Shown piece by piece: positions 1-47,878 of a stretch of DNA of 47,878 bases. Source of the stretch: an uncultured Xenococcaceae cyanobacterium (lineage in GTDB: Bacteria > Cyanobacteriota > Cyanobacteriia > Cyanobacteriales > Xenococcaceae); contig CALKUU010000047.1 in NCBI GenBank assembly GCA_937996665.1, positions 1 through 47,878 on the forward strand, written 5' to 3'. The translations under genes and the position numbers were made by a program. Below the pieces are notes generated by a model. It was not told where the DNA came from. It did no database searches and saw nothing but the letters and a program-made list of their open reading frames with translations. Each line of letters starts with the position of its first letter. Positions within the stretch are counted from its first letter, which is position 1.

Positions 1-7
1 ATAACTT

Positions 8-2077
8 ATGGCTCGTATTCCCCAACAAAGATGGCAAATTGCACCCGAAACCCCAGAACTAGCCCAACAAATTAGCCTTAGCACAGGTTTACTGCCTTTA
101 GTGGGACAAGTGGTTGTTAATCGGGGAATTGAGAATACCGAACTAGCCCATATTTATCTAGAGCCAGAAACCGAAACCCTCCCATCACCACTCGATGAGT
201 TTCCCGATTTAGCTGGCAGCGTCGAACTTTTACAAGAAGCGATCGCCGATGGAGAAAAAATTGCTATCTGTGGTGACTATGACGCTGATGGGATGACCAG
301 CACAGCTTTATTATTAAGAGCCTTACGCCATCTGGGTGCAGATGTAGACTATGCCATTCCTAGTCGGATGAAAGATGGTTATGGCATTAATGAGCGCATT
401 GTTAAAGAGTTTGCCGAAAATGGGGTTGGCGTAATTCTGACAGTTGATAATGGAATTTCTGCTTATGAACCTGTTTTACTAGCTATTGAATTGGGTTTAA
501 GCGTAATTATTACCGACCATCATGATCTACCAGAAAAATTACCTCCAGCCGATGCCATTCTCAACCCAAAACTTTTACCAGTTTTATCTCCCTATCGTGG
601 TTTAGCAGGAGTTGGGGTAGCTTATATTTTGGCAATTTCTCTCGCTAAAAGTCTCAATCAAATTCAAGGTTTAACCAGTTCACTTTTAGAACTTTTTACC
701 CTGGGGACGATCGCCGATCTTGCTCCTTTAGTGGGTGTCAATCGTCGTTGGCTCAAACGAGGTCTCAGGCAATTACCCAACTCTCAGCTAGCGGGAATTC
801 AAGCCCTGATGAACGTCGCAGGAGTTGATGAAGCCCAGAAACAATTAAAACCTGATGATATTGGTTTTCGTCTCGGCCCTCGAATTAATGCGATCGGCAG
901 AATTGGCGATCCTCAGTTAATTATCGAGTTACTAACCACCGATGATCAAGGCATTGCCTTAGAGCGAGCGATGCAATGTGAGTCAGTTAATAGCGAAAGA
1001 CGTAGACTTTGCGATCGCATCCAAATCGAAGCAATTGATTTGGTCGAAAACACTCCTATTCCTTGGCAGCAGCAAAGAGTCTTAGTGGTTATCAAAGAAA
1101 ATTGGCATCATGGGGTAATTGGGATTGTAGCTTCTCGCTTAGTAGAACGATATGGAGTTCCTGTTTTTATTGGTACTTACGAAGATGAAGGTGAAGATCA
1201 TGGAGTAAAAATTCGTGGCTCAGCTAGAAGCATCGATGAATTTAACGTTTTTGATGCTTTAAACTACTGCGACGAATTACTTGATAAATATGGCGGTCAC
1301 CGAGCAGCAGGTGGTTTTAGTTTTGAGGCTAGTAATTTAACTTCTCTCAAAGCCAAGTTAAGCGAATTTGCTCATCAGTGTTTAGAACCTCATCATTTAA
1401 AACCTTTGGTGAAAGTCGATGCGATCGCTCATCTCTCTCAAATCAATCAAGAACTTTACTCACAAATCGACGGTTTACAACCTTGGGGAATCGGCAATAC
1501 TTTTCCTGTTTTTTGGACTCCCAATGTCACAATCATCGAGCAAAGACGAATAGGTAAAAATCGAGATCATTTGAAACTAGTTTTACAAGAAGAAAACACC
1601 GAAACCATTATTAAAGCGATCGCCTGGCGCTGGGGCGAATATTGCCCGTTACCCGACCAAGTTGATATTGCTTACAAACTCCAAGAAAATCATTGGCAGG
1701 GTGTAACCAATATTGAATTAGAGCTAGTTGGAATTAGACCAACAACTGAGAATAAAACAATCAAGACCCAGATAAAAAAACCTGTGATCAAACCTCAAGC
1801 TGAATCCTTACAAACTCAACTTGAGATCAAGACATTACTAGAGCCGCAAGTTCTCAAAGGTCAGTTTGCTTATCAGGGTAAAACCTATGCTTGTAGTTTG
1901 TGGCGATCGCTTGATGAGCTAAGAATCAAAAATCCTCAAGGAAAAGTGCTAGCTGTTAAAAAAGGCGATCGGACCGGTTTACTGGGCAAAAGTCGCGATG
2001 ATGCCAAACAAATCGATGTGACAAAAGAGCCTTATTTTCAGTTAATTAAAACCGCTATGGCAACTCTGAATAGTTAA
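8..2077 (+). CDS. recJ: Single-stranded-DNA-specific 5'-3' exonuclease RecJ
   Basis: RecJ degrades single-stranded DNA 5' to 3' in recombinational and mismatch repair in the cytoplasm. The 689-residue protein shows the DHH phosphoesterase motifs that bind the metals: DYDADG at residues 90-95 and TDHH ending at residue 172. The DHHA1-type glycine-rich motif GGHRAAGGF follows further on, then the RecJ OB region. It is longer than the roughly 580-residue E. coli enzyme because of a C-terminal extension of about 100 residues, after a lysine-rich linker. I believe such extensions are usual in cyanobacterial RecJ. The ATG at 8 gives a natural N-terminus, but the window begins only seven bases upstream, so the promoter and any earlier start are not visible. 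The stop overlaps that of convergent fmt in the tetranucleotide TTAA. Confidence 0.95.
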   Translation: MARIPQQRWQIAPETPELAQQISLSTGLLPLVGQVVVNRGIENTELAHIYLEPETETLPSPLDEFPDLAGSVELLQEAIADGEKIAICGDYDADGMTSTALLLRALRHLGADVDYAIPSRMKDGYGINERIVKEFAENGVGVILTVDNGISAYEPVLLAIELGLSVIITDHHDLPEKLPPADAILNPKLLPVLSPYRGLAGVGVAYILAISLAKSLNQIQGLTSSLLELFTLGTIADLAPLVGVNRRWLKRGLRQLPNSQLAGIQALMNVAGVDEAQKQLKPDDIGFRLGPRINAIGRIGDPQLIIELLTTDDQGIALERAMQCESVNSERRRLCDRIQIEAIDLVENTPIPWQQQRVLVVIKENWHHGVIGIVASRLVERYGVPVFIGTYEDEGEDHGVKIRGSARSIDEFNVFDALNYCDELLDKYGGHRAAGGFSFEASNLTSLKAKLSEFAHQCLEPHHLKPLVKVDAIAHLSQINQELYSQIDGLQPWGIGNTFPVFWTPNVTIIEQRRIGKNRDHLKLVLQEENTETIIKAIAWRWGEYCPLPDQVDIAYKLQENHWQGVTNIELELVGIRPTTENKTIKTQIKKPVIKPQAESLQTQLEIKTLLEPQVLKGQFAYQGKTYACSLWRSLDELRIKNPQGKVLAVKKGDRTGLLGKSRDDAKQIDVTKEPYFQLIKTAMATLNS

Positions 2078-3072
2078 ACCAAAACCTCGCCAACTTGAAC
2101 CCTCATCCCATTCACAAAATCCCAACCTGACTGAGTTTTCTTCCCTGCTAGTTGCACTTCTTTCAACAGTAATAAACCCTGACTTGCTTTAACCACAGCA
2201 CCAACATTTTTGAGAATCGCTACCACTTCTCCAGGTTGAGCAGCAGACAAATCCAAATCGGCTACTTGTGGATAAATATCCTGATATTCTTGAGGCAACA
2301 TACCAAGTTGATCTTCAAGCAAAGGCACTGTCGTTTTAACCTTAAGCTGCTGCTCGCGAAAACTAGTCACACAACTAGGGTAAAACGCTCTGACTCGATT
2401 GTGAATTGCCAACGCTTCATCTTGCCAATTCAGAACAAAATCATCTTTGGTCAGCAACCGAGCATAACTAGACAAATCATCATCTTGCTTAGTTGGCACT
2501 AACTGATTAGCGGCTAACTTTGGCAAAGTCTCAATTAATAAATCAGCACCAATATTTGCCAAGCGAATCGACACATCCAGCGTATTATCGAGCAAACCAA
2601 TCGGGGTAGTAGCTTTGAGGAGCATATCTCCTGTATCCAAACCCTCATCCATCAGCATCGTGGTAATGCCAGTTTCACTCTGCCCATCGCAAATACTCCA
2701 CTGAATAGGAGCTGCTCCCCGATACTCAGGCAACAGAGAACCATGAACATTTACACAACCAAATTTAGGCATCGTCAAAATCTGAGTGGATAAAATTTGT
2801 CCATAAGCAACCACTACAAAAAAATCTGCCTGCGATCGCTCTAACTGCTCTAGAGTTTCTTGGCTTTTTTTGACACTTTTGGGCTGCCAGACTTGGATAT
2901 TATTAGCGATCGCTACTTTTTTGACCGCAGAAGGAATCATTTTACTGCCCCTACCCCTGCGTTTATCGGGTTGAGTCACTACCCCAACCACTTCAAATTC
3001 AGAATGACTAATTAAAGCTTCTAAAGTAGGCACAGCAAATTGAGGCGTACCAAAAAAAATTACTCGCATCAT
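2074..3072 (-). CDS. fmt: Methionyl-tRNA formyltransferase
   Basis: Fmt transfers a formyl group from 10-formyl-tetrahydrofolate to the amino group of initiator Met-tRNA. The N-terminus MRVIFFGTPQFAVPTLEAL and the folate-site motif HGSLLPEYRGAAPIQW are family signatures, and a C-terminal OB-type domain follows. The frame stays open to a TTG at 3075, but the tandem ATG codons at 3072 and 3069 fit the family better. I chose 3072, giving 332 residues; 3069 is equally possible. No strong Shine-Dalgarno sequence is visible. It converges on recJ and the two stop codons share four bases, so the genes have no room for a terminator between them. Confidence 0.95.
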   Translation of the reverse strand: MMRVIFFGTPQFAVPTLEALISHSEFEVVGVVTQPDKRRGRGSKMIPSAVKKVAIANNIQVWQPKSVKKSQETLEQLERSQADFFVVVAYGQILSTQILTMPKFGCVNVHGSLLPEYRGAAPIQWSICDGQSETGITTMLMDEGLDTGDMLLKATTPIGLLDNTLDVSIRLANIGADLLIETLPKLAANQLVPTKQDDDLSSYARLLTKDDFVLNWQDEALAIHNRVRAFYPSCVTSFREQQLKVKTTVPLLEDQLGMLPQEYQDIYPQVADLDLSAAQPGEVVAILKNVGAVVKASQGLLLLKEVQLAGKKTQSGWDFVNGMRVQVGEVLV

Positions 3073-3170
3073 CAAAAATTACAACCAACTCCAACTAATC
3101 GGCATCATCAAAACTCGACACAATCACAAAGAACAATGCTCAGCAAGAACCAAACTAATATCTACCTTAA

Positions 3171-4331
3171 TTAACCGCGATAGACAGGAAGAGTAAAATG
3201 AAAAACACTACCCTGATTGGGAGAGCTATCAACCCAAATTTGACCATAATGAGCACGCACTATATTGCGACAAAGTGCCAAACCCAATCCATACCCTTCT
3301 TTCTGCTCATCCCTTTTCAAGCGAAAGTGACCTTCAAAAATACGTTCTTGCTTTTCTTGAGGAATTCCATCACCAGTATCCGCAATACTCACTTGCACTT
3401 GTTGGCTAGTTCTATGAATAACCGACAAAGAGATTGTTCCTCCCTCTGGAGTATATTTAGCAGCGTTATCTAACAAATTACTAAACAACTGCTGTAAAAG
3501 TTCTTCATCCACAAACACAGGAGGAATATCTTGAGGAACATCCTGCTTAATTCTTAAAAGTTGAGCTTTTGGTTGCTTGCAAAATTGAGCTAAAATGTCC
3601 TCACATAAAATTGGCAAATTAATTTTACGAGGACTAACTTCCAATTTGACATTAACGCTGCGAGAAGCCTCTAAAAGATCGCCAATCATCCGCTTCATAA
3701 TGCCAAACTGTTTACGAGACTGTTTAAAAAGCTGTTTTCTGAGCTTAGTCTTTTGTTCGCTCGACTCCTGAGCTTCAGACAATTCTAAAGTTTCCATTGC
3801 CAAAGAAGCTGCCGTCAAAGGGCTACGCAGATCATGTGCCAACATGGATAAGATTTGGTCTTTAAAATTCAACTGCTCCTTTAATTCTTCCTTTTCCTGA
3901 CGCAGCCTAAATAACTGATCAGAAAGACGAATAGACTCTTCTGAATAATTATTAACACCATCTGATATACCAGGTGCATAATAACCATTCTCTTCTCGTA
4001 AGGGTGGAACACTTAGGTCCGTATCCTGACTAGAGGGATTTACCTGCAATTCTCTCAGTGAAGTCTGCCATCTAGGCCACCATTCCTCTAACTGAGCAAC
4101 CAAATCACTACCAGCTAAAGTCTGACGAGGAGAAGGAGAGATTTTGACAAGAGCAGGAGTCGCAACTAGCTTAAAATACTCGACTAAGTAAGGCTGCTCG
4201 CCTGTTTCAACAATATCAAGCTCAAATTCACCTTGAGACTGTAATTTTTTTAAATGAGCCTTGATTGATTTAATATTTTCTTGGTGAGCAGGACGTTTAT
4301 CCACAAATAAAAGTAATTTGAGAAAACTCAC
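3171..4331 (-). CDS. sasA: Circadian clock output sensor histidine kinase SasA
   Basis: SasA binds KaiC through a KaiB-like domain, autophosphorylates, and passes phosphate to RpaA, which carries clock timing to global transcription. Residues 1-95 are the KaiB/thioredoxin-like sensor (starting LKLLLFVDKRPAHQENI). A short linker and coiled segment lead to the HisKA box MLAHDLRSPLTAASL, with the phospho-acceptor His at residue 166. The HATPase domain shows NLLDNAAKYT (N box), ADTGDGIP (G1) and GYGLGLAL (G2). The start is a GTG at 4331; its 386-residue product matches the usual SasA length of about 385, and no ATG lies nearer. It is divergent from the GH57 gene across 356 bp that contain a perfect 14-bp palindrome. 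Confidence 0.95.
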   Translation of the reverse strand: MSFLKLLLFVDKRPAHQENIKSIKAHLKKLQSQGEFELDIVETGEQPYLVEYFKLVATPALVKISPSPRQTLAGSDLVAQLEEWWPRWQTSLRELQVNPSSQDTDLSVPPLREENGYYAPGISDGVNNYSEESIRLSDQLFRLRQEKEELKEQLNFKDQILSMLAHDLRSPLTAASLAMETLELSEAQESSEQKTKLRKQLFKQSRKQFGIMKRMIGDLLEASRSVNVKLEVSPRKINLPILCEDILAQFCKQPKAQLLRIKQDVPQDIPPVFVDEELLQQLFSNLLDNAAKYTPEGGTISLSVIHRTSQQVQVSIADTGDGIPQEKQERIFEGHFRLKRDEQKEGYGLGLALCRNIVRAHYGQIWVDSSPNQGSVFHFTLPVYRG

Positions 4332-4687
4332 TGTAGAAATCCCTGATTTAAAAATTTTTTAGTAAAGATGGCAACATACAACGAAACTTAACTATTTAGA
4401 TCAACATAAGGAATTGAATTCAATTGACTTCAGTAGAAGATAAATAGCTAGTAGCTTCACATAATACTTAGACACGACTTATTATCCATTGCTTAAATTC
4501 ACAAATAAAGTTAAGTCGAGACTAACACCAACAGCCATAAACCATCAACTCCGAAGATAAAACAAAAATTGTTATTCTCACCGAAACTTTTATTAACAGT
4601 AACCTTAAGATATCATAAAGTTTACCTATAATTTTTCTAGTCTTTAATTCACCCATAAACATAAATAGAGTTGCGGAAAATCTTACT
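4332..4687. other. Divergent intergenic region sasA / GH57 (356 bp)
   Basis: No ORF of protein-like composition is visible on either strand. The region must hold the promoters and leaders of both divergent genes and contains the palindrome at 4412-4425. No RNA gene was recognised. I could not assign convincing -35/-10 pairs. Confidence 0.6.
4412..4425. promoter_or_regulatory. Perfect 14-bp palindrome between sasA and the GH57 gene
   Basis: AATTGAATTCAATT reads the same on both strands. It lies 81 bases upstream of the sasA GTG and 262 bases upstream of the GH57 ATG, inside the divergent intergenic region. Its dyad symmetry fits a dimeric regulator site, but no known cyanobacterial regulator consensus was recognised. 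In AT-rich DNA it could arise by chance. Confidence 0.3.
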
Positions 4688-6277
4688 ATGCCTTTTGGTT
4701 ATCTTGCCTTAGTTTTACATGCTCATCTCCCATTTGTCAGACATCCTGGCAACAGCTATGTATTGGAAGAAGAATGGTTATTTGAAGCAATTACTGAAAC
4801 CTACATTCCCTTGCTGCAAACGTTTGAAAACTTAAAGCGAGACGGAATTGATTTTAAAATGACTATGAGTATGACACCTCCATTAGTGTCAATGCTCAAA
4901 GATCCTTTATTGCAAGAGCGTTATGATGAGCATCTCGCTAAGTTGCAAGAACTAGCGGATAAAGAAATAGTTCATAACCAACACAATGGACATATTCGTT
5001 ATTTAGCAGAATACTATGCTAATTCTTTCAGCCAGATTCGTAGTACCTGGGAAAGTTACGAAGGTGATTTAGTCAAAGCTTTTAAACAATTTCTCGATAG
5101 CAATAACCTCGACATTATTACTTGTGGTGCCACCCATGGGTATTTGCCCTTAATGAAGATGTACCCAGAAGCAGTCTGGGCTCAAATACAAGTCGCCTGT
5201 GAGCACTATACAGAAAACTTTGGTCGTCCGCCCAAAGGAATTTGGTTACCAGAATGTGCCTACTATGACGGTCTAGAAAGAATGCTTGCCGATGCAGGGT
5301 TGCGCTACTTCTTAATGGATGGTCATGGTTTACTATATGCTCGCCCTCGTCCCCGTTTTGGTAGCTACGCGCCAATTTTTACAGAAACTGGAGTTGCAGC
5401 TTTTGGTCGAGACCACGAATCTTCCCAACAAGTCTGGTCTTCTCAAGTCGGTTATCCAGGAGCGGTAGAATACCGAGAGTTTTATAAAGATTTGGGCTGG
5501 GAAGCCGAGTATGACTACATTAAGCCTTACATAATGCCTAATGGTCAGCGCAAAAATACTGGCATCAAATACCATCGCATCACCGCTAAAGATGGAGGAC
5601 AATCAGATAAAGCTCTTTACGATCCTTACTGGGCAAAGGAAAAAGCAGCAGAGCATGCTGGCAACTTCATGTACAACAGAGGACAACAAATCCAAAATTT
5701 GGAACGAATGATGCATCGCCCACCGATCGTCGTTTCACCATACGATGCTGAGTTATTTGGTCATTGGTGGTACGAAGGCCCTTGGTTTATAGATTTCTTG
5801 TTCCGTAAGAGTTGGTACGATCAGCAAGAATATGAAATGATTCACTTGTCTGATTATTTGAAGATTAATCAAACTCAGCAAGTCTGTCGCCCTTCTCAAT
5901 CTAGCTGGGGATATAAAGGCTTCCATGAATATTGGTTGAATGAAACTAATGCTTGGATTTATCCTCATCTCCATAAAGCTGCTGAAAGAATGATTGAGCT
6001 AGCCAAAAGAGATCCAGAAGATGAACTAGAATGGAAAGCTTTAAATCAGGCAGCACGGGAATTATTATTAGCTCAATCTTCTGACTGGGCTTTTATCATG
6101 AGAACTGGAACGATGGTTCCTTATGCGGTAAGAAGGACGCGATCGCACGTACTCAGATTTAATAAATTGTACGAAGAAATCTTAGCTGGAAAAATCGATG
6201 CTGGTTGGCTAGAGAAAATAGAGTTGGTCGATAATATCTTCCCCAACATTAATTATCGAGTTTACAGATCGCTTTGA
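4688..6277 (+). CDS. GH57-type 1,4-alpha-glucan branching enzyme (DUF1957 family)
   Basis: Glycoside hydrolase family 57 enzymes of this subtype create alpha-1,6 branches in glycogen. The 529-residue protein starts with the family motif GYLALVLHAHLPFVRHPG. It carries WLPECAYYDG with the expected nucleophile Glu at residue 189, and SPYDAELFGHWWYEGP with the expected acid/base Asp at residue 353. Both spacings match characterised archaeal GH57 branching enzymes. A C-terminal helical domain with conserved tryptophans follows (SQSSWGYKGFHEYW, QSSDWAFIM). Most cyanobacteria also have a GH13 GlgB; this one is probably an additional activity in glycogen structure or remodelling. It is divergent from sasA, which is suggestive because glycogen turnover is diurnal. 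An 11-bp inverted repeat overlaps and follows the stop codon. Confidence 0.9.
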   Translation: MPFGYLALVLHAHLPFVRHPGNSYVLEEEWLFEAITETYIPLLQTFENLKRDGIDFKMTMSMTPPLVSMLKDPLLQERYDEHLAKLQELADKEIVHNQHNGHIRYLAEYYANSFSQIRSTWESYEGDLVKAFKQFLDSNNLDIITCGATHGYLPLMKMYPEAVWAQIQVACEHYTENFGRPPKGIWLPECAYYDGLERMLADAGLRYFLMDGHGLLYARPRPRFGSYAPIFTETGVAAFGRDHESSQQVWSSQVGYPGAVEYREFYKDLGWEAEYDYIKPYIMPNGQRKNTGIKYHRITAKDGGQSDKALYDPYWAKEKAAEHAGNFMYNRGQQIQNLERMMHRPPIVVSPYDAELFGHWWYEGPWFIDFLFRKSWYDQQEYEMIHLSDYLKINQTQQVCRPSQSSWGYKGFHEYWLNETNAWIYPHLHKAAERMIELAKRDPEDELEWKALNQAARELLLAQSSDWAFIMRTGTMVPYAVRRTRSHVLRFNKLYEEILAGKIDAGWLEKIELVDNIFPNINYRVYRSL

Positions 6278-6317
6278 AACACTTTAAGTAAATAAACACT
6301 ATTAACTAAAGTGTTTC
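6276..6317 (+). terminator. Stem-loop at the 3' end of the GH57 gene
   Basis: GAAACACTTTA at 6276-6286 is perfectly complementary to TAAAGTGTTTC at 6307-6317, with a 20-base loop. The left arm overlaps the TGA stop. There is no run of T after the right arm (CCAAAA follows), so termination would be weak; it may instead protect the 3' end of the mRNA. Confidence 0.5.
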
Positions 6318-6414
6318 CAAAACCAACATACTAAATAAGCAATACTGACGGCTGTATAGGCACAACTATCTAATATCAGTTTGCTAAATATTTTGAGCGC
6401 TAGCTTATTGAACT

Positions 6415-6437
6415 AATTTCCAGGAATCTTGGAAATT
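6415..6437. repeat. 8-bp perfect inverted repeat, 7-base loop
   Basis: AATTTCCA and TGGAAATT enclose the loop GGAATCT. It is a compact hairpin in the gene-free region, about 100 bases past the GH57 stem-loop. It may be a second 3' structure of that transcript or part of a small RNA. No T-run follows. Confidence 0.4.
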
Positions 6438-7166
6438 CATTTCTCTATCAAATGAGAATTTTCTTTAAATACAGTTCTCAGTCTGTAACTGTTGAGATCT
6501 CAAAGATTGTCGCTAGCGCCACTAATTAATTATTTAATCTAGCAAATCTAGTCCACAAGACTAAGTGACTTCTGGTTCATATATTAAAAGTTTGTCTGTA
6601 AACAAAGAACTGAGCTTTTTTCTTCTCAATTCGATTATTAGTCACAAGCTCTAAAATGTGGATTGATAGCAAATGGAAACACTTGAGTTGATTACAAGTA
6701 AAAATTTCCATTGACAATAGATATCTTCGAGTAAACGTTAAGTTGTCTGGGATGGCACAACAATTACTACCTTATTAAATGAAGATGGTGTTCACAGCAA
6801 AAAAGATACACCTTTCACTTAAAGGTTTAAACTAATCATAATTAATTCACTAAACTTGAGTGAAATCTTCAGCAGATTTGGATTAATTAGCTTATTTACC
6901 CCGAGGATAACAAGGTTAAAGTAAATTCATCATTACCTACCTATTAATAAAGTAAGTTTGAAATAGTAGCCCTGCAATCAAACACTCAACAAAAACTATT
7001 GACTGCACTTTACTTATCAATACTTAATTACTCAGGTTAATTTACGCAACATCTTTATTTTGAGATATTAACCCTCTCTTCTTTAATTAAATAGACAATA
7101 TCCTAAATATATTATATTGAGGGCAAAAACTAAACCTTTTCCAACAATACGAACTTTCGGTGTTTG

Positions 7167-7186
7167 AGCGATTTTAAAAAATCGCT
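7167..7186. repeat. 9-bp inverted repeat AGCGATTTT/AAAATCGCT
   Basis: Two perfect 9-base arms are separated by two bases, so a real hairpin would have about 7-8 paired bases and a short loop. It is the most G+C-containing structure in the otherwise gene-free region 6318-8017. Its role is unknown. Confidence 0.35.
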
Positions 7187-8017
7187 ATATGCATTGTTAT
7201 TGGATGGTTATAAAAATATTCTCAAATAATTATGCAAGAGATCTACTTATATTATTAACTAGAGTATTCCAATCTCAACTAAATTTTTCCATACAAATAT
7301 CTTCACTAATTTCTCATCAATATTCTCAAATTTTCTGAACTCAGTATTAAATATTACTTACAAATTAAAGTCAGTAAGCTCTGACAATCTCAGAAAACAA
7401 TAGATACTGTAGGCTACACAATCTAGCAATTTTGATCAATCACGTATTTAGAAAGCATCACTTAATAAATACTAAAACGCAGATAGTGACGAAGTTTAAA
7501 ATTTTGTACAGATTTTGTATAGATAATAAAGCAACTACTTTAAGACTATAATTATAGCACAATTCAAGATTATTAGTATCACTACAATTCATCAAAATAA
7601 GTTTAAATAATCTGAGTTCAAAATGTTATCAAATATACATATTTTTCATCAAGATTAGATAAAGAATAGTTTTAATGGTTAATTTTACATATTAGAAATT
7701 AATTTAAAGAAAATATGTTTTTATATTTTCACTATATTAGTAGTATTCTTATTAAGAGATGTTTATTTTTAACAAGTATAAGTATTTTTTCTTAGCTAAG
7801 AAATAAAGAATCTCAAATTAAGTTCATTTCAACTTTTCAATCAAAAAGTAATTGGCTTTATTCAGTGTTGATATTTTTTTAATATTTACCTTAAAAATTA
7901 AATGCATCGATATTTAGTCATTTTTACAAAGGTTACGAGTAACAAAAATAACCCCGACTTAATTAGGTATAGCAAATTTTTTAGCCCAATTTCTGACATA
8001 AGTTAAGCATCCAATTT

Positions 8018-9082
8018 ATGACTTTACATCCATTATCGCCAATAGACACTAGCTATAGTATTCCATTTCAGCCTAAAAGGAAGATGCCCTACTATTCAGT
8101 TTTGGATGGTTGGCGCGGGATAGGAATTGTTTTGGTTCTTTGCGCACATATGTTGCCAGTAGGGCCTAGTAGCTGGAACTTAAACAAGATGGTCGGGCGA
8201 ATGGGGATGAGTGTTTTCTTTGCCCTTTCTGGTTTTTTAATTGCGACAATTCTCATTTATCGTCCTAACATTAGAGAGTTTATTGTTAAACGAGTTTTTC
8301 GGATTTTACCTTTAGCTTGGATTTTTTTATTAGCTACTCTTCCTCTCGTAAGCAATTCAGCTAATGAGTATTTCAGCCACTTCCTCTTCTATGAAAACTT
8401 ACTACCAGAAGCCTTTACAAGCTTAACTGCGCATTACTGGAGTTTATGCATTGAAATACAATTTTATGTTCTGACTGTAATTTTATACTTGGCGTTCAAA
8501 GACAAAAGTTTAAAATTATTCATTCCTCTGTGCTTACTATGTACTGCTCTTCGTATAAGTATGGGAGAGCCATCCTCTCACGTTACTTTTCTTAGAGTTG
8601 ATGAGGTCATGGTCGGTTGTATTCTAGCTCTTGCCAAAGAAAATCTTTTGGGGTCAACAATACCCAATTTTTTGAAAAAAATAAATCCTTTAATTCCAAT
8701 TTGCTTACTACCTTTTTTCTGCCATCCCGCATTACCTAACCTTGGTTACTTTAGAGCTTATGTAGCAGTAATAGTAGTTGGATCTACTATTTATCAAAAC
8801 AAATGTTGGTTGTCTCAAATATTACAATCTAAAATTCTTAAGTACTTAGCTCAAATTTCTTACGGATTATATGTTATTCACCCGTTAACTTATCATGGCT
8901 GGCTTGGTTCTGGAGGAGACATAGTTAGATATGCTAAACGTCCAATTTCCTTTGCCCTAACTTTTGTTTTGGCTCATCTATCTACTTTCCACTACGAAAA
9001 GTACTGGAACAACTTGGGAAAACATATTCTCAAACAACCTAAGATGGTGGTGGCAAAAAATCGTAATAAATATTCCCAGTAA
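8018..9082 (+). CDS. Acyltransferase 3 family membrane protein
   Basis: Members of the acyltransferase 3 (OafA/YrhL-like) family move acyl groups onto exported polysaccharides or other envelope glycans. The 354-residue protein shows the conserved start SVLDGWRGIGIVLVLCAHM, with Arg33 and the putative catalytic His44. The glycine/phenylalanine-rich helix GMSVFFALSGFLIATI follows, then about eight more hydrophobic segments and a basic cytoplasmic tail. The substrate cannot be deduced. The gene stands alone: 1.7 kb of gene-free DNA lies upstream and the next gene downstream is on the opposite strand, so the context gives no pathway. The ATG at 8018 is the first in frame. Confidence 0.85.
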   Translation: MTLHPLSPIDTSYSIPFQPKRKMPYYSVLDGWRGIGIVLVLCAHMLPVGPSSWNLNKMVGRMGMSVFFALSGFLIATILIYRPNIREFIVKRVFRILPLAWIFLLATLPLVSNSANEYFSHFLFYENLLPEAFTSLTAHYWSLCIEIQFYVLTVILYLAFKDKSLKLFIPLCLLCTALRISMGEPSSHVTFLRVDEVMVGCILALAKENLLGSTIPNFLKKINPLIPICLLPFFCHPALPNLGYFRAYVAVIVVGSTIYQNKCWLSQILQSKILKYLAQISYGLYVIHPLTYHGWLGSGGDIVRYAKRPISFALTFVLAHLSTFHYEKYWNNLGKHILKQPKMVVAKNRNKYSQ

Positions 9083-9278
9083 AGATAAGAGCATGCCAAA
9101 CAACTAACCTCTAATCCTTCCAAGAATAGTCAATCCTTATCAACTAAATTACAGACAAAGGATGTAAAAAATAACATCTTGAGAGATCTTTAAGTGACAC
9201 TCCGAAGAAGAGTCGCTCAAGCGAAAAGTGACCAACCAAAATTCTGAGTTGCCCCAAAACTTTGGAATTCACTATCTG

Positions 9279-9983
9279 TCATACTGTTGATTCAGACTTA
9301 AAAAGACCCAAGATTGGTGCTAAAATCGCGCCAAATAAAAAGCCGCCAGCATGTGCCCAGTAAGCGACTCCTCCACTTGCCATACCGATATTAGCTGGTA
9401 TTTCTAGAGATGCAATTCCATTTAGTGCCTGTTCGAGAAACCAAAAGCCTAGAAAGTAAATAGCAGGAATCCTAAACACTGGAAATAAAAATCCTAGAGG
9501 AAATAGGGTAACAATTTTGGCAGTTGGAAATTTGAGAATATAGGCTCCCATTACTCCTGCGATCGCCCCACTAGCACCTAAAGAAGGAACAGCCGAAGTA
9601 GCAGAAAAAAACCACTGTGATAGGGCAGCTAAAGCACCACAGATCAGATAAAAGATTAAAAATCTTGCTCCACCCAATTCCTCCTCGATATTATTGCCAA
9701 AAATCCACAAGAACAGCATGTTAAATCCAACATGAGCAAAGCTAGCATGCAAAAACTGGCAACTAATTAAAGTTGCCAGCTCTGGAATAGGTTGATTAGT
9801 AGCAACCCCACTCAAGTTTTTGGTTAGCTCTAAAGGGACAACAGCAAAAAAATGCCAAAAGACCTCTAACTGCTGAGGATTGAGGGTTAGCTCATAAGTA
9901 AAAATAACAATGTTAGCAACAATTAAAAAATATGTTACGTAGGGAGTAATATGGACAGGATTTTCATCTTTTAAAGGAACCAT
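9279..9983 (-). CDS. Rhomboid family intramembrane serine protease
   Basis: Rhomboids cut membrane-protein substrates within the bilayer using a Ser-His dyad. Numbering from the ATG at 9983, GASGAIAGVMGAY holds the catalytic Ser at residue 138 and WAHAGGFLFGAI the catalytic His at residue 211. Six or so hydrophobic segments and the conserved N-terminal VPLKDENPV are present; the 234-residue length is typical of cyanobacterial rhomboids. The frame extends to a TTG at 9998 that adds five residues, but the ATG immediately before VPLKDENP fits the family better. It is the last gene of the minus-strand series sppA, aroH, trpB, RNase D, rhomboid. Substrates are unknown. Confidence 0.88.
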   Translation of the reverse strand: MVPLKDENPVHITPYVTYFLIVANIVIFTYELTLNPQQLEVFWHFFAVVPLELTKNLSGVATNQPIPELATLISCQFLHASFAHVGFNMLFLWIFGNNIEEELGGARFLIFYLICGALAALSQWFFSATSAVPSLGASGAIAGVMGAYILKFPTAKIVTLFPLGFLFPVFRIPAIYFLGFWFLEQALNGIASLEIPANIGMASGGVAYWAHAGGFLFGAILAPILGLFKSESTV

Positions 9984-10045
9984 AATTACGACTTCCAAGT
10001 TTCATTCAGTTACGTTTGCTTAAGCGAGCAAGATTTACAGGATTC

Positions 10046-10675
10046 TTAATGGTCAAAAACATTGCCATATTGCATCGTATCTAAAATCGAAAAGACATAA
10101 ATACATTGAAAACATTTTTTCGCCAAACCCCAGCGATTTTCACGCTTGAGCATCGCAGTTAACTTAATCTGGGCTTCTAGAAGATAGCGAACATCATTAG
10201 CAGCATAGATCAGTTGTTGTTCTGATAAATTTTCCACATCACCCCAATCAGAGCTTTGCGAACTTTTATCTAAATCGACTCCGACAACCTCAGAAATCAA
10301 GCTTTTTAAACCATGAGACGAAGTATAGGTGCGAGCTAATTTACTCGCTATCTTAGTACAAAAAACAGGTGCAGTTTCAATTCCAAAGGTAACGCGAAAC
10401 TGAGCTACATCAAACCGAGCAAAATGAAATACTTTGGTGATATCAGGAGCAGTGAGAATTTTTTCTAAATTAGGAGCAGAAGTCTGTCCTTTCTCAATTC
10501 GAATCGCTGTCACATAGCCCTGAGAATCACACAATTGAACTAAGCAAAGTCGATCGCGCCCCATCACCAAACCCATTGTTTCAGTATCGACCGCGATCGC
10601 ATCTGCACCTAAATAACGGGCTGCAATCGTAGTATCAATATCGCGATCGCAAATTTGAAAATTATCTAAACTCAT
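10046..10675 (-). CDS. Ribonuclease D-type 3'-5' exonuclease
   Basis: This is a DEDDy-class exonuclease related to RNase D, which trims 3' ends of tRNA precursors and other small RNAs. Exo I is VDTETMGL (Asp30, Glu32); Exo II is in FHFARFDVAQF; Exo III is YAANDVRYLLEAQ with the Tyr and Asp expected for the DEDDy type. At 209 residues it contains only the nuclease domain and lacks the C-terminal HRDC domains of E. coli RNase D, as I would expect for a cyanobacterial short form. The ATG at 10675 is unambiguous. It lies between trpB and the rhomboid gene, with 62 bases to the rhomboid ATG. Confidence 0.88.
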   Translation of the reverse strand: MSLDNFQICDRDIDTTIAARYLGADAIAVDTETMGLVMGRDRLCLVQLCDSQGYVTAIRIEKGQTSAPNLEKILTAPDITKVFHFARFDVAQFRVTFGIETAPVFCTKIASKLARTYTSSHGLKSLISEVVGVDLDKSSQSSDWGDVENLSEQQLIYAANDVRYLLEAQIKLTAMLKRENRWGLAKKCFQCIYVFSILDTMQYGNVFDH

Positions 10676-10791
10676 AACTTCAATCCAAAATAACTAAGAA
10701 CCTTAAACACAAATTTCTAGATTAGGTTGCAAGCAAGCAAATATCTATAATCCAATCACAATGATGACTGGCAATAATGGACTAAGTTTTT

Positions 10792-12039
10792 TTACAAGTC
10801 ATCAGTTCCCAGATATTTAGCAATAGTATTCACATCTTTATCGCCTCTGCCAGAACAATTAATCACGAGTCGAGGACTACCTGTAAGTTGAGGACAAAGT
10901 TTTTCTAAATAAGCAAAAGCGTGGGCTGTTTCCAAAGCAGGAATAATTCCTTCTAGTTCTGAGAGTAGGCATAAGGCAGTGATCGCTTCTTGATCGGTAA
11001 TGCTGTGATATTCTGCTCGACCAATATCTTTGAGATAACTATGCTCTGGACCAACACCTGGATAATCAAGACCAGCACTGATGGAGTGAGCCTCTACTAC
11101 TTGACCTTCAGTATCTTGTAATAAGTAACTCATCGCACCATGAAGTACTCCGGGGCGACCTTCAGTTAGAGTTGCTGCATGTTTCCCCGAGATCACACTT
11201 TCCCCTGCTGCTTCCACGCCAATGAGTCGAATTGATTTGTCTTTAACAAAGTCATGGAAAAGACCCATTGCATTAGATCCACCACCCACACAGGCTAACA
11301 AAATATCAGGTAGTCCATCCCATTTCTCCAAACACTGGCGACGAGTTTCCCGACCAATGACCGCATGAAAATCTCTAACCATCATCGGATAAGGATGAGG
11401 CCCGGCTACTGAACCTAAAATGTAATGAGTATCGCTGACATTAGTTACCCAATCACGAATCGCTTCAGAAGTCGCATCTTTAAGAGTACCTGTCCCAGCA
11501 ATTACAGGTTGCACTGTTGCACCTAAAAGACGCATCCGAAAAACGTTGAGTTTCTGTCTTTCCATATCTTGAACACCCATGTAAATGATGCACTCAAGAC
11601 CAAATCTAGCGCAGACAGTAGCGGTAGCAACTCCATGTTGACCAGCACCTGTTTCCGCAATAATTCGCTTTTTGTTCATGCGAATTGCTAGCAGAGCTTG
11701 CGCTAAAGCATTATTGATTTTATGAGCGCCTGTATGGTTAAGATCTTCTCTTTTGAGATAAATTTGCACACCAGATCCATCGGGACGAGCATAGTGTTGA
11801 GTTAAACGTTCGGCAAAATAGAGAGGATTTGCTCTGCCGACATAGTCTTTGAGAAGTCCGTTTAATTCTTCTAGAAAATCTGGATCGTTGCGATATTGCT
11901 CATAAGCTGCTTCTAATTCTGCTAGGGCTGGCATAAGAGTTTCTGGAACGTATTTGCCACCGTAGATACCAAAACGCCCCAAGCGATCTGGTACAGAACT
12001 AGTATTTGAGCGATCGCTATGTAGAGGAGTTGACGTCAT
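10792..12039 (-). CDS. trpB: Tryptophan synthase beta subunit
   Basis: TrpB condenses indole with serine using pyridoxal phosphate, in complex with TrpA. The 415-residue protein shows [19 protein letters not shown] near the N-terminus, the PLP lysine in [11 protein letters not shown] (Lys107), the tunnel motif [13 protein letters not shown], and the phosphate-binding loop GGGSNAMG. The C-terminus SGRGDKDV is typical. Like many cyanobacterial trpB genes it is apart from trpA. It follows aroH on the same strand, which makes biochemical sense because chorismate feeds both the Trp and the Phe/Tyr branches. The gap to aroH is 133 bp, so co-transcription is possible but not evident. Confidence 0.97.
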
Positions 12040-12172
12040 GGTAATAAAGTTTGAGCTGAATTGTGCAATCTAAAATATAAAATTTATTGTGCCACTTTCT
12101 TCAACAATTTTGCCAATTAACAATAACGTCAATTGATGCCCGTCAACTTTATTAATCAATCAAACTCATCAA

Positions 12173-12562
12173 CTATTGAGCAACACTTAGATCTTGACTG
12201 AGATCTGGTCTCAGATATTGAGCCTCACGAAGATAGGAATGATGTATTTTTGATTGAGATACAGTTGTATTAACCTGCAATAAAACTCTAATGCAACAGG
12301 AAAGACTACCTGGAACTGACATTTGTTGAAGATCTAGCAGGGGGACTTGATTCCAACCAGGTCTTTTTCTAGCGATCGCCGCAGGAAAAATAGCATTTAA
12401 ATCGGGAGTCGTTGTAAAAAAAACATAGCTAATATCTTCAGAGGCAAAACTATTTTGCGCTTCAATATCATCAAGGAGTTCTGTAACAGCACTTGCGATT
12501 TCTTGCTTATTATTTTGAGGAACGGTAATTGCGCCTCGAATGCCTCTTACTTTCCATTCCAC
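12173..12562 (-). CDS. aroH: Chorismate mutase, AroH type
   Basis: Monofunctional AroH-class mutase rearranges chorismate to prephenate, the first step towards Phe and Tyr. The 129-residue protein has the N-terminal VRGIRGAITV with the conserved active-site arginine. The middle shows DISYVFFTTTPDLNAIFPA, and the C-terminal part RVLLQVNT followed by IHHSYLREAQYLRPDL is diagnostic. This matches the trimeric Bacillus subtilis type, not the helical AroQ type. The neighbours sppA (upstream) and trpB (downstream) lie on the same strand. The ATG at 12562 starts at the conserved family N-terminus. Confidence 0.93.
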   Translation of the reverse strand: MEWKVRGIRGAITVPQNNKQEIASAVTELLDDIEAQNSFASEDISYVFFTTTPDLNAIFPAAIARKRPGWNQVPLLDLQQMSVPGSLSCCIRVLLQVNTTVSQSKIHHSYLREAQYLRPDLSQDLSVAQ

Positions 12563-12724
12563 AGTGAGTGCCCCCTAATATTGTCTAGTAGCAGATTTTA
12601 TAGCTATTTTTATCTCAGTCTCAAGTCCATTATTGCAGGATAATTCCGAAAAAACGATTTCCAAGCCTAGTATTACAAAGAATTAGCGTTTACTAATTTT
12701 GAGGGTTTTATATGATACCTATAT

Positions 12725-13552
12725 CTATGGTTTATATAACCACAGGGGTTGACCACTAGTAGTCAATTCAAAATCTAACCAATTAATAGTTGCACCAATT
12801 CGAGATTTAGTTTGACTTCTACCAGGAATAAAGCGATTGATGAAGGGTTTGGGTTCTTCAATATCAAAACATTCTGCTTTTTCAGGATCTAATCCTGCTA
12901 GTTCTGCTGCCCATCTTCTGGCATCTTCTTCTGTTCCGAGGCGATCTACGACACCTAGTTCTAAGGCTTGTTCTCCTGTAAAGATTCGACCATCTGCAAA
13001 GGTTTTCACTACTTCAACCTCAAGGTTACGACCTTCGGCAACTGTTCTGACAAACTGCTCATAACTATTATCGATTAGTGATTGAAGAATTGCCGATTCT
13101 GCTGGGGTTAATTGACGGTCGAAAGACAAAATATCTTTGTAAGGACCAGATTTAATTGTTTGAAAAGAAACCCCAATTTTATCGAGTAATTTCTCTAAAT
13201 TATTACCTCGCAGAATAACCCCAATACTGCCAGTAATTGTTCCTGGATTGGAGACAATTTGCTTAGCACCCACACCGATATAAACTCCTCCAGAAGCGGA
13301 AATGTTGCCAAAGCTAGCTACTACCTTGACATCTTTTTCTTCTTGCAATCGTTTGAGAGCAGCATAAATCTCTTGAGAATCACCGACTGTCCCACCAGGA
13401 GAATCAATCCGCAGTAGTAAAGCTGGAAATTTTTTCTCTTCAACAACTTTAAAGGCTTTCAGAACTTGCTTACGGGTCTCTCCTGCGATCGCTCCTGTGA
13501 TTTCGATACGTGCTACTTGTTTTTTGGTTTTTTTGTTGAAAGGCCAGATCAT
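12725..13552 (-). CDS. sppA: Signal peptide peptidase SppA, short form
   Basis: SppA-type serine proteases degrade cleaved signal peptides and are implicated in thylakoid or membrane proteolysis in cyanobacteria. The 275-residue protein has LRIDSPGGTVGDSQEIY and the catalytic Ser87 in ISASGGVYIG. The Lys general base is probably Lys139 in SGPYKD. It corresponds to the short single-domain form. No hydrophobic N-terminal anchor is visible (it starts MIWPFNKKTKKQ), so membrane attachment would have to be peripheral or through the oligomer. It leads the minus-strand series with aroH and trpB. A HIP1-like octamer lies just upstream of its ATG. Confidence 0.92.
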   Translation of the reverse strand: MIWPFNKKTKKQVARIEITGAIAGETRKQVLKAFKVVEEKKFPALLLRIDSPGGTVGDSQEIYAALKRLQEEKDVKVVASFGNISASGGVYIGVGAKQIVSNPGTITGSIGVILRGNNLEKLLDKIGVSFQTIKSGPYKDILSFDRQLTPAESAILQSLIDNSYEQFVRTVAEGRNLEVEVVKTFADGRIFTGEQALELGVVDRLGTEEDARRWAAELAGLDPEKAECFDIEEPKPFINRFIPGRSQTKSRIGATINWLDFELTTSGQPLWLYKP

Positions 13553-13739
13553 TAATTAAATTTGTGCGATCGCACATACTTATTGGTGGTTGCTATTGCA
13601 ATTTTATGGGATCAAGGTTCTTAGGGATACCCAAACTTATACAAAAGGGTACTAAGATAACAGAAATATCAGGTTAATAAAAATACAATTTAAATTTACT
13701 TAATTTGAATATTAATTAAGTTAAGTAGCTAATAAGTCT

Positions 13740-14717
13740 ATGGACTCCACCGTTAAAAATTCTAATGTTGCTGATAATCCCTTAATCTTCATTGCCCCTT
13801 TCTTTTTATGGGGAACAGCAATGGTAGCAATGAAAAGTGTTATCGAACACACTACCCCTTTTTTCCTAGCTGGTTTGCGTCTTGTCCCTGCGGGTATCTT
13901 AGTTTTGGGATTTGCCATCATTTTTAATCGACCACAGCCTAAAACTTTCAAAGCTTGGTTTTGGATTGTTATTTTTGCGATCGTCGATGCTGCCTTATTT
14001 CAAGGATTTTTGGCAACAGGCTTAGTTAGAACAAATGCTGGCTTAGGTTCAGTGATTATCGATTCTCAACCTTTGGTCGTAGCTCTTCTTTCTAGTTGGT
14101 TGTTCGGCGAAATCATCGGTCTTTTCGGCTTTCTTGGCTTGGCAATTGGGATTTTTGGAATTACTCTGATCGGTTTTCCCGATGATTGGATTTACGGCAT
14201 TTTTCAAGGAGATTTTAGTGTAGTTCAGTTTGATTTATGGGGTTTGCTTGATAATGGTGAGTGGTTAATGTTGCTAGCCGCCTTAAGTATGGCGTTTGGG
14301 ACAATCCTGATTCGTTATGTCTGCAAGCACTGCGACCCGATTGTCGCTACTGGTTGGCATATGATTTTAGGTGGCATTCCTTTGTTAATAATTTCTGCTT
14401 GGCAAGAATCTGATCAGTGGGTAAATTTGGCTGTGCCTGATTGGTTAGCTATTGGCTATGCAACAATTTTAGGTAGTGCGATCGCCTATGGTATTTTCTT
14501 TTATCTTGCTTCCAAAAATAATTTAACTAGTTTAAGTGCTTTAACATTTCTCACTCCAGTTTTTGCCTTGTTGTTTGGTCATTTGATTTTGGCTGAAGTG
14601 CTTAGCTCACTGCAAATGGCAGGAGTCGGTCTTACCTTAATTAGTATTTATTTAATCAATATGCGAGAAAAACTAGACTTTGGCACTAATCAACGAGAAA
14701 AAACGAAGCCTAGTTAA
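13740..14717 (+). CDS. EamA/DMT family transporter
   Basis: The 325-residue protein is an integral membrane protein with about ten hydrophobic helices in two EamA repeats. The first begins PLIFIAPFFLWGTAMVAMKS and the second around WLMLLAALSMAFGTILIRYV, which is the drug/metabolite transporter layout. These proteins export or import small metabolites; the substrate cannot be told from the sequence. The second half ends with the typical ALTFLTPVFALLFGHLILAE. The stop is only 24 bases from the PhyH-like gene, so the two are probably co-transcribed and may share a metabolite. The ATG at 13740 precedes a short polar N-terminus. Confidence 0.88.
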   Translation: MDSTVKNSNVADNPLIFIAPFFLWGTAMVAMKSVIEHTTPFFLAGLRLVPAGILVLGFAIIFNRPQPKTFKAWFWIVIFAIVDAALFQGFLATGLVRTNAGLGSVIIDSQPLVVALLSSWLFGEIIGLFGFLGLAIGIFGITLIGFPDDWIYGIFQGDFSVVQFDLWGLLDNGEWLMLLAALSMAFGTILIRYVCKHCDPIVATGWHMILGGIPLLIISAWQESDQWVNLAVPDWLAIGYATILGSAIAYGIFFYLASKNNLTSLSALTFLTPVFALLFGHLILAEVLSSLQMAGVGLTLISIYLINMREKLDFGTNQREKTKPS

Positions 14718-14741
14718 AAATATTTTGACCTAATCGATGGT

Positions 14742-15416
14742 ATGCAAGACTTTGAAGAGAAAGGTTTTAAAATTGTTAGTGAGTTCTTACCTCATGATGT
14801 TGTCGCCAAAATATTGGGTGACTTAAAATCTGTTCAACTGAAATCTTCTCAAGGTGGAGTACGAAATATTGAAGCTAAGGTTGATTCTATCCAAGACTTA
14901 GTAAAGTCTGATTATTTAAGAAATCAAGCAGCCGCTTATTTGCCGAAAAACCCCAGTTTTATTCGAGCTATTTACTTTAATAAAACAGCAAACAATAATT
15001 GGTTAGTCCCCTGGCATCAAGATAAAACTATAGCTGTTTCTAAAAAGTTAGATTTAAAAGAATGGACAGCTTGGAGTATCAAAAATGATCAAATTCATGT
15101 TCAGCCACCATCGTCGATATTGAATGAGATGGTCACCTTCAGGATTAATCTTGATGATGTTACTCAAAATAATGGTTGTCTGCAAGTAATAGCTGGTAGT
15201 CATCAGCATGGCATTTTGCAGCAAAATGAAATTTCTGAACTAGTTTCAAAATCATCAATTACTCATTGCTTAGCTTCTAAAGGTTCGGCAATGGTAATGA
15301 AACCCTTGCTAGTTCATGCATCTGGTAAAGCATTAGTTCCTGATAATCGCAGAGTTTTACACATCGAGTATTCTTCGGCTACATTACCAGATGGTTTGAA
15401 ATGGTCAACAGAATAG
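14742..15416 (+). CDS. Phytanoyl-CoA dioxygenase (PhyH) family protein
   Basis: This is probably an Fe(II)/2-oxoglutarate-dependent oxygenase. The iron triad is visible: WHQDKT gives His92 and Asp94, and the distal His192 lies in LLVHASGKA, followed by Arg204 in NRRVLHIEY that would bind 2-oxoglutarate. The motif NNGCLQVIAGSHQHG is the standard PhyH jelly-roll segment. At 224 residues it is shorter than metazoan PhyH but usual for bacterial members. The substrate is unknown. It lies 24 bases after the EamA transporter gene, so a paired role (modify and move a small hydrophobic or amino-acid-like compound) is an inference. Confidence 0.85.
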   Translation: MQDFEEKGFKIVSEFLPHDVVAKILGDLKSVQLKSSQGGVRNIEAKVDSIQDLVKSDYLRNQAAAYLPKNPSFIRAIYFNKTANNNWLVPWHQDKTIAVSKKLDLKEWTAWSIKNDQIHVQPPSSILNEMVTFRINLDDVTQNNGCLQVIAGSHQHGILQQNEISELVSKSSITHCLASKGSAMVMKPLLVHASGKALVPDNRRVLHIEYSSATLPDGLKWSTE

Positions 15417-15480
15417 GGAAAAACAGATAGTAACTTCGACAAAATTAATAAGCTTATTGCTTGGCAAAAATAAAAACTTT

Positions 15481-16011
15481 TCAGCCAAAGACCTTGCGAT
15501 ATCCTGCATATCCTAAACCTAACAAAACTGCCAAAATTACTAAAAAAGTTCCAAAGGGTATGTAGGAAAATAACACAATATGAATTTTAGAGGCTAGCCA
15601 AGATAAAACCATAAACATACCTCCCAACATAGTTAAACCTTGAAGTGTGCGAAAAGCAGGAATTAATTGGAGAGGTATACGCAAAGAAGAAAGCCACAAC
15701 GACACCATCAAATGATAAATTGGCAAGAACAGCAAAAAGAGATTCGCCTGTTTAACTATCTTTTGCCAACCATCAGTATTAGTAACATAGGCTAAATAAC
15801 CAGATAGCAAAAGCATACTTACCATGGATATTCCCAAATTTATACTCAGTAAATAGGGTTCTTCCTTTTTACCTGGGATGAGATAACAAGCTAGATAAGT
15901 CATCCAAGGACTTGCTAGCAAAATTAAGATCAGAGGAATGTGATAGACCGCAATATTGCTAAATAACGCTTCTAAAGTCATGAGGATCTTATTTGGATTA
16001 AGCAAATCCAT
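15481..16011 (-). CDS. Small multi-pass membrane protein, function unknown
   Basis: The 176-residue protein is strongly hydrophobic, with about five likely membrane helices: IPLILILLASPWMTYLACYL, LGISMVSMLLLSGYLAYV, ANLFLLFLPIYHLMVSLWL, LTMLGGMFMVLSWL and FGTFLVILAVLLGLGYAGY. I recognise no catalytic or transport motif. It may belong to a cyanobacterial conserved family of unknown function. The ATG at 16011 is used; an internal Met (MTLEALF, codon 11) is an alternative start. It follows the methyltransferase gene on the same strand with a 77-base gap, so it may be the last gene of that transcript. Confidence 0.7.
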   Translation of the reverse strand: MDLLNPNKILMTLEALFSNIAVYHIPLILILLASPWMTYLACYLIPGKKEEPYLLSINLGISMVSMLLLSGYLAYVTNTDGWQKIVKQANLFLLFLPIYHLMVSLWLSSLRIPLQLIPAFRTLQGLTMLGGMFMVLSWLASKIHIVLFSYIPFGTFLVILAVLLGLGYAGYRKVFG

Positions 16012-16088
16012 TATGGCTCAATCAATACACGAGCAAAATCCGATGTAACACTTAAAAACTTGATTACTCAAGATTTGAGGGGTTAAAT

Positions 16089-16889
16089 CTATTTTTTGGT
16101 GCGGCAAAGATAATATAACCACATATCGTTTTGCCAAGCTAGATCTTGACTATCTTTAATCGGTTCATTTCCTTGCCAAGAATAAATCTCAATATTTTCA
16201 AACCCAAAGCTTAACTGTTGTAATTGTTCTTGAGCTTTTACGTAGTAAGTGTTTAATTTAAAATTATGCGATTCATCGCGAATCATTAAGTGTTGAGAAT
16301 TCTCCAATAGCTCAAGATTAACTTGACGATTAAAGATCTTGAGCAAACCAAGCATAAATAAGTTGGTATAGGTTTTGAGTGGATTAAGGTTGAGCTGTTT
16401 TTTTGATGTAAACGCTTGAGTGATTGCTGTTAGGTTATGACTAGAGAAAAAAAAGAAACTACCAGTTTTTGCTACTCGATTGATTTCGTAGAGAATTTTA
16501 AGGCGATCACTATGATCAACATAATCAAGACCGTTAAAGCTAAATAAAATAAAGTCGAAGGTATTATCTGCAAACTGCACTAGTTTACGGGCATCAGCGA
16601 CTTGGAAGAATACATTCGGAAAATCAACTTTAAACTTCTTGTGACAAGCTTTGATCATTGGCAATGAGTAGTCAACACCAATATATTCCTGAACTAGAGG
16701 AGCAAAATGCGAAGTAGTTCTTCCACCTCCAACCCCAAGATCTAGCATTTTCATTTTGTGCCAATCTGAAGCGAATAGTTTGAGAATAGCAGCTTCAGCA
16801 GGTTGGAGTTGATTAAGTTGAGAGTAGTAATCAACAATTCGAGAAGTTTCGTAGGTCTGTTTATTTTTTTGCTTAACTGACTTGGCCAC
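16089..16889 (-). CDS. Class I SAM-dependent methyltransferase
   Basis: The 266-residue protein has a Rossmann-type methyltransferase core: motif I LDLGVGGGRT at residues 49-58, an acidic ribose-binding end of strand 2 in YIGVDYSLPMI, and the motif II/III region VADARKLVQFADNTFDFILF. This matches the Methyltransf_11/25 group that methylates small molecules or lipids. The C-terminal half carries basic and aromatic residues and a final WQGNEPI...WLYYLCRTKK segment. The substrate is unknown. It lies between the DUF2656-like gene upstream and a small membrane-protein gene downstream, all on the same strand. Confidence 0.85.
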   Translation of the reverse strand: MAKSVKQKNKQTYETSRIVDYYSQLNQLQPAEAAILKLFASDWHKMKMLDLGVGGGRTTSHFAPLVQEYIGVDYSLPMIKACHKKFKVDFPNVFFQVADARKLVQFADNTFDFILFSFNGLDYVDHSDRLKILYEINRVAKTGSFFFFSSHNLTAITQAFTSKKQLNLNPLKTYTNLFMLGLLKIFNRQVNLELLENSQHLMIRDESHNFKLNTYYVKAQEQLQQLSFGFENIEIYSWQGNEPIKDSQDLAWQNDMWLYYLCRTKK

Positions 16890-16930
16890 TACTTCTATCT
16901 ATCTAATATGTTTGTATTTTTAGATGTTGA

Positions 16931-17422
16931 CTATGTTCCTAAAACTTCGATTTTAAAAATGCCGTCTGAAGGCTTAGATGCTGTGACGACATCCCATTGC
17001 AAACCAGCTAAGAAGCTTTGAGCAGAAAGAGTTTCAACTACATCAACTCCCCACTCTCCTGTTTGCAAAGAAGTAGGCGAATTAGATATCGTAGGAGTAG
17101 TTTTTTTGCCCCCCAAGAATAAAGTATCCGTCACTGTTTGTGATTCCGTCTGTCGCTTAGTGGACAAAACTTGACTACAAATTTGACCAACGTCTGCGGC
17201 AGTAAACTCAGCATTTGCAAAGATGATTTCAACTGTCCAGTGAGGATTATCAATTAATTTGGCGCTGATGTTGGCATGTTCGGTTAAACCGTCAATGAAA
17301 ATTTGAGCAAATTCTGCTCGACTTAAGGCAGGTAATTCGTTGTTAGTTAAATTGAAATTATGGGAGAGAAGCATTCTTCCCTGGTTGCTTTTAGAAGCTT
17401 GGTCTTGTTGATCGTTCGTCAT
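16931..17422 (-). CDS. DUF2656-like cyanobacterial protein
   Basis: The 163-residue soluble protein includes RMLLSHNFNLTNNELPALSR, EFAQIFIDGLTEHANI and HPWTVEI-like segments (here HWTVEIIFA). I associate these with DUF2656, a cyanobacterial family of unknown function. The family name rests on recall of the motif pattern and was not searched. A polar, low-complexity stretch (residues about 100-120, Thr/Ser/Lys-rich) interrupts the domain and looks like an unstructured insert. The end WDVVTASKPSDGIFKIEVLGT is probably the last strand. It sits between UPF0182 upstream and the methyltransferase downstream on the same strand. Confidence 0.6.
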   Translation of the reverse strand: MTNDQQDQASKSNQGRMLLSHNFNLTNNELPALSRAEFAQIFIDGLTEHANISAKLIDNPHWTVEIIFANAEFTAADVGQICSQVLSTKRQTESQTVTDTLFLGGKKTTPTISNSPTSLQTGEWGVDVVETLSAQSFLAGLQWDVVTASKPSDGIFKIEVLGT

Positions 17423-17536
17423 CGCTGAACAAATTAAAATAAGCTAATTATTGCGTTTTAAGGTTGTATTTTCCCAAAACTAGTAACCATATTACATCCT
17501 CAGATTAATTGAGTGGTGATTATTTTGACACCAAGA

Positions 17537-20500
17537 TTAGTTAATGCTTTCTACAGAAGAACTTTCTACTGGTCTAACAATTGTGTCTTCATCTTTTTGA
17601 GTTGGTTTAAAAATTGCAGCGATCGCCTTATCTAAGTTTTCTGCCATCACAATTTGATTTTCGTAAACCACAATTACTCTAGCTAAAGTCGGTAAACTAT
17701 TTTCTTCGGCTTCAATATAGAGAGGTTCAACATATAGCAAAGACTGCTCAATCGGAATAATTAACAAATTACCCTGGGTCGCTCTTGATCCTTCGCGATT
17801 CCAGAGCGAGATTTGCTGCGAAATAATCGGATCTTGATTGATCAGCGCCTCAATTTGGTTAGGGCCGTAAACTAGTTTTTGTTTAGGGAACTTATATAAC
17901 AATAATTTGCCGTAATTCTCACCATCAGAGCGAGCAGCCAGCCAAGCAATTAGGTTAGGGCGACTAGTGGGAGTATAAGGGTGCAATAAGATAAACTCTT
18001 CTTCTTTTGCAGTGGGCAACTTCATAATCAGATAATAAGGCTTAACAGGTTGAGATTCTGAAGCGTAAATCTCTTTGGGGATTTGCCATTGGTCTTCTCG
18101 ATTATAAAAAACCTGGGCATCCGTCATGTGATAGGTAAGCAAGCTCTCTGATTGAATACTAAATAAATCTTCGGGATAGCGAATATGCGATCGCAAACTA
18201 GGGGGCATCGCTTCTAAAGACTTGAACAGATTGGGAAATACTTTTCTCCAGGTATGAATAATCGGATCTTGAGAATCAGCAACATAGAAACTAACATCGC
18301 CATTATAGGCATCGACAACAACTTTAACTGAGTTGCGGATATAGTTGAACTCATTGCTACCAGGATCTGAATAGGGATAGCGATCGCTAATGGTATAAGC
18401 ATCAATAATCCAGTAAAGATGATGATCTTTTTGCCTGTCACTTGTCGAGGTATCTGCGGTAACTAAATAGGGGTCGCTATCGTAGCGCAGCCAAGGAGCA
18501 ATTTTAGCGACACGGCTACTGATATTGCGTCGTAAAAGTAGCTTGGTATCAGTCTTAAAATTATTGGTGAATAGCATCTGCCAATCTTTAAGATATTCAG
18601 CAAAAAGTAAGCGCAGACCATAATTTTTGATTTGAATGCCACCTTTGCCGTCATAGATGTTATAGACATTCTCTTCACCACTCGGAAAGTCAAGTTCTTG
18701 AACCTTCGTCTTGGTCATAATGTAATTGTTGGTCATCTCCCCATAGTAAATACGAGGATTTTCTAACGGCAGACTGTCGCGAATAGTCTGGTCAGAAACC
18801 GTCAGTCCACCAGTATCTGAGGTCGTAGCCCCAATATCTTTTACATAATAGAAGGGCAAACCACCCGCATCAGTACGATTAACTGGTGAGAGGGTAAAAC
18901 CATAGCCATGGGTATAAATTAGATGTTTATTAACCCAAGTTTTAGCCCTATCAGGAACCGATTCATAATCTAGTTCACGAGCAGTAATGATTACTTGTTG
19001 TTTATTCTTGCCTTGATCAGAATTGAAAATATAGCGATCTATATCAGCATCCAAAAATTCATAGTAAAGACGAATTTGCTGTAATTGCCGATTGGTTTTC
19101 AGAATCGGGCGAGTATCCCAAATTCTCACATTGTCGAGAGTCAGATCGTTTTGCGCTAAGTCACTAGCAGTCAATTGCCCTTGAGGATTAAAAGTTTGAG
19201 CTTCAATTGCATCTAAATTAAAAGCCTTGCGAGTTAGGTTAATGCTTCTGGTTAAATAGGGCTTTTCTAAAGCTAATTCATTAGGTTGAACTCGAAATCT
19301 TTGAACCAGGTTACTAGCTAGTTGTCCTGATAAGAGCAACACAACATAGATACTGAGAGGGAATAAGACCTTGAGATTGAACTCAGGAAATAAAAGAGCA
19401 TGATGTTCAATAAAATTGGTCTTACCTTTACTGGGCAGAACTGAGTTGTGATCAACTCGAAAATTAGAGCTAATACTCTGCCAAACAAACCAAATTGCGA
19501 TCACCACAGCAACGATACTCAAACCAGTTTCTACAGGTAATTGAAGATTAACTTCTTTAAATCCTCCGCCATAGCTCACTCCTTGCTGAGAATATAAAAG
19601 TTGATAGCGATTTAGCCAATGGTGCATAGCCATAGCTATCAGAGCTAGACCACTTAAAAACAATAAATGACGGAGTTGCCAACTAGAAAAACCAGGAAAC
19701 TTACCCTCTGAAAAACTATTACCTGATAATAAATAATATAAAAAAACAATAATTAAACTAGTTGCCATCAAACCGAGTAACCATAGAGAAATTAGGTTTA
19801 AAACAGGTAAGTCAAAAATATAAAAACTAATATCTCGACCGAATTGCGGATCTGAGTAATCAAAACTAGTTGGTTGTAAATAGGCTAATACTTGAATCCA
19901 ATTGCTAGCAACCAAGGCACTCAACAGAATTGTGAAGAGCACAGCGATCGCCCTAAGCGCAAATTTAGTGTTGGTCAAGATCCAGATCGAGATCCCTAAG
20001 ACTAAACAAAAAATCAAGCCGAGATGATTGACAAGATCAGCATTATTCGGACTAATAACTTGAATAAAATCGACTAGAGTAATGTTTAATCCTGCTTGGC
20101 GGTTCCAGAGCTGAAAAATTAATTTGCCATAACAACCCAGCAATAGCGAAAGACTACTTGTAGCAAAAACAATTAACAGAAATAAAAGCGGAAGCCGAAT
20201 AATTGGCTGACGAATTGCAAAATATTTTTGACGATTACCAATATTTTTTTGAACAGTTGCCGAGTTTGCAAATTTGGGCAACTTTCGCTGAGTACCACTT
20301 AGATAAGGCACAGTATTTTTTACCCATCCTGATCGATAAATCCATTGCCAGCCCTGCTTCTCGGCTAAAGATAAATTACCCCAGAAAAATAGAGCAGAGG
20401 GAATAAAAACAATCAAGCTAAGAATAATTTGCGTTTGTCTTTGTTTAAGCCAAACTGAGAGATAACCAACTTCTTGAAACCATAGCCAGTCGACAACTGT

Positions 20501-20581
20501 CCGAGATATGAACTCCAAGACTAGTCCCAAAACTATAATTATGGCGATCGCTTTAATTAACTTGTTTGAAAAAAGTCTCAT
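17537..20581 (-). CDS. UPF0182 family large membrane protein
   Basis: UPF0182 proteins are about 900-1000-residue membrane proteins found in cyanobacteria and actinobacteria; no function is firmly known. The 1014-residue product has about seven hydrophobic helices in its first 430 residues. A long extracytoplasmic part follows that begins with the family segment NELALEKPYLTRSINLTRKAF. Other family segments are WDTRPILKTNRQLQQIRLYYEF, here only partly quoted as WDTRPILKTNRQLQQI, and the C-terminal PKQKLVYGPNQIEALINQDP. The open frame reaches a TTG at 20596, but the ATG at 20581, five codons later, precedes the first helix directly and is preferred. The C-terminus is acidic and variable. Confidence 0.9.
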   Translation of the reverse strand: MRLFSNKLIKAIAIIIVLGLVLEFISRTVVDWLWFQEVGYLSVWLKQRQTQIILSLIVFIPSALFFWGNLSLAEKQGWQWIYRSGWVKNTVPYLSGTQRKLPKFANSATVQKNIGNRQKYFAIRQPIIRLPLLFLLIVFATSSLSLLLGCYGKLIFQLWNRQAGLNITLVDFIQVISPNNADLVNHLGLIFCLVLGISIWILTNTKFALRAIAVLFTILLSALVASNWIQVLAYLQPTSFDYSDPQFGRDISFYIFDLPVLNLISLWLLGLMATSLIIVFLYYLLSGNSFSEGKFPGFSSWQLRHLLFLSGLALIAMAMHHWLNRYQLLYSQQGVSYGGGFKEVNLQLPVETGLSIVAVVIAIWFVWQSISSNFRVDHNSVLPSKGKTNFIEHHALLFPEFNLKVLFPLSIYVVLLLSGQLASNLVQRFRVQPNELALEKPYLTRSINLTRKAFNLDAIEAQTFNPQGQLTASDLAQNDLTLDNVRIWDTRPILKTNRQLQQIRLYYEFLDADIDRYIFNSDQGKNKQQVIITARELDYESVPDRAKTWVNKHLIYTHGYGFTLSPVNRTDAGGLPFYYVKDIGATTSDTGGLTVSDQTIRDSLPLENPRIYYGEMTNNYIMTKTKVQELDFPSGEENVYNIYDGKGGIQIKNYGLRLLFAEYLKDWQMLFTNNFKTDTKLLLRRNISSRVAKIAPWLRYDSDPYLVTADTSTSDRQKDHHLYWIIDAYTISDRYPYSDPGSNEFNYIRNSVKVVVDAYNGDVSFYVADSQDPIIHTWRKVFPNLFKSLEAMPPSLRSHIRYPEDLFSIQSESLLTYHMTDAQVFYNREDQWQIPKEIYASESQPVKPYYLIMKLPTAKEEEFILLHPYTPTSRPNLIAWLAARSDGENYGKLLLYKFPKQKLVYGPNQIEALINQDPIISQQISLWNREGSRATQGNLLIIPIEQSLLYVEPLYIEAEENSLPTLARVIVVYENQIVMAENLDKAIAAIFKPTQKDEDTIVRPVESSSVESIN

Positions 20582-20726
20582 TGTTTGAACTGGCAATAGT
20601 CTTGGCTACAAAAGATTTCAGCTAAAAAAGCTAATAGCTTTGTTATACCAGTAAACAAAGTTAATGCAACTTATTTGCTGTTACACCAAGACTCTCCTCT
20701 CAAAGATCAAACTAGATATCATCTTC

Positions 20727-21065
20727 TTAATTTTTCTCGTTCTCAACAGTCGAAGATTTATGTCCCCAAAAACCAGCATACTTAATAACTTCAATATCCC
20801 CCAACACCTTAGTTTGACAAGCTAAGCGACGGTTTTGGGCAAGATTATGAGGAGGAAGAGATCTTCTAGTGCGATCGCGCCAATTCGCTTCAGAAACCTC
20901 ACCGATAATTTCGACCGCGCAGGTACCACAACTTCCTAATCCACGACAGTTAATATATTTAGAGTTGCCATTATGCAAGTCTAATTTTCGTTTCAACAAA
21001 ACTTGACGTAGATTAGCACCATATTCACAGTTAAGTGTTTGTCCTTGAAAAATTACTTTTGGCAT
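20727..21065 (-). CDS. [2Fe-2S] plant-type ferredoxin-like protein
   Basis: The 112-residue protein has the four cysteines of a plant-type [2Fe-2S] cluster: C40, C46 and C49 in NCRGLGSCGTCAVEI, and C83 in RRLACQTKVLGD. The spacing between the first two cysteines (CX5C) and the absence of the usual acidic C-terminus set it apart from photosynthetic PetF. It is one of the divergent ferredoxin-like electron carriers of cyanobacteria, whose redox partner is unknown. Between C49 and C83 is a basic insert (NWRDRTRRSLPPHNLAQNRR). It precedes UPF0182 on the same strand and is divergent from the MprF-like membrane protein gene. Confidence 0.88.
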   Translation of the reverse strand: MPKVIFQGQTLNCEYGANLRQVLLKRKLDLHNGNSKYINCRGLGSCGTCAVEIIGEVSEANWRDRTRRSLPPHNLAQNRRLACQTKVLGDIEVIKYAGFWGHKSSTVENEKN

Positions 21066-21233
21066 AAATTTTAGGTTTAAATTCCCATAATTATCCCAAA
21101 AATCAAACCACTAGACGTATCTCAAGAATTCCCCACCGAAACAAAGTCAGAAAGGAATACTCTTTTTTAGTTTATTCTCATCATTTTGAGAGAAAATTTT
21201 GCTACTCTTCAGATCAACTGTTTCCCAATCTTT

Positions 21234-22172
21234 ATGAAATCAATAGCCATTTTCAAGAGATACAAACCCTTATTGAGCTTGCTAATTTTTGGTTTTTTCT
21301 GCTTGATAATTAAGGAACAAATTTCCGATCTAAATTATCAAGAAGTTGTACTTAGTTTGTCAACAATTAAACAACAAAATATTTTTTGGGCAATTATTTA
21401 TACATTAGCTTGCTATTCAATAATGGCTAATTACGATTTAATTGCTTTTCGACACTTGAATTATAAACTAGACAATTTCAAAAGTATCACTACCGCTTTT
21501 AGTAGCTATTCGATTAGTAACAATACGGGTTTTGCTTTACTTATTGGAGGAGGGATTCGTTATTATTTTTATAGCTATTATGGAGTACCTAATCAAATTA
21601 TTGCTCAAATAATTCTGATGAGTAATTTTAATTTCTGGTTAGGATTTGTGACTTTAGGAGGAATTACTTTTACTATCAAGCCAATTGTAATTCCTACAAT
21701 TTTACAGACCTCATTAATTACAGTGCGACCGATTGGGATTATTTTACTCCTATGCTTTTTTCTTTATATTTATGCATCTTGTAAACAAAAAAATTTAGAG
21801 ATTAAAGGAAAAAAATTAATTATTCCTTCTTGGCGAATATCGAGCAATTTAATTGTCATTGCATTTTTGGATCGGGCGATCGCTGCATTAGTCCTATTTA
21901 CCTTATTGCCAGCCCAGAACAATATTAGCTATGGAGACTTCTTTAGCATTTACTTTTTAGCAGTTCATGCTGGCATCATGAGCCATATTCCTGGGGGAAT
22001 AGGTATTTTTGAAGCTGTAATTATTTATTTATTACCCCAAACTATCAATACTACTGAGGTTCTCGGCTCCCTAATTGCTTTTCGGACAATTTATTACCTC
22101 TTACCTTTAGCAATTGCATGTATCTTAATTGTCATTCACGAAATCAGGAAAAAAGATTTAGCAAATTACTAA
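21234..22172 (+). CDS. MprF N-terminal-like (UPF0104) membrane protein
   Basis: The protein resembles the membrane half of MprF lysylphosphatidylglycerol synthase/flippase, without the cytoplasmic synthase domain. About eight hydrophobic helices are present, plus the typical motifs SYSISNNTGFALLIGGGIRY in the first half and HAGIMSHIPGGIGIFEAV in the second. Stand-alone proteins of this family are presumed lipid transporters or flippases. The open frame runs back to a TTG at 21186, but the ATG at 21234 begins directly before the basic residues and first helix, giving 312 residues, so I prefer it. Lysine/isoleucine richness and very AT-rich codons are stronger here than in the neighbours. Confidence 0.8.
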   Translation: MKSIAIFKRYKPLLSLLIFGFFCLIIKEQISDLNYQEVVLSLSTIKQQNIFWAIIYTLACYSIMANYDLIAFRHLNYKLDNFKSITTAFSSYSISNNTGFALLIGGGIRYYFYSYYGVPNQIIAQIILMSNFNFWLGFVTLGGITFTIKPIVIPTILQTSLITVRPIGIILLLCFFLYIYASCKQKNLEIKGKKLIIPSWRISSNLIVIAFLDRAIAALVLFTLLPAQNNISYGDFFSIYFLAVHAGIMSHIPGGIGIFEAVIIYLLPQTINTTEVLGSLIAFRTIYYLLPLAIACILIVIHEIRKKDLANY

Positions 22173-22617
22173 AATCAACTTAATTAAGCGCTTAATAAAA
22201 ACATTAGCCATAAGTTTAAATATAATCAGACTAATCAGTCACAACTATAGCCAATAAACTGAGTACAAATATTTACTAACATAGCTAATTTTAAAGAAAA
22301 ATAATAGTTCGAAGATTATCTAAACCTAATAAGAAAAAATTCAAATAACACTATTTGTCAGCAAATCAAGGACAAAAAAAGAGTAACCCTGAATAAAATA
22401 AATTTCAATAATTACTCAAATTAAATACTTTCGAAGAACTAATTAGGTAATATTCTGAAAAATAAATATCCAGTAGTTACACATACAAGATATCGTCATT
22501 GATTTAACCTCATCGTAAGGCTGTCTACATTAATTTGACATCGGAAAATTCAACTAACTTACCTTGATATTTTGCCAATATTTGGCAACTTCAATCAGAT
22601 TGGAACAATACCAAGAA
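22173..22617. other. 445-bp AT-rich convergent intergenic region
   Basis: The region lies between the converging MprF-like gene and gatC. Apart from the 14-bp palindrome at 22183-22196, I see no RNA gene, repeat or plausible short ORF. It is very AT-rich. Confidence 0.55.
22183..22196. repeat. Perfect 14-bp palindrome just after the MprF-like gene
   Basis: ATTAAGCGCTTAAT is fully self-complementary and starts 11 bases after the stop codon at 22172. As RNA it could form only a weak hairpin, so a protein-binding site or chance is as likely as a terminator. Confidence 0.3.
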
Positions 22618-22914
22618 TTAACTCTCATCTGATGACATAATTTTGGGTACTCGAAAATAATCCCCATCTTGTTCTGGTGCAGATTTTAACAAATCTGGCT
22701 TATTCGGAAATGGTTCCAATTTATCGGCACGAGTAATGTTGCTAGTTTCAATCGCTCTTGTGGTCGGTTCAACATCATTGGTGTCTAACTCTTGCAGTTG
22801 CTCAAAATAGTCCAAAATACTATTTAGTTGCGTTGTAAACTGTTGGGCTTCATCTGAGGTAATATCTAATCTAGCAAGGTGAGCAACTTTATTAACTTGT
22901 TCGCGATCAATCAT
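22618..22914 (-). CDS. gatC: Asp-tRNA(Asn)/Glu-tRNA(Gln) amidotransferase subunit C
   Basis: GatC is the small chaperone-like subunit of GatCAB, which amidates mischarged Glu-tRNA(Gln) and, in some bacteria, Asp-tRNA(Asn). The 98-residue protein starts [19 protein letters not shown] and contains [20 protein letters not shown] and VEPTTRAIE, all family hallmarks. The C-terminus is typical ([14 protein letters not shown]). gatA and gatB are not nearby, as expected for cyanobacteria where the subunits are scattered. It is divergent from the RNA methylase gene with 139 bases between starts. Confidence 0.95.
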
Positions 22915-23053
22915 GGTGATTATTGCAATTTACCGATTTAAAGATTAACTGTTCCTAAATTAAAACACGAAGCAATCGAGTATCAATCACAACAATAGCC
23001 AAAATTAATTATTTTCAGTAAGTAGGACAAAAACTATTATCAAGCAAACATCA

Positions 23054-24181
23054 ATGAATACCCAGTATTTTGCGACTGTCGCTCGTGGACTAGAAGAGAT
23101 AGCCGCTCAAGAGCTTCAGAATTTGGGCGCCCAATCAGTAAAGGTTTCATTTACTGGCGTATATTTTCAAGGCGATCGCGAACTGCTCTATCGCGTCAAT
23201 TTATGGAGCAGAATTATTTTTCGCGTTTTAGTACCGATCGCTAAAGTCAAAAGTTTTAACTCTCAGCAGCTATATCGAAGTGTTCAGCAAATCGATTGGG
23301 CAGAATATTTAGACCCAGATATGACCCTAGCCGTAACCTGTAGTGGCAAAAACAAGCAACTAAATCACAGTCACTTCACAGCATTGCAAGTTAAAAAAGC
23401 GATCGTCGATCAACAACAACAAGCTTTTGGACAGCGTTCTGATGTCGATACAGAAGAACCAGATTTACTAGTTAATGCTCATATCGATAATAATCGCTGT
23501 GTCCTCAGTTTAGACAGTTCAGGAGGCAGTCTCCATCGTCGAGGTTATCGACCTGCTGTTGGTCTTGCCCCTTTAAAAGAAACTTTGGCGGCTGCTCTAA
23601 TTGACCTTTCTAATTGGACACCAGAATTAGCATTTTACGATCCTCTCTGCGGTTCAGGTACTTTACCAATCGAAGCAACGATGAAAGCGCTCAATATTGC
23701 GCCAGGGCTAAATCGAGATGGCTTTGGTTTTCAAAATTGGCTGGACTATGACCGTGATCTGTGGGAGCAACTGCTTACCGAAGCCCAAGACCAGCAAAAA
23801 AACCATCTGGAAGTTCCCATTTTAGGCAGTGATAGAGATCCAGAAGTACTACAACAAGCTCAAGAAAATGCTGAAAATTGTCAACTTCATGATTACATTC
23901 AATTCTTACATCAAAATTTAGATCAAGCAGAACCACCAGCTAAGCATGGAGTTATTATCTGTAACCCTCCTTATGGTGAGCGTCTAGGCAATACCGAAGA
24001 ACTAGAGTCACTTTACAAGTTATTAGGAGATATTTTTAAACAGCGTTTCACTGGCTGGACGGCTTATATACTTACAGGAAGTAAACATCTCAGCAAAAAA
24101 GTAGGCTTAAGGACATCCCAAAGAATTCCTATCTTTAATGGTTCTTTGCCCTGTACCTTACTTAAATATGAACTATATTAA
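23054..24181 (+). CDS. THUMP-domain class I RNA methyltransferase (RlmL N-half/YpsC-like)
   Basis: The 375-residue protein has an N-terminal ferredoxin-like plus THUMP RNA-binding region. It begins YFATVARGLEEIAAQELQNL and continues with ALQVKKAIVDQQQQAFGQR. A methyltransferase domain follows with FYDPLCGSGTLPIEA (motif I) and the catalytic NPPYGERLG, whose Asn is residue 304. NPPY enzymes of this group methylate N2 of guanosine in 23S rRNA (RlmL) or in tRNA. The length matches single-domain YpsC-type proteins, not the fused RlmKL. The exact target nucleotide is unknown. The ATG at 23054 gives the natural family start. Confidence 0.9.
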   Translation: MNTQYFATVARGLEEIAAQELQNLGAQSVKVSFTGVYFQGDRELLYRVNLWSRIIFRVLVPIAKVKSFNSQQLYRSVQQIDWAEYLDPDMTLAVTCSGKNKQLNHSHFTALQVKKAIVDQQQQAFGQRSDVDTEEPDLLVNAHIDNNRCVLSLDSSGGSLHRRGYRPAVGLAPLKETLAAALIDLSNWTPELAFYDPLCGSGTLPIEATMKALNIAPGLNRDGFGFQNWLDYDRDLWEQLLTEAQDQQKNHLEVPILGSDRDPEVLQQAQENAENCQLHDYIQFLHQNLDQAEPPAKHGVIICNPPYGERLGNTEELESLYKLLGDIFKQRFTGWTAYILTGSKHLSKKVGLRTSQRIPIFNGSLPCTLLKYELY

Positions 24182-24216
24182 GTTGAATTATTAGGTATTT
24201 ATCTCTTCATGGTAGA

Positions 24217-24256
24217 TTCAAAGCTATAAATTCAAGTTCAAGGCTATAAATTCAAG
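24217..24256. repeat. Tandem 20-bp direct repeat upstream of ddl
   Basis: TTCAAAGCTATAAATTCAAG (24217-24236) is followed immediately by TTCAAGGCTATAAATTCAAG (24237-24256); one base differs. The pair lies 57 bases before the ddl ATG, between the RNA methylase stop and ddl. It may be a slippage duplication of promoter or leader sequence (each unit contains TATAAA). Any regulatory role is a guess. Confidence 0.7.
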
Positions 24257-24312
24257 ATAGCCCCAGGAACAAAATATCCACAGCAAAACACAAGCAAAAC
24301 AATAATTTGGGA

Positions 24313-25416
24313 ATGGGACAGATTAAAGTCGGGTTATTATTCGGTGGTTATTCAGGAGAACATGAAGTCTCGATTATCTCAGCACAAGCGATCGCCTCAG
24401 CTTTTACTGAAGAAGAAAATCCGCAAAAATATCAGATCATACCCTTTTACATCGATAAAAAAGGTAATTGGCACGATAGTAAAATCGCTCAACAAGTACT
24501 TAACTCAGGTCAATCAATCGACCCTGACCATACTCAGCGCTGGAATTTTCCCTCTCAATTAGCCGACATCGATGTTTTCTTTCCCATTTTGCATGGTCCT
24601 AATGGAGAAGATGGCACTATTCAAGGTCTATTTAAACTCATGCAAGTTCCTCACGTTGGTAGTAGCGTCCTTGGTTCTTGTGTGGGAATGGATAAAATTG
24701 CGATGAAAGCAGCATTTAAAGATGCTGGACTTCCCCAAGTAGATTATGTAGCAGTTTCTCGCTCCCAAGTCTGGTCTAGTCCTTGTTCCGATGGGCATTC
24801 CCTTGCGCCTGGCGGCGACGCGGGTTCCCATCTTTTTCCCAAACTTTGCGACGATCTTGAAGCCGCGATCGACTATCCTTGCTTTGTTAAGCCCGCTAAT
24901 TTAGGTTCATCTGTCGGCATTGCCAAGGTTCGCAGTCGTCAAGAGCTAGAAGCTGCCTTAGATAATGCAGCCGGCTATGATCGTCGCATTGTCGTCGAAG
25001 CCGGAGTAGTCGCTCGCGAAGTTGAATGTGCTGTTTTAGGAAACGAGAATCCTCAAGTCTCTGTAGTTGGCGAGATCAGCTTTACCAGCGACTTCTATGA
25101 TTATGAAACCAAATATACGGAAGGTCGTTCTCAATTACATATCCCCGCCCAATTACCTCAAGAAATCGTAGAGCAAATCCAAACCATGGCAATTGAGGCT
25201 TTTCAAGCTGTTGATGCTTCTGGTTTATCTCGGGTCGACTTTTTCTATGTAGAGGCAACTGGAGAAATTTTTCTCAATGAAATCAACACGCTTCCTGGCT
25301 TCACTGCCTTGAGTATGTACCCACAATTGTGGGCAGCATCAGGGATAAAATTCCCCGAACTAGTTGATCAGCTAATAGGCTTTGCTCAAGAACGTTTTCA
25401 AGAATCAGAAAACTAA
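24313..25416 (+). CDS. ddl: D-alanine--D-alanine ligase with an in-frame hairpin insert
   Basis: Ddl makes the D-Ala-D-Ala dipeptide for peptidoglycan using ATP. The N-terminus [18 protein letters not shown], the ATP-grasp segment [19 protein letters not shown], the motif [19 protein letters not shown] and the C-terminal metal/substrate motif [18 protein letters not shown] are all intact, so the enzyme is probably active. The ATG at 24313 is chosen over the TTG at 24307, giving 367 residues. Residues about 159-174 ([16 protein letters not shown]) interrupt the usual SNPC-FPKL region. They are encoded by a GC-rich hairpin sequence unlike the rest of the gene, which suggests an in-frame insertion of a small repeat element. 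The insert falls just before the ATP-grasp motif, probably in a surface loop. Confidence 0.94.
24790..24832. repeat. GC-rich imperfect hairpin element inserted in ddl
   Basis: Outer arms GATGGG (24790-24795) and CCCATC (24827-24832) pair perfectly. Inside them CCC/GGG and CGCC/GGCG pair around a TGGC loop, with small internal bulges. Much of the 43 bases is G or C, unlike the flanking AT-rich codons. The element with its flanking codons keeps the frame. This is the pattern of the small dispersed repeats known in cyanobacterial genomes. No second copy was noticed in this window. Confidence 0.6.
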
Positions 25417-25443
25417 AAACTAGATATCTTAACGAATAGACAA

Positions 25444-25471
25444 ATTAGTCAGCTGAGTTTTGCTGACTAAT
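25444..25471. terminator. Bidirectional terminator-type stem-loop, ddl / DUF928 gene
   Basis: ATTAGTCAGC (25444-25453) and GCTGACTAAT (25462-25471) are a perfect 10-bp inverted repeat with an 8-base loop. They lie between the convergent ddl and DUF928 genes, 28 bases past the ddl stop. There is no long T-run on either strand, so efficiency is uncertain. Confidence 0.7.
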
Positions 25472-25523
25472 AAGACTCCACCAAACTAAGATAATTAGTT
25501 CAAGTAAGCAAACAAATTACAAA

Positions 25524-26378
25524 CTATAAACCAATGCCTTGAGGTTCAGGAAGCTTTAAGTTAATTGTGCTAGAGCCTAATAAATCTTGCCAGACCATTT
25601 GCTTGTTATCATTGTCTTCGCGAAAATCCTTCTCAAGGACAACATTCACGGCATCTATCCACAAATCATGATCTATTAATTTTTGAACATTGTAGGTAGA
25701 AAACTTTAAACTTTTAGAATCATTAGAATTCTCCTTCACCCTGACTAGTACACCAGAAACAAAGGTAGGTGATGCTATTTTCTTACCATTATCGCAATAA
25801 ACTTTAAGATGCCACTTGTAAGGGCTATTAATTGCTAAATCTGGCTTAGTTTTGGGCAAAACAGCAGAAACATATGAATTTCCTTGAGGAACAGATAAGT
25901 TGTAGCGAGTTATATCTTCACCCGATTGATCAACTATCGAGAATTCTAGTTTACTAATTTTTGATTGGCTGTAGGGTATATAAAACCAAAATCGGGGATG
26001 AGATTTGGTTGTTAGGCTCAGATTAGATTTCGGAGCGATCGCAGTTAAAGGAGTCCTAACATAGGGACAAGAACCTCGACTTTCTCCAGCAGTTTGCTGA
26101 CCAGAACGACCCAGAGAAGTAAAATCTAGCGGCTCCTCCGTTTCTTCTGATTGAACAAGACTTGGCTGTTTTTTCCCTGCTGTGTTTTGGTCATTATCCT
26201 CTTGATTAGAGGTTTCTGACGTTAAATTTATCTTAGAATCACTAACAACTTTCTTTTCAACCTCGACAACAGTCTGAGCCTGAGAAGGTTGCTGTAAAAA
26301 TCCAGCAGCCATAATGCCAAACAAGCAACTGAGCAAAACACTTCGCTTATTAAAAAGAATCTTTGGTAAATAACCCAC
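25524..26378 (-). CDS. Secreted DUF928 domain protein
   Basis: The 284-residue protein starts with a signal peptide: a basic start, then the core VLLSCLFGIMAAGFL, with likely cleavage after PSQA at about residue 34. A low-complexity acidic/Ser/Lys stretch follows (to about residue 100). The DUF928 domain then shows RGSCPYVRTPLTAIAPKSNL, HPRFWFYIPYS and YKWHLKVYCDNGK. DUF928 is common in cyanobacteria, often several copies per genome, sometimes beside CHAT/CHASE2-type signalling genes; its function is unknown. The start is a GTG at 26378, because no ATG precedes the signal peptide in frame. It converges with ddl. Confidence 0.82.
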   Translation of the reverse strand: MGYLPKILFNKRSVLLSCLFGIMAAGFLQQPSQAQTVVEVEKKVVSDSKINLTSETSNQEDNDQNTAGKKQPSLVQSEETEEPLDFTSLGRSGQQTAGESRGSCPYVRTPLTAIAPKSNLSLTTKSHPRFWFYIPYSQSKISKLEFSIVDQSGEDITRYNLSVPQGNSYVSAVLPKTKPDLAINSPYKWHLKVYCDNGKKIASPTFVSGVLVRVKENSNDSKSLKFSTYNVQKLIDHDLWIDAVNVVLEKDFREDNDNKQMVWQDLLGSSTINLKLPEPQGIGL

Positions 26379-26509
26379 GATTGTAATCAGTAATTAGTTA
26401 TACGAAAAACCATAACCATAAACTTATCATCAAAATAATCTTAGCGGAATACAACAATAAGTCTTTAGGGGAAATCTTTAGAATTATCTTCTCAAATTCG
26501 AATTATTTG

Positions 26510-27190
26510 CTAAAACTCAACCTTTTCATAACCTTTTTCAAAAGCAAAACGAACTAGCTGAGTTCTATTTTCTAAATTCAGTTTATTCATAATATTGCTC
26601 AAATGGGTTTGTACCGTTCTCGGACTAATAAACAGACGCTCACTAATATGCTTATTAGTAAATCCTTGAATAACTTCCCAAAAAACTCTTGCTTCAGCAG
26701 GGGTTAGCGGTAAAGGATCTGGGCGCCGATCAAGACCATTATCAATATTATTTTTTGGCTCTGCTTGTAATTTTTCCCTAGACATTGATTCTAGAAGATG
26801 GATAATTTCTGAATTAATACGACGAGATTTTTCAATTAAACCTTCAATTTTTGCCAGTAATTCCTTAATTTCAAAAGGCTTAGTCAAATAATCATCGGCA
26901 CCAATGGAGTGACCTTGTACACGATCTTCAATATCATCCCTAGCCGACAAAAAAATAAACGGTATCAATTGACCAGAAGGCTCAGCTCTTAATCGACGAC
27001 AAAATTCAAATCCATCCATTTCTGGCATAGAGACATCGGAAATAACCAAATCAGGAGCATTTTCGGTAAAAGATTGTATAGCTGCATTACCAGAAGATGC
27101 CTCGGAGACTTGATAACCTTTTTTTTCAAGAGCAGTTAATAAAACAGCTCTTAAATTTCTGTCGTCGTCTACGATGAGAATTTTTTTCAT
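26510..27190 (-). CDS. LuxR/NarL-type response regulator
   Basis: The 226-residue protein has a receiver domain (residues 1-125) with VDDD at the acidic pocket, phospho-acceptor Asp52 in VISDVSMPEMDG, the Thr/Ser switch in FLSARDD and the lysine in LTKPFE. A linker follows, then a LuxR-type HTH (about 160-222) with LTPAEARVFWEV and ERLFISPRTVQTHLSNIM. The architecture and length suit the Rre1/Ycf29-type regulator of cyanobacteria and red algal plastids, but I cannot confirm orthology without a search, so no symbol is given. No cognate kinase is adjacent. It has its own promoter region of about 250 bp, shared divergently with the tRNA-Pro gene. Confidence 0.85.
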   Translation of the reverse strand: MKKILIVDDDRNLRAVLLTALEKKGYQVSEASSGNAAIQSFTENAPDLVISDVSMPEMDGFEFCRRLRAEPSGQLIPFIFLSARDDIEDRVQGHSIGADDYLTKPFEIKELLAKIEGLIEKSRRINSEIIHLLESMSREKLQAEPKNNIDNGLDRRPDPLPLTPAEARVFWEVIQGFTNKHISERLFISPRTVQTHLSNIMNKLNLENRTQLVRFAFEKGYEKVEF

Positions 27191-27440
27191 AACTATCTGA
27201 GTATCGGTCGGTTTATATAGAACTCTTGGAAACTGACTATTAAGAAAGTTGTTTGAAGATTATTTTTGGCTAGATCTATTTTAAGGGGATTAATCCACAA
27301 ATAGTGTTGTGCAAGATAAACTTAGGAATTCATGAACAGTACTCAATTATCTGTCGGCACGAACATAAATTTTGTTTCCTAAGAGTGAAACAACATGTTA
27401 TTATCGTCTTTGCTTGATCTTTAAATAAAGATGAACAAAA

Positions 27441-27514
27441 CGGGGCGTAGCGCAGCTTGGTAGCGTACCACTTTGGGGTAGTGGGGGTCGTGGGTTCAAA
27501 TCCCGCCGCTCCGA
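27441..27514 (+). tRNA. tRNA-Pro (anticodon GGG)
   Basis: The full cloverleaf folds. The 7-bp acceptor CGGGGCG/CGCTCCG has one G-U pair. The D stem is GCGC/GCGT, the anticodon stem CCACT/AGTGG with loop TTGGGGT, and the T stem GTGGG/CCCGC with loop TTCAAAT. Position 33 is T and positions 34-36 are GGG, which reads CCC and CCU proline codons. The discriminator base is A; the 3' CCA is not encoded. Confidence 0.95.
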
Positions 27515-27523
27515 TATATTATG

Positions 27524-27552
27524 AACCTTCTCTTTGAGAAGGTTTTGTTTTT
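27524..27552 (+). terminator. Rho-independent terminator of tRNA-Pro
   Basis: AACCTTCTC (27524-27532) pairs perfectly with GAGAAGGTT (27536-27544) around a TTT loop, then TTGTTTTT. It starts ten bases after the tRNA 3' end and is the most canonical intrinsic terminator in the window. Confidence 0.9.
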
Positions 27553-27868
27553 GGAGAAATATTTTTTATTTTGGTCAACTTAACTCCTACAAGAAATAAA
27601 AACTAATTATGTCGTAACTTTGACAATATTTTCTGTTACATTTATTTAAGATTTAGCTTGTTTATAAAAGTTAAGAGTTCAGAAGATTGGCGTTCTTCTA
27701 AATTTTGGGTTCGAACTCTTGAACTTCAACGGTATGTAGTTGCAATCAAGTTGGTAACAAACTCGAAATCTATCAATTTTGGCTGACATATAGAAAAAAC
27801 TTGAGAAACAACCTTACAATAAATCAAGAGTTGCCAACACTTTTAATTAATTTATTCAGAATAATTAC
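27553..27868. other. lepA upstream region (316 bp)
   Basis: Between the tRNA-Pro terminator and the lepA ATG I see no ORF of note and no RNA gene. It should hold the lepA promoter; no Shine-Dalgarno or known operator was identified with confidence. Confidence 0.5.
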
Positions 27869-29677
27869 ATGACCGACGTTCCCGTCTCTCGTATCCGTAA
27901 CTTTTCTATCATCGCGCACATCGACCATGGTAAATCAACCTTGGCAGACAGAATGTTGCAAGACACTGGGACTGTTGCCCAAAGAGAAATGAAAGAGCAA
28001 TTTCTCGATAGTATGGATCTGGAAAGAGAACGAGGAATCACCATCAAACTTCAGGCAGCTCGAATGAACTATACTGCCAAAGATGGTCAGGATTACATCC
28101 TAAATCTGATTGATACTCCAGGGCATGTCGATTTTTCTTATGAAGTATCGCGATCGCTAGCTGCTTGTGAAGGTGCACTTCTTGTTGTTGATTCTTCTCA
28201 AGGAGTAGAAGCTCAAACCCTAGCTAATGTCTATTTAGCGATTGAAAACGAGCTAGAAGTTATCCCCATTCTCAACAAAATTGACTTACCAGGTTCTGAA
28301 CCAGAAAGGGTAGCTAACGAAATCGAAGAAGTAGTTGGTCTAGACTGCTCTGATATTATTCATGCTTCGGCAAAAGCAGGTATTGGCGTAACAGATATTC
28401 TCGAATCTATCGTTCAAAAAGTTCCACCACCAGCAGATACAGTAGATCAACCTCTAAGAGCTTTAATTTTTGATAGTTACTATGATGCTTATCGTGGAGT
28501 TATTGTTTATTTTCGTGTCATGGATGGCAGGGTTAAAACAGGCGATAAAGTCAAGTTGATGGCATCGGGCAAGGAGTATGAAATTGATGAGCTAGGGGTT
28601 CTTTCTCCTACTCAAATTAGAGTAGATGAGCTTCATGCTGGCGAGGTAGGTTATTTCGCAGCTGCGATCAAAACTGTTGAAGATGCGAGGGTCGGCGATA
28701 CAATCACGATGGCTAATGCTCAGGCAGATGAACCTTTGCCTGGCTATACCGAAGCAAAGCCAATGGTTTTCTGTGGTTTGTTTCCCACTGATTCGGATCA
28801 GTACCCTGATCTCAAAGATGCCCTGGAGAAGCTCAAGCTAAACGATGCAGCTTTATCATATGAACCAGAAACATCCAGCGCGATGGGTTTTGGTTTCCGT
28901 TGTGGTTTCTTGGGTTTATTGCATATGGAAATTGTCCAAGAAAGATTAGAAAGAGAATACAATTTAGAGCTGATTACCACTGCACCTTCAGTAATTTATC
29001 GAGTAACTACTGTTGATGATGAAATATTATCAATTGATAATCCCTCATTGCTGCCCGATCCTCAAAAAAGAACAAAGATTGAAGAACCTTATATTAAGGT
29101 CGAAATCATTACTCCTGAATCTTTTGTTGGTACTTTGATGGAGTTATGCCAAACTTGTCGCGGTGAGTTTAAAGATATGAAGTACTTTACTCTCAATCGA
29201 ACTTGTCTAATTTATGAACTGCCTCTTGCTGAGGTTGTCACCGATTTCTTTGATCGGATGAAATCGCGATCGCGTGGCTATGCCAGTATGGAATATAACC
29301 TGATTGGTTACCGAGAAAACCACTTGGTTAAATTGGATATTCTCGTTAATAAAGATAAAGTCGATGCTCTCTCAACGATTGTCCACCGAGATAAAGCCTA
29401 TTACGTCGGTCGTGCATTAGCCGAAAAACTCAAAGAGTTAATTCCTCGCCATCAATTTAAAGTGCCTATCCAAGCTTCAATTGGCTCAAAAGTTATTGCC
29501 AGTGAACACATACCTGCATTACGTAAAGATGTCCTTGCCAAATGTTACGGCGGAGACATTTCCCGTAAGAAAAAATTACTACAAAAGCAAGCTAAAGGTA
29601 AAAAACGGATGAAAGCAATTGGGACTGTTGACGTTCCTCAAGAAGCTTTCATGGCAGTTTTAAAAATTGACTCCTAA
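27869..29677 (+). CDS. lepA: Translation elongation factor 4 (LepA GTPase)
   Basis: EF4/LepA is a ribosome-binding GTPase that acts in translation initiation and recovery of stalled ribosomes. The 602-residue protein has the G1 motif [15 protein letters not shown], the switch region [24 protein letters not shown] (G3) and [13 protein letters not shown] (G4). The C-terminal LepA-specific domain ends with the basic [18 protein letters not shown] segment. Length and motif order match the family exactly. The ATG at 27869 starts at [20 protein letters not shown]. It appears monocistronic, between tRNA-Pro and a convergent secreted-protein gene. Confidence 0.98.
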
Positions 29678-29900
29678 AGTGACACCGAATAACAGAAGAT
29701 AAAAACTGAAAAAATTAGGATCTCGACAACTTAAGCCATAGCAATTTCTCTAGCTACCGCACAAGTTTTGATAGAAAGTGACCCAACAGAAAAACAGCCC
29801 TAAAAATATTGGCAAGCAGAGATTTTCATCTCAATAAGAAAATCACTAAATCAAAGTAAAACTGCTATCCTTTATAAACTTAAGGCTGTTTTTTATTTAA

Positions 29901-29926
29901 AAATATCTAAGTGAGATTAGATATTT
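29901..29926 (-). terminator. Hairpin immediately after the 29927 gene
   Basis: AAATATCTAA (29901-29910) and TTAGATATTT (29917-29926) form a perfect 10-bp stem with a 6-base loop directly abutting the minus-strand TAG stop. On the minus strand an AT-rich tract follows, so it may act as a terminator or a 3'-end stabiliser. Confidence 0.6.
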
Positions 29927-31201
29927 CTAGTCTGGAAAACGTGAAGCTTTAATTTCTGTTTCCAATTGAATTGCAAACTCTGTATCACTAGGTGGAATAA
30001 GAAGATCTTGTACTCCATCTCCGCCACCACCATCGACATTAACAACTTCAAAAGTTGCCGTTTGATCCCTAACTAAAGCTGAATCCGCAAAATCGATAGG
30101 AACAAGGATGTAGTCATTTGGATTGTTGGGATCATACAAATTTGCAGGGATAGTTACCTGAATGTTGCCATTCTCTAATTTAGTAGCAGTAACCCCATTG
30201 AGTACCTCAGTATCCGAGCCAGAAAATAAGTCTTCTCCAAGAAAATAATTAGTGAAATCATTGCCCTCTAAGGAGATATCAATTTCAATAGTCGCTTCAG
30301 ATTCCGACTTACCATTAACGCGAACGGGAAGGTAGTAAATACTATCTGTTAAAGGATTAATCTCTTCAATCTGGGGATCTACCAAATCTACTACAGGTGA
30401 AAGTTTGATCTGAATATTATCTAAGAAGTTACCGACCGTATTATCGCCGCCACCCGTACTAACAGCCTGGAAAGCAAATCGATACTTTTTGGAAAATGCT
30501 GGACCTGTCCAGGTATCAGAATATTTTGCCCAACCATTAGCTAAAGAGGTTGTAGAAGCACTGGTATCACTTATACTCCCAGTAACGGGTGTTATTCCTG
30601 TAATACTGCCGTTATTAGAAGTTGAGATCGTTGCAGAATAAAGTTTGTCACCAGCAAAAGTGGGTCCTGTCCAATCTGCTGGGTCAGAAATAAATACCTC
30701 AGCTATATCGCTGATGTCAGCTCTGGAACGACCACGATGAGAAGCAGACCAAGGAATACTTTCATTAGAAAAAACTAAAATATCTTGATAAAGTGCCGAA
30801 TCAGCCTGAGCATTTAACTCAGCAAAGCTGTTTCCTTCAGCAGCTTGAACTCCCAGAAAACCACCACCCCATATCTCAACTAGACGATTAAATGGATTAC
30901 CATCAGCATTTCTAAATCTGCCATTCCCAAAACCTCTATATCCAGTAGTCGGATGAGTTGAAAACCAACCTTCTAAAGTGCTTTCATCACCAGGAATATA
31001 GCCATCTAGACTATACCAAGTAAGTTGAGGATTATCACCTGGAAGGGTAAAGCCAGGATTAACCAAAGCTCTAGTAGGCACAGGAACAGAAGGAGCTTCA
31101 ATTACTGGTGCCGCATTGCTTTCAATTGCTAATCCGCCCGCGATTATGGCTCCTAAAATACTAACGCTACTAAGTTTTTTAATACTAAGATTTTTAGACA
31201 T
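29927..31201 (-). CDS. Secreted beta-rich protein, probable carbohydrate-binding-like fold
   Basis: The 424-residue protein begins with a signal peptide: a lysine-containing start, a hydrophobic core VSILGAIIAGGLAI, and likely cleavage after SNA at about residue 30. The body is rich in Gly, Ser, Thr, Asp and Asn. VNPGFTLPG, LVEIWGGGFLGVQAAEGNSF, AELNAQADSALYQDI, HRGRSRADI and DNIQIKL form the order typical of extracellular jelly-roll domains that describe a unit as seen in DUF642-like and CBM-like proteins. The C-terminal 160 residues look like a second beta domain with Asp-rich loops. I do not recognise a named family. It may be an outer-surface or sheath protein. No PEP-CTERM-type or LPXTG-type tail is visible. 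Confidence 0.65.
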   Translation of the reverse strand: MSKNLSIKKLSSVSILGAIIAGGLAIESNAAPVIEAPSVPVPTRALVNPGFTLPGDNPQLTWYSLDGYIPGDESTLEGWFSTHPTTGYRGFGNGRFRNADGNPFNRLVEIWGGGFLGVQAAEGNSFAELNAQADSALYQDILVFSNESIPWSASHRGRSRADISDIAEVFISDPADWTGPTFAGDKLYSATISTSNNGSITGITPVTGSISDTSASTTSLANGWAKYSDTWTGPAFSKKYRFAFQAVSTGGGDNTVGNFLDNIQIKLSPVVDLVDPQIEEINPLTDSIYYLPVRVNGKSESEATIEIDISLEGNDFTNYFLGEDLFSGSDTEVLNGVTATKLENGNIQVTIPANLYDPNNPNDYILVPIDFADSALVRDQTATFEVVNVDGGGGDGVQDLLIPPSDTEFAIQLETEIKASRFPD

Positions 31202-31637
31202 TCTAAGTTAATTATTCTAAATTATGTGTAGAGAGCTATTATTCGTTAAATAGTTTTTAATCTTGATTAATTTTCTCGTAAGAAATTTATTATTGATTAA
31301 AATAACGATAACAATAGCTAATATAACCTTGACAACTATTGAATGTAAACGAGAGAAACACTATAGTTTTTGTGACAAAAGCATATATATTGGGCTTACT
31401 TCTTAAAGCTAATACGAGGATTATTCAATAAAATCATAAATACATATTTATGTATGTATTCACACTAAATTAAAAATATTTTCGAAATAAACTTACATAT
31501 TTTATAAGTAAAAATACTTGTTTTAGTAAGTCATCAAGATAATTAATTAAAAAATAGTGCCAAGATAAAATGCAAGATTTTACCCACAACCCAAAATAGT
31601 ATTAATTTTTTTAGGCAAAAATTACCTTTTCATAAAA

Positions 31638-31727
31638 ATGAATCTTGAAATCGCTGAAAGATCAAAACGCTTAATTATGGAGTTGCCAAAATTATTCTTA
31701 CTCGTGTCATTTGATCTATTCTTGTGA
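31638..31727 (+). CDS. Possible 29-residue small protein
   Basis: An ATG-to-TGA frame of 29 codons encodes a peptide whose first half is charged and amphipathic (NLEIAERSKRLIMELPK) and second half hydrophobic (LFLLVSFDLFL). That composition looks more protein-like than the flanking AT-rich DNA. A perfect 8-bp hairpin starts seven bases after the stop. No Shine-Dalgarno sequence is apparent and I recognise no homologue; it could also be a decayed gene fragment. Confidence 0.25.
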   Translation: MNLEIAERSKRLIMELPKLFLLVSFDLFL

Positions 31728-31733
31728 ACTTTT

Positions 31734-31755
31734 TTGGCTATCCAAAAATAGCCAA
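31734..31755. terminator. 8-bp hairpin in the hisF upstream region
   Basis: TTGGCTAT and ATAGCCAA pair perfectly around a CCAAAA loop. It follows the possible 29-codon ORF closely and would fit as its 3' hairpin. There is no T-tract after it on the plus strand. Confidence 0.4.
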
Positions 31756-32022
31756 CTAATCTAGTCCCCAAAATCACTCATTAATCCTGACTCTATTGAC
31801 CGAAAAGTGATCCACTAAATAAACACTCATTACAAAGATTCTAGTTTAGGGACTTTTAACAATTATCGTGATGAGATGCCCATTTTTCTCTTGAGAACAA
31901 ACAGTTTCTCGAAAAAAAATAAAAATCAGCAAGTTAATTTGGAAACAGCTACCTAAACAAGGATAATTAACATTGTACTAGTAGCTAACTAGCTAAAAAA
32001 GTTATTATTTTTTGACAATACA

Positions 32023-32790
32023 ATGCTGGCAAAAAGAATTCTGCCTTGTCTTGATGTAAAAGCTGGAAGAGTAGTAAAAGGAATTAATTTCGTTGACTTG
32101 AAAGATGCTGGAGATCCTGTCGAACTAGCAAAAGTTTACAATGATGCAGGAGCAGACGAGTTGGTTTTCTTAGATATCACGGCAACTCACGAAGACCGAG
32201 ATATTATCCTAGATGTAGTTTATCGCACTGCTGAACAAGTATTTATTCCACTCACTGTGGGTGGTGGTATTCAAGCTGTCGATGATGTCAAAAAGTTATT
32301 GAGAGCAGGAGCGGACAAAGTTAGTATCAATTCTGCGGCAGTGAGGGATCCAGATTTAATTAACCGAACTAGCGATCGCTTTGGTTGTCAGTGTATTGTC
32401 GTTGCGATCGACGCTCGTAAACGCAATGATCCAAACAATCCTGGGTGGGATGTTTTTGTTCGTGGCGGTCGCGAAAATACTGGGAAAGATGCAGTAGCTT
32501 GGGCAAAAGAAGTAGCTACCAGAGGTGCTGGAGAACTTTTAATTACCAGTATGGATGCAGATGGAACCCAAGCTGGCTATGACTTAGATTTAACTAGGGC
32601 GATCGCTAAACAAGTCGAAATACCCGTGATTGCATCAGGAGGGGCAGGTAATTGCGACCACATATACGATGCGCTAAGCGAAGGAAGAGCTGAGGCAGCT
32701 CTATTAGCCTCACTACTTCACTACGGTCAATTGAGCGTTCAAGAAATCAAACAATTCCTACAGCAAAAACAAATTCCAGTTCGTTCCTAG
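32023..32790 (+). CDS. hisF: Imidazole glycerol phosphate synthase, cyclase subunit
   Basis: HisF with HisH converts PRFAR plus ammonia to imidazole glycerol phosphate and AICAR in histidine synthesis. The 255-residue TIM barrel starts [20 protein letters not shown], with the catalytic Asp in CLD and the second Asp in VVAIDARK. The phosphate-binding motifs PLTVGGGI and IASGGAGN are present. Length and motifs are standard. Other his genes are absent, as is usual in cyanobacteria, where his genes are scattered. An AT-rich stem-loop follows 33 bases past the stop. Confidence 0.97.
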
Positions 32791-32823
32791 TGAACAGCAA
32801 TTCTATAGTAAATCTTAAATTGT

Positions 32824-32852
32824 ATATTTTTGCTAATTAACAGCAAAAATAT
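32824..32852. terminator. Stem-loop after hisF
   Basis: ATATTTTTGCT (32824-32834) and AGCAAAAATAT (32842-32852) are a perfect 11-bp inverted repeat with a 7-base loop, between the hisF stop and the next small ORF. The T-run is inside the left arm, so read on the minus strand it also has terminator character. Confidence 0.6.
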
Positions 32853-32887
32853 GTACTAGAATATAGAAGATTTTACATTTCGTAAGA

Positions 32888-33070
32888 ATGCTGATTCCAA
32901 TTCTCATAATCGACGTTGCGCTAGTAGCTTGGGCTTTGCATCTTATGCAGGAAGCCTTTGATTTGCAAGAATTCTCACTTATGCTTGCTGGAACCTTAGT
33001 GGCGACCTCTGCTGCGGCGATGATGTTTGTGTACTTCTTAATGGGCAACTGCCTAGATAAAATAGTATAG
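32888..33070 (+). CDS. Small two-helix membrane protein, function unknown
   Basis: The 60-residue product has two hydrophobic helices, LIPILIIDVALVAWALHLM and FSLMLAGTLVATSAAAMMFV, separated by an acidic hinge (QEAFDLQE) and followed by NCLDKIV. Codon choice is balanced and non-random for AT-rich DNA, which favours a real gene over the antisense frame at 32833-33048. It begins 36 bases after the hisF stem-loop. No family is recognised; cyanobacteria carry many short membrane proteins of this kind, often associated with photosynthetic or respiratory complexes, but there is no direct evidence here. Confidence 0.55.
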   Translation: MLIPILIIDVALVAWALHLMQEAFDLQEFSLMLAGTLVATSAAAMMFVYFLMGNCLDKIV

Positions 33071-33683
33071 TCTCATCATTTTTGTTATAAAAGTTTTTTC
33101 AAAAATTACAAATCTCTATCTTTCTCTCTGTTTACTGCAGTATTTAAACAACGAGTTAGGTTGATTTCTTCTCAGAATCCTAGAATTTTACAAATCTCAA
33201 GTATCTAACCAACTCTATTCGCAGGTTTGGCAAAAAAGATTAAAGAAACAGTGATTACCTTGTGAATCTCCAACTTTATTTTGTAGGGTGCATACAATCT
33301 ACACAATAGAATTTAGGCACCAACTACAATCTTAAATTAGAGCGTCAATTACTATTGACCAAATTTAACTAGCTTTAGAAGTTAAAGAAAATTTATAGTA
33401 ATGCTGTATTTGCCGATAATGCGAGCTATTAATAGTTTTCTGGAAAACACTAATTGTGCAAGATTGAAGTTTACTCCACTCTGACCTCAGAGTAATTTAC
33501 CATCACAATAACACTCGAACCAATTGAGAAACTAATTATAATCAAAGCTTTAGATAGCACAAATAAGGATAATCATATTCAGATACAAATATCCATCTAA
33601 TCACTAATGAGAAATGATTAATCCAATTAGATAAAACAGTCATCACTAAAAAAACACAACTGCATTGAAAATAATAAAAATTA
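33071..33683. other. 613-bp AT-rich region without recognised genes
   Basis: It lies between the small membrane protein gene and tRNA-Gly. Short ORFs occur (for example a 27-codon frame at 33402) but none has persuasive composition or a ribosome site. No RNA gene or long repeat was seen. Confidence 0.5.
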
Positions 33684-33754
33684 AGCGGATGAGGGGAATC
33701 GAACCCCTAGCTTTAGCTTGGAAGGCTAAGGTATTACCACTATACGACATCCGC
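33684..33754 (-). tRNA. tRNA-Gly (anticodon TCC)
   Basis: On the minus strand the cloverleaf is complete: acceptor GCGGATG/CATCCGC, D stem GTAT/ATAC, anticodon stem TTAGC/GCTAA with loop CTTCCAA (T33, anticodon TCC), and T stem AGGGG/CCCCT with loop TTCGATT. The discriminator is T; the 3' CCA is not encoded, and an AT-rich tract follows. Confidence 0.96.
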
Positions 33755-33861
33755 AATCGCTAGCCTTAATCAGCGAACTTCATATTAACAGATAATTGGG
33801 TGCATTCGTCAAGTATTCAAAATAAATCAAGTCATTGCAGCTCAATCATCGTATTAACAGC

Positions 33862-34059
33862 TCAAACAAGCGGAGTATGACCAACTTCGATAATTGCTGA
33901 TTTAATCAGATCTTCAGTGAGATGGCTGGTAATTAACAATGTCTTGCTCACTAAATCAACATCAATAGCCGCATTGTCATCTTTTTTCAAGATCGCCTCT
34001 CGTACTGTGTCGACACAGCCCTCACACATCAAACTAGGAATGTTTATTTGTAGTTGCAA
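33862..34059 (-). CDS. Heavy-metal-associated (HMA) domain protein, copper-chaperone-like
   Basis: The 65-residue protein is a single HMA fold. QLQINIPSLMCEGCVDTVREAI carries the metal-binding CEGC (CxxC) after beta-strand 1, then helix 1, and the family ending IIEVGHTPLV. Such proteins (Atx1/CopZ type) carry Cu(I) to P-type ATPases. The start is a TTG at 34059. It gives the correct family N-terminus, a strong AGGGAG ribosome site lies about ten bases upstream, and no in-frame ATG occurs before the metal motif. The metal and partner are inferred. It lies upstream of tRNA-Gly on the same strand. Confidence 0.82.
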   Translation of the reverse strand: MQLQINIPSLMCEGCVDTVREAILKKDDNAAIDVDLVSKTLLITSHLTEDLIKSAIIEVGHTPLV

Positions 34060-34170
34060 ATTTATTTCTCTCCCTAAAAACAGTCTAATTTTGATAGCTT
34101 AAGTGTGATGATAGTGATTCATATTGACCAATCACCACAAGAGTTAGCAATAACCGCTTAGCAAACTTAA

Positions 34171-35271
34171 TTAAATAGTAACTAGGCTCTCTAAAGCCAA
34201 TTTATCAATTAGGCGATCGCAATCAAAATGTTGTTCCATAAGCTGAATTACTCTTTTCACCTTAACTGCTTCTCGAATAGGCACGCGACCAAATGCAGCA
34301 TCAACAACTTCTACTGTTGTCAAAGTATCAGAATCTACAGCCAAAATCGGAATCTCCAAATCTTCTGCTCGCTCTAAGATAAAAGACTTGGGTGCAACAT
34401 GACCAGTCAAAATTAAACAATTAGTTGCTGTTTCGAGGGCAGCCATCTGTAAATCAGTGCGATCGCTACCTGTAACCACAACCATATTCGTTCTCTGCCT
34501 AAAATATTCCAGCGCAGAGTTCACATTCATCGCACCGATAGTTAAACTCTCAACCATCAAGTCTAAGCGATTAGAACAGCATAATACTTGCGCTTTTAAA
34601 CGCTGAGAGAATTCCCGCACACTCACACTGTTAAGTAAACGATCTCGGGGAATAGCACCCAACACAGGAATATGTCTATTTTCTAAATATGGCTTGACCG
34701 CTTGCTCCACAGAAGACATCTCGGACTCAGCAATGTCATTAATCACTACTCCGAGCAAACGGTCACCTAAGAGTTTTTTAGCTGCCAGGAGATTAGCAAC
34801 AGTAGACAGCTCATTGTAACGAGTCACTAGTAAAATTGAGGCATCAATGGTTGCAGCAATTTCATCCGCAGACAAACTAAAAACGTTACCCGCCGAAAGA
34901 TTATTAGGACCTTCTACTAAAATAAAAGGACTCTCAATCGCACCAATGTAATTACGAAGCTGCTGACTATAATCTTGGACATCTTCACCAATAAGCCGAG
35001 TTTTTAAAACCTGAGCATCTAAATGCATAAAAGGAGTCGACTTCTGAGATTGCCATCTTTCGGGAGTTAGCCCAAGATTATTTGCCAAAAAGTTTATATT
35101 TTGCGGATTAGCATTAATCAAGCTATCGTCACCACAACTGCCCAGAGGTTTACAGTACGAGGCTAAAATGCCCTTGTGCAACAGTTGATACATAATGCCC
35201 AAAGTCGTTGTAGACTTACCGCCATGAGCTTCAGTTGAACCTATTAATAAACATTTGGCAGGTTTTGCCAC
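34171..35271 (-). CDS. BioD-like P-loop plus DRTGG domain protein (phosphotransacetylase-like)
   Basis: The 366-residue protein starts with a P-loop of the dethiobiotin-synthetase/AAA_26 type, LIGSTEAHGGKSTTTLGIMY. A mid-section follows with FILVEGPNNLSAG and VVINDIAESEMSSVE. The C-terminal DRTGG domain has MVVVTGSDRTDLQMAALE and LILTGHVAPKSFIL. This is the N-terminal part of large phosphotransacetylases, but the catalytic acetyltransferase domain is missing. Its function in cyanobacteria is unknown; a regulatory nucleotide-binding role is likely. GTG at 35271 is the start, with GGGAG upstream. The 41-base gap to ebsA suggests co-transcription, so a link to type IV pili or cell-surface regulation is possible. 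Confidence 0.78.
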   Translation of the reverse strand: MAKPAKCLLIGSTEAHGGKSTTTLGIMYQLLHKGILASYCKPLGSCGDDSLINANPQNINFLANNLGLTPERWQSQKSTPFMHLDAQVLKTRLIGEDVQDYSQQLRNYIGAIESPFILVEGPNNLSAGNVFSLSADEIAATIDASILLVTRYNELSTVANLLAAKKLLGDRLLGVVINDIAESEMSSVEQAVKPYLENRHIPVLGAIPRDRLLNSVSVREFSQRLKAQVLCCSNRLDLMVESLTIGAMNVNSALEYFRQRTNMVVVTGSDRTDLQMAALETATNCLILTGHVAPKSFILERAEDLEIPILAVDSDTLTTVEVVDAAFGRVPIREAVKVKRVIQLMEQHFDCDRLIDKLALESLVTI

Positions 35272-35312
35272 TTCCCCACTCCCTTTGATTGCGATGATAT
35301 TTTTGATAACTA

Positions 35313-35687
35313 CTAATCAAAGCGTAGCAACTTTTTGTAAAATTCCCGAGGAAAATCTGTCAAGTGAGTACTTTTAAAGTCAATAATCACTCCAATCAGG
35401 TAGTCAATAAATTCGGAGTTAGACAAAGTAGTTTCATAACTCAGCTCTGCCTGACCATCAAATTGCAGGCGACAACGAGTTAATTCAGAAGGTAGTTTAG
35501 AAACATACCAACTAGCTGCAAAAGGAATAGGCTCTCCGCCTTGAATCTTACGTGTCCCTTCTAAAGAACCTTTACGGTATAAGGAAATAGCATAAGGCAA
35601 CCAATTATGTTTATTTTTTGCGTAATAGGGCATATAAATAACTACGTCTGCTCTACCAGCCGGTTTTAAACTTTCAATAGTTGACAT
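35313..35687 (-). CDS. ebsA: EbsA, type IV pilus biogenesis / biofilm self-suppression protein
   Basis: EbsA was described in Synechococcus elongatus as essential for pilus assembly and for suppression of biofilm formation. The 124-residue protein shows the family motifs DVVIYMPYYAKNKHNWLPYA, ISLYRKGSLEG, GGEPIPFAASWYVSKLP and CRLQFDGQAELSYETTL. It is probably cytoplasmic and associated with the pilus ATPases. It precedes the BioD/DRTGG gene by 41 bases on the same strand and is divergent from a small unknown gene. The name rests on recognised motifs, not on a search. Confidence 0.82.
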   Translation of the reverse strand: MSTIESLKPAGRADVVIYMPYYAKNKHNWLPYAISLYRKGSLEGTRKIQGGEPIPFAASWYVSKLPSELTRCRLQFDGQAELSYETTLSNSEFIDYLIGVIIDFKSTHLTDFPREFYKKLLRFD

Positions 35688-35799
35688 AATATAAAAAATC
35701 TTAGTTGTCTAAATTGTTGATTTCTAGATAAAGTTAGGAATCAATTTCCCTAATTGTCACCTTTATAACACCAGTTTTAGATAATCACTTCCCTAGAAA

Positions 35800-36294
35800 A
35801 TGACATTAGACCTTCAACTCAAAAACTTAGTTACAGAAGCAGCTAATCATCAAGTTGCACCACTTGTAATTCAACAAGCTATAGTCCCTGTTTTTGAGCC
35901 AATCGCCAAACAACTACAGCATTTACATTTTTACCTACTACAAAACAATCAAGAGGATTGGATAATTTCAGTCATTAGCAAAAATGCTGGTAGTGGAGAG
36001 CTTGCAAGCGATCGCCTACAAGATACATCAGCTAAAAAAGTTATTTATGCTTTTAGTTCCTTAGAAGATGCCCAAAACTTTCCAGCTAGTAAAGCTCAAA
36101 ATCTAGTTGCAGTAAAACTACCAATTATTGAAATTTTATTCCAATTTTTTATTATTCAGCAACTAGACAGTCTTATTTTCTTCGATCAGCAGAGAAATCT
36201 TAAACAAGGTCTAGAAGTTGATCAAGCCGATCTGCGAACTCAAATTCAGACCAGAATTTTACAACTCAATTCTCTCCCCCCAGATATCGCCTAA
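35800..36294 (+). CDS. Conserved-looking soluble protein, function unknown
   Basis: The 164-residue protein is alpha/beta in character: amphipathic helices at the start (LQLKNLVTEAANHQVAPLVIQQ), then WIISVISK and VIYAFSSLEDAQNF, and a hydrophobic segment LPIIEILFQFFIIQQLDSLIFF too short and mixed to be a clear membrane helix. The C-terminus is polar. I do not recognise the family. It is divergent from ebsA with 112 bases between the starts. Codon use resembles its neighbours, which supports a real gene. Confidence 0.65.
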   Translation: MTLDLQLKNLVTEAANHQVAPLVIQQAIVPVFEPIAKQLQHLHFYLLQNNQEDWIISVISKNAGSGELASDRLQDTSAKKVIYAFSSLEDAQNFPASKAQNLVAVKLPIIEILFQFFIIQQLDSLIFFDQQRNLKQGLEVDQADLRTQIQTRILQLNSLPPDIA

Positions 36295-36443
36295 ATTTTA
36301 CTAATACGATAAAAGCAATGGTTATTCGAGATTAGTAAACGAATAATAATAAATCTTACTAAGATCATAAATATTTATCTCTAGCCTGTTGAAAAAGAAA
36401 GACAAAAAAACTTTTTTCGTGGAAAATAAATCGATATTCTCAG

Positions 36444-36944
36444 ATGCAGATCATCATCACAATGGCTCACAATCATTCCAGTCCCTCTTTGCATGAACAA
36501 GAGGAATATCCTTGTCCAGTCTGTCACTATGGCAAGATTACTAACATGACAATGATGGAAACATTCTCTTGTAGTTTTTGTCAGCATATTTTCACGATTA
36601 ACTTCGAGAGAAAGCTGCTAAAAATGATTGATTCCCAAATACCATTGTCTTGGCTTTGGAATGGTAGACGGTGGCAAAGCGATCATCAGACACAAAATAA
36701 TTTAGGACTGGCTTATATCTTATTTGGGCTGCTCTTTATCGGCTTACCAACTGGCATAATCGCCCTAGGTACTTTCATTTTCCCTCCCCTTCCAGAAAGT
36801 CCTTTTGCCTGGTTTACGCCCTTCTGGATAATTTGCACATTTATAGCTCACTTGTTTTGTTTCCTGTTTGTAGTTATTGAATACTATCAATGGCCTCTGG
36901 GAATTTATTTGAATGCACTTAAGCGCAAGGTCATATCAACCTAA
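36444..36944 (+). CDS. Zinc-ribbon plus two-helix membrane protein
   Basis: The 166-residue protein has a probable zinc ribbon: CPVC at residues 24-27 and CSFC at 43-46. Two membrane helices follow (about 86-112 and 127-148) with a proline-rich loop between them (FPPLPESPFAWF). A short basic tail ends the protein. This matches a type of small cyanobacterial membrane protein without assigned function. The ATG at 36444 is used; a second ATG at 36462 (MAHNHSS) is a good alternative. It converges with ccmK4, and a strong inverted repeat lies between them. Confidence 0.7.
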   Translation: MQIIITMAHNHSSPSLHEQEEYPCPVCHYGKITNMTMMETFSCSFCQHIFTINFERKLLKMIDSQIPLSWLWNGRRWQSDHQTQNNLGLAYILFGLLFIGLPTGIIALGTFIFPPLPESPFAWFTPFWIICTFIAHLFCFLFVVIEYYQWPLGIYLNALKRKVIST

Positions 36945-37009
36945 ATAAATTAAGTTAGCGAACAAGATTCGCCCTCGTCACAGACAAAATAATCGATTAC
37001 ATCCATACA

Positions 37010-37046
37010 AAAGTGCGAGCAGAACAGGACTTTCTACTCGCACTTT
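37010..37046. terminator. Bidirectional stem-loop between the zinc-ribbon gene and ccmK
   Basis: AAAGTGCGAG (37010-37019) and CTCGCACTTT (37037-37046) are a perfect 10-bp repeat, and after one mismatch AGAA/TTCT extends the stem. On the minus strand the stem runs into CACTTTTGTAT, giving a modest T-run. It separates two convergent genes. Confidence 0.8.
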
Positions 37047-37091
37047 AATGATTATCAAAGTTTATTTTGAGATATCTAAACTTAAAGATAA

Positions 37092-37445
37092 TTAGTTAGA
37101 ATTACCAATTGGTAACATTCTCCCTTCAACGCGATCGCGGTAAGGTTGAACTTCTTCACTGTAGTCAATTGGTAAAACTGCACAAACATTTTCGTGAGGT
37201 CGAGGAATAATAACCCAAGATTCTAGAGTTGCACCTTCTGCTTTTTTCACAGCCTCAATACCTGCATCCATAGCAGCTTTAACCTCAGAAACATCACCAC
37301 GGATGTTGACATTAAAACGAGCACTACCAACCCGAATATAGCCAACCAAGGTGACTCTACCAGCTTTAACCATTGCATCTGCTGCGGCTAATATACCTGG
37401 AAAACCCTTTGTTTCAATAGATCCAACTGCAGATTGCGCTGGCAT
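37092..37445 (-). CDS. ccmK4: Carboxysome shell hexamer protein, CcmK4-like
   Basis: CcmK proteins are BMC-fold hexamers tiling the beta-carboxysome shell; the central pore passes bicarbonate and RuBP/3-PGA. The 117-residue protein starts MPAQSAVGSIETKGFPGILAAADAMVK (partly shared by all CcmKs). It carries VGYIRVGSARFNVNIRGDVSEV and WVIIPRPHENVCAVLPIDYSEEVQPYR, which place it near CcmK4 rather than CcmK1/2 (those have VGYEKIGSGRVTVIVRG). CcmK4 is usually encoded with CcmK3; no CcmK3 gene is next to it here. It may assemble as homohexamers or with a CcmK encoded elsewhere. The flanking genes are rnc upstream and a convergent unknown. Assignment to K4 is by motif memory. Confidence 0.85.
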   Translation of the reverse strand: MPAQSAVGSIETKGFPGILAAADAMVKAGRVTLVGYIRVGSARFNVNIRGDVSEVKAAMDAGIEAVKKAEGATLESWVIIPRPHENVCAVLPIDYSEEVQPYRDRVEGRMLPIGNSN

Positions 37446-37622
37446 AGAATAGCTCCTTTACCTGAATTGAAAAATAATATCTATAATAATGTTTAACAAA
37501 ATTACAGTTTACGAATTCTAATTTTAACTTTTATTTTGCCTTTTGAATATAGTTAAATCGCAGAATAAACTGATTAGAGCAATTATGAGTATTTATCTTT
37601 AGTGCACTTGAATTAAAATAAG

Positions 37623-38339
37623 TTACTCCTGAGAAGAGTCAAAATTAAGCTTGATAAATTCTAAAGCTGCCTGAGCTGCATTTTTTTCTGCATCTTTTTT
37701 ACGACGCCCTTCACCACAGCCATAAACCTCACTATTGATTAAGACTTGAACAGTAAATCTTTTATCGTGATCTAGTCCTGATTCGGTAATTATCTGATAT
37801 TGAGGAACTATGTGGTATTTAGCTAAAGACCATTGCTGTAAACGATTTTTAAGATCGATAAAACTAGTTAGTTTCGACTTTGCCAGCTCAACTGTTAATT
37901 CTTCGGCTAACAGTGTAAAAATTGGATTAACAAATTCAGCAACCGCAATTATTCCTGAATCTAAAAAGTAGGCTCCAATAATTGCCTCAAAAGTATCACT
38001 TAATAAAGAAGGATTACTTCTGCCATCGTTTTTAATTACCCCTTGACCCAAACGAAGAATTTCACCAAGATTCATATCAGCAGCAATCTTACTAAATTGC
38101 TGCTCATCTACTAGACGCGATCGCAAACGAGTTAATTCTGCTTCACTTAAATTTGGATAAAGACGATAAAGAAGATCACCCACCAAAAAACCTAAAACAG
38201 CGTCCCCTAAAAACTCTAGTCTTTCATTATGCTGTTTACATTTTTGATTCTCATTCACATAAGAGCGATGGGTGAGAGCCTGCTGTAATAAGCTTTGATC
38301 TTGAATTGCTGGTAACAAATATTTCTGTATATTATCCAT
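37623..38339 (-). CDS. rnc: Ribonuclease III
   Basis: RNase III cuts double-stranded RNA, processing the 30S rRNA precursor and regulating some mRNAs. The 238-residue protein has the signature ERLEFLGDAVLGFLVGDLLY and the metal-binding segment LLSDTFEAIIGAYFLDSG. The C-terminal dsRNA-binding domain includes LKNRLQQWSLAKYHIVPQY and a GCGEGRRKKDAEKNAAQAALEF ending, only partly quoted here as RRKKDAEKNAAQAALEF. The length is typical; many cyanobacteria carry two rnc genes. ATG at 38339. It lies 177 bases upstream of ccmK4 on the same strand and is divergent from the sigma-like gene. Confidence 0.95.
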   Translation of the reverse strand: MDNIQKYLLPAIQDQSLLQQALTHRSYVNENQKCKQHNERLEFLGDAVLGFLVGDLLYRLYPNLSEAELTRLRSRLVDEQQFSKIAADMNLGEILRLGQGVIKNDGRSNPSLLSDTFEAIIGAYFLDSGIIAVAEFVNPIFTLLAEELTVELAKSKLTSFIDLKNRLQQWSLAKYHIVPQYQIITESGLDHDKRFTVQVLINSEVYGCGEGRRKKDAEKNAAQAALEFIKLNFDSSQE

Positions 38340-38457
38340 AAGAAAAAATTTATTTTTTTTGTACTAGATTAAGTTTTATTGCAAATAATATAAAAAAAGG
38401 ATTTTCTTACGGAGTACTTTATAAGAGAAGTCAATCAACTTGAAAATTCGAGAAGTT

Positions 38458-38489
38458 TTTTTAGGGTCATACGCATTTTTAGGGTCATA
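38458..38489 (+). repeat. Tandem direct repeat containing the ribosome site of the sigma-like gene
   Basis: TTTTTAGGGTCATA occurs at 38458-38471 and again at 38476-38489, an 18-base period. The second copy ends four bases before the ATG at 38494 and provides the AGGG Shine-Dalgarno sequence at about nine bases spacing; the first offers a duplicate with no start codon. It may be a duplicated translational site or an operator for autoregulation. Confidence 0.85.
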
Positions 38490-38493
38490 GCAT

Positions 38494-39435
38494 ATGAGCT
38501 TTGTCAAAGTTTTTGACACCAAGGACTATCAAAAGCAACCGCAATTATTTCAAAAGCTAAAACTAAAGCTTAAGAGTAATCAGCCAAAAAGAAAACAAGA
38601 CTTAATTATTAATCAAATTGTAGATTTGACTTTGAAATCGCGACCCTTATGTCGTCTCTATCAAGGACAAATTTTAGATGGTATTCACAAAAAAATATAT
38701 ACAGAAGTACATAATCTTGTACAAGAAGAAATTAGGAATATTGTTGACAAAGAAAAATCAATCAACGTTCTTACATTTGAAACCGTCAATCAGCTTCAGT
38801 TGAAATGTTTTCAAGATAGTTTAAATGATTATTCCTTAAAGCAACTTGCTTTATATGCCCAAAAGCAGCCGCCCAAAAGTTCCTTGAGAAATCACTGCCT
38901 AAATGAATTAGTTAAAGCAATTCAAATATCAAAAAAACTCTGCAAACCTCATCGAGAACTTTTTAATAGCCAGTTTTATCCTCTTATTTATGAAGAAGCT
39001 ATGGGAGCAACCATGACTTATATCTGTATAAACATAGACAAATATGACCCTTCTAGAAGTCAGGGCAAATTTATGAGCTGGGTTAATTTTAAATTAAATA
39101 AGTTCGTTTTAGATTGTCGTCGAAAATTCGATCTTTCTTCTTCATTCGATTTTTTGCCATTGTCTGATTTTGATATGATTCCCTATCAACCTAAGCCAAT
39201 TAGTTCAGGAGAAAAACTATATAATTTTATTCAACAAGATCCAGATCAAAAATTTAAAAAAACTTACCTACCTAGTAATCGTCAGATTACTTTTCAGGAT
39301 GTAGCTATTCAAAGATTATCTGGATATACCTGGAAAGAAATTGCTCAAAATCTAGATAGTAATCCCTCCGTTTTAAGTGCTTTTTATCAAAGAAGTTGTC
39401 ATAAATTTAAGCAACTATTAGACAAGGAAATATAA
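38494..39435 (+). CDS. Sigma-70-like / ECF-like RNA polymerase sigma factor, first gene of the CHAT-CHASE2 cassette
   Basis: The 313-residue protein has a helical N-terminal half with no recognised domain. A segment resembling sigma region 2 follows (about 168-212): YEEAMGATMTYICINIDKYD, then FMSWVNFKLNKFVLDCRR, a pattern of hydrophobic helix, KYDPS and a C-terminal basic helix typical of ECF factors. The C-terminal part (about 265-310) with LSGYTWKEIAQNLDSNPSVL resembles a region 4 helix-turn-helix. The match is partial and an anti-sigma-type or adaptor role remains possible. It is followed by a DUF1822 gene (52-bp gap) and a CHAT-CHASE2 gene on the same strand. A tandem repeated ribosome site precedes it. 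Target promoters are unknown. Confidence 0.72.
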   Translation: MSFVKVFDTKDYQKQPQLFQKLKLKLKSNQPKRKQDLIINQIVDLTLKSRPLCRLYQGQILDGIHKKIYTEVHNLVQEEIRNIVDKEKSINVLTFETVNQLQLKCFQDSLNDYSLKQLALYAQKQPPKSSLRNHCLNELVKAIQISKKLCKPHRELFNSQFYPLIYEEAMGATMTYICINIDKYDPSRSQGKFMSWVNFKLNKFVLDCRRKFDLSSSFDFLPLSDFDMIPYQPKPISSGEKLYNFIQQDPDQKFKKTYLPSNRQITFQDVAIQRLSGYTWKEIAQNLDSNPSVLSAFYQRSCHKFKQLLDKEI

Positions 39436-39487
39436 CTTTAATTCAAGCAATAGTCTACCGAAACAAACACACTACAATTTCATCAAC

Positions 39488-40531
39488 ATGCCTTTATCCA
39501 ATATTTATTCTCAGAATTTACCCAAAATATCTTTGACACTATCAATGTGGAAAAAGGCTAAAGACTTTGCAGATAGACAAGCAAATTACCAAAAAGCACA
39601 ACAAGTTTATTTAAATACTTTGGCAGTATTATCTGTCAATCAATACTTACAAAGATCAGGAATCCAAACAGATTTAAAGAATAGTAATGGTTATAATTTA
39701 GCCATGCAGACAATGCTTGATAATGCGGAACTATATCTTCCTGAATACGGAGTAATTAGCTGTCGCCCAACAGTATTATCTGACAATTTTTTAATCATTC
39801 CAGAAGAGACTAAAACAACTGCGATCATGCAGCTTGCAGTAATCATTAGTTCAGATTTTTGTTCTGCAAAACTTGTGGGTTTTATACCCCAAACCGAGAG
39901 AGACAGAATTCCCTTAGAGGAATTAACATCTATCGTTCAATTGCCTAATTTCTTAGAAGATTATCGATCTAGGGCAGCAGTTTCTTATACTCAACCTGAG
40001 ATAGCTTCCTATAATCAGCAGGAAGAAAAGTCAAAATTGAATGGTTGGCTATCAGGCAATAACCAAGAAAAATGGTCGAAGTTAACTGAACTAGTTATTC
40101 AAAAATTAAACCTCAATCTGTTAGATCATTCAGAGCGATCGCTAGCTTTTCGTGGTTCGATAGTGGAGTCGATAAACACTGCCGAAGTAATGAACAGAAA
40201 TGATTTATTTGAGGGAGCTAGTAAGATAAAAGTATGGAAATTAAACCAACAAGGTCAAGATTATACAATTGCAATCATCGTTAATATCTTGCCAATTTCA
40301 AAAGAAGAGGTAGACATTTCTATCCAGTTTCTCCCAACGGGAAATCATACGCATCTACCAGAAGGAATCATTATTAAAATTCTTAATGATCAACAAGAAA
40401 CTATTCTGCAAATCCAAACAACCGTTAACAACGATAAAATCGAGTTTTGTTTAAGCGGACAACCGCAAGAAACATTCACCATTCAAGGAGTATGCGATCA
40501 TCAGGTAAAAACAGAAACATTGATCATTTAA
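39488..40531 (+). CDS. DUF1822 family protein, middle gene of the cassette
   Basis: DUF1822 is a cyanobacterial family of unknown function that I associate with neighbouring sigma-like and CHASE2 proteins. The 347-residue protein starts with a helix-rich region (FADRQANYQKAQQVYLN, AVLSVNQYLQRSGIQ, NGYNLAMQTMLDNAELYLP). A beta-rich part follows, with CRPTVLSDNFLIIPEET and KLVGFIPQ, then a variable linker with a SGNNQEKWSKL stretch. The C-terminal beta domain begins about residue 245 (KVWKLNQQGQDYTIAIIVNI) and ends FTIQGVCDHQVKTETL. No catalytic motif is seen. Lying between a sigma-like and a CHAT-CHASE2 gene suggests an adaptor or anti-sigma-like role, which is inference. Confidence 0.78.
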   Translation: MPLSNIYSQNLPKISLTLSMWKKAKDFADRQANYQKAQQVYLNTLAVLSVNQYLQRSGIQTDLKNSNGYNLAMQTMLDNAELYLPEYGVISCRPTVLSDNFLIIPEETKTTAIMQLAVIISSDFCSAKLVGFIPQTERDRIPLEELTSIVQLPNFLEDYRSRAAVSYTQPEIASYNQQEEKSKLNGWLSGNNQEKWSKLTELVIQKLNLNLLDHSERSLAFRGSIVESINTAEVMNRNDLFEGASKIKVWKLNQQGQDYTIAIIVNILPISKEEVDISIQFLPTGNHTHLPEGIIIKILNDQQETILQIQTTVNNDKIEFCLSGQPQETFTIQGVCDHQVKTETLII

Positions 40532-40606
40532 GTAACGCTTCTGATCCGGATCTTATGATCTCAAAGCAAGCTATGGTAAAAAAGTCTCCGATCTTTTCTT
40601 TCAGTA

Positions 40607-42988
40607 ATGGCAAATCTCATAGTTTTCCAGTTAACTGGTGATTTTACCAGCGGCTTTCAAGTTACCCTCGAAGCATTTCTTAAGAACAATAGTTTTGATG
40701 GTCGAAAACGTATTCAACTGCCACCTGAGCCTCAACTACTACAAACCCTAACATCTTGGCAACAAGAATATCGAAAATGGGGCGCTAACAAACGCATCAA
40801 GGTTAAAAAAGTAATTCGAAGTAAGAGTACAGGGAAAAACTTAAGTTTTTATGGTCAACAACTCGTTGATCAATTTCAGTTTTGGCTAAGCTCCCCTCGA
40901 TTTCAGGAACTTAATTCTTGGGTATATGCCAGACTTAATCATCAAGAATCGGCACGAATTTTGATTTCTGCTGATAACCAAAAGCTACATCAACTACCTT
41001 GGCATCAGTGGGAAGTAATTCAAGATCGACCTAATATTGCAATTGCAGTTAGCAAATTAGATTTTAAGGGAATATCACAACAACCAAAAAACATATCTAT
41101 TGCCAAATCTCAGGTTAGAATTCTGGCTATTTTTGGGAACAGTCAAAATATCGATGTCAAGCACGATCTCAAGACCCTAAAAACTTTAGATAATACCCAT
41201 CTCAAACCTTTATTTGAACCTAGTCGAGAAGAACTCTTTAAGTATCTATGGTCTGAGAGTTGGGATATTGTTTTTTTTGCTGGTCATAGTGAAACGATTA
41301 ATGGACAAGGGATTATTCATCTCAATCGCCGCGAAGTCCTGAGTATCAAGGATCTAAAGTATGCGTTTAAAAAAGCAATTGACAACGGTCTCAAACTTGC
41401 TATTTTTAATTCTTGCGATGGCTTGGGTCTTGCCTATGCCTTGGGTGAATTATCTATTCCCCAACTGATTGTAATGCGTGAACCAATTATTGATCGTGTT
41501 GCTCACAAATTTTTAGATTTTTTTATTAGTGAATACAGTAATGGTGAACCTCTTCACATCGCAACTCGAAAAGCGCGAGAAAGATTACAAGCTCTAGAAA
41601 GTGAATATCCTTATAGCAGTTGGTTGCCAGTTCTCTATCAAAATCAGGCTACTCCAGCCCTTTCCTGGTCTGAGTTAATCTCAAGTCCAGAAGAGAATGT
41701 ACCGAAATTAACACCGATCAACTATCTTGCTTATAGCATGGTGGGAATCTTAGCAATTGGTTTGTCTTGGCTATTCTCGGTGAGTGGTTTACTCCAAAAT
41801 CAAGAGTTGAATAGTTACGATCACGCTTTGAGCTTAAAGCCCATAGAACCAAAAGATCAAAGAGTTTTGATCGTAACTATTGATGATCAAGATATCAATT
41901 ATCAAGATCAGCAAAAAATGATTCGTAAAGGCTCTTTAGCAGATCAAGCCTTAGCCGAACTCTTAACTAAAGTAAAACCCTATCAACCGATCGCGATCGC
42001 CTCAGATATAGTCCATGATTTTCCCTATCAACCAGAATTTCGCTCTAACATTTTAGGTCACGACAACTTCATCACTATTTGTCGCATTAGAATTGACGAA
42101 AAACGTGACACCTTAAGCCCCCCACCTCAAATCAATCCTGAACAAATAGGATTTAGTAATATCGCTCTTGACCAAGATGGGGTGATTCGAAGACATATCT
42201 TGGGGATGGCACCTTTCTCAGATAACAAGAACTGTCAAAGCCAAGTTTCTTTGGGCTTAACAATGGCAATCAGATATCTAGATTATCTGGCTCTCACCAA
42301 CAATCAACAACAAAGGTATCCTCGTAGCCAAGCTAAGAATAAGCAAATCAAAATTGGCGAAGTTGTTTTTCCTCAACTCAGTGCCAACAGTGGTGCTTAT
42401 CAACTAGATAAACAAGAAAATCTTGGTTATAAAATTCTACTCAATGCTCGCAATACACCCTTTACGACAATTTCTCTGCGCAAGTTACTTCAAGAAAACT
42501 CTTCTCAACAATTAAAATCTCTAATTTCAGGAAAAATAATTTTTATTGGCGTTGATAGCATTAATAGCGATCGCTATCATATTTCTGGTAGTAAAAAAAT
42601 TGCCAACGAAAAAGTCCAAGGTGTTGTCATTCATGCCCAAGCAGCTAGTCAAATTATTAGCGCTGTTCTCGATCAAAGAAAACTGATTCGTTGGTCTTCG
42701 AATAGAACCGAATTTTTGTGGATTTCGTTCTGGAGCGTAATCGGGTTAAGTATCACAGGGTTAACATATCTCAAATCTTTGCAGAAATATCGTTTAGTTA
42801 TAGTAGCTAGCTTAACTACTGCGATCGCCCTATTCATTCTTTATTCAATATTTATAGGACTACTGATCTTTTACAGTTATTGGATTCCTATCATTGCGCC
42901 TAGTCTGGCTCTTCTGCTCTCAACGACAGGAGGCTTATGGCTGCGATCCGTAGAGATATCTCAACAAAATCTAGTCACTAAACAATAA
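40607..42988 (+). CDS. CHAT protease-like / CHASE2 sensor membrane protein
   Basis: The 793-residue protein joins a CHAT (caspase-like) domain at about residues 60-345 to a CHASE2 extracytoplasmic sensor. In CHAT, His227 lies in VFFAGHSETINGQG and Cys270 in FNSCDGLGLAYALG, the expected His/Cys dyad with intact spacing. TM1 is about 374-396. CHASE2 spans about 400-690 and carries the typical VLIVTIDDQDI, ILGHDNF and GKIIFIGVDSINSD segments. Three C-terminal helices lie at about 703-722, 731-751 and 754-781; a kinase, cyclase or other output domain normally found after CHASE2 is absent. So the output is probably the N-terminal CHAT protease. The natural reading is a membrane receptor that proteolyses a partner on signal. 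The ATG at 40607 is in a different frame from an upstream ATG at 40573. Confidence 0.88.
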   Translation: MANLIVFQLTGDFTSGFQVTLEAFLKNNSFDGRKRIQLPPEPQLLQTLTSWQQEYRKWGANKRIKVKKVIRSKSTGKNLSFYGQQLVDQFQFWLSSPRFQELNSWVYARLNHQESARILISADNQKLHQLPWHQWEVIQDRPNIAIAVSKLDFKGISQQPKNISIAKSQVRILAIFGNSQNIDVKHDLKTLKTLDNTHLKPLFEPSREELFKYLWSESWDIVFFAGHSETINGQGIIHLNRREVLSIKDLKYAFKKAIDNGLKLAIFNSCDGLGLAYALGELSIPQLIVMREPIIDRVAHKFLDFFISEYSNGEPLHIATRKARERLQALESEYPYSSWLPVLYQNQATPALSWSELISSPEENVPKLTPINYLAYSMVGILAIGLSWLFSVSGLLQNQELNSYDHALSLKPIEPKDQRVLIVTIDDQDINYQDQQKMIRKGSLADQALAELLTKVKPYQPIAIASDIVHDFPYQPEFRSNILGHDNFITICRIRIDEKRDTLSPPPQINPEQIGFSNIALDQDGVIRRHILGMAPFSDNKNCQSQVSLGLTMAIRYLDYLALTNNQQQRYPRSQAKNKQIKIGEVVFPQLSANSGAYQLDKQENLGYKILLNARNTPFTTISLRKLLQENSSQQLKSLISGKIIFIGVDSINSDRYHISGSKKIANEKVQGVVIHAQAASQIISAVLDQRKLIRWSSNRTEFLWISFWSVIGLSITGLTYLKSLQKYRLVIVASLTTAIALFILYSIFIGLLIFYSYWIPIIAPSLALLLSTTGGLWLRSVEISQQNLVTKQ

Positions 42989-43131
42989 TTAAGGATAAAC
43001 GCGGAAAATTAATTTTTGCTATCAAGATAGTTAAAATTTAAGGAAATCTAAGCTTATAAACAATAGCTAAGAACTAAATACTTGATAGCATCGTTATCAA
43101 AGAAATCATCTAATTACTGTACCAAACTAGT

Positions 43132-43671
43132 ATGACTGCTCAAGCTGAAATCTCTGCGCTCGAAACCTTGCCGCTGCTTCCTTATCTAGATGACAATGGG
43201 GCTCTTAATGATGAGCTACAAAAAAAAATTGGCGTTTATGCTATTTTTGATCAGACCAAAGTTCTTCAATTTGTTGGTTACTCGCGGGATATTCACACCA
43301 GTCTCAAGCAACATCTAATCCGTCAACCGCAAAATTGCTATTGGCTCAAATTTCAAATCATTGAAAAACCCAACCGCACTTGGCTAGAAGGAACTCGTCA
43401 AGCTTGGATTAGCGAGAATGGCAAAGTTCCCTTCGGAAATGAAGCGAATGAAAAATCTTGGATTCAAGCAATTGATACTAAGTTTGCTATGACAGAAGAA
43501 GAAAAGGCACAGTATCAACTAAGCGATGAAGTCCAGCAAATTAAAATACTTAAAAACGTAGCTAGAAGAGTACAAAAAGACATAGAACAACAGTTAAGCG
43601 ATCGCCAAGTGAATGTCGAAATTCGTTTTAACCCTAAACTGAAAGAGCAAGGTTTATTAGACTTAAAGTAA
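43132..43671 (+). CDS. GIY-YIG-like protein, cyanobacterial type
   Basis: The 179-residue protein has a degenerate GIY-YIG fold. GVY at residues 34-36 replaces GIY, and FVGYSRDI (residues 47-54) stands for YIG. WLEGTRQAWI could supply the catalytic Glu, but the arginine in the first helix is not obvious. This family member, found in cyanobacteria and some plants, may bind nucleic acid without cutting. The C-terminal part is a coiled basic/acidic helix (DEVQQIKILKNVARRVQKDIE). It follows the CHAT-CHASE2 gene by about 143 bases on the same strand and precedes the Ser/Thr kinase; membership of the same transcript is uncertain. Confidence 0.7.
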   Translation: MTAQAEISALETLPLLPYLDDNGALNDELQKKIGVYAIFDQTKVLQFVGYSRDIHTSLKQHLIRQPQNCYWLKFQIIEKPNRTWLEGTRQAWISENGKVPFGNEANEKSWIQAIDTKFAMTEEEKAQYQLSDEVQQIKILKNVARRVQKDIEQQLSDRQVNVEIRFNPKLKEQGLLDLK

Positions 43672-43820
43672 TAAATGCTGAGAAAAGAAGTGTCCAACCA
43701 CGACAGTCTTACTAACTAACTAGCATTGCAACAGTTTGCATTGAAGCCAATTTTATAAATCAATTTTTTTATAACTCAATTTAAAAAACCAGTCAAAAAC
43801 CACGGAGAGTAACAACCAAA

Positions 43821-45593
43821 ATGAGTAGCACTTCTCTAATTAGTAACCGTTATCGAATTCTTGAAACTATTGCTAGGGGAGGTTTCGGTGAAACTTATTT
43901 GGTGGAAGATTTACACCTACCATCAGGCAGAAAATGCGTTTTAAAGAAATTAAAGCCTGTTGTTGAGAAAGCTCAAATTTCTGGCTGGATTAAAGAAAGA
44001 TTTCAAATTGAAGCTGCAACCTTAGAAGAATTAGGTTCTGCTAATCAACAAATTCCTGAACTTTATGCTTACTTTTCTGAAGAAGAACAATTCTATCTAG
44101 TTCAAGAATGGGTACAAGGGGAAACCCTCGCGCAGCAATGGCAGAGAACAGGAAATTTTTCCGAGCAAGAGGTAGTTAATGTTTTGGCTAAAACCTTGCC
44201 AATTCTCGACTTCATTCATAGCCGCAAAATAATTCACCGCGATCTCAAACCTGATAATTTAATTATTCGCACTCAAGATAATCTCCCGGTCTTAATTGAT
44301 TTCGGTGCAGTCAAAGAAACCATGAGTACGATCATGGCTGAACCGCAAAGTGTTAGTAAAATGTCGGCAGTAATTGGCACCCCTGGTTATATGCCCTCGG
44401 AGCAAGCAGCAGGACGTCCAGTCTATTCGAGCGATCTCTACAGCTTAGGTCTAACTGCAATTTTTCTGCTCACGGGTAAATCCCCTCAAGATTTAGAGAT
44501 TGATCCCAGCTCAGGAGAATTTATTTGGCAAGATCCAAATTTAGATATTAGTCCTCAACTCAGGGACATTTTAAGCCAAGCGATTCGTTTTCACCCTCGC
44601 GATCGCTTCTCCCAGGCAAGAGACATGTTAGCAGCATTGCAACATGCATACGAGCCAAATCATCACGAAAAGAATAATCACCCTAAAGTCCCAACCAAAG
44701 CAACAGTAAAGGTTGCACCTGCTCTCAAAGACGATGGCAAAAGCTTTATGGGCACAGTAGCTTACAATCAAGCGCGTAATATTCCTCGCCCAGAAAACAA
44801 ACAAAAACCAGGATTGTTAACTAAAGTTTTCTGGTTTTTCTTAATTGCAGGCGGAATCACAGTAGGAACTTTTGCTACTGGTCTTTATGCCCTTAATAAT
44901 TGGTGGCAAGGTCGCCAAGAGGCAATTTCCAAAACTCAAGTGGAGCCAAAAGATCAACCAAAGGTCGTTCTGTCTAAACCTGATAAGCAATCGACTTCGC
45001 CGACTAAAGAAGAAAACACCATTCGAATCAGCGACCTCTTCAAAACAGATCAAGAACCTAATTTAGAAAAAGAAGCAAAAACTGAGCAAACTTCAACCTC
45101 AGAACCTGAGACTCAACAACCTGAACCAGTAGTTGCCCCCGAAAAAAGACCAGATGTCTTTGTCCAAACCAAAACTCTCGATCAACCCAAAGTCAGTCTG
45201 CAAATCTTATCGACCGGCATAACCGAAGCAGAATTACTGAATATCTTAGGTCAACCTTCTACCTCTAGAAATGACCCCAAAAACAATGGCAAGATCCTAA
45301 TTTACCAAGACAAAAATAGCAGCAATACCAATTTTGCTTACCATGCCAATAGCAAAGGCAAAATCCGACAAGCAAATATAGCTCTCTCTTCAGATTTGAG
45401 CTTAGGCATCATGCAAGATAGTATGGCTAAATTATTGGGAGGAACTCCTTCTGTCGATGCTAAAAACAAACTTCGTGCTGTTTATGATCGCAAAACCAGT
45501 CGCCAGTCTTTCAGCATTAATCGACTCCAAGGCAGCATTTATCGAGATTATAAAAACCGAGTCAATATTTCAGTGTGGGAAAAAAATTCCTAG
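43821..45593 (+). CDS. Membrane-anchored Ser/Thr protein kinase with extracytoplasmic C-terminal domain
   Basis: The 590-residue protein carries a Hanks-type kinase domain (1-275): glycine loop IARGGFGETYLV, ATP-binding Lys42 in CVLKKLKP, catalytic Asp141 in IIHRDLKPDNLII, DFG at 160-162, and the activation-segment GTPGYMPSEQAAG. A basic linker precedes one membrane helix (about 338-360). An acidic/Pro/Gln-rich linker follows, then a globular domain (about 455-590) with TGITEAELLNILGQPSTSRN and KLRAVYDRKTSRQSFSINRL. I recall this C-terminal domain from other cyanobacterial kinases. The kinase is probably inside and the C-terminal domain outside. Substrates are unknown. It lies after the GIY-YIG-like and CHAT-CHASE2 genes on the same strand. 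Confidence 0.9.
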   Translation: MSSTSLISNRYRILETIARGGFGETYLVEDLHLPSGRKCVLKKLKPVVEKAQISGWIKERFQIEAATLEELGSANQQIPELYAYFSEEEQFYLVQEWVQGETLAQQWQRTGNFSEQEVVNVLAKTLPILDFIHSRKIIHRDLKPDNLIIRTQDNLPVLIDFGAVKETMSTIMAEPQSVSKMSAVIGTPGYMPSEQAAGRPVYSSDLYSLGLTAIFLLTGKSPQDLEIDPSSGEFIWQDPNLDISPQLRDILSQAIRFHPRDRFSQARDMLAALQHAYEPNHHEKNNHPKVPTKATVKVAPALKDDGKSFMGTVAYNQARNIPRPENKQKPGLLTKVFWFFLIAGGITVGTFATGLYALNNWWQGRQEAISKTQVEPKDQPKVVLSKPDKQSTSPTKEENTIRISDLFKTDQEPNLEKEAKTEQTSTSEPETQQPEPVVAPEKRPDVFVQTKTLDQPKVSLQILSTGITEAELLNILGQPSTSRNDPKNNGKILIYQDKNSSNTNFAYHANSKGKIRQANIALSSDLSLGIMQDSMAKLLGGTPSVDAKNKLRAVYDRKTSRQSFSINRLQGSIYRDYKNRVNISVWEKNS

Positions 45594-45644
45594 CCAGAGC
45601 TAATCAAAATCTCGCAACCAAGAAAATTCTCCCGCTGCACTTGA

Positions 45645-46442
45645 TTATTCTGCCTGGCGATAGAACTGAGGTAACTTGACCGCAGCAATAGAACTAATCG
45701 GCTGCTTACTTTTAGCGATCGCAGGAGTTACTCTTTCTTTTTCTTCTCTAGATAGATTAACTTCGTCTACTTGATGTTTGGCGACGTTAACTTCTCCATA
45801 ACTAGCAGACCAAGCCTGAATCGGCTCATTTCGCACATTAGTAAACGCTCTTTCGGGAGCAGGATCAACTTGAGCTTGAGCAAATTGATATTTTTGACGC
45901 TCTAAACGAGTGGTTAACTCTTTAATTGTTTGGGTTTTGTCACTTAAATCAAGATCTTTCTCGACAATAGCATTCCGCAACTGCACAAATTCTTGATCTA
46001 GTTGGCTAGTTTTCTGTTGAGAAGTTTCCAGTTGTAAAGTCAGATTCTCAATTGTCGCTTTCTGGTTATGTATTTCTCGTTCGTAGCCAATCAGTTTCTG
46101 AGAAAATTCGGCTATTTCCTCTTCATAGCGATTAATTTTTTCAGCTTGCTTAGCCGAATAGACATTATTGCTCTGCAAACTTTTTTCCTGCTCTGCTAAA
46201 GACTGATTAGTTTCGATAACTTCTTGTTCCAATTGAAAAACTTTTTTCAACAATTTGCGGTTATGTTCTCTTAATTTATGAGCTAGTTTATGCCAATTAA
46301 TATTCTTCTCATGATCTTGAATTTCAGGATTTGCCGATTTTGACTCTGGATTAGATTCTTCTTGAATAGAAGAATCTTCTTCGTCGGGAGCAAAATGAGC
46401 AATTAAATTCTCCGCGGACAACTTATTATCAAATTCACTCAT
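45645..46442 (-). CDS. Coiled-coil protein, function unknown
   Basis: The 265-residue protein has an acidic, low-complexity N-terminus (DEEDSSIQEESNPES) and then a coiled coil from about 48 to 190, rich in Gln, Glu, Lys and Leu with long heptads such as LKKVFQLEQEVIETNQSLAE and TIENLTLQLETSQQKTSQL. The C-terminal 70 residues are basic and proline-containing. No membrane helix or signal peptide is seen. It might be a structural or cell-division-associated scaffold; there is no family assignment. It converges with the kinase gene, separated by 51 bases, and is followed upstream by csaB on the same strand. Confidence 0.65.
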   Translation of the reverse strand: MSEFDNKLSAENLIAHFAPDEEDSSIQEESNPESKSANPEIQDHEKNINWHKLAHKLREHNRKLLKKVFQLEQEVIETNQSLAEQEKSLQSNNVYSAKQAEKINRYEEEIAEFSQKLIGYEREIHNQKATIENLTLQLETSQQKTSQLDQEFVQLRNAIVEKDLDLSDKTQTIKELTTRLERQKYQFAQAQVDPAPERAFTNVRNEPIQAWSASYGEVNVAKHQVDEVNLSREEKERVTPAIAKSKQPISSIAAVKLPQFYRQAE

Positions 46443-46669
46443 GGTTGGTTAAATAAATGTAATATTTCTCAAGCCTAGTTACAGTAACTTAATATTTCTA
46501 CAGGACTATATTTTTTACCTTAATCAATAGGAATAAATTACTAGTCTCAGGTCTTTATTTCAGATTAAGCTTTGGTCAAATACAGCTTATACCCTCACTT
46601 TCAAATTGCCAAGTCAATTATTTACTCTTGAAATTAAGGTAATTATTTTGCTAGTAAATATAAGCCCTC

Positions 46670-47707
46670 TCACAAAAATTCAGATAGTAACTTTTGATGA
46701 GTTAAAGCTTGACTCTTAATTGTTTTAATACTATCAATTTTTAAAAAATTAGCCTTATTAAAATGCTCAATCCAAACATTTGTAATTATTTCTACACTAT
46801 TAGGGATTTCTGCCATCTCCCAACCAGGAAACTCGTATTCCATCATTAACTGGCTAACCTTAGGATCGTAACTCAGGGCAAAACAAGCAGATTGTTCAGC
46901 AGCAGCCATAATCAAACTATGTAACCGCATCCCGATTGTCATGGATACATGCTGGAATAAACCTTTTAGTTCTCTGGGATCTTGCAAAGAAATAATTTGA
47001 CTAGTTTCAGGAAGATCTTGATGGAGCTTCTTGGCGATCGCTAAATCTTTGGCTGCTTGGAAAGGAACGAGCAAGATAAAAGTATTAGTTTGTTCTTGAA
47101 AAGATTGCAGAGCTTTACTGAGAAGTTCTAGACGTTGGGGAGTAAGTTCAGGATGCGATCGCAAATTCACAGCAACTTTAGGTGCATCTGATTTAATTAC
47201 GTCACTAGGAATAGATTTACTGGTTAATGCCCACACAGGATCGGGAGCAACCAGAGGCTCCATCTGCCAATCTCTGACTAACTTAGCTGAAGCCTCATCT
47301 CTGACACTAACAGCATCACAACCAAGCAAAACATTACTAGTTAGCCACTTAGTAAAACTACGATTTAAAGGACCAATTCCCTGCGCCCAAGCGATCGTCT
47401 TCAGACCCTGTTGTTGAGCTAAAGCCATCAAACCACCGTAGTAAATCGGACTAGCAAAGCTAGTCGCATCTTGCATCAAACTACCGCCTCCCCAAATAAA
47501 GCAATCTGATTGTTTGAGTGCTTTCCACACAGCAAAGCTAGATTTGCGCGGACAACTAGCCACATCATAGAGTTTGCGAGTTTCGGCTGGATTAGCAGAT
47601 AGCACAATCGGCTTAACTTCTGGAGGCAGCATTTGCAGGAGAGACACGAGTAAAGCTTCATCACCAGCATTGCCTTGTCCATAGTAGCCACATAATAATG
47701 CTTTCAT
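46670..47707 (-). CDS. csaB: Polysaccharide pyruvyl transferase CsaB
   Basis: CsaB adds ketal-linked pyruvate to secondary cell-wall polysaccharide, which in several bacteria anchors S-layer (SLH) proteins. The 345-residue protein begins KALLCGYYGQGNAGDEALLV. It has FIWGGGSLMQDATSFASPIY, IAWAQGIGPLNRSFTKW and the C-terminal segment MTIGMRLHSLIMAAAEQSACFALSYDPKV (partly quoted here), with the conserved His in RLHSL. All are CsaB hallmarks. The length matches. Pyruvylated polymers binding SLH domains would suit cyanobacteria, whose outer-membrane porins have SLH domains. The ATG at 47707 starts at the conserved N-terminus. Confidence 0.9.
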   Translation of the reverse strand: MKALLCGYYGQGNAGDEALLVSLLQMLPPEVKPIVLSANPAETRKLYDVASCPRKSSFAVWKALKQSDCFIWGGGSLMQDATSFASPIYYGGLMALAQQQGLKTIAWAQGIGPLNRSFTKWLTSNVLLGCDAVSVRDEASAKLVRDWQMEPLVAPDPVWALTSKSIPSDVIKSDAPKVAVNLRSHPELTPQRLELLSKALQSFQEQTNTFILLVPFQAAKDLAIAKKLHQDLPETSQIISLQDPRELKGLFQHVSMTIGMRLHSLIMAAAEQSACFALSYDPKVSQLMMEYEFPGWEMAEIPNSVEIITNVWIEHFNKANFLKIDSIKTIKSQALTHQKLLSEFL

Positions 47708-47878
47708 TTTGCTAGTTTCTGCCTTGTGTCCAAATCATACTTGTGCCTAGATCATACAGGTGATTTCAACTTTTGCCATTGCCAACATCATTCGTTTAAA
47801 AAATTAGTGCGAGTTGTCAACTTACCAAGGATTTGCTTTCTTTCGATTAAGCCAAAGCTGCGACTGTCATCACTATGC
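47708..47878. other. End of window, upstream of csaB
   Basis: The final 171 bases hold the csaB upstream region. No gene start, RNA or repeat can be recognised before the window ends. Confidence 0.5.

Follow-up and report, generated by a model that had tools for sequence, protein, structure and literature searches.

What do three neighbouring genes of an uncultured Xenococcaceae cyanobacterium do together, when they encode a sigma-like protein, a protein of the DUF1822 family and a caspase-like protease carrying a membrane sensor? The genes lie in a 47,878-nucleotide stretch of DNA (GenBank assembly GCA_937996665.1, contig CALKUU010000047.1), referred to here as the window. All three open reading frames are on the forward strand, with gaps of 52 bp between the sigma and DUF1822 genes and 75 bp between the DUF1822 and CHAT genes (Table 1), in agreement with a first-pass annotation that had described three same-strand frames with short gaps. 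The start given there, position 38458, is not the beginning of a frame; it is where a 14-bp direct repeat, situated just before the ATG, has its first copy. The assignments of the second and third genes hold: the second protein is indeed DUF1822-like (PF08852, E 8e-33, Pfam), and the third combines CHAT, with the His227 and Cys270 motif residues both present, and CHASE2. The source genome encodes one DUF1822 domain, eight CHAT domains and two CHASE2 domains. A role in conflict response, offered as an option in the first-pass annotation, is putative: none of the three proteins matches a PADLOC model of known anti-phage defence systems, and the search of viral contigs gave no relatives.

Table 1. 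Features of the three-gene locus and its upstream region (positions in the window)
Feature	Position	Strand	Basis
HLR1/RpaB-box-like promoter element, degenerate copy	38366..38396	+	PWM, 17.4 bits
14-bp direct repeat TTTTTAGGGTCATA, two copies 18 bp apart	38458–38471, 38476–38489	+	Window search
Divergent ECF-type sigma-70 factor gene (predicted)	38494..39435	+	313 aa ORF
Sigma gene architecture: degenerate sigma2-like, sigma2, sigma4	38494..39435	+	AF2 model, structural matches
Duplicated degenerate sigma-2 domain, residues 8–108	38515..38817	+	Profile-profile match to own sigma2
Canonical sigma-2 domain, residues 112–215	38827..39138	+	SigC region 2 match, Z 8.9, rmsd 2.6, 86 residues
Sigma-4 (HTH) domain, residues 238–313	39205..39432	+	AF2 model and structural matches
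DUF1822 gene	39488..40531	+	347 aa ORF
DUF1822 N-terminal alpha/beta domain, residues 14–167, candidate sigma-binding	39527..39988	+	Model; kept beside sigma in family f24; co-variation
Low-confidence linker, residues 168–240, candidate cleavage/docking region	39989..40207	+	pLDDT <50 in parts
DUF1822 C-terminal Ig/FN3-like beta-sandwich, residues 244–347, candidate protease-docking	40217..40528	+	Fold match; co-variation with EACC2/CHAT
EACC2-like–CHAT–CHASE2 membrane protein gene	40607..42988	+	793 aa ORF
Conserved N-terminal domain before CHAT (EACC2 by position)	40607..41116	+	Own HMM, 123 homologues
CHAT caspase-like protease domain	41114..41641	+	Pfam, E 1e-10
CHASE2 extracytoplasmic sensor domain	41771..42748	+	PF05226, E 1e-45

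The fold of the first protein predicts that it is an ECF sigma factor. Its AlphaFold2 (AF2) model, based on an alignment of 33 homologues, reaches a pLDDT of 91 and is most similar to sigmaE (1or7; Z 9.9, 150 residues aligned over two domains) in a structural ranking by VIA-align, with SigK, SigW and region 2 of SigC also at the top. All 50 structural matches listed are sigma factors. Model and alignment return the ECF layout of sigma2 and sigma4 joined by a short linker, without sigma3. The E-values from Foldseek are weak, which probably reflects the freedom of the two sigma domains to shift against one another. In the PDB sequence profile search RpoE ranks first (E 0.004), Pfam returns no match for the window protein, and NCBIfam returns no curated profile match, with a best hit of only E 0.056. 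Within the same family, 15 of the 33 members match TIGR02937 (sigma70-ECF), the gene in the same slot of locus L117 matches Sigma70_r2 (E 2e-10), and a Planktothrix plasmid homologue is annotated by NCBI as a sigma-70 family factor. The missing match of the window protein is a failure of single profiles in a divergent member, whose identity is carried by the modelled fold. Since few members of the family match a Pfam sigma profile at E <0.1, Pfam-based surveys such as the 2024 catalogue of cyanobacterial sigma factors (PMC11119718) would probably miss most of them. The likeness to sigma regions 2 and 4 noticed in the first-pass annotation is therefore right by fold; overlooked there were the N-terminal ~100 residues, which form a second, degenerate sigma-2 domain.

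When the profile of residues 8–108 was compared with that of the protein's own sigma2, the two were collinear over 101 columns (E 8e-7, score 36). Sixty column-shuffled profiles used as a control scored at most 8, and the profile-profile comparison with the protein's own sigma4 gave no such alignment. An HMM built from these residues alone matches sigma2 of short homologues with E-values down to 1e-13. The predicted helices of the extra copy (15–27, 32–48, 64–86 and 95–109) follow a pattern that is repeated in sigma2 proper (112–124, 130–146, 162–183 and 193–211). The near-invariant Trp of region 2.3/2.4, which is Trp196 in the canonical copy, is absent from the extra one. Most homologues do not have residues 8–108, and the long form was found in the window's family, Xenococcaceae, and at loci L128, L133 and L174. 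The degenerate domain may tune the binding of DUF1822 or RNA polymerase in this clade. Being degenerate and N-terminal to an intact sigma2–sigma4, it could also be what CHAT removes if the protease cuts and thereby activates the sigma factor itself. However, the domain is missing from most homologous trios and the sigma factor shows no partial co-variation with CHAT (see below), and we consider direct cleavage of sigma very improbable.

Upstream of the sigma genes, 29 of 85 relatives carry an element with two or fewer mismatches from the published HLR1 box, and in most long-form loci the -10-like box that comes after it is ~11–12 bp closer. We relied on this test of a published pattern, as de novo motif finding in the same regions was unstable between data halves. 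We rejected a reading of the element as a promoter recognised by the ECF factor itself, since it agrees better with HLR1, the published direct repeat of RpaB, in the reverse direction. The 14-bp repeat TTTTTAGGGTCATA has two matches only in the window, and none of 100 shuffles yields two. It likely covers the ribosome-binding region of the sigma gene.

The model of the DUF1822 protein (AF2, pLDDT 84) consists of an alpha/beta domain and a beta-sandwich, joined by a linker in which Trp187 and Trp196 are invariant alignment columns. In the fold search the sandwich returned generic Ig/FN3-like matches (up to Z 8.0, to 3d33); no anti-sigma factor or Csx30 was among the matches listed, and the N-terminal domain was barely probed by them. 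A PDB sequence profile search gave no match, and neither did NCBIfam on 47 DUF1822 members, where no sequence link to Csx30 was seen. There are no TPRs in the AF2 model, and we found no membrane segment in the window protein.

The predicted catalytic residues of the third protein are His227 in the motif FFAGHS (codon 41285–41287) and Cys270 in IFNSCDG (codon 41414–41416). Of 123 related proteins, 119 retain the His motif and 121 the Cys motif. Hydrophobic segments at residues 374–392 and 736–754 flank or come after CHASE2. Among the homologues, the C-terminal module varies and can be CHASE2, nSTAND1 with WD40, TPR, Peripla_BP or an extra AAA domain. The single CHAT-CHASE2 protein as query found no relatives in the genome scan. 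An alignment as query found at least 557, and those kept are all titled cyanobacteria; none was found on viral contigs.

As a prediction this gene set is not new: Kaur, Iyer, Burroughs and Aravind (2021, eLife 10:e70394) had already proposed systems in which an EACC2–caspase protein, its sensor differing from case to case, is encoded next to DUF1822 and an ECF sigma factor. The window locus has the arrangement given in that paper, namely a caspase-fold or CHAT protease after a constant N-terminal domain, a variable C-terminal sensor, CHASE2 being among those described, and ECF sigma and DUF1822 neighbours. We use the name EACC2 for the N-terminal domain of the window protein on the basis of its position rather than of the alignment of Kaur et al. 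Unlike in our model, DUF1822 is called a TPR protein there, and the accessible part mentions neither a doubled sigma-2 nor a sigma–DUF1822 lineage free of CHAT. In the literature searched we found no experimental study of the trio.

To describe the neighbourhood, we surveyed 61 loci picked through DUF1822 or sigma matches and 80 picked through the CHAT part alone. Gene order is conserved across cyanobacteria. Together these loci contain 82 pairs of a sigma gene directly beside a DUF1822 gene on the same strand, and in 69 of them EACC2-CHAT comes next. Among the 70 CHAT-picked loci with enough upstream sequence, DUF1822 lies immediately upstream in 50 and the complete trio is in order in 29. 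Part of the set does stand alone at some loci, as would be expected if the three genes were merely co-located and acted separately; this is highly improbable, given that the CHAT gene comes after 69 of the 82 pairs, across many orders and also on plasmids, as in the non-pathogenic Picosynechococcus sp. PCC 7117, a candidate strain for laboratory work. Because 13 pairs have no adjoining EACC2-CHAT, and 20 of the 70 EACC2-CHAT loci have no adjoining DUF1822, CHAT may work in trans or on further substrates. The protease after the pair is also of different types, being EACC2-CHAT, TPR-CHAT (Picosynechococcus sp. PCC 7117) or trypsin-like (locus L121). Protease and sensor are thus swappable on the sigma–DUF1822 pair. 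As a separate observation, a DUF928 gene and a convergent TPR-CHAT gene often come after the trio.

A sigma–DUF1822 pair is also present in a deep sister lineage of small-genome Cyanobacteriota (family f24; 10 genera, 1.7–2.3 Mb), which is probably Gastranaerophilaceae. In 20 of the 21 genomes examined, a gene with the DUF1822 N-terminal domain directly precedes, on the same strand, an ECF sigma gene of canonical type (TIGR02937, E 1e-19 to 6e-20), and in the remaining one a contig end falls between the two. These proteins are 941–1083 aa long and keep only the N-terminal domain of DUF1822, at their start (Pfam E 2e-11 in locus L202). The three full-length ones examined continue with a long acidic stretch, one transmembrane segment and a TonB-like tail, a layout that from sequence looks anti-sigma-like. 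In the f24 loci examined, a zinc-ribbon NTPase gene comes after sigma and no CHAT was seen. The occurrence of these pairs without CHAT indicates that sigma and DUF1822 were probably linked before the protease joined them.

We then measured the co-variation of the three proteins over 50 non-redundant trios, using partial distance-matrix correlations (partial mirror-tree). Sigma and DUF1822 are correlated (0.47, P-value 0.001), as are DUF1822 and CHAT (0.26, P-value 0.003), and there is no link between sigma and CHAT (-0.08). The N-terminal domain of DUF1822 correlates with sigma2 (r 0.62), more than with the nearer sigma4, and the C-terminal domain with EACC2 and CHAT (r 0.76 and 0.71), in a gradient that parallels gene order and for part of which linkage could account. 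Since pairs without CHAT exist and DUF1822 co-varies with both neighbours, these data point to DUF1822 as the link between sigma factor and protease, not necessarily as the substrate. The same results bear on the mechanism favoured by Kaur et al., in which the protease mainly cleaves itself on sensing, sigma is activated later to mediate the response, and DUF1822 would be an adaptor and not an inhibitor. This published proposal for EACC2 systems agrees with a constant protease bearing variable C-terminal sensors. It does not sit easily with sigma–DUF1822 pairs that have no CHAT nearby, nor with a DUF1822 that co-varies with both sigma and protease, and we regard it as unlikely.

The division of DUF1822 into two halves has an experimentally tested counterpart in the CASP (Craspase) system of type III-E CRISPR, where the CHAT protease Csx29 cuts Csx30 and frees CASP-sigma (PMC10028731). 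The N-terminal part of Csx30 binds sigma and its C-terminal part is cut by CHAT (PMC10028731), the same split as seen in the co-variation of DUF1822. The two systems share a CHAT protease (TPR-CHAT in Csx29), a two-domain intermediate with a flexible linker and an ECF sigma factor. They differ in that type III-E is activated by crRNA–target RNA on Cas7-11, whereas the window system has a membrane sensor. We found no direct-repeat family or repeat array in positions 30000–47878 (18 kb) and no large effector ORF (Cas7-11) among those of 34000–47878. DUF1822 is most likely the partner of the sigma factor, and a candidate anti-sigma factor, because the f24 pairs lack CHAT and because its N-terminal part co-varies with sigma and its C-terminal part with the protease.

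Identical linkage and co-variation would arise if DUF1822, whose anti-sigma role is that of a candidate, were instead a positive partner of sigma, such as a chaperone or co-activator, and CHAT switched the system off by destroying DUF1822 or sigma. We hold this to be distinctly unlikely in view of the Csx30 precedent, where sigma, dedicated partner and sensor-linked protease work by inhibitor release. RseA and RsiW are built on the same inhibitor-release design. Membrane anti-sigma systems such as RseA/DegS, RsiW and FecR resemble the window system in coupling an envelope signal to proteolysis and ECF sigma release, and the f24 proteins recall them in their transmembrane segment and TonB-like tail. 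Unlike in those systems, it is the protease that carries the transmembrane segments and sensor in the window, with DUF1822 predicted to be soluble. HetF of heterocystous cyanobacteria is likewise a membrane-associated CHAT protein, with a weak match over the CHAT part (E 3e-6), but the window protein scores 25.6 bits against an NCBIfam equivalog cut-off of 1200, and HetF implies no sigma or DUF1822 partners.

Overall, we give a little better than an even chance to a partner-switching operon in which DUF1822 is an anti-sigma factor cut by CHAT after sensing by CHASE2. The N-terminal domain of DUF1822 would bind the ECF sigma factor and hold it inactive. The CHASE2 membrane domain would sense a ligand or the state of the envelope and activate the cytoplasmic CHAT domain on the same chain, which would cut DUF1822, probably in the linker or the beta-sandwich half. 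Cleavage would free sigma to start transcription of its putative target genes, as in Csx29–Csx30–CASP-sigma. The order from sensor to CHAT to DUF1822 to sigma, already put forward in the first-pass annotation, is favoured by our results, with DUF1822 as sigma partner; the cut in DUF1822 is a step that we infer. Two outcomes that would have spoken against the annotation's reading did not occur, as the neighbourhood is strongly conserved and the first protein is structurally like sigma factors. What counts against the model is that DUF1822 showed no relation to a known anti-sigma factor or to Csx30 in the searches above, that its window copy has no membrane segment, and that some loci have the sigma–DUF1822 pair or EACC2-CHAT alone.

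New here are the predicted sigma fold and doubled sigma2, the CHAT-free and probably ancestral pair, the modelled DUF1822 fold, the co-variation and the swapping of protease and sensor. Tentatively, and as something short of an even prospect, sigma–DUF1822 may be an ancient, phylum-wide sigma/anti-sigma module largely overlooked by Pfam surveys. Sensor-linked proteases (EACC2-CHAT, TPR-CHAT, trypsin-like) would have been plugged onto it repeatedly to give caspase-gated, Craspase-type switches without RNA guidance, and in the window clade the second sigma-2 would be promoter-blind, serving as decoy or as regulatory arm. Our co-variation results, together with the lineage that lacks CHAT, sharpen the published guess by suggesting which half of DUF1822 binds sigma and which meets the protease. 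If the proposed mechanism is true, it would assign a function to DUF1822, reveal a sigma family largely missed by Pfam surveys, and provide bacteria with a general switch that is driven by a membrane sensor, parallel to the RNA-driven one of CHAT, Csx30 and sigma.

Searching upstream of the sigma genes, we found a match to the published direct-repeat box of RpaB, HLR1, in reverse orientation and with at most two mismatches to the published pattern, in 29 of the 85 upstream regions. The same match occurred upstream of 4.8% of other genes and in 0% of shuffles. Matching loci from other genomes include L064, L078-L081, L087, L121, L130, L138, L171 and L192, plus others. A -10-like box follows the element at 17-19 bp, and in several loci with the long-form sigma factor, which carries an extra degenerate sigma-2 domain at its N-terminus, the box lies only about 6 bp after it. 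This RpaB-type element suggests that the operon is under light/redox control.

The window also carries two copies of TTTTTAGGGTCATA immediately 5' of the sigma start codon, a number reached in 0 of 100 shuffles.

Features of the window and of locus L128, with coordinates
Feature	Location	Remarks
HLR1-like promoter element	window 38366-38396	degenerate
Direct repeat TTTTTAGGGTCATA	window 38458-38489	perfect, 14 bp; copies 18 bp apart
GIY-YIG-like protein	window 43132-43671	179 aa; weak match, E 0.004
Ser/Thr protein kinase	window 43821-45593	
DUF928 gene and TPR-CHAT gene	L128:10357-14134	adjoin the trio; TPR-CHAT roughly 900 aa

The GIY-YIG-like and kinase genes downstream in the window fall outside the conserved trio. 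DUF928 and TPR-CHAT genes are similarly placed in L083, L088, L166 and L200; these neighbours of the trio are often convergent, and the second CHAT protein may be part of its system. At L156 and L168, two head-to-head DUF1822-CHAT pairs flank a single sigma gene, which suggests one sigma factor served by two sensors.

In family f24, from small-genome Cyanobacteriota, a conserved locus (L202-L205) encodes a DUF1822-domain membrane protein with a TonB-like tail, a canonical ECF sigma factor and a zinc-ribbon STAND-like NTPase. Flagellar-export genes lie upstream in L203 and L204, the only two loci with upstream sequence. The f24 locus seems to represent a previously undescribed system for envelope signalling.
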